Below are positions 1 through 64,000 of a stretch of DNA of 64,000 bases, piece after piece. The DNA lies in assembly GCA_948144175.1 (NCBI GenBank), contig CANXME010000105.1, positions 1,426,001 through 1,490,000 on the forward strand, written 5' to 3'. Positions within the stretch are counted from its first letter, which is position 1, and every line of letters begins with the position of its first letter. A program made the translations under genes and the position numbers. Origin of the DNA: Closterium sp. NIES-65. Its lineage: Eukaryota; Streptophyta; Zygnematophyceae; Desmidiales; Closteriaceae. Under the pieces are notes generated by a model. The model worked only from the letters and a program-made list of their open reading frames with translations. It made no database searches and was not told where the DNA came from.

Positions 1-504
1 TGGCAGCATCAGTGGGGTGGCAGCAGCAGGCAGGCAGGAACTGGTGAAGGCATATGCTCGTTCCCTTCATTCTACCACCCTGTCTCACCCAGGGAGTGTG
101 TATGGGGGGGGTGCATTGGGAGTATCAGCGTGGTGGCAGCAGCAGGCAGGCAGGAACTGGTGAAGGCATATGCTCGTTCCCTTCATTCTACCACCCTGTC
201 TCACCCAGGGAGTGTGTATGGGGGGGGTGCATTGGGAGTATCAGCGTGGTGGCAGCAGCAGGCAGGCAGGAACTGGTGAAGGCGTATGCCTGCCTCCTTT
301 ATCCTCCGCCTTTCCATCACCGTATCCCCATGCACTCCTGTCCCACCCACCCAGGGAGTGTGCGTGGGAAGAGGCATTGGCAGCATCAGTGGAGTGGCAG
401 CAGGCAGGGATTGGTGAAGGCATATGCTCGTTTCCTTCGTTCTGCCCCTTTCTGTCATTCCCCCTGTTTCCCTCATCCTACCCCACCCAGGGAGGAGGCA
501 TCGG
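1..504 (+). repeat. 5'-edge copies of mtKAS exon a
   Basis: Four or more decayed copies of the intron end plus exon a start (polypyrimidine tract, CACCCAG, GGAGTGTG...GGCAGCAGCAGG), with starts near 93, 212, 357 and 490. The first two units, including intron sequence, are nearly identical over about 119 bp. Frameshifts in the G run make them non-coding. Confidence 0.75.
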
Positions 505-775
505 CAGCATCAGTGAGGTGGCAGAGGCAGGCAGCGTTTATTAATAAACGGCAGAGGCAGAGGCAGGCAGCGTTTATTAATAAACGGCAGAGGCAGAGGC
601 AGGCAGCGTTTATTAATAAACGGCAGAGGCAGAGGCAGGCAGCGCTTATTAATAAACGGCAGAGGCAGAGGCAGGCAGCGTTTATTAATAAACGGCAGAG
701 GCAGAGGCAGGCAGCGTTTATGAATAAACGGCAGAGGCAGAGGCAGGCAGCGTTTATCAAACGGATATACGTGTA
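505..775 (+). repeat. 36-bp tandem array with a palindromic core
   Basis: About seven units of 36 bp made of GGCAGAGGCAGAGGCAGGCAGC plus the perfect palindrome GTTTATTAATAAAC (first at 536-549). Single changes mark some units (GCTTATT, TTTATGAATAAA). The purine-rich part is derived from exon a sequence (GGTGGCAG). A further GGCAGCGTTTATTAAACGG remnant lies near 830. Confidence 0.85.
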
Positions 776-931
776 AAGTTTCGACCTGGATCCAGCAGGT
801 GACTCGTCCTACTCCAACAGGTGGCAGAGGCAGGCAGCGTTTATTAAACGGATATGCACCTCTCCTTCATCCCCCACCTGTCCTCACCCCCATTATCACT
901 GTTCCTTTGTTTTCGTCCCTATCTAACCCAG

Positions 932-1003
932 GGAGTGTGTGTGGGGGGAGGCATCGGGAGCATCAGCGAGGTGGCAGCAGCAGGCCACCTTCTTTTTGAG
1001 CAG
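932..1003 (+). CDS. mtKAS: mtKAS exon a (GGGIGSIS segment)
   Basis: Preceded by CTAACCCAG and followed by GTGAGT. It encodes 24 residues from GVCVGGGIGSIS to HLLFEQ in phase 0, matching the stretch before the plant-KAS SPFFIP segment. It is the only member of this cluster with a full-length open frame. Upstream copies at 93 and 212 have G-run frameshifts, and the copy near 1095 lacks its 5' edge. Confidence 0.8.
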
Positions 1004-4000
1004 GTGAGTGCAATGGAGGGGGGGGCGGGGTTCGTGCAATGGAGAAAGAGGTCGGGGTTTAATGGGGCAGTTGGGGGGTGTAGGGGGAGAGAGGAGGCAT
1101 CGGGAGCATCAGCGAAGTGGCAGCAGCAGGCCACCTTCTTTTTGAGCAGGTGAGTGCTTTGGGGGGAGCAGGGGAGCAGGTGCGTGCACTGCTCCCTCCC
1201 CTCGTCCCTTCACTTGCTCTCTCACTCTCATACCTCCCCTCATGGTCACACCCTTTCCAGAAAAAAAAAAAAAAAAAAAGGCCATACATAAACCAAAACT
1301 CGTCCTCCCCCACCCCGACCACCTTTTCCAACTGAGCTTCGTTTCCCCCCGGCCCCTCACTCTGTGCCAAGCAGGTTTTTGAGAATTCTCAAAAACCAGC
1401 TCGTTTCCCCCCGGCCCCTCACTCTGTGCCAAGCATTCTCATCAGCATGGCTGTCGTGATTCCTGTAACCTTCCCCCCCTCCCCCCCCCCTCTCATCCCA
1501 ACTCCTTCCGGAGCAGAATCACAGGCGCATATGAAAACCTTAAGTTGGTTCCCCTTTCCTCCCTCCCGAGCAGGAGCCTAGCCCAGGCGCATCTCGCCGC
1601 TCTTTGGGCCGTGCATTCTCATAATCAAGGCTGCCATTTTTTATGAAATGACCCCAGCTAACATTCGCGCATTCGCCTCATCATCATGGCTGCTACTGAG
1701 AGTTATCAAAAGCATTTTTTCCCTCAATATGGCTGCCCTGCCATGCTTCTTGAAATGATTGGGTATCCCCCCTTTTCCCCCGTTCCCCACTCCTTCCTGA
1801 GCAGGAGCCCAGGCGCATCTCGCCTCACTTTGTGCCGCGCATTTGCTTTGTGCCCTTCACCCCCGCCTCCCTTTGAGTCGACTCAAAAGCAGACGCATTT
1901 GCTTTATGCCCTTCACCCCCGCCTCCCTGAACTAAAGCCCAGCCCAGGCGCATTTCGCCACATTTTAACCCGCGCATTCTCATCACCATGGCTGCTGTGC
2001 TTCTCACTTCATCCTCTGCCTGCCCCCGCCCTTCCCTCCCTCGCTGAGCAGAAGCCCAGCTGAGGCGCATTTCGCCGCCCTTTGGCCCACGCATTCTCTG
2101 TGTGCCCTTCCCCCCCCCCTCCTTGAGCAGAAGCCCAGCTGAGGCGCATTTTGCCGCCCTTTGGCCCACGCATTCTCTGTGTGCCCTTCCCTCCCGCCTC
2201 CTTGAGCAGAAGCCCAGCTGAGGCGCATTTTGCCGCCCTTTGGCCCGCGCATTCTCTGTGTGCCCTTCCCCCCCGCCTCCTTGAGCAGAAGCCCAGCTGA
2301 GGCGCATTTTGCCGCCCTTTGGCCCGCGCATTCTCTGTGTGCCCTTCCCCCCCGCCTCCTTGAGCAGAAGCCCAGCTGAGGCGCATTTCGCCGCCCTTTG
2401 GCCCGCGCATTCTCTGTGTGCCCTTCCCCCCCGCCTCCTTGAGCAGAAGCCCAGCTGAGGCGCATTTCGCCGCCCTTTGGGACGCCAGTTCTCATCACCA
2501 TGACTTTTGAGTCGACTCAAAAGTCACCGCGGGTTCTCATCACCCGTTCTTCTCGCCCGTTCCACCCTCTGCCTGATGTGATCCTTCAAACCTTGTAATG
2601 ACTCTGTGTAACCCCCTTCCTCCCCCACCCCCTCTCCTCCCTGAGCAGAAGCCCAGGCGCATCTCGCCGCACTTTGTGCCGCGGATTCTCATCAACATGG
2701 CCGCAGGGCACATCAGCATTCGCCACCGCCTCAAGGTGGGTGGAGTGATTCGTAAGGGTGTGACTTTTGTGATTAGGCATGGGCATCTGGCCCGACCCGG
2801 CCCGACCCGTCCCGTTTAGGGCGACCCGTTAGCTTAACGGGTCGGGTCGGGTCGGGTTAGCGGGTCGGGTTTGACTCTGTTTTGGTGACCCGACCCGCCC
2901 CGTTGGAACGGGTATTTGTGACCCGTTACCGGGTCGGTTACACCACGGGTCGGGTCGGATCAAAATATGCTACATAGCAGCAGGGTATGGTGGCGCCTTG
3001 GCGCTGCTCCAGGTGGCGTTCGCGATGCTGGAGGTGGGGATCGCGATTCTGGCTGGTGGCGTTCGCGCTACTGCAAGGCCGCTATCGCGCTATTGCGGGG
3101 ATGCGATCCCGCCAATGCGTGGCCGCGATCGCGCTGCCCTAATGTGGTGCCGCGATCGCGCATATGCGGGGCCGAGATCGCGCTATTGCGGGGACACGAT
3201 CCCGCCAATGCGTGGCCGCGAGTGCGCTGCTGCGCCCCTGGTCGTGCGACACTGCGTAATGGCAGGAGCGCCTATGCCTATAATGAATATAAATATTAAA
3301 ATAGTGCTAACATTGAAGTGAAGACTGTAAGAGTTTTGGTAGGTGCAGTGGAGATTTACTAACTTGATTAGAGACTAGATCTGAATGTCGAGGGAAACAA
3401 AACATCAAAACCAACTGATGTTCTCCCCCTCTCCAAATTGTACCCTAAGCAGAGAACGGGTCGGGTAACCCTGTCATTTGACTGGGTATGCGACCCGGAC
3501 GGGACGGGTCAACCCGACCCGGCGGGTCGCTGATACCCGTCTATAAGTCACATTGACGGGTCACGGGTCGACCCGACCCGCCCGGGTAAACCCGACCCGA
3601 CCCGGACGGGTCGACATTCTCAGCATTCCTGACCCGACCCGCCATTTTAGGCGGGTTGGGTCGGGTAACCCGACCCGTCCGGGCCAAATGCCCATCCCTA
3701 TTTGTGATGGGTGGGTGGTGTGAGTGATTGTAGGAGGTGAGGGTTGGACGAGAATAGCATTCTCATCTCATCAGCATGGCAGCACGGCACATCAGCATTC
3801 GCCACCGCCTCAAGGTGGGTGGAGTGATTCGTAAGGGTGTGACTTTTGTGATGGGTGGGTGGTGTGAGTGATTGTAGGAGGTGAGGGTTGGACGAGAATA
3901 GCATTCTCATCTCATCAGCATGGCAGCACGGCACATCAGCATCCGCCACCGCCTCAAGGTGATGTGACGTGATTGTATATGATGTGACTGTCTGTACGCG

Positions 4001-7000
4001 ATGTGTGTGTGTGTGTGTCCTGATGGTTTCCCATGTGGTGTGCATCTAAGCATTGTGAACGATTGTAGAATGCATATGGATTCTCATCAACATGGCTGCA
4101 CGGCATATCAGCATCCGGCATCGCCTGAAGGTGGGTGAAGTGTCTGTAAAGGGTGTGACTGTACTGATGGGTGTGGTGTGTGTGATTGTAGGCGATGAGC
4201 TGGAGATTCGTAGCACTCTCATCAGCATGGCGGCGGCAGGGCACATCAGCATCCGCCACCTCCTCAAGGTGGGGCGATTGTATGTGGTGCATACTGACTC
4301 ATGTTTCGAGTCATGACTCAAGGTGGGGCGATTGTATGTGGTGCGAGATTGACTACCTGTAAGCATTTCGACTCTCCCATCAGGGCCCCAACCTTTTGAG
4401 GCGCCTCAAATGCCGCAATGAATCCATGTGCCTCATCTGCCCATGCCACGTTCCCCCTTCTTGTGTGATAAGTCGAGTTTTGAGTCGACAAAAAACTCGA
4501 CTTATCACCCATGTGCCTCATCTGCCCATGCCACGTTCCCTCTTCTTCCTTATTATTCTCCCCTTCCCTCTTCCCTCTTCACTCGTCCCTCTGCCCTCTT
4601 ACCTTTCCCCTTTCCTTCCTTCATCTTCGATCTGTCATGACATGTGGTTACTGAGGCATGTCATCAGGGCCCCAACCGTTCCTTAGTAACCACATGTGCG
4701 TCATCAGCGCGTGCCATCTTCCTCCCCTTCTCACTTGCTCCCTCTTGTTCTTATTATTTCCCCTCGTTATTCTCTCATCAGGGCCCCCCAATCAAGCCTC
4801 AGTGCCAGCGTGCGCCTCATCAGCCCAGCCCATGCCATCGTCCTCTTTCCCCCTTGTTCTTCACTCCCTTTCCCTTTCCAACCTCGCCTCAGTGACATCG
4901 TGCGACGTCACAAAAGAGATGTTTTGAGACGTCTCAAAACATCTCTTTTATCACTTTCCAACCTCGCCTCAGTGACATCGTGCGAATCATCAGCCCATGC
5001 CATCCTCTGCTGCCCTCTTCCCCTTTCTCTTTGCTCTCCTCCCTCCCTTTCTGTCATCCTCCCATCAGGGTCCCAATCATGCCTCAGTGTTCGCATGCGC
5101 CTCGTCAGCCCATGCTACCTCCTTCCTCTTCTCCATTTTCCCCTGTGTGCTTCTTTCCCTTCCCCCCCTCTTCCATATCCCACCAGGGCCCCAATCATGC
5201 CTCAGTGACAGCATGTGCCTCGTCAGCGCATGCCATCGCAGACGCCTTCCGATTGGTCCGCTGTGGGGCTGCTGACGTCATCGTGGCGGGCGGCACAGAG
5301 GCGTGCGTCGACGCGCTTTCCCTCGCTGGCTTCTCACGGTGGGTGGCGGGGGCAGTGAGTGGTGGGGAATGGGGGCGATGAGAGGCATGGGGGGGATGGG
5401 TGATGGTCTTGGTGGGTGGCACAGAGGCGTGCACCGACGCCCTCTTCCTCGCTGGCTTCTCCCGGTGGGTAATGTGCCTTGCGGGATGTATGGTGGGCAT
5501 GGGGGGGACGGCTGCTGACGTCATCGTGGCGGGTGGCACAGAGGCCTGCATCGATGCCCTCTCCCTCGCTGGCTTTTCGCGGTGGGTAGGAGGAGTGTTG
5601 GGGGGTGGGCCATGGGTGGATGGTGGGAGGTGGGACGGCCATCGTGGCGGGCGGCACAGAGGCGTGCATTGATGCGCTTTCCCTCGCTGGCTTCTCCCAG
5701 TGGGTAATGTGCCTTGCGGGATGTATGGTGGGCATGGGGGGGACAGCTGCTGACGTCATCGTGGCGGGTGGCACAGAGGCCTGCATCGACGCCCTCTCCC
5801 TCGCTGGCTTCTCACGGTGGGTAGGAGGAGTGTTGGGTGGTGGGTGATGGGAGGCGGGTGGTGCGTGATGGGTGGTGGGTGGGAGGTGGGGTGGGACGGT
5901 CATTGTCGCTGGCGGCACACAAGTGTGCATTGACCCCCTGTACCTGCAAAGCGCTGCTGCCCCCCATCCACCTCTCACCTGCTGCTGCTTCTGCAACGTA
6001 CACACGCATGTCTATCTCTGCTGCTGCTGCTGCCTATCTCTGTGTCACACTTCCCCCCCTTCCCCTCCCCCACCAGCCAGCATGCGAGCTCTCAGCACGC
6101 GCTTCAACGACACGCCTCAGCTTGGGTACACACGTACCTTGTTATTCACTGTGAACCCACCCATGTTTCCCCCCTCTCCCCCACCTACTCACCCCACCTA
6201 TCCCCCCTCCCGCCACCAGTCAGCATGCGAGCTCTCAGCACGTGCTTCAACGACACGCCTCAGCTCGAAGGTGCACAACACAAGTGCCTTGCTACCTCTG
6301 CGCCACGCCACTCATCTTCTTTCTCTCTCCCCTCTGCCTCACTCTCTCTTCCCTCCCCTCAGCATGCGAGCTCTCAGCACGCGATTCAACGACACGCCTC
6401 ACCTTGCCTCTCGGCCGTTTGACAAGTCAAGAGATGGATTCGTGTGCGTGGCCTCTTCCAAACCCCTCTTTACCATCCTCCTTCCTGCATTTCTGAGTTG
6501 ACCTAAAAGTCGCCTTGGCCATTTGACAAGTCAAGAGATCGCTTCGTGTGGGTGCCTTGCCTCCGTTGATTCCCCGTTGCTCCTCTTCCCTGTTTCTCCT
6601 TCCATTGCTCCTCTTGCATTACTATGTGCACCACTTCCCAACCCCCCCCCATCTTCCGCCCCACCTTGCCTCCCGGCCATTTGACGAGTCCAGTGAAGGA
6701 TTCGTGTGCGTGCGTGCCTTGCCCTTCCCCATCCCCCTTCTCGTATTGCCACTTAATGGCTAATTCCCTTTCTTTTCGCACACCCTCATCCCATTCACGC
6801 CTCTCGAAGCTTTCTTCCTTCGTTTCCGAGCCTGCATCTCTCCCCAACACGTGCCTCCTCCTTCTGCCCCCCCCCCCCCCTCTCCCCCCCCCCCCCCCCC
6901 CCCCCCGCCTGCTTGCTGCCCCCCTGCACTTTGTAACTTAGTCGTCTTAGCCACCTTCTCCCCTCCCTCCTGCTGCACTGCACCCTCCCCTTGCTCTCTG

Positions 7001-10000
7001 CAGAATGGCAGAGGGAGCAGGCGTGTTGGTGCTTGAGGTGGGTGGGTACTCAGAGGGAGCATGAGGATTGGAGGGGGTAAGGGGTGCAAGCATAAGCAGG
7101 ATGTTGGCATGTCAGCATGTCAGCATGTCAGGATTTCAGGACGTCAGTGTGTGAGGATGTGAAATATTCAGAATGTCAGCATGTCAGCATGTCAGTATGG
7201 GAGGATGTAAGAAAATCAGGGCCTTTACAAGATGGGTTGACACCGTGTCACCCACCAGGGTGTTGAACGATTGAGAGTGGAACGAGAGCATCTCTCCAAG
7301 TGGGTGACACGGTGTCAAGCCCACATCCTCCGCCCCTCCATCCCTTTACTCTCTAAGTGACTTTTGAGTCGACTCAAAAGTCTCTAAGGATGAGAGCATC
7401 TCCAAGTTGGTGACACGGTGTCAAGCCCATATCCTCCGCCCCTCCATCCCTTTACTCTCTCTCTCCCTTACCCCCCTTCCCTCAGGACCTAGACCATGCG
7501 GTGCAGCGCGGTGCAAAGGTGTACGCAGAGGTTCGAGGAGCCGGCAGTTCAGCAGACGCCTTTCACATCACACAGCCGTCTCCCCTGGCCACTGGTGCAG
7601 TTCTGTGCATGCGAGCTGCTCTCAAGGAGGTGCGTAGTGCAAGCACCAGCAGCACCATCAGAGGCACGTGCTGTTTCCACCTGCCAGTTACCCTAGAACT
7701 GACTTCCACATCACACAGCCATCCCCTCTCGCCACCGGCGCTGTGCTGTGCATGCGCGCTGCCCTCAATGAGGAATGATTTGAGCCAGTATAATGGAGGG
7801 ACAACCAAAACCATCACACTGAAACCAACCCATAGCAGTTCAGCAGATGCTTTCCACATCACACAGCCGCCCCCCTCGCCACGGGGGCAGCGCTCTGCAT
7901 GCGTGCTGCTCTCGAGGAGGCACGATTTGACCTGGTGGTCTAAAGCAGGTATGATGTGATGATGGGAATCTCTGAAGACCATCAATGATGCAGACGTACC
8001 TGCTGGAACGATCGAGAGTGGTGCATATCTCTGAGCTTGAGCGCAACTACCATCAAACCAGTTGGTCCACAGGTTTGCTGGACCAACAAGTCAGTTTGGT
8101 AGTTGCACTCAAGCTCAGAGATATGCACCACTCTCGATCGCTCCAGTAGGTACGTCTGCATCGTAGCCAGGGGAAGGCTTCTTCCGTAGATGAGCCGGCG
8201 CAGCTCATCGGCTCGGCGCTGAAACGCTGAAAAAAATATTATCGGCTCAGCCAGGGAGAGGTTGCTGTTGTTATCAATTTAACCTCATTGGCACTCCTCT
8301 TAAGGAGGAGCTGGTCCCATGTTAGTTGGTCGTCCACTGTACCGTCAAAGATAGATTCTTCAAATGGTCCTTCATTGGTAGAGTTCTTCTTCCTTTGTCC
8401 CTCCCTCTCACATCCCTCTCTCTTCACATCCCTCTCTCTGACCTTTATTACCACTCTATGGTCTTCAACACTCACATTGTCTCTCTGCATACCTCCTAAC
8501 CTCTCCACCCTTTTGCACCCCTCTCCACCCTCTCCCCTCCTTTTCACCCCTCTCCACCCCTTTTGCACCCCTCTTTACCCTCTCCTCCCTCTCCACCAAT
8601 CTCCACCTCTCTCCACCCCTGGTTATCGCAGGCTGGTCTGCAACCATCCGATATAGGGTACCTCAATGCCCATGCCACCTCCACTCCCCTTGGTGAGTAA
8701 GCCCCTTCTCTTAGCCTTTTAATTCCTCCCTTTCATTCCTTTTATTTTTTAGTACTCAACTCAAAGGCCAACCCTATGCCACCTCCGCTCCATCAGTGAG
8801 CATCAAATCCCTTCCATTAATGTTTTACCTCCGGCCCATCCTCTCCTCCCCATCCTCCCCATCCTCCCCATCCTCGCTCCAGTCTATGACATTGTGACCC
8901 CAATGTGTCTTGAGTGCTCACTCACTCAAGACGGCACTCACAGGCAGCTCACAATATGTGCTTCGTATGCTCCTTGAGTGACGCACCAGACGGCTCTCAC
9001 CGTTGCCTCACAATAACCCTCGTGTCGCCCTGCAGACGACGAGGCAGCTCACAATATGTGCTTCGTATGCTCCTTGAGTGAGCTCACAACTTTGAGCTCC
9101 CTCGTGGCACCCTGCAGGCGACGAGGTGGAAGGAAGAAGAACTGCTGTGCTGTCGCTCTCAATGCAGTGTTTGCCCAGCACAGGCTCATGCAACTGGTGC
9201 CTACCGTCACCTCGCATGCACCTCAAGTTGACTTTTGAGTCGACTCAAAAGTCAACAGGCTCATGCAACTGGTGCCTACCGTCACCTCGCATGCACCTCA
9301 AGTTGACTTTTGAGTCGACTCAAAAGTCAACAGGCTCATGCAACTGGTGCCTACCATCACCTCGCATGCACCTCATACCATGCGCTTCACAATGACTGAC
9401 CCTCGTGTCGCCCTGCAGGCGACGAGGTAGAAGAAGCGCTGCTGGCGCTCTCAATGCAGTGTTTCAACTTCTAAGGTGCCTCAAAAGCCGCTCAAGCAGC
9501 AGTGTTCCTTCCACCAGCACGCACTAGCTGCAAGAGAGGCCTGCTTGCAACGCAGATGTGCCTCTCAAACGAAGGAAACAGATAGAAAGCTGCAACCTCG
9601 GTTCGACCGACCTAACTACTCTGAGTAGTGAAAATCACTGAGTGCTTGCAATGCAACTCAGATGTGCCTCACAATACGCTCCTCACATTGTTTTCTTGCA
9701 GGCGATGAGATAGAAGCTCTGGCCCTCAAGGCTGTCTTCGACCAGCACTTGCTCTCAGGAGACCTCTCTTTTAACCCTCGTGCGCCTCACATACTCTCGC
9801 ATGTCTGTTGCATTGTTTACCTTACTTGCAGGCGACGAGATAGAAGCTCTGGCCCTCAAGGCTGTGTTTGACCAGCACGTGCTCTCTGCAAGGGAGACCT
9901 GCCTTCAACTCTCACACACATATCCCAATTTGCGTCCCACACACTTGTCATTTACAGGCGATGAGATAGAAGCACTGGCGCTAAAGGCTGTCTTCGACCA

Positions 10001-11981
10001 GCACGTGCTGTCAGGAGCCCTTGCTTTCAACCCATATGCGCCTCACATATGCTCGCACGTGTGTTGCATTGTTTACTTGCAGGCGATGAGATAGAAGCAC
10101 TGGCGCTAAAGGCTGTATTTGACCAGCATGTGCTCTCAGGAGACCTTTCTTTCTCCTCCAGCAAGGTACACACGCATCCTTACTTATACTTTAAGCTGGC
10201 GCTGTGTGCATGTGGATGTGCATGTGCATGTGCATGTGCATGTGCATGTGCTTGTGCATGTGCATGTGCATGTGGATGTGCATGTGCATGTGCATGTGCA
10301 TGTGCTTGTGCATGTGCATGTGCATGTGCATGTGCTTGTGCATGTGCATGTGCTTGTGCATTTGCATGTGCATGCCATGCATGCGTGCATGTGCATGTGT
10401 GTCTTTGTGTGTGTGCGTGTGCATGTGTGCGTGTGTTTGTATGCATGTGCATATGCATGTTTGCATGTGCATATCTATATGTGTGCATGTTTGCATGTGG
10501 ATGTGCATGTGTGCATGTATGCATGTGTGCATGTGTATGTGTGGATCTAAATGTTTGCCTACATGTGCGTGTGCATGTGCATGTGCATCTGCATGTGCAT
10601 GTGCATGTGCATGCGGCATGTGAACGTGCATGTGTGGATCTGTATTTGGGCAGGGAGCGATAGGTCATCTGTTGGGGGCTGCAGGGGAGAAGCTGCTGTT
10701 GCAGTAGATGTTTATGAGAATTTCCAAAAACACCCTGCATCTTCATGTTCATCTGCGTGTGCGTGTGCATGTGCATGTGCATGTGCGTGTGCGTGTGCAT
10801 GTGCATGTGCATGTGCAGGGAGCGATGGGTCATCTGTTGGGAGCTGCAGGGGCAGTGGAGGCAGCTGTTGCTGTGATGGCTCTGCACCATGTGAGTGGCA
10901 CTGTGCTTGAACCATGTGAGTGGCACTGTGCTTGAACCATGTGAGTGTGGCACCTGAACTGCATATGATGTTCACATGCTCACGCAGTATGAAAGCTGCA
11001 TTGGCAGTGGAGGCAGCTGTTGCTGTCATGGCTCTGCACCATGTGAGTGGCACTGTGCTTGAACCATGTGAGTGTGGCACCTGAACTGCATATGATGTTC
11101 ACATGCTCACGCAGTATGAAAGCTGCATTGGCAGTGGAGGCAGCTGTTGCTGTCATGGCGCTGTTGCTGTCATGGCACTGTTGCTGTCATGGCGCTGTTG
11201 CCGTTATGACTCTGTTGCTCTCATAGCTGTGCACCATCTGGGTGTAACGCTGTACAGTGCATGATGCTCACGTGAACTTCACAGTGTTTGATAGAATGTC
11301 ATGGCATCAGGGCTGCAGGGGAGGTAGAGGCAGCTGCTCTACACCATGTGAGTCTGGCACTCTACATGAACCATGTGGGTGCATTGTACTGTGCATGTTG
11401 CTCACATGCACACTTCCTATCCCTCTCCTACCTACCTGCCACCTCCCACTCTTAAGGGCATGATGCCTTTTAACTTTAGCCTCTTTGACCTTTCAGTCAG
11501 CTCAAGTGTCAACTTTCCGCGCTCCCCTTTCTTCCCCACTTTCCCAATTCCTTCCCTCCCTTCTCTCTCTCAACCATTACAGGGCGTCGTGCCGCCCAAT
11601 GTCAACCTCATCAAACCGGACCCTTCCATTTCTCCCTTCCTTCCAATCACGCTCCTCTAATCCCCCTTCGGCTTTCCCCCTTCCCACTTTTTCAGGGCGT
11701 CGTGCCGCCCAATGTCAACCTCTTCAACCCGGACCCTGTCTTCCAAGGAAGCTAACCTCCTCCCCACTTTCCCAATTCCTTCCCTCCCTTCTCTCTCTCA
11801 ACCATTACAGGGCGTCGTGCCGCCTAATGTCAACCTCGTCAACCCAGATCCTGTCTTCCAAGGAAGCTTCCTGCCGACGGCAGCAGCAGCATCAAAGCCC
11901 ATGAGGGCTGTTATGAGCAACTCGTTTGGCTTCGGAGGGACAAATGCCTCACTGGTCTTTGGGCTTCCACCCGTTGCTTAG
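932..11981 (+). CDS. mtKAS: Mitochondrial-type 3-oxoacyl-ACP synthase (KAS), spliced gene, 5' part outside window
   Basis: The condensing enzyme of type II fatty acid synthesis, joining malonyl-ACP to an acyl-ACP; plant relatives of this subtype act in mitochondria. Ten exons (932-1003, 2649-2735, 5187-5338, 6363-6443, 7004-7037, 7486-7629, 8632-8692, 10083-10165, 10819-10890, 11811-11981) join with GT-AG sites and matching phases into 957 bp, 318 residues plus TAG. The active-site Cys is in TACASSAHA (exon 5187), and the two His are in NAHATSTPLG (exon 8632) and GHLLGAAG (exon 10819). HITQP and SNSFGFGGTNASL are family signatures. About 130 N-terminal residues, including any targeting peptide, lie left of base 1 or were not found. 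The mitochondrial location is inferred from resemblance to plant mtKAS. The exon choice is mine: it takes the only copy in each cluster that has both splice sites and an open frame. Confidence 0.85.
1004..1160 (+). repeat. 3'-edge copy of mtKAS exon a
   Basis: Bases 1093-1148 repeat the end of exon a (GAGGCATCGGGAGCATC...TTTTTGAGCAG) with its GTGAGTG donor but without an acceptor. This is a downstream copy of the exon's 3' edge. Confidence 0.75.
1335..1435 (+). repeat. Direct repeat split by a 24-bp palindrome
   Basis: A 38-bp direct repeat (1335-1373 and 1398-1435, CGTTTCCCCCCGGCCCCTCA core) is separated exactly by a perfect palindrome at 1374-1397 centred on GAGAATTCTC. Confidence 0.85.
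1555..2500 (+). repeat. 5'-edge copies of mtKAS exon b, including a 66-bp tandem array
   Basis: Repeated copies of GAGCAG plus AAGCCCAGGCGCAT...GCGCATTCTC, the acceptor and start of exon b. Copies near 1568, 1799 and 1935 are divergent. From about 2045 to 2480 there are seven near-identical units of 66-67 bp with TTGAGCAGAAGCCCAGCTGA. None carries the exon end or a donor. A direct repeat around the palindrome TTTGAGTCGACTCAAA lies at 1838-1928, and another palindrome is at 2501-2526. Confidence 0.8.
2649..2735 (+). CDS. mtKAS: mtKAS exon b (SPHFVPRILINMAAGH segment)
   Basis: Acceptor CCTGAGCAG and donor GTGGGT flank 29 codons in phase 0 with SPHFVPRILINMAAGHIS, which corresponds to SPFFIPKILVNMASGH in plant mtKAS. 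It lies between 5'-edge copies upstream and 3'-edge copies downstream. Confidence 0.82.
2774..3700. mobile_element. hAT-like MITE rich in GACCCG subterminal repeats
   Basis: A 927-bp element with imperfect terminal inverted repeats (left TAGGCATGGGCATCTGG; the right end read inward differs at two bases) and an 8-bp target duplication TTTGTGAT (2766-2773 and 3701-3708). Both subterminal zones are packed with GACCCG/CGGGTC hexamers, as in many hAT MITEs. The centre (about 2965-3440) holds unrelated GC-rich then AT-rich sequence and no transposase. The tandem copy of the flank at 3813-3876 shows the uninterrupted target. Confidence 0.9.
3757..4330 (+). repeat. 3'-edge copies of mtKAS exon b
   Basis: Four copies of the exon b end (CATCAGCATGGC...CACCGCCTCAAG) each followed by GTGG/GTGA, ending near 3813, 3957, 4128 and 4267. 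All lack the exon start. At 4262-4345 a 28-bp direct repeat (CTCAAGGTGGGGCGATTG...) is separated by an imperfect palindrome (CATGTTTCGAGTCATG). Confidence 0.8.
4380..5186 (+). repeat. 5'-edge copies of mtKAS exon c
   Basis: At least five copies of the exon c start (ATCAGGGCCCCAA..., GCCTCAGTGACATCGTGCG, CTCATCAGCCCATGCCA) near 4380, 4668, 4778, 4885-4985 and 5064, each followed by pyrimidine-rich intron. Two joints carry hairpins: a 44-bp near-perfect one at 4465-4508 between 38-bp direct repeats, and a perfect 38-bp palindrome at 4912-4949 between 32-bp direct repeats (4874-4905, 4954-4985). Confidence 0.82.
5187..5338 (+). CDS. mtKAS: mtKAS exon c (catalytic Cys)
   Basis: Acceptor CACCAG and donor GTGGGT. 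It encodes GPNHASVTACASSAHA, then a stretch ending GGTEACVDALSLAGFSR. The Cys of TACASS is the acyl-accepting nucleophile. The exon ends in phase 2, and the first base of the exon at 6363 completes an Arg codon. Confidence 0.88.
5339..5965 (+). repeat. 3'-edge copies of mtKAS exon c
   Basis: Five copies of the exon c end (GTGGCGGGCGGCACAGAGGC...CTCGCTGGCTTCTC) plus a GGTGGGT-type donor, ending near 5467, 5581, 5700 and 5817, with a degraded one near 5930. None has the exon start or an acceptor. The last two full copies share about 240 bp with the preceding pair, so a two-copy block was itself duplicated. Confidence 0.85.
6081..6275 (+). repeat. 5'-edge copies of mtKAS exon d
   Basis: Two copies (6081-6125 and 6224-6270) of the exon d start CATGCGAGCTCTCAGCAC through CACGCCTCAGCT, both with an intact AG acceptor. 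Each stops where exon d continues into ASRPFD. Confidence 0.82.
6363..6443 (+). CDS. mtKAS: mtKAS exon d (RALSTRFND...ASRPFDKSRDGFV)
   Basis: Acceptor CCCTCAG. The donor is the GT after GGATTCGT, chosen because this phase joins exactly to the next exon to read GFVMAEGAG. The exon encodes RALSTRFNDTPHLASRPFD and SRDGFV, a conserved KAS block. Confidence 0.82.
6508..6735 (+). repeat. 3'-edge copies of mtKAS exon d
   Basis: Two copies of the exon d end (GGCCATTTGACAAGTCAAGAG at 6518-6538 and the GACGAGTCCAGTGAAGGATT variant near 6680) followed by CGTGTG(C/G)GTG as at the true donor. The exon start is missing. A degenerate TTTTGAG-type palindrome lies at about 6493-6510. Confidence 0.78.
6863..6906 (+). 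repeat. Poly-C tract in mtKAS intron
   Basis: Two long C runs with a short TCT interruption lie in the intron before micro-exon e. Their length is likely to be unreliable in any assembly. Confidence 0.9.
7004..7037 (+). CDS. mtKAS: mtKAS micro-exon e (MAEGAGVLVLE)
   Basis: A 34-bp exon between CTCTCTGCAG and GTGGGTGG encoding MAEGAGVLVLE, equivalent to IGEGSGVIVLE in plant KAS. Its phase fits both neighbours. I saw no extra copies of it. Confidence 0.8.
7100..7475 (+). repeat. Intron repeats: GTCAGCAT array and a split direct repeat
   Basis: A short CAGCATGTCAGCATGTCAG array occupies about 7105-7200. A direct repeat of about 70 bp (GAGAGCATCTC...CTTTACTCTCT; 7284-7354 and 7392-7459) is separated by the perfect 24-bp palindrome at 7359-7382, centred on GAGTCGACTC. 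Confidence 0.85.
7486..7629 (+). CDS. mtKAS: mtKAS exon f (AKVYAEVRG...HITQP)
   Basis: Acceptor CCCTCAG and donor GTGCGT; 48 codons in phase 0 with RGAKVYAEVRGAG and HITQPSPLATGAVL, the family region after the VLVLE turn. Confidence 0.85.
7700..7925 (+). repeat. 3'-edge copies of mtKAS exon f
   Basis: Two copies (7702-7774 and 7838-7920) of the exon f end, CCACATCACACAGCC through the GCCCTCAATGAGG and GCTCTCGAGGAGG variants. Neither has the exon start. The donor GT is degraded in both. Confidence 0.8.
7985..8165. repeat. 180-bp fold-back inverted repeat
   Basis: Arms of about 70 bp (7987-8058 and 8093-8164) are almost perfect reverse complements, sharing CTCTGAGCTTGAG and GAGAGTGGTGCATATC. 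A second small hairpin (GTTGGTCCA at 8061-8069, TGGACCAAC at 8079-8087) caps the loop. It lies in the intron after exon f, on the coding strand of the gene. Confidence 0.85.
8632..8692 (+). CDS. mtKAS: mtKAS exon g (catalytic His 1)
   Basis: Acceptor TTATCGCAG and donor GTGAGT. It encodes AGLQPSDIGYLNAHATSTPL and ends in phase 1 with G. The His of NAHATSTP is the first catalytic His of condensing enzymes. Confidence 0.88.
8755..10082 (+). repeat. 5'-edge copies of mtKAS exon h
   Basis: Five copies beginning at an AG acceptor with GCGA(C/T)GAG (9118, 9419, 9702, 9832, 9958) and running into AAGGCTGT(C/G)TTCGACCAGCAC-like sequence. None has a donor in register. A small 3'-edge remnant of exon g (CCATGCCACCTCC...GTGAGC) is near 8775. 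A 59-bp repeat (GGCAGCTCACAATATGTG...) at about 8953 and 9044 sits beside a TTGAGTG/CACTCAA hairpin. Confidence 0.8.
9181..9376 (+). repeat. 46-bp unit, three copies joined by two 30-bp palindromes
   Basis: The unit CAGGCTCATGCAACTGGTGC...CACCTCAA occurs at 9181-9226, 9257-9301 and 9332-9375. Between consecutive copies stand identical perfect palindromes (9227-9256 and 9302-9331) centred on TTTTGAGTCGACTCAAAA. Confidence 0.9.
10083..10165 (+). CDS. mtKAS: mtKAS exon h (GDEIEALALKAVF)
   Basis: Acceptor TACTTGCAG and donor GTACAC. It encodes DEIEALALKAVFDQHVLSG and LSFSSSK, entering in phase 1 and leaving in phase 0. Five upstream copies begin with the same acceptor, but none has a donor in register. 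Confidence 0.85.
10200..10818 (+). repeat. (TGTGCA)n microsatellite and 5'-edge copy of exon i
   Basis: An alternating purine-pyrimidine TGTGCA/TGTGGA/TGTGCT hexamer repeat fills 10202-10640 and resumes at 10750-10818, ending at the exon i acceptor. Between the blocks, 10654-10690 repeats the exon i start (GGAGCGATAGGTCATCTGTTG). Long open frames here on both strands reflect only the repeat. Confidence 0.9.
10819..10890 (+). CDS. mtKAS: mtKAS exon i (catalytic His 2)
   Basis: Acceptor at the end of a TGTGCA microsatellite (GTGCAG), donor GTGAGT; 24 codons in phase 0 from GAMGHLLGAAGAVEA to MALHH. The His of GHLLGAAG completes the active site. Confidence 0.88.
10891..11345 (+). repeat. 3'-edge copies of mtKAS exon i
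   Basis: Two units of about 128 bp (starting near 10910 and 11038) contain GGCAGTGGAGGCAGCTGTTG...GCTCTGCACCAT plus the GTGAGTGG donor. Shorter GCTGTTGCTGTCATGGC iterations run to about 11240, with a last remnant near 11320. All lack the exon i start. Confidence 0.85.
11575..11760 (+). repeat. 5'-edge copies of mtKAS exon j
   Basis: Two copies (from 11583 and 11696) of TTACAG/TTCAG plus GGCGTCGTGCCGCCCAATGT..., the exon j acceptor and start. Both stop before the Ala-rich linker. The preceding intron segment CCCAATTCCTTCCCTCCC is repeated too. Confidence 0.85.
11811..11981 (+). CDS. mtKAS: mtKAS terminal exon j
   Basis: Acceptor CCATTACAG. Fifty-six codons plus TAG with GVVPPNVNLVNPDPVF, an Ala-rich linker and MSNSFGFGGTNASLVFG, the C-terminal signature of KAS enzymes. 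Confidence 0.9.
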   Translation, partial: GVVPPNVNLVNPDPVFQGSFLPTAAAASKPMRAVMSNSFGFGGTNASLVFGLPPVA

Positions 11982-12955
11982 TGTTTTGGACTCACTCTAT
12001 CGGCAGCAGCATCAGCAGAAACAGTAGCGGCATCAAAGCCCATGAGAGCTGTTATGAGCATCTCGTTCGGCTTCGGAGGGACAAATGCCTCACTGGTCTT
12101 TGGGCTTCCACCCGTTGCTTAGTGTTTTGGACTCACTCTATCGGCAGCAGCATCAGCAGAAACAGTAGCGGCATCAAAGCCCATGAGAGCTGTTATGAGC
12201 ATCTCGTTGGGCTTCGGAGGGACAAATGCCTCACTGGTCTTTGGGCTTCCACCCGTTGCTTAGTGTTTTGGACTCACTCTATCGGCAGCAGCATCAGCAG
12301 AAACAGTAGCGGCATCAAAGCCCATGAGAGCTGTCATGAGCATCTCGTTCGGCTTCGGAGGGACAAACGCTTCCCTGGTCTTCGGCCTCCCACCACCTTC
12401 TTAGAGTTTCGTCCTTCGTATCACAAATGCAGTGGCAGCAGCAGAAGCATCAGCATCAGCAGCAGTGACAGCAGCACCAAAGCCCATGAGGACTGTCATG
12501 AGCATCTCGTTCGGCTTCGGCGGGACAAACGCTTCCCTGGTCTTAGGCCTTCCTCCTCTTGGTTAGCCCCTTAGGTACCCAATCCGCGTGCAGCACCATC
12601 AGCAGCGGCATCAGCAACATCATTAAAAGCAGCAGCAGCAACATTGAAGGCATCAGCATCAGAACCACCAGCAGCGGCATCAAAGCCCATGAGAACTGTC
12701 ATGAGTAACTCCTTTGGCTTTGGAGGGACGAATTCTTCCCTTGTCTTGCCAAAGCACTCGCTTCTACTCTGCTCAGCACCAGTGGCAGAGAAAGCAGCAG
12801 CACCGCCACAAGCGGTGGCAGCACCACCAAAGCCCATGAGAGCTGTCATTGTCAAATGTTGTTACCGTTTATGTTCTTAGGTCGTGAGCAACTCGTTTGG
12901 CTTCGGGGGACAAACGCGTTTCTGGTCTTCAGCCTCCCACCATGTAAGGTCTGAA
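11982..12955 (+). repeat. 3'-edge copies of mtKAS exon j
   Basis: Six further copies of the exon j end (AAAGCCCATGAG...TTCGGCTTCGG...). The first three are a 141-bp tandem repeat (ATCAAAGCCCATGAGAGCTG, then the same terminal TAG). Later ones near 12480, 12680 and 12890 are diverged. All lie downstream of the true stop, so they would be 3' UTR or intergenic. Confidence 0.85.
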
Positions 12956-13015
12956 TCATTGTCAACCCTTCTGCTAAGATATACATTTAAGTGTGTGGAA
13001 TTGTTTAGTTCACAT

Positions 13016-13086
13016 GCGCATCTAGTGTAGTGGTATCATAGTACCCTCCCACGGTACTGACCGGGGTTCGATTCCCCGGATGCGCA
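13016..13086 (+). tRNA. tRNA-Gly (anticodon CCC)
   Basis: Seventy-one bases folding as a tRNA: acceptor GCGCATC/GATGCGC with discriminator A, D-arm with TAGTGTAGTGGTA (box A), anticodon stem GTACC/GGTAC around loop CTCCCAC giving anticodon CCC, and T-arm with GGTTCGATTCC (box B). No intron. CCA is not encoded, as expected for a nuclear gene. Confidence 0.93.
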
Positions 13087-13383
13087 TGTCGATTTTGGGC
13101 TTGCTTCCAGCCTGGGGCTGTGTTGTTTACTTTCCTGACCTTCTCCTCCCACCTATTGTCGGCTTTGTACATGATGTATGGCTGTCATCTACATGCCTCA
13201 ACGTGCTGCATCAATCCCTTCCCGTGTGAGAATTCCAATTTCAGGGAATTCCTGTGTGAGGATAAATCTCACATGGCAATGTGGTGCCTACCACCTAACC
13301 CCCTCAGCTTCTCATGTTCCCCCCACTTGAAGTGACCCCAATCCCTGTTTTTTGCAAATGCTGCGTTGACTCTCTTAGACTAG
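13087..13383. other. Spacer without a recognised gene
   Basis: No coding or RNA feature recognised. A GAATTCC...GGAATTC hairpin (about 13230-13252) is flanked by GTGTGAG on both sides, resembling the palindromes farther left. Confidence 0.5.
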
Positions 13384-15335
13384 GTGGTGCCTCATCATAC
13401 TGAATATGTCTGTATCAGCAACCTGCCCTTTCCCCTATTCCCCCCTCCGTTCACCCCTCATTCCGGCTGCCACTACCCTCATTTCCTCTCCGCTCTCCCC
13501 TCATTCCGCCTGCCATTACCTCTCATTCCCCTTCCGATCACCCCCATCCCCCCTGCCCCCTCCGCATTTCCCCTCCGCTCACCCTTCATTCCACTTGTCC
13601 TTACCCATCATTCCCCCAACGCTCACATGTCTTTCCCCCTACAATCACCTGTCTTTCCCCCTAATCACCCATCATTCCCCTGTCTTTCCCTATGCCCCCA
13701 CTCACCATTCCCCCTTTCCTTAAACCCATCATTCCCCCTAAGCACATCCATCTTTCCCCAAGGAGCTCACCCCCTTTCACCAAGCACACACCCATCTTTC
13801 CCCAAGGAGCTCACCCCCTTTCACCAAGCACACACCCATCTTTCCCCAAGGAGCTCACCAATGATTCCCCCTTGCGCTCATCCCTCATCATTCCTTTGAC
13901 ACGCGCATTACCCAGCATCCATGATTCTCCCAGCGCACACCCAACAATCCCCCCACACTCACCCCTCTTTCCCCCCACGCTCACCCCTCTTTCCCCTCAC
14001 GCTCACCCCTCTTTCCCCTCACGCTCACCCCTCTTTCCCCTCACGCTCACCCCTCTTTCCCCTCACGCTCACCCCTCTTTCCCCTCACGCTCACCCCTCT
14101 TTCCCCTCACGCTCACCCCTCTTTCCCCTCACGCTCACCCCTCTTTCCCCTAATGCTCACCCCTCTTTCTCCTCACGCTCACCCCTCTTTCCCCTCAAGC
14201 TCACCCCTCTTTCCCCCCACGCTCACCCCTCTTTCCCCCCACGCTCACCCCCTCTTTCCCCCCATGCTCACCCCCTCTTTCCCCCCACGCTCACCCCTCT
14301 TTCCCCGAGGATCTCACCCATAATTCCCCCTTGCCCATCACTCATCATTCCTTTGACCCATGCATTACTCTCCCAGCGCTCACCCAAGAGATCCCCGCAC
14401 TCTCTTTTGAGGCGACTCAGGAGTCGCCCATAATCCTCTCCCTCCGCGCTCATCCCTCATCATTCTCTTGACACGCGCGTTACCCATCATCACCCATGAT
14501 TCCCCCTGTGCTCACCCAACATTTCCCCCGCGCTCACTCATCTTCCCCCCAGGAGCTCACCCATGATTCCCCCTTGCTCTCATCCCTCATCTTTCCTGCA
14601 CTAACCCATCATTATTCCCCCACCACTCACCCAGCAGTCCCCCAGTGCTCACCCAACAGTCCCCTAATGCACACCATCTTTCTTCAAGCACCCCACCCAC
14701 GATTCCCCCCTGCCCTCACCCTTCATCATTCCTCTGACACGTGCGTTACCCATCACCAATAATCCTCACTGCGCTCAACCAACCATCCTCCCGCGCACAC
14801 CCTTCTATCCCCAAGGAGCTCATCCATTAATCCCCCATGCCCTCATCTCATCCCTCAGCATTTATTTGACACGGGCGTTATTTCCCCAGCGCTCACCCAG
14901 CAGCAGTCCCATGATTCACCCCTGCCCTAATCCCTCAAGATTCCTTTGACAAGCGCGTTACCCCATCACCCATGATTCCTCCAGTGGCTCAGCGCTCACC
15001 CAACAGCCCCCCCGCATACACCCATCTCTCCCCAAGCAGCCCACCCAGGATGCGCCCCCTGCCCTCATCCCTCATCATTCCTGCTCTAAGCCACTCATTA
15101 TTATCCTATTGCTCACCCTTCATTCCCACGCACTCACTCATCTTTCCCCAGGAGCTCATCCATGACCACCCCCCAGCCCTCACTCCTCTGACACGCGAGT
15201 TGGAGTCACTTTTGAGAATTCTCAAAAGTGATTTCCCCCTGCTCTCATCCCCCATCGTACCTTTGACACCCAACGCTCACCCAGCAGTTTCGCAGCGCTA
15301 ACTCATCTTTCCCTTCGTGCTCGCGGATCAATATT
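13384..15335 (+). repeat. Pyrimidine-rich low-complexity DNA with a 22-bp minisatellite
   Basis: Nearly 2 kb of TCACCC/TTTCCCC-like sequence. From about 13960 to 14300 it is a regular 22-bp minisatellite (CTTTCCCCTCACGCTCACCC). Around it are degenerate units with CATCATTCC(T/C)TTGACACGCG at about 250-bp spacing. Palindromes lie at 14409-14426 (GGCGACTC/GAGTCGCC) and 15206-15231 (TTTTGAGAATTCTCAAAA core). Open frames here are Pro/Ser/His-rich and have no gene character. Confidence 0.85.
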
Positions 15336-16652
15336 CCTGGCATGCGGTCATTTGAGATTCGACGGGACAGAACCATAGCTTCGACCATTTATTAGGTTCC
15401 TCAAAAAGTTTCCCCGTGCTTACTCACCTTTCCTCTGGTGCTTGCCGATCATCATACCAAGCATACAGGGGTTTTCGGGGATTGACGGGAAGGAACGTCT
15501 TCAATGAAAGCTTTCGCTGATTTCTCTAACGGCGGTGCTTACGCGCCCCGAACAAACTTGCAATCCTAGCCATCCATCCCAACGGACGCCACAGTCAGGT
15601 GGTAAACCTTCGTCCAAAGTTATCGCTTGCGGTGATGTTGCGATGCACGAAAGAAGTAAACCGTCGTGATTCGTTCGGCACGATGCGGAAAAAAAGAGCG
15701 AATACCGTACAGGTCGTGTCCAACTCTTTAGAATTCTAAAAAAGGGCACGGGTCGTGTCCGATTTCTGAAAGTTGTCGTGTGTTTGTTCCGCAACTTCGA
15801 TCGCTCCTGAAATCCGCGGTAATTATACCCTGGAAAATACACGTTATGGCGGAATGAAATGGTACACGCGTAAGCGACCATGCGTGCGGAGTTCGCGTGT
15901 GCTTTCACAGGCAGTGCGGGTGAGCTATGTAATCCAGGATTCCGCGGTCGTGGCTCGTGTGAGGGAACAGCTGGGGAATGGAAGTTGTCGCTATCGCTGC
16001 AGCTGATCTGTGTTTGCCTGCATGACCTCCCTCCGAACCCCACACAAACGTAAAGAAATGGGTAATACCGCTCTGACACGTACGAAATCGCACCCCAACG
16101 TATAGGACCGTCCCTAACCAATTTGATCTTACCTGCTCTTCGTCAGTGTCAGGTCTGACGAAACAAAGCTTAGAAACTCGTTAACCAATCATAAGCGCCT
16201 AAACGCAACGAGGGGAACAGTCTTCAAGGGTTTCCATTCACGATGCTACCGGGTGTTTTTTAACGAAATGTGTCTGTTTCGCAATTGCAATTCGGGGACT
16301 GGGTCCACACTCAAGGTCACACCCAAATCAACTATCCGAGGCTCGCAAACCGAGGACCAGCCGTCCCGTCGGCCTCGGTCCTGTACGAGATTACGTTTTC
16401 CAACCACGAATCAGAACCTGCCGATTTTCACTTTAACTAATACCATTTCGCGCTCCAGATCCTTCTATCCACTCGACATTCTCTATGTTCATGCTTCTGC
16501 TCTGATCGCTCCTCCACATATATTACAGTACAGACTCATGGCCAACGATAGGAATCATTTGACAGATGCAGAGGGACCAGCGTCGAAGCTAGTAAGGACA
16601 GCGCCTAGTGAATCCGCAAGGCAGACTGCGAAGAAATCCAGGTGTAGGAAAC
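15336..16652. other. Intergenic region upstream of the P450 gene
   Basis: Unique-looking sequence with no recognisable coding homology on either strand. A palindrome TTTAGAATTCTAAA at 15727-15740 lies between two copies of GGTCGTGTCC. The P450 promoter should be in the 3' part, but I see no convincing TATA box near 16600. Confidence 0.5.
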
Positions 16653-18452
16653 ATGAATTCTCAGTCACTTGCCGCGACGGAAGCATGGGTAGCTATTGGT
16701 GATTATTATCAAATGCCGTTGCTTTTCACTGCGATAATCGCAGCAATCGCGTTGTACATCTCGACGACATGGCTGACTTTCCTCCGTCGTCGCTATTCCT
16801 TACCTCCGGGCCCTTCCCCGTGGCCCATCCTCGGTAACCTTCCGGACCTGGGCGTCCTGCCGTACCGCACGCTCGCGAAGTTGGCGGACAGGTTCGGTCC
16901 AATCCTGACCGTCTGGCTCGGGTCATTTCCGTCTGTGATTATATCCTCCCCGGAGCTGGCTCGTGAGGTGCTTAAAACGCAGGATAAGATCTGCTCTTCA
17001 CGCCCGCTCTTACAACTTCTCGCATTCATGGTCGACGGAGGGAAGGACATTGTTTTTTCGCCGGCCGACGAACATTGGCGAACGCAGCGACGACTGGCGA
17101 CGCTGCATCTCCTCACGGCGCGGGCCTTACAGCAGAGCCTAGCCGTGCGCGAGCGGGAGATCCGCGCTATGCTCGACGCGATTGCCGAGGTGGCTAATAA
17201 CGGGGACGCGAGAGGCGTGGAACTGCGAGGGTATCTGAACCGCGCGACGCTGAACCTCATTCTGCGGCTGACTGTCGGGAAGCATTATACCTACAGCACG
17301 ATCCGTCGCGCCTCCGCCGCCGCGCCCGGCGAGATGCTCGAAGCGGCTTACAAGACGGACTGGGAGGGACGGCTGGCCAAGGAGTCTGCGGAAATTTCGC
17401 CGCGATCTGCGGCGGAGGACGAAATGGAAGGCGAGAAGGTGATCGCGATTGTCGACGAGACGTTTCAGGTGATGGGGACATTTAACTTGGCGGATTTCGT
17501 TCCGTGGCTCAGCCCTTTGGACCCGCAGCGCATCTACTGGCGCGCGAAGCGGCTTAAACCGAATGTTGATGGGTTCCTGCTTTCCTGCATCGAGGAGAGA
17601 AGCCGGATGCTAAAAAAGCGGAGAGAGGAAGAGGAGCGAGAAAATATGGGTACAAATGGAAAAGCGGGGGTTGCGGGGACGGGAGGGGGGGATGGTGGTG
17701 AGAGAGCGATGGTGGATGCTCTGTTGGAGATGGAGGGTGAAGGGGAGGATAGGGTTACCAGGAAACATATTATGCTGCTTTGTATGGACATGATGAATGC
17801 TGGCACTGACACCACTGCTAAAACCGTGGAATGGGCCCTTGCTGAGCTGGCACGCCACCCGGCCGTGCTGGAACGTCTCCAAGCTGAGGTGGATGCGGCG
17901 CATGCCAAGTCAGCTGCAGCAGCAGCAGCGGCAGCAGGAGGAGAAACCAATGGGAAACAGGGCGCTGAAAATGCGTCGCTTGCAGTACAAGAGATGCCAT
18001 ATCTTCAGGCGGTGATTAAAGAGACTCTGAGGCACCACCCACCAGTACCGCTCCTTATCCCTCACGTGACAACTGCCAGCGTTGCTCTTGGCGGTTACAC
18101 CATCCCTCCAGACACAATCATTCAGATCAACGGCTGGGGTCTTGCTCACGATCCAACGGTCTGGACCAACCCCGATGAATTTGACCCCAGCAGGTTTCTC
18201 GGCCCGTCTGCCCCTGATGTGACCGGGCAGGATTTCAGTGTCCTGCCATTTGGTTCGGGCAGGCGTGGGTGTGTGGGGATGAACCTGGGCATGGATCTAT
18301 CTGCTCGCATGCTGGCAAATTTTATTTATCGGTTTAGCTTGAAGCTGCCCGAAGATGTGATCAAGTCTGGTGGAGTGGACTTGAGAGAGGAGTTTAGTCT
18401 TACTGTGGCACTGGCAAAGCCACTGCGGCTTGTGCTCCTGGAGAGAAAGTGA
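16653..18452 (+). CDS. Cytochrome P450, A-type (CYP71-clan-like)
   Basis: A haem monooxygenase of the plant microsomal type, 599 residues from the Met at 16653. That start is preferred because a hydrophobic anchor (LLFTAIIAAIALYI) follows closely; an in-frame Met at 16608 would add 15 residues. In order: membrane anchor, hinge PPGPSPWPILGN, C-helix WRTQRR, I-helix AGTDTTAKT, K-helix ETLRHHPP (ExxR), FDPSRF, and the haem loop PFGSGRRGCVG with the Cys ligand. No introns. Two low-complexity insertions (Lys/Glu/Gly-rich at about residues 310-355, Ala-rich near 415-425) exceed the usual family length. The substrate cannot be told. The closest resemblance is to the CYP71 clan; I do not assign a family number. 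Confidence 0.93.
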   Translation: MNSQSLAATEAWVAIGDYYQMPLLFTAIIAAIALYISTTWLTFLRRRYSLPPGPSPWPILGNLPDLGVLPYRTLAKLADRFGPILTVWLGSFPSVIISSPELAREVLKTQDKICSSRPLLQLLAFMVDGGKDIVFSPADEHWRTQRRLATLHLLTARALQQSLAVREREIRAMLDAIAEVANNGDARGVELRGYLNRATLNLILRLTVGKHYTYSTIRRASAAAPGEMLEAAYKTDWEGRLAKESAEISPRSAAEDEMEGEKVIAIVDETFQVMGTFNLADFVPWLSPLDPQRIYWRAKRLKPNVDGFLLSCIEERSRMLKKRREEEERENMGTNGKAGVAGTGGGDGGERAMVDALLEMEGEGEDRVTRKHIMLLCMDMMNAGTDTTAKTVEWALAELARHPAVLERLQAEVDAAHAKSAAAAAAAAGGETNGKQGAENASLAVQEMPYLQAVIKETLRHHPPVPLLIPHVTTASVALGGYTIPPDTIIQINGWGLAHDPTVWTNPDEFDPSRFLGPSAPDVTGQDFSVLPFGSGRRGCVGMNLGMDLSARMLANFIYRFSLKLPEDVIKSGGVDLREEFSLTVALAKPLRLVLLERK

Positions 18453-18657
18453 AGGGAGGGACGGAAGGCTGGTCCATTTGTAGTTGGGGAGCTGAGCTGG
18501 GCTTAGCTATCCTGTTGTTATAGTTAATGATCTTACATGCTTGTATGGGTTACCACTTGATTGTTCACAGTGTACCGTCATCCAATATTGAAACATAAAT
18601 GCGAATGGTAGTGTGCATTGGGAGGGCTTGAGTGCCTGTTGGGAGGGCTGTAAAATC
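18453..18657 (+). other. P450 3' flank up to the first retrotransposon
   Basis: 205 bp between the P450 TGA and the Copia-A 5' LTR. It probably contains the 3' UTR; no clear polyadenylation signal stands out. It ends in the Copia-A target duplication AAATC (18653-18657). Confidence 0.6.
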
Positions 18658-19086
18658 TGTTGGGAACAATAAGTCTTAAGGCGCCTCTGTCGTGTCGAAG
18701 CTCAGGACTCAAAGCGAAGCAGTCCAAATCGAAGCATCGCGAGTCAACCCTCGGAGGTTGGGGTAACCGCCTGGAGGTTACGCGAAGGTCAAAGGTCAGC
18801 GACCTTCGACTTGACCAATACAGCGCGACAGCAAGGACACACAACTGACTCGACATTGAGCAGTTGCCCGAGTCGCACTGTATCGAATCGCAACAGTAAA
18901 ACGGTTTAAATCTATCTATTCGTATTCCTTGTACTCTTATATAAACCTTGTATTTGCTTGTTTAATACAACTTACTTTGCTCTCACATACTAGTGCAAGG
19001 TGGTTCAACCACTCTGTATTACAACGCTTCCGCTATTACAATCCTACTCAGTCCTTCAACTCTACAAAGATCCTAGGGCTTCTCAG
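18658..19086 (+). repeat. Copia-A 5' LTR (main part, split by hAT-1)
   Basis: 429 bp matching the 3' LTR, from TGTTGGGAACAATAAG to CTTCTCAG, where the hAT begins. The last 7 bp of the LTR are at 24687-24693. It also carries hairpin-like GGTCAAAGGTCAGCGACCTT near 18785-18805. Confidence 0.93.
18938..18945 (+). promoter_or_regulatory. LTR TATA box
   Basis: TATATAAA inside the Copia-A 5' LTR, identical in the 3' LTR (30254-30261) and the duplicated LTR (49557-49564). Its position fits a pol II promoter at the U3/R boundary. The 3' copy would direct transcription outward into Copia-B. Confidence 0.6.
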
Positions 19087-19789
19087 CAGGCCCTACGATA
19101 TGATGAATTTTCCCCTGAAATTCCTGATTTCCAGGGTTTTTTTTTAACCTACACTGATTTTCCAGTGTTCAGCTTTTTGTGGGGCTGATTTTTCAGCCTT
19201 CACCTAGCACATGACTCTGAACTTTCAGCAATCTTTTTCTAGAGACACTGATTCCACTACGTTGTAACGAATCCGACCCTGAAAGCGATTCCTACACGGT
19301 TCGTGTGTAGTTGCCCAGCTGTACAGGGAATATCAGATTCCCGCGGTGTCAGCAGGGCGTGGCGGTGAGTAGCAGACAAATTTGCCTCGTAGAGGGATGC
19401 GTTGTTGGCGCGCGTGGTGCGATGATTGGCCACTTTGACAGCATTTCCTGATTTGGCCAATTACAGGGTTGCAGCACAGCGATGTTGGCAGGCAGCGCAA
19501 CGAGGGATTCAGGCCCATGTGAAGCACCTGTGGTCCTCTGGCCCGTTTTGTCTAAGTCGTGCTGGCAAGCACGGATGCATCCACGCCGCCCAGTCGTGCT
19601 GCCAGCCATCCAGTCTCCCACCCCAGTTTGCTCCATGCTTTCCTTCCATCTAGCAAGGGTAAGGTTTCATCGCGTTGCTGCCTGGTGTACCAAGAGGCAG
19701 TCAGCCGTGTGTCCTCTCTTCCTGGCAAACCTCCATCGTTCAGCTAACTAGGGAGTCCCGTTAGATGTTGCTTGTTCACAGCGCAATCA

Positions 19790-22700
19790 ATGGCAGACCA
19801 CCCGGACGCCATTGAACGACTTGATGACCCCGGCGATGAACACGCTCGTCGTTCGCCAATTGATCTGTCCGCGGCCGTTACCGGGCTGGATCTGCTATTC
19901 TCCAACTTAGCGGCCGTAGATAACCATAGAAAGGCGCCTGCAGTCGCGCCGACCGTCGATGTTCCATTTGAACCCATCGACGAGCCTCTGTGTCCCTCCC
20001 CTACTGCGCCCGTGTTGGAGCAAGACAGCTCCAACCCTTCAGGTGAAGAAATCGCGGCGGTGCCAGTGGCTAAGAAGGCCGCCAGGTACACGCAGTCAAC
20101 GCTGCCGTGGCCCAAGACGGGAGGTCCCGCTGGTGCAATACCGGCTTCGCCAGCCGACCAACTGTCGACGCCCGCGACCGCAGGCACGCAGGCGTCGCCC
20201 TCAACACCTGGGCCTTCTAAACCGGCTGGGCCAGACGCAACCTACGCGGAGGCTCTGTATAAGTACAAAAGCGAGTGGCTCGAGCGGTTTTCTTGGCTTA
20301 TTCTGCTAAAAAAAACTGACGGTTTCCCCGCTTTCAAGTGCAGCATATGTACGGTGCACGCAGGCTACGCTGGACCGTGTGAGAGAGGCGGAAAGGGCGC
20401 CACGGACGTTCAGACGCAGGCGTTCAAATGGCATGCGGCAACTACCAAGCACAAGGAGGCGTTGAAACACCAGCAGAAGCTTCTCGACGATGCCGCTACG
20501 CAGCCACGGATCAACGGCGACAATCTCGCTCGCGACACGGAGAAGGAGCGGGTCGTCAAGCTCCTCGACTCCCTGCTCTTCGTGACCAAGCACGATGCAC
20601 CCATAGAGTTATGGGTGAATCTTGTGCGCTACCTCGCGCGACTCAATGTGCCCGGGTTCCCAGCAAAAGGCTATGGAACCTATTATACTACGTGAGTGTT
20701 GAATTAATCTAACTGCAACCGTGTTTGTGAAAATCAACCGAATTATCTGACGTTGTGTTGTTTGACATGCGCTGCAGCTACGGCTTCGGACAACTGACAC
20801 AGTCGATGGCCACATGGTTGCACACAACGCAACTGCAGCACATCCTCAGCAGCCCATACATTGGCGTCACATGCGACGAAAGCACGGATAGGTGTCGGGG
20901 AAAGCGTATGATTGTTTTCGCGACATTCATCCGTGAAAATTGTCCCGTGACTGAGTTCCTTGCCCTGCTGACCGTGGAGAAGGGCGATGCAGCCTCTCTC
21001 CTCTCAGTGCTCTTGTCTCACCTGCGGGCCCTAGGCATTGAACTGGCGAGGATATCCGGCATAAGCACTGATGGAGCGAGTGTGATGATGGGGAAACACA
21101 ACGGCCTTGTCGCTCGACTTCGCCTCCGCATCCCGCATCTTGTTTCGAGCCACTGCATCGCCCACAGGTCAGTTTTCATCTTCTGTTTACTGCTTCCATA
21201 CAGTCCCTGCTGCATCCCCTGCTAACCCCTCCTTGAGTCGGTTTTAATGCTGGTGTGCATGCAGGGAGGCCCTCGCAGCAAAGGACGCCGCTGAACAACT
21301 CCCCGAGTTCGGCATGGTGGACTCCCTGCTCCGCCAAGTGGCAGAGCATTTGGGGCGTTCTGGCTCGTGGCATCAACGCTTCATTGGCCTGCAGGAGGTG
21401 TTCACGAAAACAAACCTGGAGCTACAAGGGATCCACGACGTCCGCTGGCTCTCCCGCGGTGACGCCATTCTGCGCGCGGTAGAGGTCTTCCCCGCGCTGA
21501 TCGTGATGCTGTATGAGTGGGACAGCACCCTCTACGAGCTCGCCACGAGCTACAGGTTTCACTTTCTGCTATACTTCCTTGCAGACGTCCTCGAGCAGCT
21601 CAATGTGCTGAACAGGGCATTCCAGCAGCGTGAGGTGAGCTTGGTTACTATCGTTGCTGGATTGTGTGCCTTGTTTTGGCTTGAGAGTCACTGTTTGATG
21701 TACTGCTTAAGCAGAATCTGCTTTGCACTGATTTGGCCTTCTCTCCATCCTCTGTTCGCCCTGTTGACCCCTAACAGCTGGACATTGCAAGTGTCCACGG
21801 GCAGATCCGCCGGTCGATTTCATTCCTAGAGTCCCGCTACGTCGACTGTGGTGACGACTTTGGAGGCAGGGTGAGCGCGCGCCTCTCCCCGTTCATCAAG
21901 AAGCACGGGCCTGACGGGGGCAATCCCGAGGTGAAGGTCCAGGGAGCCGACTCGGACGGGCGGCCCACGACACACACCTTCGAGCTGCACGAGAAGCCGA
22001 GCGAAGACTGTCAGAATATTATCTTATTGTTCTAGCCTGTAGTGGGGTGCTCTATAGCGAGTACAACCCTTCTAGGGTTTGCTATTTGTATCCTCATTCT
22101 TGCTAGTTCAATCCCCTCTTTCTTTCTTCTAATTTTGACATGGTATCAAAGCAGGTCGATCCCCTTGGATCGATCCTGTGGGTGTGTCCCCACCTTGCTT
22201 CCGCTGCTAATTTTTCCTCCCGCCGTGCGCCCCGAGGCGCGCGGCGGTTTTCTTCCCGCCGTGCGCCCCGAGGCGCGCAGCGGTTCATTGCCCGCTGTGC
22301 GCCCCGAGGCGCGCGGCGGGCTTCTCCCCTTCGTCGCGGCCCCGCCCCGGCCCGTCGCCGCCCGTGCGCCTGCCCGGCTCGGCCCCGCTCTACGTCGCGG
22401 CCCTACCCCGGCCCGTCGCCGCCCGTGCGCCTGCCCGGCTCGGCCCCGCTCTACGTCGCGGCCCCGCCCCGGCCCGTCACCGCCCGTGCGCCTGCCCGGC
22501 TCGGCCCCGCCCTACCTTCGCGGCCCCGCCCAACGTTGCGGCCCCGCCCTATGTCGCGGCCCCACCCTACGTCGCGGCCCCGCCCTATGTCGCGGCCCCG
22601 CCCCGACCGTCGCGGCCCCGCCCCTCGTCGCGGCCCCGGCCCCGTCCCCCCCCCCCCCCCTTTTTCTCCCCTCCCCCCAATTCCCGTCGCCCGTCGCGGC

Positions 22701-24218
22701 TCCTTCGGGGGCCGCAAGCGGCCCCCTCAGGTCGCCACGACGGACGACGGGAGGGGCGAGCTGTGGGGTGGCGAGTATGGGGGTGGTCGGTGTGCCTTCC
22801 TCCCTTTCTCCTCCTCCTCCTTCGTCTCCCACTGCTGCAGCTGTCGCTGAGGGGGGTGGTTGTGTGGGAGACTGGGTTTAGGGTTTAAGGGGGGTGCGTG
22901 GGAGTAGAGCTAGTGGTGTAGCAGTGGGTGTGTATCAGGGGGGTGGGACTGTGTGTGGGAGGATGAGCGGAGGTTGCCAGTTTGTCGTCAGCAGCACCTG
23001 TAGTCCGGGGCGCTGTCCCGGTAGCCCAGTCGTAGCCAGCTGTGCCAGCCGCCCGTGGGTCCGTTGCCCGTCCGCCGCTATTTGAGCCGCGGGGCCTGTT
23101 ACTCCTGTAGTCCGGGCGCTGTCCGGTAGCCGCTGTGCCAGTCTGCCTCCTGTTGCCCGTGTGTCTGCAGCTTCAGCCGTCGCCTCCTATCTCCTCTCCC
23201 CTCACTCTCCCTCCTCCTCCTCACTTGCCCGTTGTGACTACCACTAGCTTTGCTTATAATTGTACACTCTAAACTATTTCTTCTTGAACTTGTGCTCAGA
23301 ATGTGTGGTGACATTGTGATCCACCCTGAGCTTGTTTTTGCTTTGCCTGCTCTGCTGATTACACCCCACTTTGGCTATGGGGGTGTGTCAGAATATTATC
23401 TTATTGTTCTAGCCTGTAGTGGGGTGCTCTATAGCGAGTACAACCCTTCTAGGGTTTGCTATTTGTATCCTCATTCTTGCTAGTTCAATCCCCTCTTTCT
23501 TTCTTCTAATTTTGATAAAGACTACCCGACCTTCGGCTCCCACGACGCCTGCGTCGATCTCTGCACCACCTTCGCCGAGACGCTCGTGCAAAACCTCAGC
23601 ACACGGTTCCAGGACCTGGACTCCCTGGTGGGAGTGCGGCTGTTCATGCCTGACGAGTGGGAGCTGGGGAGAGCGGAGCGCCACAAGCAGTGTCTTGAGT
23701 GGCTCGAGTCTCTCGTGAGGCTGTTCAGGGCACAGGACACGGACTACATCATTCCAGGTATTCCCGCTCTCGCACTGTTGCCTTCTTCTTATTGTGTCAT
23801 TGCATTTCATCAACGTATGGTGTACGCACTTGCCAACCTTTCAAAAACCCCCTCTCTCTCCCTTCCGCATTATGTGGCAGGGGTCGACAAGCGGCGTGCG
23901 ATCAAGGAGCTGCGGGCCTTCTGCCCCATCCTCGCAGGTGCCCCGAAGAACGAGCGGAGCTTCCACGCAGGCCTAACAGCAATGCTGAAGACAAGCGACT
24001 GGGCGACTGGCTACCCCAATCTGGTGCGTCTCTGGGTGGCTGTCGCCGTGGTGCCACTGAGCACAGTGGAGTGTGAGCGCGGCTTCTCACGCCAAAACGT
24101 TATCAAATCGTGGCAGCGGGGGAGCTTGAAGGACGCCCGCCTCGAAGACATCGTCACCATGTCTCTACTCGAGTACGAGCCCAACTACAATGAGGTGGTG
24201 CAGATCTGGCGCAGCTAG
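19790..24218 (+). CDS. hAT-family transposase, five exons, one exon split by an insertion
   Basis: Exons 19790-20691, 20778-21167, 21265-21634, 21778-22008 continued at 23523-23757, and 23881-24218 join in phase to 821 residues. The N-terminal Cys/His module (CSIC...H...H, about residues 188-225) resembles a BED/TTF DNA-binding finger. The RNase-H-fold core has TCDESTD and GISTDGAS, with the HCIAHR block. The C-terminal dimerisation region has LSTVECERGFSRQN. The 1.5-kb LTR element lies in exon 4 between Asp and Tyr codons. The terminal TAG follows WRS; the hAT-2 relative continues there with about 55 acidic and basic residues, and an open acidic tail also follows this TAG, so the stop is probably premature but spares the catalytic domain. 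In function it would excise and reinsert elements with matching ends. Confidence 0.87.
22009..23517 (+). mobile_element. Non-autonomous LTR retroelement (Copia-B family derivative)
   Basis: LTRs of 132 bp at 22009-22140 and 23386-23517 are nearly identical (the last dinucleotide is CA in one, TA in the other). The target duplication AAGAC is at 22004-22008 and 23518-23522. The PBS TGGTATCAAAGCAGG at 22141 fits initiator-Met tRNA. The interior has no gag or pol: it begins with GC-rich tandem units (GTCGCGGCCCCGCCC, CGCCCGTGCGCCTGCCCGGC) and ends with a tail that closely matches the Copia-B tail (GACATTGTGATCCACCCTGA and the TATGGGGGTG purine tract). It would need enzymes supplied by a full-length relative. 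Confidence 0.92.
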
Positions 24219-24686
24219 AAGAAGCGCCGCCCATTCGGCAATGTGGCGGCACCACCCGAAAGAGAGGGAGAGGGCAGGGATAGCACGGGAAATGAGGCCC
24301 TAGAGGAGGAAGAGTGGGCACAACGACAGGCTAAGGGAAGAGAAGATGATGATGACAAGCAGGCCTCATCAGATGATGATTACTGAACTCACCCTGACCC
24401 AGAGTCATGCTGGATGCAATGCATAGCTAGCTAGCAAGCAAGATAGGCTTTGGTTTACAATATTGAAGGCTGTTTGCGACCTTCATAGAGTTTTTAAGTT
24501 TAAAAAATCAGCTTCACTACTATCAGCCTTTTTCTACAGGTGACACTGATGCATCAGACTTTTTTTTTAAGTAACACTGAACTTTTAGGCTTTTTTCCTA
24601 GGCGACCCCGTTGATCAGGGTCTAGGGCCAGAGGGACCCTGATACCCTTACGTGCCTCAAAGTGAATCTGAGGGCCTGCTTCTCAG

Positions 24687-24707
24687 CCCAACATGGTATG
24701 AGAGCAG
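24687..24707 (+). other. End of Copia-A 5' LTR and primer binding site
   Basis: CCCAACA (24687-24693) completes the LTR after the hAT. TGGTATGAGAGCAG (24694-24707) is the minus-strand primer site, complementary to the 3' end of initiator-Met tRNA. Confidence 0.85.
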
Positions 24708-24760
24708 TTAGAGTTTAAGATCATTTTCTCTCTCAATACTTAAATACAAAGAAAGAAGAC

Positions 24761-26152
24761 ATGTCTGCAAGGAAGGAGAGGAGCTCCTCCAACGGCTCCC
24801 CAGGCACTACTCCTACTCCACCTCCTGCCTCTGGCCTACAGACAGAGGAAGGCACTACCGCAAGACCAGCAGCTGGGTCCACGGAAACACCAGCAGGCTT
24901 CGATTCAAACATGATGGAGAAATTTTTCTCCTTCATGTCCTTCTACGAGCAACACCAGCAAGGAGTGCCTGCGCAGTCAAACAACAGCAACAACAACAAC
25001 AACAATGTTACTCCGATGAGCCTCGACGGCTCATCCTATGCACGCGGGATGCAACAACAACAACAGCAACCTACCTTTGCGCCGTACGAGCCCCAACGTG
25101 GCTCCGTCAGCTTCATGCCGCAACCGCAACCTGCATCGGGACAAGAAAAGACATTGGACGCGTTACAGGTCCAGTCGCAATTCGCGCACGTTCTCAAGCT
25201 GCAAACGACCAAGCCTTTCGACGGGAAAGACTTCTTCACCTGGTCGTTCGAGTTCGAATTGATGATGGAAGGAGCACAGATTCTCGGCTTCTTCGACGGG
25301 TCCCTGCCATATCCGACAAACAGGACACAATATGAGAAGCAGCAGTATACATATCAATCGATGATGGCGTACACGATTCTGCTGAGGAACATCACCCCAA
25401 CCCAGCAGCAGAACATCAGGACTTACCGAGGCTACGGGAACTCCGCGGAGCTCGCGTACAACCACCTGAAGAACCTGTATCAAGCAACAGAAAGCGTAAA
25501 CCAAAGCAGGTTAATGGCGCAGTTGACAACGATTGAAATGAAACCAGGCGAGAAAGGCATGGCTTATATCAGCCGCTGCCGCGAACTGCGCGATAAGCTT
25601 CTTCGATGCGGCGGGTCAATTTCAGAAGACGCCTTTGACACGGTGGTCATCGGCGGTCTCGGCCCCCACTGGCGCTCCACTCGCGCCATATTACGAGCAC
25701 ACGGGAGGATCTCCGAAGCGGCACTCTGCGCCGAAATTCATGCTGAGCAGCAGGATATGGACCTGCAAGAAGAAAGGCACAAGAAGAAAACATTAGCACC
25801 AGAGTTTGCGTTTCACACTCAGCGACGAAACAACAATCGACAACAGCAACAAGTGAAGACGGTACCTCCGTTCTGCCACATCTGCAAAACCTCGGGCCAT
25901 CCTCGCACGCATTGCCCGTCTCGTCAGACGACACCACAGCGACAACTGCGGCCTTCAAGCTCCCAAGTTGCTTCAACGCAAGCAACTCCGACGACCGCAC
26001 ACCAAGCTTCAACGACTTCATCTGGACAACCTGCACAAGGAGCAAGAAATATTGTTAACTGCATGGTCAAGATAAACGACTCTTGCACAACAAAGTCACC
26101 ACCGTACTACTCACCCGAAGATCAACTTGACAACAGCACGCCTCGCCGCTAA
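24761..26152 (+). CDS. Copia-A Gag
   Basis: 463 residues. The N-terminus is low-complexity (Ser/Pro/Thr, then Asn and Gln runs). The middle matches the Copia Gag domain (LKLQTTKPFDGKDFFTWSFE, then a helical region with LTTIEMKPGE). The C-terminus has one zinc knuckle, CHICKTSGHPRTHC (CX2CX4HX4C). Gag would assemble the cytoplasmic particle that packages element RNA. It ends in TAA; the same frame continues directly into protease, so the stop is either a Gag terminator needing read-through or a mutation. Confidence 0.88.
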   Translation: MSARKERSSSNGSPGTTPTPPPASGLQTEEGTTARPAAGSTETPAGFDSNMMEKFFSFMSFYEQHQQGVPAQSNNSNNNNNNVTPMSLDGSSYARGMQQQQQQPTFAPYEPQRGSVSFMPQPQPASGQEKTLDALQVQSQFAHVLKLQTTKPFDGKDFFTWSFEFELMMEGAQILGFFDGSLPYPTNRTQYEKQQYTYQSMMAYTILLRNITPTQQQNIRTYRGYGNSAELAYNHLKNLYQATESVNQSRLMAQLTTIEMKPGEKGMAYISRCRELRDKLLRCGGSISEDAFDTVVIGGLGPHWRSTRAILRAHGRISEAALCAEIHAEQQDMDLQEERHKKKTLAPEFAFHTQRRNNNRQQQQVKTVPPFCHICKTSGHPRTHCPSRQTTPQRQLRPSSSQVASTQATPTTAHQASTTSSGQPAQGARNIVNCMVKINDSCTTKSPPYYSPEDQLDNSTPRR

Positions 26153-27331
26153 TCTCTTCAACCGAACCCAACGTACGCCGCCATCGCTCAAAGCGAACCG
26201 TCCGGCCAAGACACTTGGTTCTTGGATAGTTGCTGCGGACAACACATGTGCTCCTCCGGGCGCTTCGTACAACGCGAACATCGACTCCAGAGAGAAGTAG
26301 TCATCACGGTCGCCAACAATCAAAACCTGCGCACACGAAGACAAGGAGTGGTTCAGCTTCAGTCACAAGAAACAAACGTCATACTACACATGTCAAAGGT
26401 ACTTATCGCGGAGGGACTCGGCTACAACTTACTGAGTGTTAGCCAGTTGATGGCGAAAGGAATACACTTGGAAGCTGACAGCACCACCCAGGAGTTCAAG
26501 TTGTACCACGGGAAGGGCGGTCTTTACATCGGAAAGGCGGTGTTAAAAAACAATGTCTTCGTCCTCGACTTTGTCCCCGACTTGGGCACTGCCGACAGCG
26601 ACGCCATCGTCAACTTCACCGATTGGACGCATCCCCCAGATCTCGATCCCGACTTCAGCCCGGGAGGTTTCTGGTACTCACACACCATTCCTGAAGCAGA
26701 ACGAACACGTGCATTAGCAACAATTCGACAATCGGCAGCAGCAGAGACAACATCGGCAGCAGCAGAGACAACATCGGCAGCAGCAGAGACAACATCGGCA
26801 GCAGCAGAGACAACGTCGGCAGCAGCAGAGACAACATCGACAGCAGCAGAGATAACATCGACAGCAGCAGAGACAACATCGACAGCAGCAGAAACATCAT
26901 CGGCAGCAACAGGACCAACTACACCAGTCATCGTCGAAGAAGAACCTCCAACACCCGCACAGCAACTGAACCCGACTCAACGAGAAGTTCACAGAAGCGC
27001 CAATCTCGTCGCCAGCTTCTACTCCAACTCCGACGCATATCAACGTTCACCCGGACACCGCGCCTCCGAAGACATCTGGCACGCACGCACAGGACATCCA
27101 AGTAACACGTTGTTAAATAATACGATACGAGCAGGAGTGCTAGACAAAGACTCGCTACTACTACTCAACGGCAGAGAACTTCAACGTGCACGGGGGACTT
27201 GCCTCATCTGCCCGAGGCCAACTTACCACATCGACCTTTTTCTTCTCACCACAACCCGAGCGCACCTGCATACGCACCACTCGAAAAAGTCTACAGCGAC
27301 ATCCTCTACAATCGAGAACCAGGCCAAGTAA
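26153..27331 (+). pseudogene. Copia-A protease and integrase N-terminal domain
   Basis: In frame with Gag after its TAA. Protease motif WFLDSCCGQHMCSS at about 26217 keeps Asp-Ser, but the Gly and Ala of the usual DSGA are both Cys. A seven-residue repeat (TSAAAET, about nine times, 26740-26900) precedes the integrase zinc-binding segment (WHARTGHPS...CLIC). A frameshift at about 27200-27260 moves the integrase core to the next frame. Confidence 0.82.
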
Positions 27332-28239
27332 CCTATAATTACACGATTACCTTCATCGACGCTGCCACTCGATACGTCTGGCATCGCAACCTACCCAGCC
27401 GCGACATGGCACTCGCAGCATTCGCCGCTTGGCTACCGGTAGCAGAAAGGGAATCAGGAACGCAGCTGAAAAGCTTCCAGTCAGACGGAGGTGGCGAATA
27501 CACCTCTCAGCGCTTCAAGCAGTACCTGGCGGAAAGGGGGATCAAGCAACTCCTCTCCCTTCCCTACGCACATCAGCACCAGGGTGTTGCAGAAAGAATG
27601 AACAGGACCCTGTAGAACAGCATGCGCAAACTACTACGTGGCATGCGGCTACCCAACCACCAGTGGCCAGCAGCAATGGACCATGCTGTCATGCTGCACA
27701 ACTTGATTTCGTCGTCGTCACTCCCGAACAACGCATCACCGCATCTGCTGTGGACAGGAAAACAGGGCAGCACAAAAATGTTACGAGTATTTGGGTGCAT
27801 GGTACAGTACCAACCCCCAGAAGCACGAGCGGGAAGATTTTCGCAAAGAGCACAGTGGGGACTACACCTCGGCATCGAGAAAAATTACAACGCGTGGAGA
27901 ATCTTCGACGTCCACACAAAAGAAACAGTAGCAGCACGTGATGTGATCTTCTACAAACGACTCACCCTTCAGACGTACCTCGCCAACTTGCACGAGAATC
28001 GGGACCCCACAGGTGGCTTTCGTGGTGACCGAGCCTTCGCCTCAGCAGCGGACGAAGCAGACTGGGATGAACAGAACGTCGACAACGCATCGGAGGAAGC
28101 CGGACCTCTCCCGTACTGCTCCGTCGATGTGCCCATGGATGAGGATAATCCTCGCGACAGTAACAACGCCGAAGTCTTCTACCACTTCGCCGACAACGGT
28201 TACGTAACACCTGCGATAGTCAACACCAACGAAGCATAA
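27199..28239 (+). pseudogene. Copia-A integrase core, broken
   Basis: The integrase catalytic core is in frame 1: KVYSDILYN (first Asp), FQSDGGGEY (second Asp), HQGVAERMNRTL (Glu). A TAG at 27613-27615 follows NRTL, after which the domain continues in frame with NSMRKLLRG and the C-terminal region (LRVFGCMV...FSQRAQWGLHLG). Another stop, TAA, is at 28237-28239. The integrase would insert cDNA into the genome; these stops make that unlikely for this copy. Confidence 0.85.
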
Positions 28240-29995
28240 AGGATAGGGCCAAATTTCATCCCCAACCCAGAAGCGGGAGACGAAGCAGCTTATCCCGAGG
28301 ATCCAGAACTCCCTCGATACTCACAGACTGGGCTACAAATCCTTGGCCTCGTCACTGCAGTCCATGGGACCGCCGGCAACACTCTTCCTAAAGAGCCTGC
28401 GACAGTTCAGCAGGCTCTCGGGGGGGAACACAGGGAAAAATGGCGTGAAGCCATGGACAGGGAATTAAAGGCATTGGAGGAACGCAACACCTAGAAGGTC
28501 GTTCCCGCAAGCGTGGCAAGGAACAAGACCATTCTTACCGGGAAGTGGGTCTTCCGCATCAAAACAAAAGCTGACGGCACAATCGAGAAGTTCAAAGCAC
28601 GCTGGGTCGTGCGTGGATTCGACCAGGAACAAGGACGAGACTTAACCGAGACCTTCGCCCCAGTTAGTCGACATACCTCTCTCCGCATTCTTCTCGCCGT
28701 CGCCGCCATGAAGAAGAAGAAGCTGCGACAGATTGATGTCGCCAATGCCTTCCTCTACGCACCTGTCGACGCCGACATCTTCGTCGAGCTCCCTCACGGT
28801 ACACACGGGGAACCCAATCAAGTCTGCCAACTGCTAAAGTCCCTCTACGGAATCAAGCAGGCCCCACGGCTGTGGCAACAGCACCTGCACACCCGCCTCA
28901 TCCGCATCGGATTCCGCCAACTGCCTCATGACCAGGGCATGTACCGACTCACTAAAGGTGCCAACTACATCCTACTCATCGTCTACGTCGACGATCTCCT
29001 CTACATCGGCTCCACCGACGACGTCACCACCTGGTTCGAAGGGGAGCTGCAGAAAGATCTCACGCTCACAGTTTCTTCTACCGTCACGCAGTACCTTGGA
29101 CTCAACATCCGCGAAGAAGAAAACGCAATCTATCTAAGCGCCGAGAAATACGCCGACACGATCGCCAAGCGCTTCTCGCTCACCCCTACCGCTATCGCCA
29201 CGCCATACCGCTACACGGCAGGAAACGGCCAAGGAAACTCCACCCTACTAAAAACCGCCGGAATACGCGACTACCAGCGAAAACTGGGCTGTCTGCTCTT
29301 CGCAGCCGTCACCTGTCGCCCGGATCTATCCTACTCCGCGAGTCAACTCGCTACCTACCTCAAGAAGCCTGAAGCAGATCACATGTCAGAGCTTGATCGC
29401 GCACTGCACTACTTCGTGAGCACACCGACAATCGGCCTAACTTACTACAAGGGCGAAGCTACGACGACGAAACTAATCGGCTACGTCGATGCTGACCATG
29501 CCGGCGATTCTGATAACAGGCGTTCTCGTACCGGCTACGTCTATCGTCTCGAGCCTATCGGGTCTATCTCCTGGCAGTCGAGTAAGCAGGAACTAATCGC
29601 TCTCTCTTCAGCTGAAGCAGAATATATCGCCCTCTGCTCAGCCACCAAGGAAGGACTCTACCTTCGCGAACTGCTGGAAGAAGCAAAGTTAGCTGAGTTA
29701 CCCAGCTTCACCCTGCACTGCGACAACCAATCTGCAATTCGCATCGCCAAAAAAAAACGGATTCGCGAACAGAACGAAGCATATCGCTCTGCGATACTTC
29801 TTCGTGAAAGACGAGATCGAGAAAGGAAGACTCGAGTTATCTTACTGTCCCACGTCCGAGATGGCAGCCGACTATTTGACCAAGAAGCTCGGAAAACAGA
29901 AGTTCGAGTACTGCATGCTGCTGACTGGACAAGGCCACGTCACCATCAGCGACACTCTAGAAGCGAAGGGGAGTGTTGGGAACAATAAGTCTTAA
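28240..29995 (+). pseudogene. Copia-A reverse transcriptase and RNase H
   Basis: Copia RT begins at WREAMDRELKALEERNT, followed by TAG (about 28492-28494) where relatives have Trp. It then runs on with KWVFRIKTKADG, IDVANAFLYAP (first Asp), LYGIKQAPRLW and YVDDLLYIGS (Asp pair). RNase H has YVDADHAGD, SSAEAEYIAL and CDNQSAIRIAK. An A run (9 A at about 29749-29757) then shifts the frame; the C-terminus (NRTKHIALRYFFVKD...DYLTKKLG) is in another frame to 29995. Confidence 0.88.
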
Positions 29996-30409
29996 GGCGC
30001 CTCTGTCGTGTCGAAGCTCAGGACTCAAAGCGAAGCAGTCCAAATCGAAGCATCGCGAGTCAACCCTCGGAGGTTGGGGTAACCGCCTGGAGGTTACGCG
30101 AAGGTCAAAGGTCAGCGACCTTTGACTTGACCAATACAGTGCGACAGCAAGGACACACAACTGACTCGACATTGAGCAGTTGCCCGAGTCGCACTATATC
30201 GAATCGCAACAGTAAAACGGTTTAAATCTATCTATTCGTATTCCTTGTACTCTTATATAAACCTTGTATTTGCTTGTTTAATACAACTTACTTTGCTCTC
30301 ACATACTAGTGCAAGGTGGTTCAACCACTCTGTATTACAACGCTTCTGCTATTACAATCCTACTCAGTCCTTAAACTCTACAAAGATCCTAGGGCTTCTC
30401 AGCCCTACA
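29974..30409 (+). repeat. Copia-A 3' LTR
   Basis: 436 bp beginning TGTTGGGAACAATAAG after the purine tract and ending CAGCCCTACA, followed by the target duplication AAATC. The RNase H frame overlaps its first bases. TATA box at 30254-30261. Confidence 0.95.
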
Positions 30410-30599
30410 AAATCAACTGCTCGGACAGAGGCAACTGTGTCAAACATTATATATTGTTGTACTTGTTTAGGCTACAGTGGGTTAGCCTATAGGGGGTACA
30501 CACTTCTAGGTTTCCATATTTGTACTCATTTCATTCGTAGTCATTTCATTCCTTGTTCAACATGGTATAGAGCAGGTCCTTCCTAGGACCGTTTTTCCT

Positions 30600-31330
30600 A
30601 AGGGCCCACCACTACCTACCTGCCTATCTGCCTACCTGCCCTAGGGCGCCTCGACGTTCATGCCTCTAGAGGCCCTGTAGGCCCCGCGCTGTTGCACCTA
30701 GAGGCCCCGAATCGGCCCCGCGCCTAACCCTAACGGCCCGCGTCGGCCCCGAGCTCGTCCCCTAGAGGCCCGCATCGGCCCCGCGCCTACCCTAGAGGCC
30801 CGCGTCGGCCCCGAGCCTACCCCTAGAGGCCCGCGTCGGCCCCGTCCTTACCCCTAGAGGCCCGCGACGGCCCTGTCCCTACCCCTAGAGGCCCGCAACG
30901 GCCCCGATCCTACCCCTAGAGGCCCGCGTCGGCCCCCGATCCTACCCCTAGAGGCCCGCGTCGGCCCCCCGTCCCTACTCCTAGAGGCCCGCGTCGGCCC
31001 CGTCCCTACCCCTTACAGCCCGCGTCGGCCCCGTCCCCAACCCCACCCGCTCCCCGCGCTCCCCTTAGCCGCCTCGAACGGCCCCACCTAGACCGCGCCG
31101 CCCGCACCGAACAGCCCGGCCCTAACGGAACCGAGCCGCCCGAACCGAGCCGCCCGACCCGAGCCGCGCCGCCCGACCCGAGCCGCCCGAACCGAGCCGC
31201 GCCGCCCGACCCGAGCCGCGCCGCCCTACCTATACCGAGCCGCGCCGCCCTACCTGTACCGAGCCGCGCCGCCCTACCTATACCGAGCCGCGCCGCCCTA
31301 CCTGTACCGAGCCGCGCCGCCCTACCTACC
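30600..31330 (+). repeat. GC-rich tandem leader of Copia-B
   Basis: Between PBS and Gag, about 730 bp of tandem units: first CCCTAGAGGCCCGCGTCGGC (about 25 bp, a dozen copies), then CGAGCCGCGCCGCCC(GACC or TACCT) units. No open frame is conserved. The non-autonomous element at 22009 has an analogous GC-rich leader, suggesting a structured or packaging leader. Confidence 0.8.
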
Positions 31331-31364
31331 TACTGCTCCTGCTGCTTTTACTCCTGCTACTACC

Positions 31365-34300
31365 ATGGCTAGCCCTCCAGTGCTAGGCTTTGATGCTGAG
31401 GGGCGCCCAGTGAAGTTCGACACCTGGCTTGATGACCTACACCTCTTCCTACAGCTCACTGCCAAGGAAGACATCTCGCTGTACGATCACGCCCTAGGCC
31501 ACGCTGCTGCTCCTGCTGCTACTGCCGACAGCACTGCTCGCTCATAGTGGCAGACTCGTAACGCCCATGCTCGCTTCGCTATCCGCAACTCTCTGCCGAT
31601 AGATGAGCGCGAGCACTTTGGGCAGCACAAGACTGCACAAGCACTGTACACTGCTGTCGTTGCCCGCTACTCCTCACCGGCCTCTGCTGCTCTAGGCCGT
31701 CTCTCTCTTCCCTACCTGTTCCCCGACTTAGCTTCCTTTCACAATGTCGCTGACCTCATTACCCACCTCCGCACTAGTGAGGCTCGCTTCCGCGCCGCTA
31801 TGCCTGATGAGTTCCTAGCCACGAACCCACCCCCGCTCTGGATCACTCTCTACCACCTAGTCACGCGCCTCCCTGACTCGCTGCGCTCAGTCAGGGACCA
31901 CTTCCTCGCTCGCTGCCCCACCGAGCTCACCATTGCCCTCCTCGAGAAAGAAATCCTTGCAGCCGAGACTAGCAAAGTCGCTGTAGGTGCCTCTCGCGGT
32001 GACCCCCGCACCCCGTTCTTTGAGGGGTGTTCTCCCTCCCCCCTTCTTCCCTCTGTCGCCTCTGCTGCTGCTGTCGACCTCCTTGGTGCTGAGAAGGTCG
32101 GGACTGCGTCTGCTTCGGGCGGACGCCGCAGCGGCAAGGGCAAGGGGGGCAAGAGCGGTGGTGGTGACAGCGGGGGTGGCGGTGGTGGGGGGGGTGGTGG
32201 CGGGGGGGGTGGCGCGGGTGGGGGAGGTGGCAGCGGTGGTGGGGGTGGCGGCAGCGGCGGGGGAGGTGGCCGGGGCGGAGGAGGTAGTGGGGGTGGCGGT
32301 GGACGAGGCAGCGGCAGGGGCTGGGGTGGTCGAGGAGGTGGTGGCGGGAGTGGTGGGCGTGGCGGCACTGGCGGTGGCCAGGGACAGCAGCACACTCCCT
32401 CGCCCCAGGAGGTCCGTGAGTGGTACTCTCAGCACGGGGGGGGGGGTGGCCTTAGCTGCACGTACGTCATTCGCACTGGTGACCGCACTGGCCAGCCGTG
32501 TGGGGGACCGCACGCCACACAGCGTTGCTTCGCTCGTCTGAGCGACGCTTGGCGTGTTCAGTTCCCTCAGGCCAGTGAGCTGCCCCGCTGGCTTGATCTC
32601 CTGAAGAAGGGGATTGATATCTATGCTCTAGATTTTCATGCTATTCTCACTGCCATGTATGTGATGTCTACTAGTGGAGAGGGTTCTGAGTACCTGAGTG
32701 TCCCGCCCGACCCGGGCATTAGGACGAGTGCGTCTGCTACTCCAGGTACCCACGTGTCTGCTACCCCAGGTGCTGGTGAGGCTGCTGCTCTAGGTGCGTG
32801 CGTGTCTGCCCCCCCTGGTACTGTGTCGACTGCAGCACTGCACACCTTCACGCTGGATTCGGGTGCCTCTCGCTGTTTCTTTCGTGACCGCACTGCCCTT
32901 GAGCCCCTTGCTCGGCCAGTTGCTGTCTCCCTTGCTGACCCCTCTGGGGGTCCGGTCATTGCGACCTCCTCCACTGTCCTTCCCTGCCCTGCGGTCCCGT
33001 CGGGCACACTGTCAGGTCTCCACCTCCCCTCGTTCTCCACGAACTTGGTGGCAGGTTCTGCTCTCCAGGACGGGGGTGTTCACCAGTTCACCCCTGCCTA
33101 CGAGCGTGTGACAGACTGCACGTGTGCTCGTACGGGCCGCCACTTGGCTACCTTCACCCGGCAGCCGGGGTCGGACCTGTACACACTGACTACTACCTCC
33201 CCTCAGGTCGCTGCGTCTGCGTCTGCGTTTGCGTCCGCGTCAGGTCACCTGTCTGCCCCCTGCTCGTGTCGCTCTCTAGCGCACGAGACTGTCCTCTGGC
33301 ACCACCGACTTGGCCACCCGTCTGTGCAGCGCCTTCGTGCCATGCACTCCCGGTACCTTGTCTCTAGTCTTCCCAGGGTTCTCCCTCCTCTCCCACCCTC
33401 GCCTGCTCCTCCCTGCCTTCCCTGTGTTGAGGGGCGGCAGCGCGCCACTCCTCACTCCTCCTCGTTTCCCCCGACGACTGCTCCTTTGCAGACGCTCCAC
33501 ATGGACGTGTGGGGCCCAGCCCGCGTCCGTGGTCAGGGTCAGGAGAGGTACTTCCTGATCGTTGTTGACGACTACTCGCGCTACACCACGGTCTTCCCCT
33601 TGCGCACCAAGGGTGAGGTCCCTGATGTTTTGATCCCTTGGATCCGCAGAGCTCGTCTCCAGCTCAGCGAGCGTTTTCGCTCGGACTTTCCTGTCCTGCG
33701 CTTGCACTCTGACAGAGGTGGTGAGTTCTCCTCCGACCTCTTGGCAGCCTACTGTGCTGAGCACGGCATTGAGCAGTCGTTCACGCTTCCGGCCTCTCCA
33801 CAGCAGAATGGGGTTGCGGAGCGCCGCATTGGCCTGGTCATGGAGGTCGCTCGTACCTCCTTGATCCATGCGGCTGCCCCCCATTTTCTGTGGCCGTTTG
33901 CGGTCCGGTACGCTGCGCATCAGCTCAACCTCTGGCCCCGTGTCTCCTTGCCGGAGACCTCGCCCACACTGCTGTGGACGGGGGAGGTAGGCGATGCGTC
34001 GCGTTTCCGGGTCTGGGGATCTCGAGCTTTTGTTCGCGATTCGTCTGCGGACAAGCTCTCCTCTCGTGCTGTTCTCTGCGTCTTCCTTGGCTTTGTTCCG
34101 GACGCACCTGGTTGGCAGTTTTACCACGCCACCTCGCGCCGGGTCTTGCCCTCTCAGGACGTCACTTCTGACGAGTCTGTCCCCTACTACCGCCTCTTCC
34201 CCTACCGCACTTTCCCGCTCCCTCCCCCGCCTCTCTTCCTCGCGCCAGGTGCTGCTGTCGTAGACCCCCTCCCCCCTCAGGGTGCCGCTCCCTCAGGTGT

Positions 34301-37300
34301 GTCTCAGGTAGACCCGGTCGAGCCTGTTGAGGTTGCTGTCGACTCTCGTCCTGCTGGGGGTGCTGAGCCTGGGGGTGCGGACACTGGGGATGCTGAGCCT
34401 GGGGGTGCGGACTCTGGGGGTGCTGAGCCTGGGGGTGCGGACTCTGGGGGTGCTGAGCCTGGGGGTGCTGACTCTGGGGGTGCTGAGCCTGGGGGTGCGG
34501 ACACTGGGGGTGTTGAGCCTGGGGGTGCTGTGCCTGGGGGTGCTGAGCCTGGGGGTACGGTGACTGGGGGTGCTGAGCCTGGCGGTACTGCGCCAGGGAG
34601 TCCTCCGCCTGGCCGAGACCTCTCCTCGGAGCAGTTGCGTGAGTGGTACTTCCAGTACTGCAGCCTCCGGAGGGGTACCTCTAGGACCAGGCGCGCTACG
34701 GAGACTGGTGCTGGCACTTCTCCTTCTAGTCGTGAGCTCCCCTCTCGTGAGCGGATCCGTGAGCGGTACGAGCGCCGTTGCACACTTCGTAGTGGCGCGC
34801 CTCGTCTCACGGACCCTGCTGCTGCTGGTGCTGCGGACCCGGGCGTTGGAGCTGCTGCTGGTAATGAGGACCCGGGCGTTGGAGCTGCTGGTGGTGCTGC
34901 GGACCCGGGCGTTGGAGCTGCTGCTGGTGCTGAGGACCCGGGCGTTGGAGCTGCTGCTGGTACTGCGGACCCGGGCGTTGGAGCTGCTGCTGGTGCAGCG
35001 GACCCGCGCGTTGGAGCTGCTGCTGGTGTTGAGGACCCGGGCGTTGGAGCTACTGCTGGTGCAAAGGACCCGGGCGTTGGAGCTGCTGCTGGTGCTGAGG
35101 ACCCGGGCGTTGGAGCTGTGACTGGTGCTGAGGACCCTGGTGTTGGAGTCCCTGCTGGTGCTGCGGACTCGGGCGTTGGTACTGCCGCTGGGGGCACTGG
35201 TGCTGTCCCTGCTGTGTCTGGAGTCGCCGCGCGCCCTCAGCCGTACTTCGTTCCGCTCCTTCAGCAGGTTCTTGGTCTCTCGCCTCCTCCTGGTCCTCCC
35301 CCTCCTTTAGTGTGTCCACTGCCTGTTCAGTCACTGCCTGCTCCTTCTCCTTACTCTGGTCCTACTGACGGTCTTACTGAGCGTCGTGAGCCTGCGTCTC
35401 GCCCTGCGTCGCCTGTCCGTCCTGCTAGCACTGGAGCTCGTACTTCGCGTCCACGTCCTCCTCCTGCCCCTGGCACGCAGCGGATGTCTCTGCGTCCGTC
35501 CACTGCCCCTCTGCGTGCCCCTTTGCCTTCTCCTCCTGCTTCCTCTCTTCCTGCTCTTGCCGACCCGGAGTCGGACTCTCTTCGTGCTACCAGTCCTACT
35601 GTCACGCGTCTCCTTGCTACTGCCGTCACTGACCCTTCTTTCGAGTCTTCTGCTGCGTCTGCCCTAGTTGCTGAGCTCGTCGACTTTGCTGCTCGCTGTC
35701 GTCTAGACTACGCTGCTAGTCTTGTCGCTGAGTCTGAGTCTGTGTGTCCTCCGTTTGTCGGGGGTGCGTGTGCCCTTGGCACGGACGTCCTTGAGGACAG
35801 GCAGGAGGAGTTTCAGTGCTTGGCTGCCGCTTCACCTCATCTCGCGTCTGTACTACTAGCTCCTGAGGGAGACCCGGATGCACTAGACATCCCGACTCCG
35901 CGCTCTTACGCGGAGGCGATAGAGGGTCCCTACTCCTCTCAGTGGCAGGCAGCTATGGATGCAGAGATGGCTTCCTGGAAGTCCACAGGCACCTACGTTG
36001 ACGCTGTCCCCCCTCCTGGGGCGAACATCGTCAGTGGCATGTGGATCTTCATGGTGAAGCGGCCGCTGGGTTCTCCGCCTGTCTTCAAGGCGCGTTACGT
36101 GGCTCGTGGCTTCAGTCAGCGGCAGGGAGTTGACTACTTTCAGACCTTCTCCCCCACCCCGAAGATGACCACTCTTCGGGTACTCCTGCACGTTGCTGCT
36201 CACCGGGACTACGAGCTTCACTCTCTCAACTTCAGCACTGCGTTCTTGCAGGGCAGCCTGCACGAGGAGATCTGGCTGCGTCGCCCACCTGGCTTCTCTG
36301 GGTCTTTCCCTCCTGGTACCCAGTGGAGTCTCCGGCGTCCAGTCTACGGTCTCCGCCAGGCGCCACGTGAGTGGCACGACACACTGAGGACCACGCTGGC
36401 GGCACTTGGGTTTGCTCCTTCTACTGGCGACCCGTCGCTGTTTCTGCGCACCGACACTTCTCTGCCGCCGTTCTACATCCTCGTGTACGTCGACGACTTG
36501 GTCTTTGCCACTGCTGACACTGCTGGACTCGCCTACGTGAAGTCCGAGCTGCAGAAGAGACACACGTGCACTGACCTGGGTGAACTGCGCAGCTACCTTG
36601 GCTTGCAGATCACCCGGGACAGAGCACGCCGCACCATTACCCTGACTCAGTCACACATGGTGCAGCAGGTCCTTCAGCGCTTTGGCTTCACGTACTCCTC
36701 GCCTCAGGCCACTCCTCTGCCTACTCGCCACTCGCTCTCAGCTCTGCCTTCGGATGAGTCCGTAGAGTCGAGTGGCCCGTACCCAGAGCTTGTTGGCTGT
36801 TTCATGTACCTGATGACCTGCACACGACCTGACCTTGCATACCCTCTTAGCATTCTTGCGCGCTATGTTGCTCCTGGGAGACACCGACCAGAGCACATGG
36901 CTGCAGCGAAGAGGGTGTTGCGTTACTTGTGCAGTACGTCGGGCATGGGACCAGTGCTTGGAGGGCGGAGTCCAGTGGTCCTCACTGGTCCCGCGGACAC
37001 TTCTTGGGCTGACGACCAGGCTACGCAGCGGTCGTCACAGGGTTACACCTTCAGCCTTGGTTCCGGCTCTGTTTCGTGGCGGGCTACTCGCTCGTCTTCT
37101 GTTCTCAGCTCCAGTTGTGAGGCTGAGATCTACGCAGGGGCCATGGCTGCTCAGGAGCTTCGCTGGCTCACCTACCTGCTGACCGACCTTGGAGAGCCGC
37201 CTCGTTCTCCTCCAGTCCTGTACGTCGACAACAAGGCCATGCTGGCCTTGTGTCGAGAGCAGAGACTGGAGCACAGAACAAAGCACATTGCTCTCCGCTA

Positions 37301-37469
37301 CTTCCTTGCTCGTGAGCTACAGCAGCGTGGTCAGTTGCGACTTGCGTACGTGGCCTCTGAGGCCAACACTGCTGATGTCTTCACCAAGGCACTTGCGCCT
37401 TGTGATCATCTGCGCTGCTGTACCCAACTGGGTCTTGTGTCTGTCCTGCCTCACTTGCTCTCCTCTTGA
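31365..37469 (+). CDS. Copia-B Gag-Pol polyprotein with one internal TAG
   Basis: One frame of about 2,030 codons interrupted only by TAG at 31545-31547. Gag-like N-terminus (FDTWLDDLHLFLQ), a Gly-rich tract of about 80 residues (32150-32390), protease FTLDSGASRCFF, and integrase zinc segment (WHHRLGHPS...CLPC). The integrase core has LHMDVWGP, HSDRGGEF and NGVAERR. Long linkers follow of GGAEPGGADSG (about nine units) and ADPGVGAAAG (about eleven). RT has KARYVARGFSQ and YVDDLVFA; RNase H has WADDQATQRSS, SSCEAEIYA and YVDNKAML. The first RT catalytic Asp position reads LNFSTAFLQG, that is Asn. Otherwise well preserved. Confidence 0.92.
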
Positions 37470-37684
37470 CCCTCTTTGTACTGTTACATATATATATCAC
37501 TGCTCTTGCTTGTTTAGTCTTATATATATATGTACTCCTGCATATGAACTGGCCTTGTGGCCTTGAACTTGTGCTCGGATTGTGTGGTGACATTGTGATC
37601 CACCCTGAGCTTGCTTTGCTTTGCTTTGCTTTGCTTGACTGGTCTTGTGACCCCTAGTTCTCCCCCACTTCGCCTATGGGGGTG

Positions 37685-37809
37685 TGTCAAACATTATATA
37701 TTGTTGTAGTTGTTTAGGCTACAGTGGGTTAGCCTATAGGGGGTACACACTTCTAGGTTTCCATATTTGTACTCATTTCATTCGTAGTCATTTCATTCCT
37801 TGTTCAACA
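37685..37809 (+). repeat. Copia-B 3' LTR
   Basis: 125 bp from TGTCAAACATT to TTCAACA, matching 30438-30562 except one C/G difference. Confidence 0.95.
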
Positions 37810-37814
37810 AATTG

Positions 37815-37985
37815 ACATGTTAGTATGCTGGTCCTTGCCAGTTCAGTTTACATGCTGGTTCAGTTTACTTGAGCTAAAGGCAAACTTTCTTGAAGAGGCA
37901 TGAGGTCGTGTCACACATTGAGTTAGTGGCATTGCAAAGAGATATCATTTCTAAATGGCCGTGTGTGTCAGTTAGGTGTGGGCAG
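37815..37985. other. Host or older sequence between Copia-B and hAT-2
   Basis: 171 bp with no recognised feature. With 30415-30437 it is the only non-element DNA between the P450 flank and hAT-2. It ends in GTGGGCAG, the candidate hAT-2 target site. Confidence 0.5.
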
Positions 37986-39540
37986 CAGGGCCCGTGCTAG
38001 GTTTTGGGGCACCCTGAGCCCTCAGGGCACTTTTCTAGAATCCAAAAAAATGCTCTGATTTCTCAGGGCAAATCTTCTGAGCCTTCCTGACTGGTCAGGG
38101 CTTTTGCAGAAAATAATCCTGACGTGTCAGGGCAAAATTAGTAGCGTTCAGGGTTCTGATTTTAGCACAAACAGACCAGGGCAGGGTAGACTCTGTTCTG
38201 TTTAGCATAGCAGAGCAGCCGCAGCGCTGCAGCGCACATATAGTTGGTGTTTTACTAGGCAATCAACTCCTGCACCACCTCTCCTAGCCCTCCTCCTCCT
38301 CATCATCATCTTCGCTGCTGCTACTAAACCCATTGTCGCTGCTGCTGCCACTGCCATGTTCAGTATCTGCTTCTTGTCCGTCCTCCCCCCCGTTCCCCTT
38401 CCCCGCCTTCCTCTGCTGCTCCCTTCTCTTAGTAGGCCGCCTCCTCTTCTTGCTGCTGCGCCACAAATCCACCACTTTACCCCATTCCATGTCATACTCA
38501 GTTAGGCTCAGGCACATCAAGTCACTGAGCCTGGCATCACAGAGGCTGGTCCTCTGCCAGGACTTAATCACGTTCTGGCGGCTAAAGCCGCGCTCACACT
38601 CGACGGTGCTGAGCGGCAGGACAGCCACCGCCGTCCAGAGGCGGACGAGGTCGGGGTAGCTCCGCTCCCAGTCCTTTGTTCTCAGCATGGCCGCCAGTCC
38701 GCGTTGAAATGTGCGCTCGCCTTTGGGAGCGCCAGCCAGAACAGAGACAAATGTCCTCAGTTCCTTCTTGGCAGCTCGCTTGTCCACTCCTGCCATGCCA
38801 AGCATAACACAACACACATAACAGTGACAGAGCAGGGGCAGAACAAGTCAGAGAGGTGGAAATGTACATAGCAGGGAGAGAACTTGGCAGATTGTGGGAG
38901 ACTGTGGGGTAGGAGAACAGTAGTGCAGATCAGGCAGGAGCAGTACAACAGGTAGGAGCAGAACACAAATGCTTACCTGGGAGAATGTCTGATCGTTCGC
39001 GGGCATGGAACAGGGCGACGAGGGTCTCCAAGTGCTCGCGGCACTCCTCAGCGCGTGCCTCCTTGTCTTCGGGGTACGTGTCTGGCATAAACAGCCGGAC
39101 ACCGTTCAGGCTGTCGAGATCCCCCAGCCTCTTTTGGAGGTGGGTGATGTCAGAGTTCTTGAAGGAAGTCCTAAAAGAACGCTGACAAAAGAAAAGGGGA
39201 GGGCTGTAATTGAGGCAAGGAGGAACAAAGTGTACATTTGTATATAGTCGAGAAAGCGGATAACGGGGAGTAGAAGCGGTAGGCGGGAAGTGGAGGGCAG
39301 CTCGGCATTGGCAGGCAGTGGGTAAAGGTTGGGACGAACCTGTGGCTGGCCGGGGGAAGGGATGGCGAGCTTACGTGGCGGGAGGGGGTGAATGGGGTTT
39401 GCTGGGATGCATGTGTTTGTTTCTTGCTTGTGTGCAGACACCGAGTCCAGGGGGGAGCTGGAAGTCACACCCGCCAGCTGGAGGAAGGCAGGATAACTGC
39501 AAGGGTGGCGAAGCTCGGCTGCTAGCACTCATCTGTTGGT
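37986..39540 (-). mobile_element. hAT-2 transposon, 3' part, minus strand
   Basis: The terminal sequence CAGGGCCCGTGCTAGG at 37986 is the 3' end of a hAT on the minus strand, with repeated CAGGGC subterminal motifs (38020-38160) as in hAT ends. The transposase C-terminal exons follow. I could not find the other terminus or a matching target duplication, so the 5' half is missing, probably cut by the Gypsy element. The right boundary near 39540 is approximate. Confidence 0.75.
38284..39181 (-). pseudogene. hAT-2 transposase, C-terminal exons only
   Basis: Two minus-strand exons, 39181-38977 (RLGDLDSLNGVRLFMPD) and 38789-38284 (GVDKRAAKKELRTF...LSTVECERGFSRQN, then a Lys/Arg and acidic tail ending DDDEEEEG), with AG/GT sites. 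They match hAT-1 exons 4b and 5. The catalytic N-terminal part is absent, so no active enzyme is encoded. The intact tail here shows that hAT-1 stops early. Confidence 0.85.
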
Positions 39541-39727
39541 AGCCATGCTTAGCTAGGCTAGGGTGGGTGCAATATTAGAGGTTCCTGGGCCATGGGACTG
39601 CTACTGCGTGATTGTTTTCGCAATTTACTGTGATTTCTTCTCAAGATAGGCAGTCTCTTAGCGAAGCCATATCCGCAGTCTGATGGATTAGGGGAGGGGC
39701 ACGTAGTACAATCACGCAGTCGTCCGA
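39541..39727 (+). other. Gypsy leader or LTR remnant
   Basis: Non-coding sequence between hAT-2 and the Gypsy Met. It contains a 13-bp inverted repeat, ACTGCGTGATTGT at 39603-39615 and its complement at 39708-39720, enclosing 92 bp and ending 7 bp before the start codon. No LTR boundary or primer site could be fixed, because the 3' LTR lies beyond the window. Confidence 0.5.
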
Positions 39728-42700
39728 ATGCGATTGCGGTCAGGAAGGTGGATAGAAGTAGTCAGAACAACGCAAGGACAGGACGAGAGGATGATGGGAA
39801 GAGACGGGAATCAGCGGGAGAATGATCTGCCGCCAGGAGGCGGAGATGTAGAAGGCCAGACTGGGCCCAGTGAGGGAGCAACCGGCCCCAGGGGAGGTGC
39901 TCAGACCGGAAGCGCCGGCGGCGGAGGCAACGCGCCGACTGGATCGGAGGGAGCGCAGGGGCCGCAGGCGCGACCACGGTCGCAAATGGGTGGACCGGTG
40001 GGATATCAGCGCAGCGCCTCGTGGCAAGGCACGGAGGACGAGACGATGATACAGCGCTGGAAATACACTCAGCTGTCGAAGATAGAAGTGCCGGAAAGAT
40101 TCTCCGGCGATGCTCGACGAGGTTCGAGCCTGAAGAACTACATCATGCAGTTGGAAAATCTGCAAGTGCGATGGGCGAAGGATCAGCTGGACCCAGAGGA
40201 GTTCTTCCGAGGGCTGGCAAATACGCTGACCGGGGAGGCAGAGACCTATTACCGCATATCTCGCAAGGAGCTGCTGGAGTGGGCGGCGGGGCAGGCCCCG
40301 GGAGAAAGGGATCCTACGGCGAGGTTCCTAGCAATGTTACGAGAGCAATTTCCCGCGCAAACGGCAGAGCGAGTGGTCGAATTCCGGTCGTTCAGAAGGC
40401 GAGAGGGAGAATCGCTGCTGGCATACTACGGGAGGCTGGTGGAATTGGGGGAGGACATGAACTGTGGAGACCAGGGACGACTGATCGGGAAGTTCGTCCA
40501 TGGCCTGAGTCAACCACTGCGGCAGGATGTGGAAGTGCGGGTGTTCGAGCTGGGCGCGGAAGCGACGCTGAAAGAGGCGTACGAAATTGTTAAACGAGTG
40601 GAGACGGGACGCAGGCTCTACGAGGTCGAGAGAACGGCGGATCGGGGATCCAAGAGGAGACGGCCGGCATGGGCAGCCGCGTCCGCGTATCAGGAGGTGG
40701 AGGAAAGGGGAAGGGAAGAGACCCGACGTTGCCATAACTGTGGACAACCGGGACATATGCGCAGGGATTGCCGGAACCCAGCGGCATGTTCGCTCTGCGG
40801 GAGTCGCGAGCATTTGCGCCGGGACTGTCCGGGGGCCCCAGTGTGCGCACGCTGTGGAAGAAAGGGGCATCGGGAAGCAGATTGCTACGCAAACCGCAGG
40901 GACAGGCGAGGAGCTGAGGGAGGTGAAGATCGGCAGGCCATCATGGCGCGGCTGCGGGCGCAATTAGCAGAACTAGAAGCAGTGGAGGAGAAGCACCCGG
41001 CGATGGTGGCACAGGAAGAGGAAGACTCGGAAGAGCCAGAGTTCATGCTAATGGCACAACCCGCACGGGAGCGAGAGGAGCTAGGCCTGAGGAACGGCGC
41101 GCGCAGACAGCTCTTCAGGGAGGACGAAAGGCGGGAAGATGGCCCGAGGAGGAGGGCAAGCACAACCGAGGACAGAGAAGGAGCGGCATTTCGGCATCCG
41201 CGCGATCGCATGATCTGTCAGGCCACGGTACTGACGATCGAACCAGGGGCAATCACGATTGGGGGGCTACGAGCCCAGAGAGCCATAGTGGACACGGGAG
41301 CCGCACATGTGTTAATCGGCAAGCAATTGGCGGAGAAGCTCCAGCTGGACAAGGATGAGCGACTGATACCGGAGGGCTACTTGCTCATGACGGCGGATGG
41401 AGGAGAGGCGAAGTGGATGCCGAAAACTCGGCAGTCCATGGCCTTGGTGCTGAATCCGGGCACACCAGAGGAGTGCACGCTGAGGGTGCACTGCGGAGTG
41501 TCGGACTCTTTGGAGTTCGATCTGCTCATAGGGGTGGAGTACCTCTTTGGCATCGGCTCGACAATCTGCATGTGGGAGGAGAAGATGCAGTATCGCGTGC
41601 ACTATTGGAAGGATGATGGCCCCATTGGCACGTTACCAGTGCGCTTCGTAAGGAGAGAGCCGAGGGAAGCCTACCAGTGTACCGAAGCAGAACTGCGGGA
41701 AGAGCTAGGAGTACCCTCCTGGCAGCAAACCGTGAGGATGCAAACGCCAGCGGAGGGGACAGACGGGGACGACGGAGACCTAATGCGGATATGCACGGAC
41801 ACCAAGAAGCTACTGGGCCCCACGGTAGTATTGGAGCTCTTTGGCGGCATTGGCACGGGCTTAGCGGCAGTCCTGAAGGCTGGGGCCTACGTGGAGAAGT
41901 GGATACTGGTGGAATCAGACATGGAGTCGGTGAAGATGGCATGGAATCACGCGAAGCAGCTGCAAAGGAGATACCCGCACCAGCTGACGGCCTTGGCGTT
42001 GGAACAAAGCACGTACACTCAGGCCTGCGACATACGGATGGTGACGGAGCATACCATAAGGGGATGGGGGAAGATTGATGTGGTCGTTGCGGGCTGGGAG
42101 TGTCAGGGATATTCGCGGGCAGGGGCAGGCAGAGGCATGAGGGACGAAAGGAGCAGCCTTTTCAGGGAGTTAGTGCGAGTGCTGCGAATCCTCAAACGAG
42201 TGCAGGGGGAAGTGCTCTACATTGTGGAGAACGTGGACATGGAGGGGGATGTGCGGGAACAGATCCAAGTGGCACATGAGGAAGTGACGGGGGTGCTGGG
42301 CCCGGGGATTGTAGTGGATGGGGCGCAGACGGGCAGCCGAGCACACAGGGTGCGCCGCTACTGGACGAATGGAGTAACAAACGCAGCCCTGCAGTACCGC
42401 TTGTCACTGATGGAACGCCCCGTGCCCTTGTTGGTGGAAGACATCCTTGAAGTGGGGAGGATGCCCGCACCGGTAACACAGCCAGATCATCCGACGCAGT
42501 TCGCATGTAACGAGATAGGGAAGCCGCGGCGGGCTTGGCCCACGTTTGTGTCATACGAGGGCGCAGTGGCCTTTAAGATGCACGGGGAAGACCCGGGGCC
42601 AGGAATGGTGTACGACTGTACAGCGGGAGAATGGCAAGAACCGACAGCGCTAGAGCGGGAATTGGCCATGGGTTTCATGGAAGATGCGACCGCACATCCA

Positions 42701-43468
42701 GAGGTGACGGAAACAGCGAGGAGGCGTGCACTGGGGAGAGCCATGGACTTGAACGTCATGCACTGGCTGGTGGCGACGATCCGGATGTATCACTCACAGC
42801 TTCGGTGGGAGCGCAAACGAGACAAGGCGGCAGCAGTGCAGCCACCCACGGAGCGCTCGGTTGCTAAAGAGGCCCTCGCTAGGGCCATGCTGGGAGAGAT
42901 GCACGAGAATGATGTGGTCCAGCACCAGTTGGGGCATCCGCTGGAGAAGAGGTGGGTGTATCCGTGGGAAGCGGAGGACGAAGTACCAGCGGTGTATGCA
43001 GAACCAACCCAGAGCGAGCTGCCAGCCGCACGGGAAGAGGCAGCCGTGAACAAGAAGCGAGAGGACTTGGACTGGGTGGAGGAGGCCATCGAGAGGCAGC
43101 GGAGAAGGGAGAGCTATGAGCGTGAGTTCGGATCAGGAGAATTCGCCCTGATGGCGGCAACGAAGGAGGTAGGAGCAGAGACGAAGACACAGGGAGAGCG
43201 ATCGCAAGAGAAGGCACAGGGCCAACCAACGGAGCCAGCGAAGGCTGAAGGGTCAGCGCGGGGGATGAGGGAGAAGGAGCCAGCGGCACCAGCAGCAGCA
43301 GAGCATCAGTGGGAGATCGGAGATGGCGTCACCGAAGAGGACGCGGCAGAACTAAGGAGGGTGCTTGCGAAACATCGGGAGGCGTTCGCTTACACACTGA
43401 AGGAGGTGGGCAGGTGCAACATGGCGGAAGTCAGCATCGAGTTAACCACTGAGATTCCAGTGTACTAG
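39728..43468 (+). CDS. Gypsy Gag-protease-cytosine methyltransferase polyprotein, copy 1
   Basis: 1,246 residues. Gly/Gln-rich start; Gypsy Gag (WKYTQLSKIEVPERFSG; FRSFRRREGESLLAYYGRLV) about 100-300; three CCHC knuckles from residue 335 (CHNCGQPGHMRRDC, CSLCGSREHLRRDC, CARCGRKGHREADC); aspartic protease IVDTGAAHVLIG (Asp 522). A C5-DNA methyltransferase domain spans about 695-1020: motif I LELFGGIGTGLAAVLKAG, motif IV VVAGWECQGYSRAG (Cys 792), motif VI YIVENVD (Glu 834), motif VIII QTGSRAHRVRRYW (867-879), IX/X ERELAMGFMED and LGRAMDLNVMHWL. Spacing and the DIRMVTEHTIRGWG segment resemble DNMT3. A charged linker then leads to the start of RT (AKHREAFAYTLKEVG) before TAG. It would modify DNA at C5 of cytosine if active; the target is unknown. 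Confidence 0.9.
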   Translation: MRLRSGRWIEVVRTTQGQDERMMGRDGNQRENDLPPGGGDVEGQTGPSEGATGPRGGAQTGSAGGGGNAPTGSEGAQGPQARPRSQMGGPVGYQRSASWQGTEDETMIQRWKYTQLSKIEVPERFSGDARRGSSLKNYIMQLENLQVRWAKDQLDPEEFFRGLANTLTGEAETYYRISRKELLEWAAGQAPGERDPTARFLAMLREQFPAQTAERVVEFRSFRRREGESLLAYYGRLVELGEDMNCGDQGRLIGKFVHGLSQPLRQDVEVRVFELGAEATLKEAYEIVKRVETGRRLYEVERTADRGSKRRRPAWAAASAYQEVEERGREETRRCHNCGQPGHMRRDCRNPAACSLCGSREHLRRDCPGAPVCARCGRKGHREADCYANRRDRRGAEGGEDRQAIMARLRAQLAELEAVEEKHPAMVAQEEEDSEEPEFMLMAQPAREREELGLRNGARRQLFREDERREDGPRRRASTTEDREGAAFRHPRDRMICQATVLTIEPGAITIGGLRAQRAIVDTGAAHVLIGKQLAEKLQLDKDERLIPEGYLLMTADGGEAKWMPKTRQSMALVLNPGTPEECTLRVHCGVSDSLEFDLLIGVEYLFGIGSTICMWEEKMQYRVHYWKDDGPIGTLPVRFVRREPREAYQCTEAELREELGVPSWQQTVRMQTPAEGTDGDDGDLMRICTDTKKLLGPTVVLELFGGIGTGLAAVLKAGAYVEKWILVESDMESVKMAWNHAKQLQRRYPHQLTALALEQSTYTQACDIRMVTEHTIRGWGKIDVVVAGWECQGYSRAGAGRGMRDERSSLFRELVRVLRILKRVQGEVLYIVENVDMEGDVREQIQVAHEEVTGVLGPGIVVDGAQTGSRAHRVRRYWTNGVTNAALQYRLSLMERPVPLLVEDILEVGRMPAPVTQPDHPTQFACNEIGKPRRAWPTFVSYEGAVAFKMHGEDPGPGMVYDCTAGEWQEPTALERELAMGFMEDATAHPEVTETARRRALGRAMDLNVMHWLVATIRMYHSQLRWERKRDKAAAVQPPTERSVAKEALARAMLGEMHENDVVQHQLGHPLEKRWVYPWEAEDEVPAVYAEPTQSELPAAREEAAVNKKREDLDWVEEAIERQRRRESYEREFGSGEFALMAATKEVGAETKTQGERSQEKAQGQPTEPAKAEGSARGMREKEPAAPAAAEHQWEIGDGVTEEDAAELRRVLAKHREAFAYTLKEVGRCNMAEVSIELTTEIPVY

Positions 43469-43567
43469 CGGCGGCGGAGGATGACAACAGAAGAACTACA
43501 GATCTGCACAGAGAAGTGCCAAGAGCTGATGGAAGCCGGGTTCATACGGAAATCCAACTCTGAATAC
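43469..43567 (+). pseudogene. Gypsy RT start, truncated at the duplication joint
   Basis: In frame after the TAG: RRRRMTTEELQICTEKC, then the first RT residues up to KSNSEY, where the sequence jumps to hAT-1 3' sequence at 43568. Copy 1 therefore has no RT or RNase H. Confidence 0.88.
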
Positions 43568-43980
43568 GGGAGAGGGCAGGGATAGCACGGGAAATGAGGC
43601 CCTAGAGGAGGAAGAGTGGGCACAACGACAGGCTAAGGGAAGAGAAGATGATGATGACAAGCAGGCCTCATCAGATGATGATTACTGAACTCACCCTGAC
43701 CCAGAGTCATGCTGGATGCAATGCATAGCTAGCTAGCAAGCAAGATAGGCTTTGGTTTACAATATTGAAGGCTGTTTGCGACCTTCATAGAGTTTTTAAG
43801 TTTAAAAAATCAGCTTCACTACTATCAGCCTTTTTCTACAGGTGACACTGATGCATCAGACTTTTTTTTTAAGTAACACTGAACTTTTAGGCTTTTTTCC
43901 TAGGCGACCCCGTTGATCAGGGTCTAGGGCCAGAGGGACCCTGATACCCTTACGTGCCTCAAAGTGAATCTGAGGGCCTG
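43568..43980 (+). mobile_element. hAT-1 3' fragment, duplicated
   Basis: The last 413 bp of hAT-1, including the acidic tail sequence and the right terminus GAGGGCCTG, are present here without the rest of the transposon because the duplication starts inside it. Confidence 0.93.
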
Positions 43981-44062
43981 CTTCTCAGCCCAACATGGTA
44001 TGAGAGCAGTTAGAGTTTAAGATCATTTTCTCTCTCAATACTTAAATACAAAGAAAGAAGAC

Positions 44063-45454
44063 ATGTCTGCAAGGAAGGAGAGGAGCTCCTCCAACGGCTC
44101 CCCAGGCACTACTCCTACTCCACCTCCTGCCTCTGGCCTACAGACAGAGGAAGGCACTACCGCAAGACCAGCAGCTGGGTCCACGGAAACACCAGCAGGC
44201 TTCGATTCAAACATGATGGAGAAATTTTTCTCCTTCATGTCCTTCTACGAGCAACACCAGCAAGGAGTGCCTGCGCAGTCAAACAACAGCAACAACAACA
44301 ACAACAATGTTACTCCGATGAGCCTCGACGGCTCATCCTATGCACGCGGGATGCAACAACAACAACAGCAACCTACCTTTGCGCCGTACGAGCCCCAACG
44401 TGGCTCCGTCAGCTTCATGCCGCAACCGCAACCTGCATCGGGACAAGAAAAGACATTGGACGCGTTACAGGTCCAGTCGCAATTCGCGCACGTTCTCAAG
44501 CTGCAAACGACCAAGCCTTTCGACGGGAAAGACTTCTTCACCTGGTCGTTCGAGTTCGAATTGATGATGGAAGGAGCACAGATTCTCGGCTTCTTCGACG
44601 GGTCCCTGCCATATCCGACAAACGGGACACAATATGAGAAGCAGCAGTATACATATCAATCGATGATGGCGTACACGATTCTGCTGAGGAACATCACCCC
44701 AACCCAGCAGCAGAACATCAGGACTTACCGAGGCTACGGGAACTCCGCGGAGCTCGCGTACAACCACCTGAAGAACCTGTATCAAGCAACAGAAAGCGTA
44801 AACCAAAGCAGGTTAATGGCGCAGTTGACAACGATTGAAATGAAACCAGGCGAGAAAGGCATGGCTTATATCAGCCGCTGCCGCGAACTGCGCGATAAGC
44901 TTCTTCGATGCGGCGGGTCAATTTCAGAAGACGCCTTTGACACGGTGGTCATCGGCGGTCTCGGCCCCCACTGGCGCTCCACTCGCGCCATATTACGAGC
45001 ACACGGGAGGATCTCCGAAGCGGCACTCTGCGCCGAAATTCATGCTGAGCAGCAGGATATGGACCTGCAAGAAGAAAGGCACAAGAAGAAAACATTAGCA
45101 CCAGAGTTTGCGTTTCACACTCAGCGACGAAACAACAATCGACAACAGCAACAAGTGAAGACGGTACCTCCGTTCTGCCACATCTGCAAAACCTCGGGCC
45201 ATCCTCGCACGCATTGCCCGTCTCGTCAGACGACACCACAGCGACAACTGCGGCCTTCAAGCTCCCAAGTTGCTTCAACGCAAGCAACTCCGACGACCGC
45301 ACACCAAGCTTCAACGACTTCATCTGGACAACCTGCACAAGGAGCAAGAAATATTGTTAACTGCATGGTCAAGATAAACGACTCTTGCACAACAAAGTCA
45401 CCACCGTACTACTCACCCGAAGATCAACTTGACAACAGCACGCCTCGCCGCTAA
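44063..45454 (+). CDS. Copia-A Gag, copy 2
   Basis: 463 residues identical to the product at 24761 except one Arg to Gly change (PTNRTQ to PTNGTQ). Zinc knuckle CHICKTSGHPRTHC is intact; ends in the same TAA. Confidence 0.87.
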   Translation: MSARKERSSSNGSPGTTPTPPPASGLQTEEGTTARPAAGSTETPAGFDSNMMEKFFSFMSFYEQHQQGVPAQSNNSNNNNNNVTPMSLDGSSYARGMQQQQQQPTFAPYEPQRGSVSFMPQPQPASGQEKTLDALQVQSQFAHVLKLQTTKPFDGKDFFTWSFEFELMMEGAQILGFFDGSLPYPTNGTQYEKQQYTYQSMMAYTILLRNITPTQQQNIRTYRGYGNSAELAYNHLKNLYQATESVNQSRLMAQLTTIEMKPGEKGMAYISRCRELRDKLLRCGGSISEDAFDTVVIGGLGPHWRSTRAILRAHGRISEAALCAEIHAEQQDMDLQEERHKKKTLAPEFAFHTQRRNNNRQQQQVKTVPPFCHICKTSGHPRTHCPSRQTTPQRQLRPSSSQVASTQATPTTAHQASTTSSGQPAQGARNIVNCMVKINDSCTTKSPPYYSPEDQLDNSTPRR

Positions 45455-48400
45455 TCTCTTCAACCGAACCCAACGTACGCCGCCATCGCTCAAAGCGAAC
45501 CGTCCGGCCAAGACACTTGGTTCTTGGATAGTTGCTGCGGACAACACATGTGCTCCTCCGGGCGCTTCGTACAACGCGAACATCGACTCCAGAGAGAAGT
45601 AGTCATCACGGTCGCCAACAATCAAAACCTGCGCACACGAAGACAAGGAGTGGTTCAGCTTCAGTCACAAGAAACAAACGTCATACTACACATGTCAAAG
45701 GTACTTATCGCGGAGGGACTCGGCTACAACTTACTGAGTGTTAGCCAGTTGATGGCGAAAGGAATACACTTGGAAGCTGACAGCACCACCCAGGAGTTCA
45801 AGTTGTACCACGGGAAGGGCGGTCTTTACATCGGAAAGGCGGTGTTAAAAAACAATGTCTTCGTCCTCGACTTTGTCCCCGACTTGGGCACTGCCGACAG
45901 CGACGCCATCGTCAACTTCACCGATTGGACGCATCCCCCAGATCTCGATCCCGACTTCAGCCCGGGAGGTTTCTGGTACTCACACACCATTCCTGAAGCA
46001 GAACGAACACGTGCATTAGCAACAATTCGACAATCGGCAGCAGCAGAGACAACATCGGCAGCAGCAGAGACAACATCGGCAGCAGCAGAGACAACATCGG
46101 CAGCAGCAGAGACAACGTCGGCAGCAGCAGAGACAACATCGACAGCAGCAGAGATAACATCGACAGCAGCAGAGACAACATCGACAGCAGCAGAAACATC
46201 ATCGGCAGCAACAGGACCAACTACACCAGTCATCGTCGAAGAAGAACCTCCAACACCCGCACAGCAACTGAACCCGACTCAACGAGAAGTTCACAGAAGC
46301 GCCAATCTCGTCGCCAGCTTCTACTCCAACTCCGACGCATATCAACGTTCACCCGGACACCGCGCCTCCGAAGACATCTGGCACGCACGCACAGGACATC
46401 CAAGTAACACGTTGTTAAATAATACGATACGAGCAGGAGTGCTAGACAAAGACTCGCTACTACTACTCAACGGCAGAGAACTTCAACGTGCACGGGGGAC
46501 TTGCCTCATCTGCCCGAGGCCAACTTACCACATCGACCTTTTTCTTCTCACCACAACCCGAGCGCACCTGCATACGCACCACTCGAAAAAGTCTACAGCG
46601 ACATCCTCTACAATCGAGAACCAGGCCAAGTAACCTATAATTACACGATTACCTTCATCGACGCTGCCACTCGATACGTCTGGCATCGCAACCTACCCAG
46701 CCGCGACATGGCACTCGCAGCATTCGCCGCTTGGCTACCGGTAGCAGAAAGGGAATCAGGAACGCAGCTGAAAAGCTTCCAGTCAGACGGAGGTGGCGAA
46801 TACACCTCTCAGCGCTTCAAGCAGTACCTGGCGGAAAGGGGGATCAAGCAACTCCTCTCCCTTCCCTACGCACATCAGCACCAGGGTGTTGCAGAAAGAA
46901 TGAACAGGACCCTGTAGAACAGCATGCGCAAACTACTACGTGGCATGCGGCTACCCAACCACCAGTGGCCAGCAGCAATGGACCATGCTGTCATGCTGCA
47001 CAACTTGATTTCGTCGTCGTCACTCCCGAACAACGCATCACCGCATCTGCTGTGGACAGGAAAACAGGGCAGCACAAAAATGTTACGAGTATTTGGGTGC
47101 ATGGTACAGTACCAACCCCCAGAAGCACGAGCGGGAAGATTTTCGCAAAGAGCACAGTGGGGACTACACCTCGGCATCGAGAAAAATTACAACGCGTGGA
47201 GAATCTTCGACGTCCACACAAAAGAAACAGTAGCAGCACGTGATGTGATCTTCTACAAACGACTCACCCTTCAGACGTACCTCGCCAACTTGCACGAGAA
47301 TCGGGACCCCACAGGTGGCTTTCGTGGTGACCGAGCCTTCGCCTCAGCAGCGGACGAAGCAGACTGGGATGAACAGAACGTCGACAACGCATCGGAGGAA
47401 GCCGGACCTCTCCCGTACTGCTCCGTCGATGTGCCCATGGATGAGGATAATCCTCGCGACAGTAACAACGCCGAAGTCTTCTACCACTTCGCCGACAACG
47501 GTTACGTAACACCTGCGATAGTCAACACCAACGAAGCATAAAGGATAGGGCCAAATTTCATCCCCAACCCAGAAGCGGGAGACGAAGCAGCTTATCCCGA
47601 GGATCCAGAACTCCCTCGATACTCACAGACTGGGCTACAAATCCTTGGCCTCGTCACTGCAGTCCATGGGACCGCCGGCAACACTCTTCCTAAAGAGCCT
47701 GCGACAGTTCAGCAGGCTCTCGGGGGGGAACACAGGGAAAAATGGCGTGAAGCCATGGACAGGGAATTAAAGGCATTGGAGGAACGCAACACCTAGAAGG
47801 TCGTTCCCGCAAGCGTGGCAAGGAACAAGACCATTCTTACCGGGAAGTGGGTCTTCCGCATCAAAACAAAAGCTGACGGCACAATCGAGAAGTTCAAAGC
47901 ACGCTGGGTCGTGCGTGGATTCGACCAGGAACAAGGACGAGACTTAACCGAGACCTTCGCCCCAGTTAGTCGACATACCTCTCTCCGCATTCTTCTCGCC
48001 GTCGCCGCCATGAAGAAGAAGAAGCTGCGACAGATTGATGTCGCCAATGCCTTCCTCTACGCACCTGTCGACGCCGACATCTTCGTCGAGCTCCCTCACG
48101 GTACACACGGGGAACCCAATCAAGTCTGCCAACTGCTAAAGTCCCTCTACGGAATCAAGCAGGCCCCACGGCTGTGGCAACAGCACCTGCACACCCGCCT
48201 CATCCGCATCGGATTCCGCCAACTGCCTCATGACCAGGGCATGTACCGACTCACTAAAGGTGCCAACTACATCCTACTCATCGTCTACGTCGACGATCTC
48301 CTCTACATCGGCTCCACCGACGACGTCACCACCTGGTTCGAAGGGGAGCTGCAGAAAGATCTCACGCTCACAGTTTCTTCTACCGTCACGCAGTACCTTG

Positions 48401-49298
48401 GACTCAACATCCGCGAAGAAGAAAACGCAATCTATCTAAGCGCCGAGAAATACGCCGACACGATCGCCAAGCGCTTCTCGCTCACCCCTACCGCTATCGC
48501 CACGCCATACCGCTACACGGCAGGAAACGGCCAAGGAAACTCCACCCTACTAAAAACCGCCGGAATACGCGACTACCAGCGAAAACTGGGCTGTCTGCTC
48601 TTCGCAGCCGTCACCTGTCGCCCGGATCTATCCTACTCCGCGAGTCAACTCGCTACCTACCTCAAGAAGCCTGAAGCAGATCACATGTCAGAGCTTGATC
48701 GCGCACTGCACTACTTCGTGAGCACACCGACAATCGGCCTAACTTACTACAAGGGCGAAGCTACGACGACGAAACTAATCGGCTACGTCGATGCTGACCA
48801 TGCCGGCGATTCTGATAACAGGCGTTCTCGTACCGGCTACGTCTATCGTCTCGAGCCTATCGGGTCTATCTCCTGGCAGTCGAGTAAGCAGGAACTAATC
48901 GCTCTCTCTTCAGCTGAAGCAGAATATATCGCCCTCTGCTCAGCCACCAAGGAAGGACTCTACCTTCGCGAACTGCTGGAAGAAGCAAAGTTAGCTGAGT
49001 TACCCAGCTTCACCCTGCACTGCGACAACCAATCTGCAATTCGCATCGCCAAAAAAAAAACGGATTCGCGAACAGAACGAAGCATATCGCTCTGCGATAC
49101 TTCTTCGTGAAAGACGAGATCGAGAAAGGAAGACTCGAGTTATCTTACTGTCCCACGTCCGAGATGGCAGCCGACTATTTGACCAAGAAGCTCGGAAAAC
49201 AGAAGTTCGAGTACTGCATGCTGCTGACTGGACAAGGCCACGTCACCATCAGCGACACTCTAGAAGCGAAGGGGAGTGTTGGGAACAATAAGTCTTAA
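45455..49298 (+). pseudogene. Copia-A pol, copy 2 (protease, integrase, RT, RNase H)
   Basis: Open pieces 45524-46633, 46501-46917, 46924-47541, 47815-49110 and 49107-49298 carry the same domains and lesions as copy 1. In RNase H the 10-A run leads to a stop at 49110 shortly after IRIAKKK. The C-terminus (DYLTKKLG) is in the next frame. Neither 9 nor 10 A keeps the frame. Confidence 0.87.
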
Positions 49299-49712
49299 GG
49301 CGCCTCTGTCGTGTCGAAGCTCAGGACTCAAAGCGAAGCAGTCCAAATCGAAGCATCGCGAGTCAACCCTCGGAGGTTGGGGTAACCGCCTGGAGGTTAC
49401 GCGAAGGTCAAAGGTCAGCGACCTTTGACTTGACCAATACAGTGCGACAGCAAGGACACACAACTGACTCGACATTGAGCAGTTGCCCGAGTCGCACTAT
49501 ATCGAATCGCAACAGTAAAACGGTTTAAATCTATCTATTCGTATTCCTTGTACTCTTATATAAACCTTGTATTTGCTTGTTTAATACAACTTACTTTGCT
49601 CTCACATACTAGTGCAAGGTGGTTCAACCACTCTGTATTACAACGCTTCCGCTATTACAATCCTACTCAGTCCTTAAACTCTACAAAGATCCTAGGGCTT
49701 CTCAGCCCTACA
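49277..49712 (+). repeat. Copia-A 3' LTR, copy 2
   Basis: 436 bp, one difference from 29974-30409 (C at 49650, matching the older 5' LTR at 18658). TATA box at 49557-49564. Confidence 0.95.
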
Positions 49713-49740
49713 AAATCAACTGCTCGGACAGAGGCAACTG

Positions 49741-52700
49741 TGTCAAACATTATATATTGTTGTACTTGTTTAGGCTACAGTGGGTTAGCCTATAGGGGGT
49801 ACACACTTCTAGGTTTCCATATTTGTACTCATTTCATTCGTAGTCATTTCATTCCTTGTTCAACATGGTATAGAGCAGGTCCTTCCTAGGACCGTTTTTC
49901 CTAAGGGCCCACCACTACCTACCTGCCTATCTGCCTACCTGCCCTAGGGCGCCTCGACGTTCATGCCTCTAGAGGCCCTGTAGGCCCCGCGCTGTTGCAC
50001 CTAGAGGCCCCGAATCGGCCCCGCGCCTAACCCTAACGGCCCGCGTCGGCCCCGAGCTCGTCCCCTAGAGGCCCGCATCGGCCCCGCGCCTACCCTAGAG
50101 GCCCGCGTCGGCCCCGAGCCTACCCCTAGAGGCCCGCGTCGGCCCCGTCCTTACCCCTAGAGGCCCGCGACGGCCCTGTCCCTACCCCTAGAGGCCCGCA
50201 ACGGCCCCGATCCTACCCCTAGAGGCCCGCGTCGGCCCCCGATCCTACCCCTAGAGGCCCGCGTCGGCCCCCCGTCCCTACTCCTAGAGGCCCGCGTCGG
50301 CCCCGTCCCTACCCCTTACAGCCCGCGTCGGCCCCGTCCCCAACCCCACCCGCTCCCCGCGCTCCCCTTAGCCGCCTCGAACGGCCCCACCTAGACCGCG
50401 CCGCCCGCACCGAACAGCCCGGCCCTAACGGAACCGAGCCGCCCGAACCGAGCCGCCCGACCCGAGCCGCGCCGCCCGACCCGAGCCGCCCGAACCGAGC
50501 CGCGCCGCCCGACCCGAGCCGCGCCGCCCTACCTATACCGAGCCGCGCCGCCCTACCTGTACCGAGCCGCGCCGCCCTACCTATACCGAGCCGCGCCGCC
50601 CTACCTGTACCGAGCCGCGCCGCCCTACCTACCTACTGCTCCTGCTGCTTTTACTCCTGCTACTACCATGGCTAGCCCTCCAGTGCTAGGCTTTGATGCT
50701 GAGGGGCGCCCAGTGAAGTTCGACACCTGGCTTGATGACCTACACCTCTTCCTACAGCTCACTGCCAAGGAAGACATCTCGCTGTACGATCACGCCCTAG
50801 GCCACGCTGCTGCTCCTGCTGCTACTGCCGACAGCACTGCTCGCTCATAGTGGCAGACTCGTAACGCCCATGCTCGCTTCGCTATCCGCAACTCTCTGCC
50901 GATAGATGAGCGCGAGCACTTTGGGCAGCACAAGACTGCACAAGCACTGTACACTGCTGTCGTTGCCCGCTACTCCTCACCGGCCTCTGCTGCTCTAGGC
51001 CGTCTCTCTCTTCCCTACCTGTTCCCCGACTTAGCTTCCTTTCACAATGTCGCTGACCTCATTACCCACCTCCGCACTAGTGAGGCTCGCTTCCGCGCCG
51101 CTATGCCTGATGAGTTCCTAGCCACGAACCCACCCCCGCTCTGGATCACTCTCTACCACCTAGTCACGCGCCTCCCTGACTCGCTGCGCTCAGTCAGGGA
51201 CCACTTCCTCGCTCGCTGCCCCACCGAGCTCACCATTGCCCTCCTCGAGAAAGAAATCCTTGCAGCCGAGACTAGCAAAGTCGCTGTAGGTGCCTCTCGC
51301 GGTGACCCCCGCACCCCGTTCTTTGAGGGGTGTTCTCCCTCCCCCCTTCTTCCCTCTGTCGCCTCTGCTGCTGCTGTCGACCTCCTTGGTGCTGAGAAGG
51401 TCGGGACTGCGTCTGCTTCGGGCGGACGCCGCAGCGGCAAGGGCAAGGGGGGCAAGAGCGGTGGTGGTGACAGCGGGGGTGGCGGTGGTGGGGGGGGTGG
51501 TGGCGGGGGGGGTGGCGCGGGTGGGGGAGGTGGCAGCGGTGGTGGGGGTGGCGGCAGCGGCGGGGGAGGTGGCCGGGGCGGAGGAGGTAGTGGGGGTGGC
51601 GGTGGACGAGGCAGCGGCAGGGGCTGGGGTGGTCGAGGAGGTGGTGGCGGGAGTGGTGGGCGTGGCGGCACTGGCGGTGGCCAGGGACAGCAGCACACTC
51701 CCTCGCCCCAGGAGGTCCGTGAGTGGTACTCTCAGCACGGGGGGGGGGGTGGCCTTAGCTGCACGTACGTCATTCGCACTGGTGACCGCACTGGCCAGCC
51801 GTGTGGGGGACCGCACGCCACACAGCGTTGCTTCGCTCGTCTGAGCGACGCTTGGCGTGTTCAGTTCCCTCAGGCCAGTGAGCTGCCCCGCTGGCTTGAT
51901 CTCCTGAAGAAGGGGATTGATATCTATGCTCTAGATTTTCATGCTATTCTCACTGCCATGTATGTGATGTCTACTAGTGGAGAGGGTTCTGAGTACCTGA
52001 GTGTCCCGCCCGACCCGGGCATTAGGACGAGTGCGTCTGCTACTCCAGGTACCCACGTGTCTGCTACCCCAGGTGCTGGTGAGGCTGCTGCTCTAGGTGC
52101 GTGCGTGTCTGCCCCCCCTGGTACTGTGTCGACTGCAGCACTGCACACCTTCACGCTGGATTCGGGTGCCTCTCGCTGTTTCTTTCGTGACCGCACTGCC
52201 CTTGAGCCCCTTGCTCGGCCAGTTGCTGTCTCCCTTGCTGACCCCTCTGGGGGTCCGGTCATTGCGACCTCCTCCACTGTCCTTCCCTGCCCTGCGGTCC
52301 CGTCGGGCACACTGTCAGGTCTCCACCTCCCCTCGTTCTCCACGAACTTGGTGGCAGGTTCTGCTCTCCAGGACGGGGGTGTTCACCAGTTCACCCCTGC
52401 CTACGAGCGTGTGACAGACTGCACGTGTGCTCGTACGGGCCGCCACTTGGCTACCTTCACCCGGCAGCCGGGGTCGGACCTGTACACACTGACTACTACC
52501 TCCCCTCAGGTCGCTGCGTCTGCGTCTGCGTTTGCGTCCGCGTCAGGTCACCTGTCTGCCCCCTGCTCGTGTCGCTCTCTAGCGCACGAGACTGTCCTCT
52601 GGCACCACCGACTTGGCCACCCGTCTGTGCAGCGCCTTCGTGCCATGCACTCCCGGTACCTTGTCTCTAGTCTTCCCAGGGTTCTCCCTCCTCTCCCACC

Positions 52701-55700
52701 CTCGCCTGCTCCTCCCTGCCTTCCCTGTGTTGAGGGGCGGCAGCGCGCCACTCCTCACTCCTCCTCGTTTCCCCCGACGACTGCTCCTTTGCAGACGCTC
52801 CACATGGACGTGTGGGGCCCAGCCCGCGTCCGTGGTCAGGGTCAGGAGAGGTACTTCCTGATCGTTGTTGACGACTACTCGCGCTACACCACGGTCTTCC
52901 CCTTGCGCACCAAGGGTGAGGTCCCTGATGTTTTGATCCCTTGGATCCGCAGAGCTCGTCTCCAGCTCAGCGAGCGTTTTCGCTCGGACTTTCCTGTCCT
53001 GCGCTTGCACTCTGACAGAGGTGGTGAGTTCTCCTCCGACCTCTTGGCAGCCTACTGTGCTGAGCACGGCATTGAGCAGTCGTTCACGCTTCCGGCCTCT
53101 CCACAGCAGAATGGGGTTGCGGAGCGCCGCATTGGCCTGGTCATGGAGGTCGCTCGTACCTCCTTGATCCATGCGGCTGCCCCCCATTTTCTGTGGCCGT
53201 TTGCGGTCCGGTACGCTGCGCATCAGCTCAACCTCTGGCCCCGTGTCTCCTTGCCGGAGACCTCGCCCACACTGCTGTGGACGGGGGAGGTAGGCGATGC
53301 GTCGCGTTTCCGGGTCTGGGGATCTCGAGCTTTTGTTCGCGATTCGTCTGCGGACAAGCTCTCCTCTCGTGCTGTTCTCTGCGTCTTCCTTGGCTTTGTT
53401 CCGGACGCACCTGGTTGGCAGTTTTACCACGCCACCTCGCGCCGGGTCTTGCCCTCTCAGGACGTCACTTCTGACGAGTCTGTCCCCTACTACCGCCTCT
53501 TCCCCTACCGCACTTTCCCGCTCCCTCCCCCGCCTCTCTTCCTCGCGCCAGGTGCTGCTGTCGTAGACCCCCTCCCCCCTCAGGGTGCCGCTCCCTCAGG
53601 TGTGTCTCAGGTAGACCCGGTCGAGCCTGTTGAGGTTGCTGTCGACTCTCGTCCTGCTGGGGGTGCTGAGCCTGGGGGTGCGGACACTGGGGATGCTGAG
53701 CCTGGGGGTGCGGACTCTGGGGGTGCTGAGCCTGGGGGTGCGGACTCTGGGGGTGCTGAGCCTGGGGGTGCTGACTCTGGGGGTGCTGAGCCTGGGGGTG
53801 CGGACACTGGGGGTGTTGAGCCTGGGGGTGCTGTGCCTGGGGGTGCTGAGCCTGGGGGTACGGTGACTGGGGGTGCTGAGCCTGGCGGTACTGCGCCAGG
53901 GAGTCCTCCGCCTGGCCGAGACCTCTCCTCGGAGCAGTTGCGTGAGTGGTACTTCCAGTACTGCAGCCTCCGGAGGGGTACCTCTAGGACCAGGCGCGCT
54001 ACGGAGACTGGTGCTGGCACTTCTCCTTCTAGTCGTGAGCTCCCCTCTCGTGAGCGGATCCGTGAGCGGTACGAGCGCCGTTGCACACTTCGTAGTGGCG
54101 CGCCTCGTCTCACGGACCCTGCTGCTGCTGGTGCTGCGGACCCGGGCGTTGGAGCTGCTGCTGGTAATGAGGACCCGGGCGTTGGAGCTGCTGGTGGTGC
54201 TGCGGACCCGGGCGTTGGAGCTGCTGCTGGTGCTGAGGACCCGGGCGTTGGAGCTGCTGCTGGTACTGCGGACCCGGGCGTTGGAGCTGCTGCTGGTGCA
54301 GCGGACCCGCGCGTTGGAGCTGCTGCTGGTGTTGAGGACCCGGGCGTTGGAGCTACTGCTGGTGCAAAGGACCCGGGCGTTGGAGCTGCTGCTGGTGCTG
54401 AGGACCCGGGCGTTGGAGCTGTGACTGGTGCTGAGGACCCTGGTGTTGGAGTCCCTGCTGGTGCTGCGGACTCGGGCGTTGGTACTGCCGCTGGGGGCAC
54501 TGGTGCTGTCCCTGCTGTGTCTGGAGTCGCCGCGCGCCCTCAGCCGTACTTCGTTCCGCTCCTTCAGCAGGTTCTTGGTCTCTCGCCTCCTCCTGGTCCT
54601 CCCCCTCCTTTAGTGTGTCCACTGCCTGTTCAGTCACTGCCTGCTCCTTCTCCTTACTCTGGTCCTACTGACGGTCTTACTGAGCGTCGTGAGCCTGCGT
54701 CTCGCCCTGCGTCGCCTGTCCGTCCTGCTAGCACTGGAGCTCGTACTTCGCGTCCACGTCCTCCTCCTGCCCCTGGCACGCAGCGGATGTCTCTGCGTCC
54801 GTCCACTGCCCCTCTGCGTGCCCCTTTGCCTTCTCCTCCTGCTTCCTCTCTTCCTGCTCTTGCCGACCCGGAGTCGGACTCTCTTCGTGCTACCAGTCCT
54901 ACTGTCACGCGTCTCCTTGCTACTGCCGTCACTGACCCTTCTTTCGAGTCTTCTGCTGCGTCTGCCCTAGTTGCTGAGCTCGTCGACTTTGCTGCTCGCT
55001 GTCGTCTAGACTACGCTGCTAGTCTTGTCGCTGAGTCTGAGTCTGTGTGTCCTCCGTTTGTCGGGGGTGCGTGTGCCCTTGGCACGGACGTCCTTGAGGA
55101 CAGGCAGGAGGAGTTTCAGTGCTTGGCTGCCGCTTCACCTCATCTCGCGTCTGTACTACTAGCTCCTGAGGGAGACCCGGATGCACTAGACATCCCGACT
55201 CCGCGCTCTTACGCGGAGGCGATAGAGGGTCCCTACTCCTCTCAGTGGCAGGCAGCTATGGATGCAGAGATGGCTTCCTGGAAGTCCACAGGCACCTACG
55301 TTGACGCTGTCCCCCCTCCTGGGGCGAACATCGTCAGTGGCATGTGGATCTTCATGGTGAAGCGGCCGCTGGGTTCTCCGCCTGTCTTCAAGGCGCGTTA
55401 CGTGGCTCGTGGCTTCAGTCAGCGGCAGGGAGTTGACTACTTTCAGACCTTCTCCCCCACCCCGAAGATGACCACTCTTCGGGTACTCCTGCACGTTGCT
55501 GCTCACCGGGACTACGAGCTTCACTCTCTCAACTTCAGCACTGCGTTCTTGCAGGGCAGCCTGCACGAGGAGATCTGGCTGCGTCGCCCACCTGGCTTCT
55601 CTGGGTCTTTCCCTCCTGGTACCCAGTGGAGTCTCCGGCGTCCAGTCTACGGTCTCCGCCAGGCGCCACGTGAGTGGCACGACACACTGAGGACCACGCT

Positions 55701-57112
55701 GGCGGCACTTGGGTTTGCTCCTTCTACTGGCGACCCGTCGCTGTTTCTGCGCACCGACACTTCTCTGCCGCCGTTCTACATCCTCGTGTACGTCGACGAC
55801 TTGGTCTTTGCCACTGCTGACACTGCTGGACTCGCCTACGTGAAGTCCGAGCTGCAGAAGAGACACACGTGCACTGACCTGGGTGAACTGCGCAGCTACC
55901 TTGGCTTGCAGATCACCCGGGACAGAGCACGCCGCACCATTACCCTGACTCAGTCACACATGGTGCAGCAGGTCCTTCAGCGCTTTGGCTTCACGTACTC
56001 CTCGCCTCAGGCCACTCCTCTGCCTACTCGCCACTCGCTCTCAGCTCTGCCTTCGGATGAGTCCGTAGAGTCGAGTGGCCCGTACCCAGAGCTTGTTGGC
56101 TGTTTCATGTACCTGATGACCTGCACACGACCTGACCTTGCATACCCTCTTAGCATTCTTGCGCGCTATGTTGCTCCTGGGAGACACCGACCAGAGCACA
56201 TGGCTGCAGCGAAGAGGGTGTTGCGTTACTTGTGCAGTACGTCGGGCATGGGACCAGTGCTTGGAGGGCGGAGTCCAGTGGTCCTCACTGGTCCCGCGGA
56301 CACTTCTTGGGCTGACGACCAGGCTACGCAGCGGTCGTCACAGGGTTACACCTTCAGCCTTGGTTCCGGCTCTGTTTCGTGGCGGGCTACTCGCTCGTCT
56401 TCTGTTCTCAGCTCCAGTTGTGAGGCTGAGATCTACGCAGGGGCCATGGCTGCTCAGGAGCTTCGCTGGCTCACCTACCTGCTGACCGACCTTGGAGAGC
56501 CGCCTCGTTCTCCTCCAGTCCTGTACGTCGACAACAAGGCCATGCTGGCCTTGTGTCGAGAGCAGAGACTGGAGCACAGAACAAAGCACATTGCTCTCCG
56601 CTACTTCCTTGCTCGTGAGCTACAGCAGCGTGGTCAGTTGCGACTTGCGTACGTGGCCTCTGAGGCCAACACTGCTGATGTCTTCACCAAGGCACTTGCG
56701 CCTTGTGATCATCTGCGCTGCTGTACCCAACTGGGTCTTGTGTCTGTCCTGCCTCACTTGCTCTCCTCTTGACCCTCTTTGTACTGTTACATATATATAT
56801 CACTGCTCTTGCTTGTTTAGTCTTATATATATATGTACTCCTGCATGTGAACTGGCCTTGTGGCCTTGAACTTGTGCTCGGATTGTGTGGTGACATTGTG
56901 ATCCACCCTGAGCTTGCTTTGCTTTGCTTTGCTTTGCTTGACTGGTCTTGTGACCCCTAGTTCTCCCCCACTTCGCCTATGGGGGTGTGTCAAACATTAT
57001 ATATTGTTGTAGTTGTTTAGGCTACAGTGGGTTAGCCTATAGGGGGTACACACTTCTAGGTTTCCATATTTGTACTCATTTCATTCGTAGTCATTTCATT
57101 CCTTGTTCAACA
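49741..57112 (+). mobile_element. Copia-B copy 2
   Basis: Complete second copy with LTRs 49741-49865 and 56988-57112, the same flanks AACTG/AATTG and the same GC-rich leader. It arose by the segmental duplication, not by transposition, because the flanking DNA is identical. Confidence 0.94.
50668..56772 (+). CDS. Copia-B Gag-Pol, copy 2
   Basis: The same frame as 31365-37469, with the shared TAG at 50848-50850 and the same Asn in the first RT catalytic position (LNFSTAFLQG). I saw no coding difference from copy 1; the one change noticed lies in the 3' untranslated part. Confidence 0.92.
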
Positions 57113-57288
57113 AATTGACATGTTAGTATGCTGGTCCTTGCCAGTTCAGTTTACATGCTGGTTCAGTTTACTTGAGCTAAAGGCAAACTTTCTTGAAGAG
57201 GCATGAGGTCGTGTCACACATTGAGTTAGTGGCATTGCAAAGAGATATCATTTCTAAATGGCCGTGTGTGTCAGTTAGGTGTGGGCAG

Positions 57289-58843
57289 CAGGGCCCGTGC
57301 TAGGTTTTGGGGCACCCTGAGCCCTCAGGGCACTTTTCTAGAATCCAAAAAAATGCTCTGATTTCTCAGGGCAAATCTTCTGAGCCTTCCTGACTGGTCA
57401 GGGCTTTTGCAGAAAATAATCCTGACGTGTCAGGGCAAAATTAGTAGCGTTCAGGGTTCTGATTTTAGCACAAACAGACCAGGGCAGGGTAGACTCTGTT
57501 CTGTTTAGCATAGCAGAGCAGCCGCAGCGCTGCAGCGCACATATAGTTGGTGTTTTACTAGGCAATCAACTCCTGCACCACCTCTCCTAGCCCTCCTCCT
57601 CCTCATCATCATCTTCGCTGCTGCTACTAAACCCATTGTCGCTGCTGCTGCCACTGCCATGTTCAGTATCTGCTTCTTGTCCGTCCTCCCCCCCGTTCCC
57701 CTTCCCCGCCTTCCTCTGCTGCTCCCTTCTCTTAGTAGGCCGCCTCCTCTTCTTGCTGCTGCGCCACAAATCCACCACTTTACCCCATTCCATGTCATAC
57801 TCAGTTAGGCTCAGGCACATCAAGTCACTGAGCCTGGCATCACAGAGGCTGGTCCTCTGCCAGGACTTAATCACGTTCTGGCGGCTAAAGCCGCGCTCAC
57901 ACTCGACGGTGCTGAGCGGCAGGACAGCCACCGCCGTCCAGAGGCGGACGAGGTCGGGGTAGCTCCGCTCCCAGTCCTTTGTTCTCAGCATGGCCGCCAG
58001 TCCGCGTTGAAATGTGCGCTCGCCTTTGGGAGCGCCAGCCAGAACAGAGACAAATGTCCTCAGTTCCTTCTTGGCAGCTCGCTTGTCCACTCCTGCCATG
58101 CCAAGCATAACACAACACACATAACAGTGACAGAGCAGGGGCAGAACAAGTCAGAGAGGTGGAAATGTACATAGCAGGGAGAGAACTTGGCAGATTGTGG
58201 GAGACTGTGGGGTAGGAGAACAGTAGTGCAGATCAGGCAGGAGCAGTACAACAGGTAGGAGCAGAACACAAATGCTTACCTGGGAGAATGTCTGATCGTT
58301 CGCGGGCATGGAACAGGGCGACGAGGGTCTCCAAGTGCTCGCGGCACTCCTCAGCGCGTGCCTCCTTGTCTTCGGGGTACGTGTCTGGCATAAACAGCCG
58401 GACACCGTTCAGGCTGTCGAGATCCCCCAGCCTCTTTTGGAGGTGGGTGATGTCAGAGTTCTTGAAGGAAGTCCTAAAAGAACGCTGACAAAAGAAAAGG
58501 GGAGGGCTGTAATTGAGGCAAGGAGGAACAAAGTGTACATTTGTATATAGTCGAGAAAGCGGATAACGGGGAGTAGAAGCGGTAGGCGGGAAGTGGAGGG
58601 CAGCTCGGCATTGGCAGGCAGTGGGTAAAGGTTGGGACGAACCTGTGGCTGGCCGGGGGAAGGGATGGCGAGCTTACGTGGCGGGAGGGGGTGAATGGGG
58701 TTTGCTGGGATGCATGTGTTTGTTTCTTGCTTGTGTGCAGACACCGAGTCCAGGGGGGAGCTGGAAGTCACACCCGCCAGCTGGAGGAAGGCAGGATAAC
58801 TGCAAGGGTGGCGAAGCTCGGCTGCTAGCACTCATCTGTTGGT
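57289..58843 (-). mobile_element. hAT-2 copy 2, minus strand
   Basis: Duplicate of 37986-39540: terminus CAGGGCCCGTGCTAGG, then transposase C-terminal exons 58092-57587 and 58484-58280 on the minus strand. It lacks the catalytic half in this copy too. Confidence 0.8.
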
Positions 58844-59030
58844 AGCCATGCTTAGCTAGGCTAGGGTGGGTGCAATATTAGAGGTTCCTGGGCCATGGGA
58901 CTGCTACTGCGTGATTGTTTTCGCAATTTACTGTGATTTCTTCTCAAGATAGGCAGTCTCTTAGCGAAGCCATATCCGCAGTCTGATGGATTAGGGGAGG
59001 GGCACGTAGTACAATCACGCAGTCGTCCGA

Positions 59031-62000
59031 ATGCGATTGCGGTCAGGAAGGTGGATAGAAGTAGTCAGAACAACGCAAGGACAGGACGAGAGGATGATGG
59101 GAGGAGACGGGAATCAGCGGGAGAATGATCTGCCGCCAGGAGGCGGAGATGTAGAAGGCCAGACTGGGCCCAGTGAGGGAGCAACCGGCCCCAGGGGAGG
59201 TGCTCAGACCGGAAGCGCCGGCGGCGGAGGCAACGCGCCGACTGGATCGGAGGGAGCGCAGGGGCCGCAGGCGCGACCACGGTCGCAAATGGGTGGACCG
59301 GTGGGATATCAGCGCAGCGCCTCGTGGCAAGGCACGGAGGACGAGACGATGATACAGCGCTGGAAATACACTCAGCTGTCGAAGATAGAAGTGCCGGAAA
59401 GATTCTCCGGCGATGCTCGACGAGGTTCGAGCCTGAAGAACTACATCATGCAGTTGGAAAATCTGCAAGTGCGATGGGCGAAGGATCAGCTGGACCCAGA
59501 GGAGTTCTTCCGAGGGCTGGCAAATACGCTGACCGGGGAGGCAGAGACCTATTACCGCATATCTCGCAAGGAGCTGCTGGAGTGGGCGGCGGGGCAGGCC
59601 CCGGGAGAAAGGGATCCTACGGCGAGGTTCCTAGCAATGTTACGAGAGCAATTTCCCGCGCAAACGGCAGAGCGAGTGGTCGAATTCCGGTCGTTCAGAA
59701 GGCGAGAGGGAGAATCGCTGCTGGCATACTACGGGAGGCTGGTGGAATTGGGGGAGGACATGAACTGTGGAGACCAGGGACGACTGATCGGGAAGTTCGT
59801 CCATGGCCTGAGTCAACCACTGCGGCAGGATGTGGAAGTGCGGGTGTTCGAGCTGGGCGCGGAAGCGACGCTGAAAGAGGCGTACGAAATTGTTAAACGA
59901 GTGGAGACGGGACGCAGGCTCTACGAGGTCGAGAGAACGGCGGATCGGGGATCCAAGAGGAGACGGCCGGCATGGGCAGCCGCGTCCGCGTATCAGGAGG
60001 TGGAGGAAAGGGGAAGGGAAGAGACCCGACGTTGCCATAACTGTGGACAACCGGGACATATGCGCAGGGATTGCCGGAACCCAGCGGCATGTTCGCTCTG
60101 CGGGAGTCGCGAGCATTTGCGCCGGGACTGTCCGGGGGCCCCAGTGTGCGCACGCTGTGGAAGAAAGGGGCATCGGGAAGCAGATTGCTACGCAAACCGC
60201 AGGGACAGGCGAGGAGCTGAGGGAGGTGAAGATCGGCAGGCCATCATGGCGCGGCTGCGGGCGCAATTAGCAGAACTAGAAGCAGTGGAGGAGAAGCACC
60301 CGGCGATGGTGGCACAGGAAGAGGAAGACTCGGAAGAGCCAGAGTTCATGCTAATGGCACAACCCGCACGGGAGCGAGAGGAGCTAGGCCTGAGGAACGG
60401 CGCGCGCAGACAGCTCTTCAGGGAGGACGAAAGGCGGGAAGATGGCCCGAGGAGGAGGGCAAGCACAACCGAGGACAGAGAAGGAGCGGCATTTCGGCAT
60501 CCGCGCGATCGCATGATCTGTCAGGCCACGGTACTGACGATCGAACCAGGGGCAATCACGATTGGGGGGCTACGAGCCCAGAGAGCCATAGTGGACACGG
60601 GAGCCGCACATGTGTTAATCGGCAAGCAATTGGCGGAGAAGCTCTAGCTGGACAAGGCTGAGCGACTGATACCGGAGGGCTACTTGCTCATGACGGCGGA
60701 TGGAGGAGAGGCGAAGTGGATGCCGAAAACTCGGCAGTCCATGGCCTTGGTGCTGAATCCGGGCACACCAGAGGAGTGCACGCTGAGGGTGCACTGCGGA
60801 GTGTCGGACTCTTTGGAGTTCGATCTGCTCATAGGGGTGGAGTACCTCTTTGGCATCGGCTCGACAATCTGCATGTGGGAGGAGAAGATGCAGTATCGCG
60901 TGCACTATTGGAAGGATGATGGCCCCATTGGCACGTTACCAGTGCGCTTCGTAAGGAGAGAGCCGAGGGAAGCCTACCAGTGTACCGAAGCAGAACTGCG
61001 GGAAGAGCTAGGAGTACCCTCCTGGCAGCAAACCGTGAGGATGCAAACGCCAGCGGAGGGGACAGACGGGGACGACGGAGACCTAATGCGGATATGCACG
61101 GACACCAAGAAGCTACTGGGCCCCACGGTAGTATTGGAGCTCTTTGGCGGCATTGGCACGGGCTTAGCGGCAGTCCTGAAGGCTGGGGCCTACGTGGAGA
61201 AGTGGATACTGGTGGAATCAGACATGGAGTCGGTGAAGATGGCATGGAATCACGCGAAGCAGCTGCAAAGGAGATACCCGCACCAGCTGACGGCCTTGGC
61301 GTTGGAACAAAGCACGTACACTCAGGCCTGCGACATACGGATGGTGACGGAGCATACCATAAGGGGATGGGGGAAGATTGATGTGGTCGTTGCGGGCTGG
61401 GAGTGTCAGGGATATTCGCGGGCAGGGGCAGGCAGAGGCATGAGGGACGAAAGGAGCAGCCTTTTCAGGGAGTTAGTGCGAGTGCTGCGAATCCTCAAAC
61501 GAGTGCAGGGGGAAGTGCTCTACATTGTGGAGAACGTGGACATGGAGGGGGATGTGCGGGAACAGATCCAAGTGGCACATGAGGAAGTGACGGGGGTGCT
61601 GGGCCCGGGGATTGTAGTGGATGGGGCGCAGACGGGCAGCCGAGCACACAGGGTGCGCCGCTACTGGACGAATGGAGTAACAAACGCAGCCCTGCAGTAC
61701 CGCTTGTCACTGATGGAACGCCCCGTGCCCTTGTTGGTGGAAGACATCCTTGAAGTGGGGAGGATGCCCGCACCGGTAACACAGCCAGATCATCCGACGC
61801 AGTTCGCATGTAACGAGATAGGGAAGCCGCGGCGGGCTTGGCCCACGTTTGTGTCATACGAGGGCGCAGTGGCCTTTAAGATGCACGGGGAAGACCCGGG
61901 GCCAGGAATGGTGTACGACTGTACAGCGGGAGAATGGCAAGAACCGACAGCGCTAGAGCGGGAATTGGCCATGGGTTTCATGGAAGATGCGACCGCACAT

Positions 62001-62771
62001 CCAGAGGTGACGGAAACAGCGAGGAGGCGTGCACTGGGGAGAGCCATGGACTTGAACGTCATGCACTGGCTGGTGGCGACGATCCGGATGTATCACTCAC
62101 AGCTTCGGTGGGAGCGCAAACGAGACAAGGCGGCAGCAGTGCAGCCACCCACGGAGCGCTCGGTTGCTAAAGAGGCCCTCGCTAGGGCCATGCTGGGAGA
62201 GATGCACGAGAATGATGTGGTCCAGCACCAGTTGGGGCATCCGCTGGAGAAGAGGTGGGTGTATCCGTGGGAAGCGGAGGACGAAGTACCAGCGGTGTAT
62301 GCAGAACCAACCCAGAGCGAGCTGCCAGCCGCACGGGAAGAGGCAGCCGTGAACAAGAAGCGAGAGGACTTGGACTGGGTGGAGGAGGCCATCGAGAGGC
62401 AGCGGAGAAGGGAGAGCTATGAGCGTGAGTTCGGATCAGGAGAATTCGCCCTGATGGCGGCAACGAAGGAGGTAGGAGCAGAGACGAAGACACAGGGAGA
62501 GCGATCGCAAGAGAAGGCACAGGGCCAACCAACGGAGCCAGCGAAGGCTGAAGGGTCAGCGCGGGGGATGAGGGAGAAGGAGCCAGCGGCACCAGCAGCA
62601 GCAGAGCATCAGTGGGAGATCGGAGATGGCGTCACCGAAGAGGACGCGGCAGAACTAAGGAGGGTGCTTGCGAAACATCGGGAGGCGTTCGCTTACACAC
62701 TGAAGGAGGTGGGCAGGTGCAACATGGCGGAAGTCAGCATCGAGTTAACCACTGAGATTCCAGTGTACTAG
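59031..62771 (+). pseudogene. Gypsy Gag-protease-cytosine methyltransferase, copy 2, with nonsense codon
   Basis: The same architecture as 39728-43468, but codon 539 is TAG (60645-60647) where copy 1 has CAG, 17 residues after the protease Asp. This leaves a 538-residue Gag-protease fragment. An internal Met at 60684 could start a 695-residue piece that contains the whole methyltransferase domain (motifs I, IV with Cys, VI, VIII, IX/X). A nearby Asp to Ala change (60658) is also private to this copy. The TAG before RT (62769-62771) is shared. Confidence 0.9.
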
Positions 62772-64000
62772 CGGCGGCGGAGGATGACAACAGAAGAACT
62801 ACAGATCTGCACAGAGAAGTGCCAAGAGCTGATGGAAGCCGGGTTCATACGGAAATCCAACTCTGAATACGCAGCAGCCACGGTGGTAGCTGCTAGAACA
62901 GACCTCACAGGGCAAGTGCTGTCAAAGCAAATGTGTGGGGATTACCGCGGGCTCAATAAAGTGACGGTGATGAAACGGTACCAAACGCCCACGCCGGATG
63001 AGCTGTTCGACAAGTTAGCGACAGCGGTGGTCTTCTCCACCCTGGATCTGCGGCAGGGGTTCAACCAGATACCCATCGTAGAAGCTGACCGGAAGAAAAC
63101 AGCCTTCCACGGGCCGGATGGGCAATACGAGTGGAACACGCTGCCATTTGGGTTGAAGTCGGCCTCGCCGGAATTCCAGCGCATTATGGATCAGATCCTG
63201 CGCGACGTGCCGAACGCCGCCTGCTATATTGACGACGTGATCGTGTTCAGCAGGGACAGCAGTGCACATGTGAAGGATGTCGAGGCGGTCCTGAGTGCGA
63301 TACAGAACGCCGGAATGACCTGCCACCCAGGGAAGTGCAAGTTTGGCCAGAGCACGGTGGCGTACCTAGGATTCGAAGTGGTAGGGGGGAGGATCGGCAT
63401 ACAGAAGGCGAAAGTAGAAGTGCTGGATCGCGTGTCAACACCGAAGGACAGGAGTGCCCTGCGCGCATTGCTAGGCTTCCTCAACTACTACAGGAAGTTT
63501 GTGCCAAACTTCAGCAGCCGAGCGCAAGCACTGAATCTACTATTGAGGGAGGATTGCAAGTGGGAGTGGGGACCAGACCAGGAGAGGGCCGTGCAGGACC
63601 TCATGGGCGCCGTAAAGAATGGAGCAGTGCTGGAGCTACCTAGAGCCGATCTGCCTTACGTGCTCTACACTGACTGGAGCAGCGCGGGCATGGGCGCGGT
63701 CTTGGCACAGATGAAGGGGGAGGTGGAGAAGGTAGTGGCCTTCGCAAGCCGCAGCTGCAATGCAGCAGAGAGCAACTACTCATCGTACGAGGGAGAGGGG
63801 TTAGCGGTAGTATGGGCAGTTAAGCACGTTCGGGTGTACCTACACGGGAGGAAGTTCACCCTGGTGACGGATCACCAGCCCCTGCTGTGGCTCATGCAGA
63901 CGCCGGATTTGACGGGCAGGAACGCGCGGTGGGCAATGAAGCTCCAAGAGTACGACTTTGAGATTAGGCATAGACCGGGGAAAACCATGCAGCACGTTGA
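62772..64000 (+). CDS. Gypsy reverse transcriptase and RNase H, runs off the window
   Basis: Open in frame with the methyltransferase ORF after its TAG, 409 codons to the window end. Ty3/Gypsy RT: DYRGLNKVTVMKRYQTP, FSTLDLRQGFNQIPI (first Asp, 63045), LPFGLKSASPEFQRIM, CYIDDVIVFS (Asp pair, 63231-63236), YLGFEVVGGRIGI, GFLNYYRKFVPNF. RNase H: LYTDWSSAGMGAVLAQ, YEGEGLAVVWAVKHVRVYL, LVTDHQPLLWLM. The polymerase copies element RNA into cDNA; no lesion is visible. Integrase and the 3' LTR must lie to the right. Confidence 0.94.

Follow-up and report, generated by a model that had tools for sequence, protein, structure and literature searches.

Closterium sp. NIES-65 probably harbors an autonomous Ty3/Gypsy-type retrotransposon family in which a captured DNMT3-like cytosine-5 methyltransferase domain has become a fixed, selected part of Pol; we give this reading, under which the copies described here are two inactive copies of one single insertion, a probability of about 0.6. 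A sequence-only reading of the window (the whole 64,000-nucleotide stretch analyzed) had proposed a Ty3/Gypsy-type element in which protease and reverse transcriptase (RT) are separated by a DNMT3-like C5 methyltransferase, and the present analyses support that proposal. Its doubt as to novelty was also well placed: this kind of element, including its repeat order, was published in 2018 as KnitGypsy-Dnmt3 of Klebsormidium nitens (PMC5890265). What goes beyond that work is the host and the scale, the relatives in green plants and metagenomes, the matching histories of RT and methyltransferase, an altered catalytic motif IV (W-E-C-Q), and the insertion ends.

Results

Two inactive copies in the window

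The 1,246-codon frame at 39728–43468 is indeed open, with TAG as its last codon, but the first element begins at 39148 with a repeat of ~553 bp, and not at the ATG as had been supposed. This copy is interrupted at 43568, where the two units of a 19,303-bp tandem duplication (99.96% identity) meet. The second copy starts at 58451 and, as the earlier reading had it, continues past a stop codon into Gypsy RT and RNase H; there are, however, two in-frame TAGs rather than one, at 60645–60647 (CAG in the first copy) and 62769–62771. RT runs from 62772, and RNase H and integrase lie past the window end. Both copies are thus dead, one split by the tandem duplication and the other carrying two in-frame TAGs. 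The TAG is a defect of the window copies, as many genomic copies have longer, TAG-free frames. The tandem duplication, the split repeats, the target-site duplications, and the W-E-C-Q form of motif IV were absent from the sequence-only reading. The features are as follows.

24266–43568, no strand: tandem duplication (19,303 bp), unit 1, with its right end falling inside the first element copy and truncating it
39144–39147, +: 5′ target-site duplication of the first copy, GTGA; found again directly past the second copy on its 3′ side (stretch L009, 7666–7669)
39148–39700, +: terminal repeat A1 of the first copy, starting TGTC; 88–94% identity to the A repeats of L014, L022, L023, and L025
39728–43468, +: 1,246-codon open frame with Gag, CCHC knuckles, protease, and methyltransferase, ending in TAG (translation, Pfam)
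40730–40885, +: three CCHC zinc knuckles (direct reading of the translation; Pfam zf-CCHC 7.4e-11)
41252–41404, +: aspartic protease core with IVDTGA (Pfam PF13650 and PF13975, the latter below its cut-off)
41816–42781, +: DNMT3-like C5 methyltransferase catalytic domain (Pfam, PDB sequence search, predicted fold)
42098–42106, +: motif IV E-C-Q, W-E-C-Q against the usual P-C-Q/N (translation, alignment)
43466–43468, +: in-frame TAG, a defect of the first copy (longer frames in other copies)
43568–62871, no strand: tandem duplication, unit 2; seven differences noted between units
58447–58450, +: 5′ target-site duplication of the second copy, GTGA
58451–59003, +: repeat A1 of the second copy
59031–60647, +: second copy, Gag, zinc knuckles, and start of protease, ending in TAG (CAG in the first copy)
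60684–62771, +: second copy, same frame resumed, with methyltransferase at 61119–62084, ending in TAG
62772–64000, +: second copy, Gypsy RT; beyond the window follow RNase H, integrase, repeat B, and the GTGA of the 3′ side (L009, to 7669)

A complete, DNMT3-like catalytic domain with an altered motif IV

Profile searches recovered domains assigned to the 1,246-codon frame by eye, with zinc knuckles (Pfam zf-CCHC, 7.4e-11), protease (Asp_protease_2, 1.1e-5), and methyltransferase (DNA_methylase PF00145, 3e-8) all scoring above their cut-offs; the NCBIfam dcm superfamily also matched the protein (7.1e-9), under its curated cut-off. Against the PDB, the domain matched DNMT3A at 1.9e-10 as a single sequence and at 4.8e-17 as a 15-row profile, and the same profile reached 4onj_A (“DNA methyltransferase,” which we take to be tobacco DRM) at 8.5e-11, DRM2 at 5.4e-8, and HhaI at 5.7e-8. 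An AlphaFold model of the catalytic domain (pLDDT 91.6) found DNMT3A and DNMT3B as its top structural matches. Among solved C5 enzymes, the domain is by profile and fold nearest to DNMT3, and on the predicted structure it is a complete, DNMT3-like catalytic domain. It shares fold and catalytic motif order with mammalian DNMT3A and DNMT3B but is only 20–26% identical to them in the structural lists. Pfam scans of the window protein and of five Closterium Pol proteins gave no ADD or PWWP match.

The mammalian enzymes have P-C-N at motif IV, whereas all 15 aligned Closterium rows have W-E-C-Q rather than P-C-(N/Q), and the domain is therefore named DNMT3-like. The motif IV Cys, the motif VI Glu, and the motif VIII Arg are invariant in the same 15 rows, although one subfamily (L019, L021) has E-H-L instead of E-N-V at motif VI. 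On a 65-row methyltransferase tree, at least six changes between Pro and Glu occurred at motif IV, Glu recurring in other branches, and the Gln is also altered in a few relatives (for example P0062, P0071, P0074, P0083, P0085, and P0100). This alternation among relatives that otherwise keep their motifs suggests tuning more than decay. The literature searched yielded nothing to the point on motif IV proline changes. Fungal Masc1/RID was considered as a precedent for Glu and dropped, because PCQ is kept there in the account of PMC6709928, which places the difference at motif VI (EQT or EET).

Copy number and selection

In the 874-Mb Closterium genome, at least 365 places match the methyltransferase domain, a lower bound in which duplicates are counted. 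Many of the matches sit in open frames of 1,400–2,500 codons, frames of equal length (2463, 2159, and 2084 codons) recur at several places, and recent insertions are present among the family’s hundreds of copies. The element order is Gag–protease–methyltransferase–RT–RNase H–integrase. Other genomic copies keep the domain, which lies within 3 kb of RT at 49 of 50 places (those at least 84% identical to one subfamily, out of 97 scored). Of eight short-frame PF00145 places inspected as potential host DNMT genes, seven are decayed copies of the element domain, and L031 gave no match to that domain. Purifying selection on the methyltransferase is as strong as on RT, the two having the same dN/dS (~0.1 for well-separated pairs). 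Related proteins are annotated in Closterium NIES-53, -54, and -68 and in liverworts. These observations refute the reading of the element as a one-off fusion or assembly artefact, to which the cut of the first copy at the tandem-duplication junction might have pointed and which now has a probability close to nil.

Split repeats and insertion ends

The order protease–RT–RNase H–integrase and a Gypsy-type RT place the family in Ty3/Gypsy. In place of a complete LTR at both ends there are split repeats, arranged A-coding-B-A-B or A-coding-B, with ends TGTC…GACA; hence the family is called Gypsy-type by its Pol and is not a standard LTR element. Among 20 stretches (L009–L028), 11 have the full A-coding-B-A-B arrangement and three read as A-coding-B (L009, L015, and L016, the last on its ends alone). 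in L012 the B1|A2 junction is present and A2 is flanked on each side by a 222-bp repeat, A1 not being found; L011 has an A pair without B2, as does L037 from outside this set; L026 has only an 84-bp repeat; and split repeats were not found in L018, L027, or L028. Target-site duplications of 4 bp flank all 11 A-B-A-B copies, among which L019 and L021 are one insertion and L022 has repeats of 6 bp, as well as the three copies read as A-coding-B. Inspection by eye recognized no primer-binding site after A1. The general Pfam scan of five Pol frames matched the integrase core rve and gave no tyrosine recombinase. The insertion ends suggest that integrase acts at a B|A junction. By what route these elements enter the genome is a question prompted by the pairing of split repeats with duplications of the integrase type.

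Relatives and origin of the capture

Relatives of the element were found in liverworts, a moss, chlorophytes, and metagenomes, with copies in Marchantia, Calypogeia, Sphagnum, and Haematococcus among them, and the family seems, from these comparisons, to be part of an old lineage that is widespread in green plants. Two domain orders exist among them, with the methyltransferase either before RT or between RNase H and integrase. The matching histories of RT and methyltransferase favor one ancient capture in a green-plant Gypsy lineage, after which the domain would have been inherited together with RT. The alternative is several independent captures, including two for the two domain orders, and the 2018 paper concluded in favor of independent captures for K. 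nitens and dinoflagellates (PMC5890265). The existence of two orders fits this alternative, as do the three changes of order needed on an 83-row tree that keeps long branches, and the weaker correlation of RT and methyltransferase distances within the second order (r 0.40). Against it, all 72 domain-bearing rows (28 + 44) fall in one clade of a 106-row RT tree (SH-aLRT 98), which excludes animal Gypsy rows, Klebsormidium P0155, and others; and on the 65-row methyltransferase tree, which omits order-breaking rows such as P0031 and P0100, each order forms one side of a single branch (99/98), although the bootstrap is not quite settled. Independent captures thus appear rather unlikely. Among the matches listed, the sole K. 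nitens protein, P0155, lacks the domain, and neither of two IMG/VR scans, one run with the Closterium domain alignment A2 and the other with P0053, turned up a viral relative. A single, old capture would call for revision of the 2018 conclusion that the K. nitens lineage acquired its enzyme independently.

Discussion

The Closterium Pol combines Gypsy RT, RNase H, and integrase with a Dnmt3-related domain, as does KnitGypsy-Dnmt3, which also resides in a streptophyte alga, shares the A-coding-B-A-B, DIRS-like repeats, and has its domain likewise under purifying selection (de Mendoza et al. 2018, PMC5890265). This likeness rests on the published description of the K. nitens element. By contrast, that element has, in the paper’s words, fewer copies, against hundreds in Closterium, and the Closterium copies have W-E-C-Q at motif IV and TGTC/GACA ends with 4-bp duplications, whereas the 2018 main text mentions target-site duplications for LINEs only (PMC5890265). 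SymbioDIRS-Dnmt3 of Symbiodinium is similar in its DNMT3 domain within Pol, its A-coding-B-A-B repeats, and its two families of different domain order (PMC5890265), but it uses a tyrosine recombinase, while Closterium has an integrase core of retroviral type (rve) together with target-site duplications. SymbioLINE-Dnmt and DIRS elements with adenine methylases are likewise retrotransposons carrying a DNA methyltransferase but belong to another retrotransposon class, and the adenine enzymes are structurally unrelated (PMC5890265). PMC12344493 treats DNMT3 in retrotransposons as a finding already made in 2018. The titles and abstract openings surveyed do not report the domain in Gypsy elements of Closterium, liverworts, mosses, or chlorophytes, and the words “methyltransferase,” “LTR,” and “Gypsy” are absent from the main text of the Closterium genomes paper (PMC10407611).

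The likely role of the enzyme, as far as sequence comparison can indicate, is to methylate the element’s own DNA around integration. Traveling with RT and integrase, it would methylate cDNA, circle, or fresh insertion de novo, and new copies might then resemble host DNA or stay tolerated rather than be damaged or rejected. Weighing against this role is motif IV, which reads W-E-C-Q in all 15 aligned Closterium rows. CpG observed/expected is 0.70–0.81 in 11 elements, no different from 0.73 in a neighboring Copia of the window, so self-methylation leaves no special depletion, and host enzymes alone may be the source of the CG/CHG footprint. When the KnitGypsy-Dnmt3 enzyme was expressed in yeast, methylation was not detectable, a result that its authors call inconclusive (PMC5890265).

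Two other roles deserve weighing. W-E-C-Q may mean that catalysis was lost or changed and that the domain persists in Pol for a structural role, binding DNA or SAM, a reading to which the Glu before the catalytic Cys in all Closterium rows and elsewhere, E-H-L at motif VI, and the occasional changes of Gln lend some color; it is nonetheless improbable, given the invariant Cys, Glu, and Arg and the alternation of Pro and Glu where other motifs are kept. Alternatively, the useful target may be host chromatin, with insertion sites changed, or RNA, such as particle RNA or host tRNA. PF00628, presumably a PHD finger and thus a chromatin reader, occurs in many metagenome relatives and in Haematococcus proteins, but no Pfam PHD match was found in the Closterium frames (five proteins, E up to 0.01). 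Within the C5 enzymes, the Dnmt2 branch is described as acting on tRNA (PMC6709928, PMC5890265), and RNA methylation is raised for LINE-borne enzymes by de Mendoza 2018 (PMC5890265). The nearest solved relatives of the Closterium domain, however, are the DNA enzymes DNMT3A and DNMT3B, far ahead of DNMT2, and a chromatin or RNA target is on balance unlikely.

A broader model, which we consider doubtful, joins one ancient DNMT3-armed Gypsy capture, circle opening at B|A, and a methyltransferase that marks the intermediate. A single capture would have founded a DNMT3-armed lineage spanning green algae and bryophytes. The integrase of this lineage would act on circles, opening them within the repeat at the palindrome GACA-GC-TGTC where B meets A, and would not use the LTR ends of linear cDNA. 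Two-repeat circles would give A-coding-B-A-B and one-repeat circles A-coding-B, either type yielding TGTC…GACA ends and 4-bp duplications, and the methyltransferase, retuned by the recurrent Pro-to-Glu change beside the catalytic Cys, would mark the circle.

Cytosine methylation serves widely as a weapon against transposons, and an element whose methyltransferase is under selection like that on its RT therefore provides a natural experiment on how methylation may benefit a parasite, with hundreds of copies, recent insertions included. The Closterium family is far more numerous than the elements of the alga described in 2018, and its assembled host genome and published kin make methylome and expression tests feasible.

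A large Gypsy family with a DNMT3-like domain

The sequence-only reading had proposed that a Gypsy retrotransposon in the window carries a DNMT3-like methyltransferase, and the element proves to be real and to belong to a strong family, with at least 365 places in the genome surveyed (874,075,685 bases in 2,400 contigs). Protein queries from the window (its methyltransferase domain), L019 and L016 (the latter two being further stretches of this genome with family copies) gave at least 113, 121 and 117 places, respectively (113 scored of 1,425 candidates, 121 of 1,492, and 117 of 1,457), and the PF00145 profile gave at least 123 (123 scored of 901). The union of the three protein queries is at least 301 places; adding 121 of the 123 Pfam places yields the figure of 365, which counts places, segmental duplicates among them, rather than independent insertions, 64 of them putative places given by the Pfam search alone. 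Young copies exist in subfamilies: at several places, frames of equal length (2,463, 2,159 or 2,084 codons) come with domain scores that are almost identical. L037 (G000:C2299:132400-142300), whose two A repeats do not differ, is a very young copy with a 2,084-codon open frame and no B2, adjoining a 67-bp tandem array.

Among 97 reverse transcriptase (RT) places scored out of 13,852 candidates, 50 show at least 84% identity to L019; a methyltransferase place lies no more than 3 kb from 49 of these 50, the sole exception being C1925:132083. L019, on contig C1639, codes for the domain of the Closterium sp. NIES-65 protein P0005 (100% over 355 residues). When domain order was scanned in five frames, one of them covering RT to integrase of the element in the window, the full order CCHC-protease-methyltransferase-RT-RNase H-integrase was found in L015 and L021; L010 gave no CCHC match, and L027 neither a CCHC nor a protease match.

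The window itself contains a 19,303-bp unit in tandem (24266-43568, then 43568-62871; 99.96% identity), with its left end within a Copia-like element and its right end within the Gypsy element, directly before RT, so that the first Gypsy copy is truncated. The second continues past the window edge, running from 58451 to L009:7665 (~7.2 kb), and its frame is broken by two TAG codons, one corresponding to CAG in the first copy. Both copies are dead and derive from one insertion. Their neighbors are as follows, together with an uninterrupted 614-codon cytochrome P450 frame at 16608-18452 (Pfam 3.6e-95).

18658-30403: Copia-like element, 430-bp end repeats 98.8% alike, ~11.3 kb apart
30436-37809: Copia-like element, 127-bp repeats 7,247 bp apart, containing a 1,889-codon open frame

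Split repeats and insertion ends

The combination of Gypsy, Dnmt3 and split repeats is already known from Klebsormidium nitens, by the account of de Mendoza et al. (2018; PMC5890265), where A-coding-B-A-B is the notation for the DIRS order and a legend assigns this structure to the K. nitens element repeats. In Closterium, 11 of the 20 stretches L009-L028 have the arrangement A1-coding-B1-A2-B2. In all 11 the element begins with TGTC, closes with GACA and lies between 4-bp direct repeats (6 bp for L022); L019 and L021 share flanks and are treated as one duplicated insertion, leaving 10 events among the 11. A1 and A2 are 97.3-99.8% identical in these copies, the B1|A2 junction is GACAGCTGTC in 10 of 11, and a purine tract resembling GGGAGGGGGCA, identified by eye, precedes B1 in 10 of 11, being absent in L020. 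Three further copies, each flanked by 4-bp repeats, fit an A-coding-B reading: the second window copy (GTGA at either side), L015 (TACC) and L016 (AGAG). Chance is a concern for the latter two, because 70 and 25 end pairs, respectively, were tried; the A and B of L015 match those of L025 (98.6% and 98.8%), and the reading of L016 is based on its ends alone. Like end pairs in L027 and L028, among 24 and 16 tried, had no repeat support and were excluded from the count. L011 and L037 have A1 and A2 (99.7% and 100% identity), but searches for B2 and a target duplication found none. In L012, a B1|A2-type junction and a 222-bp repeat on either side of A2 were present and no A1 was found; L026 gave only an 84-bp repeat, and L018, L027 and L028 no A pair within the stretch examined.

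These ends suggest a route in which the purine tract before B1 would prime the plus strand, producing cDNA with B-GC-A at each end; circles of such cDNA, opened by integrase at GACA-GC-TGTC, would yield both observed forms. Alternatively, the A-coding-B form could arise after insertion, through recombination between B1 and B2, and another possibility is that the ends are completed in a DIRS-like manner on the internal B-A region.

Relatives and shared history

Protein searches and a profile run recovered the domain from Closterium NIES-53, -54, -65 and -68, Marchantia, Calypogeia, Sphagnum, Haematococcus and Monoraphidium, with a weak match in Tetrabaena (61 bits), as well as from many unnamed proteins. 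Two domain orders occur, named independently of the repeats: in order A the methyltransferase lies ahead of RT, and in order B between RNase H and integrase, frequently with PF00628, the PHD finger. P0057, P0070, P0135 and others are metagenome-derived Gypsy Pol proteins combining the DNMT3-like domain with PF00628. P0036 has the domain plus a precomputed match to PF05869, the Dam adenine methylase family; it gave no match to the Gypsy RT profile and by eye resembles a DIRS-type RT protein.

In a 106-row RT tree, all 28 order-A and 44 order-B rows form a single clade (SH-aLRT 98) with 13 rows in which no domain was seen; 10 of these 13 have frames starting at most 185 residues from RT, so that an upstream frame may hold the domain. 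Animal Gypsy rows and the K. nitens protein P0155 fall outside. As the RT relatives considered were the best 120 of 1,307, clade members that lack the domain may have escaped notice. The 65-row methyltransferase tree places orders A and B on either side of one branch (99/98), with the bootstrap not quite settled, and a quick 83-row tree retaining long branches needs three changes of order. RT and methyltransferase distances correlate over 71 proteins (r 0.73), within order A (0.94; 25) and order B (0.40; 46), without Closterium (0.62; 58) and within the surveyed genome (0.92; 10); in each case 0 of 2,000 shuffles were as high. One ancient capture, putatively of a host gene, together with one relocation fits best with these comparisons among retrotransposon-type proteins.

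Selection, active site and methylation footprint

Among 21 rows (210 pairs), 20 pairs had dS of 0.02-1.5 in both domains; 5 of these pairs are repeats, the element of the window being present under two different names. Over these 20, dN/dS was 0.08-0.36 for the methyltransferase and 0.07-0.34 for RT; where dS exceeded 0.1, the ranges were 0.08-0.13 and 0.07-0.12. The methyltransferase domain is under constraint as strict as that on RT. All 15 Closterium rows have W-E-C-Q at the usual P-C-Q/N position, with the catalytic Cys, motif VI Glu and motif VIII arginines invariant, and W-E-C-Q is also present in the 13 long frames read and in L037; L019 and L021 have E-H-L in place of E-N-V. In those liverwort relatives in which this motif could be read, it is W-P-C-Q. 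Other relatives have P or E at this position, seldom S or D, with the Gln altered in a few, and the 65-row tree requires at least six changes between P and E.

Eleven A1/A2 pairs, all from the domain-bearing family (L021 omitted as a duplicate, L011 included), differ by 38 transitions and 21 transversions. With change assumed to be from C, C/T-type differences fall at 15 of 526 CG, 14 of 731 CHG and 9 of 2,189 CHH positions (odds ratios versus CHH of 7.1, p 4e-6, for CG and 4.7, p 3e-4, for CHG). This footprint is as expected if copies receive CG and CHG methylation after insertion, a pattern that does not identify the methylating enzyme. Stops in decayed copies are apparently mostly TAG and TGA, with TAA rare, an impression from the genome matches; decay of CAG (a CHG site) and CGA (a CG site) would leave such an excess.

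The function of the element-borne methyltransferase is one that we infer. What this family adds to the 2018 report is its scale and spread, the shared history of RT and methyltransferase, its W-E-C-Q motif and its insertion ends of integrase type.
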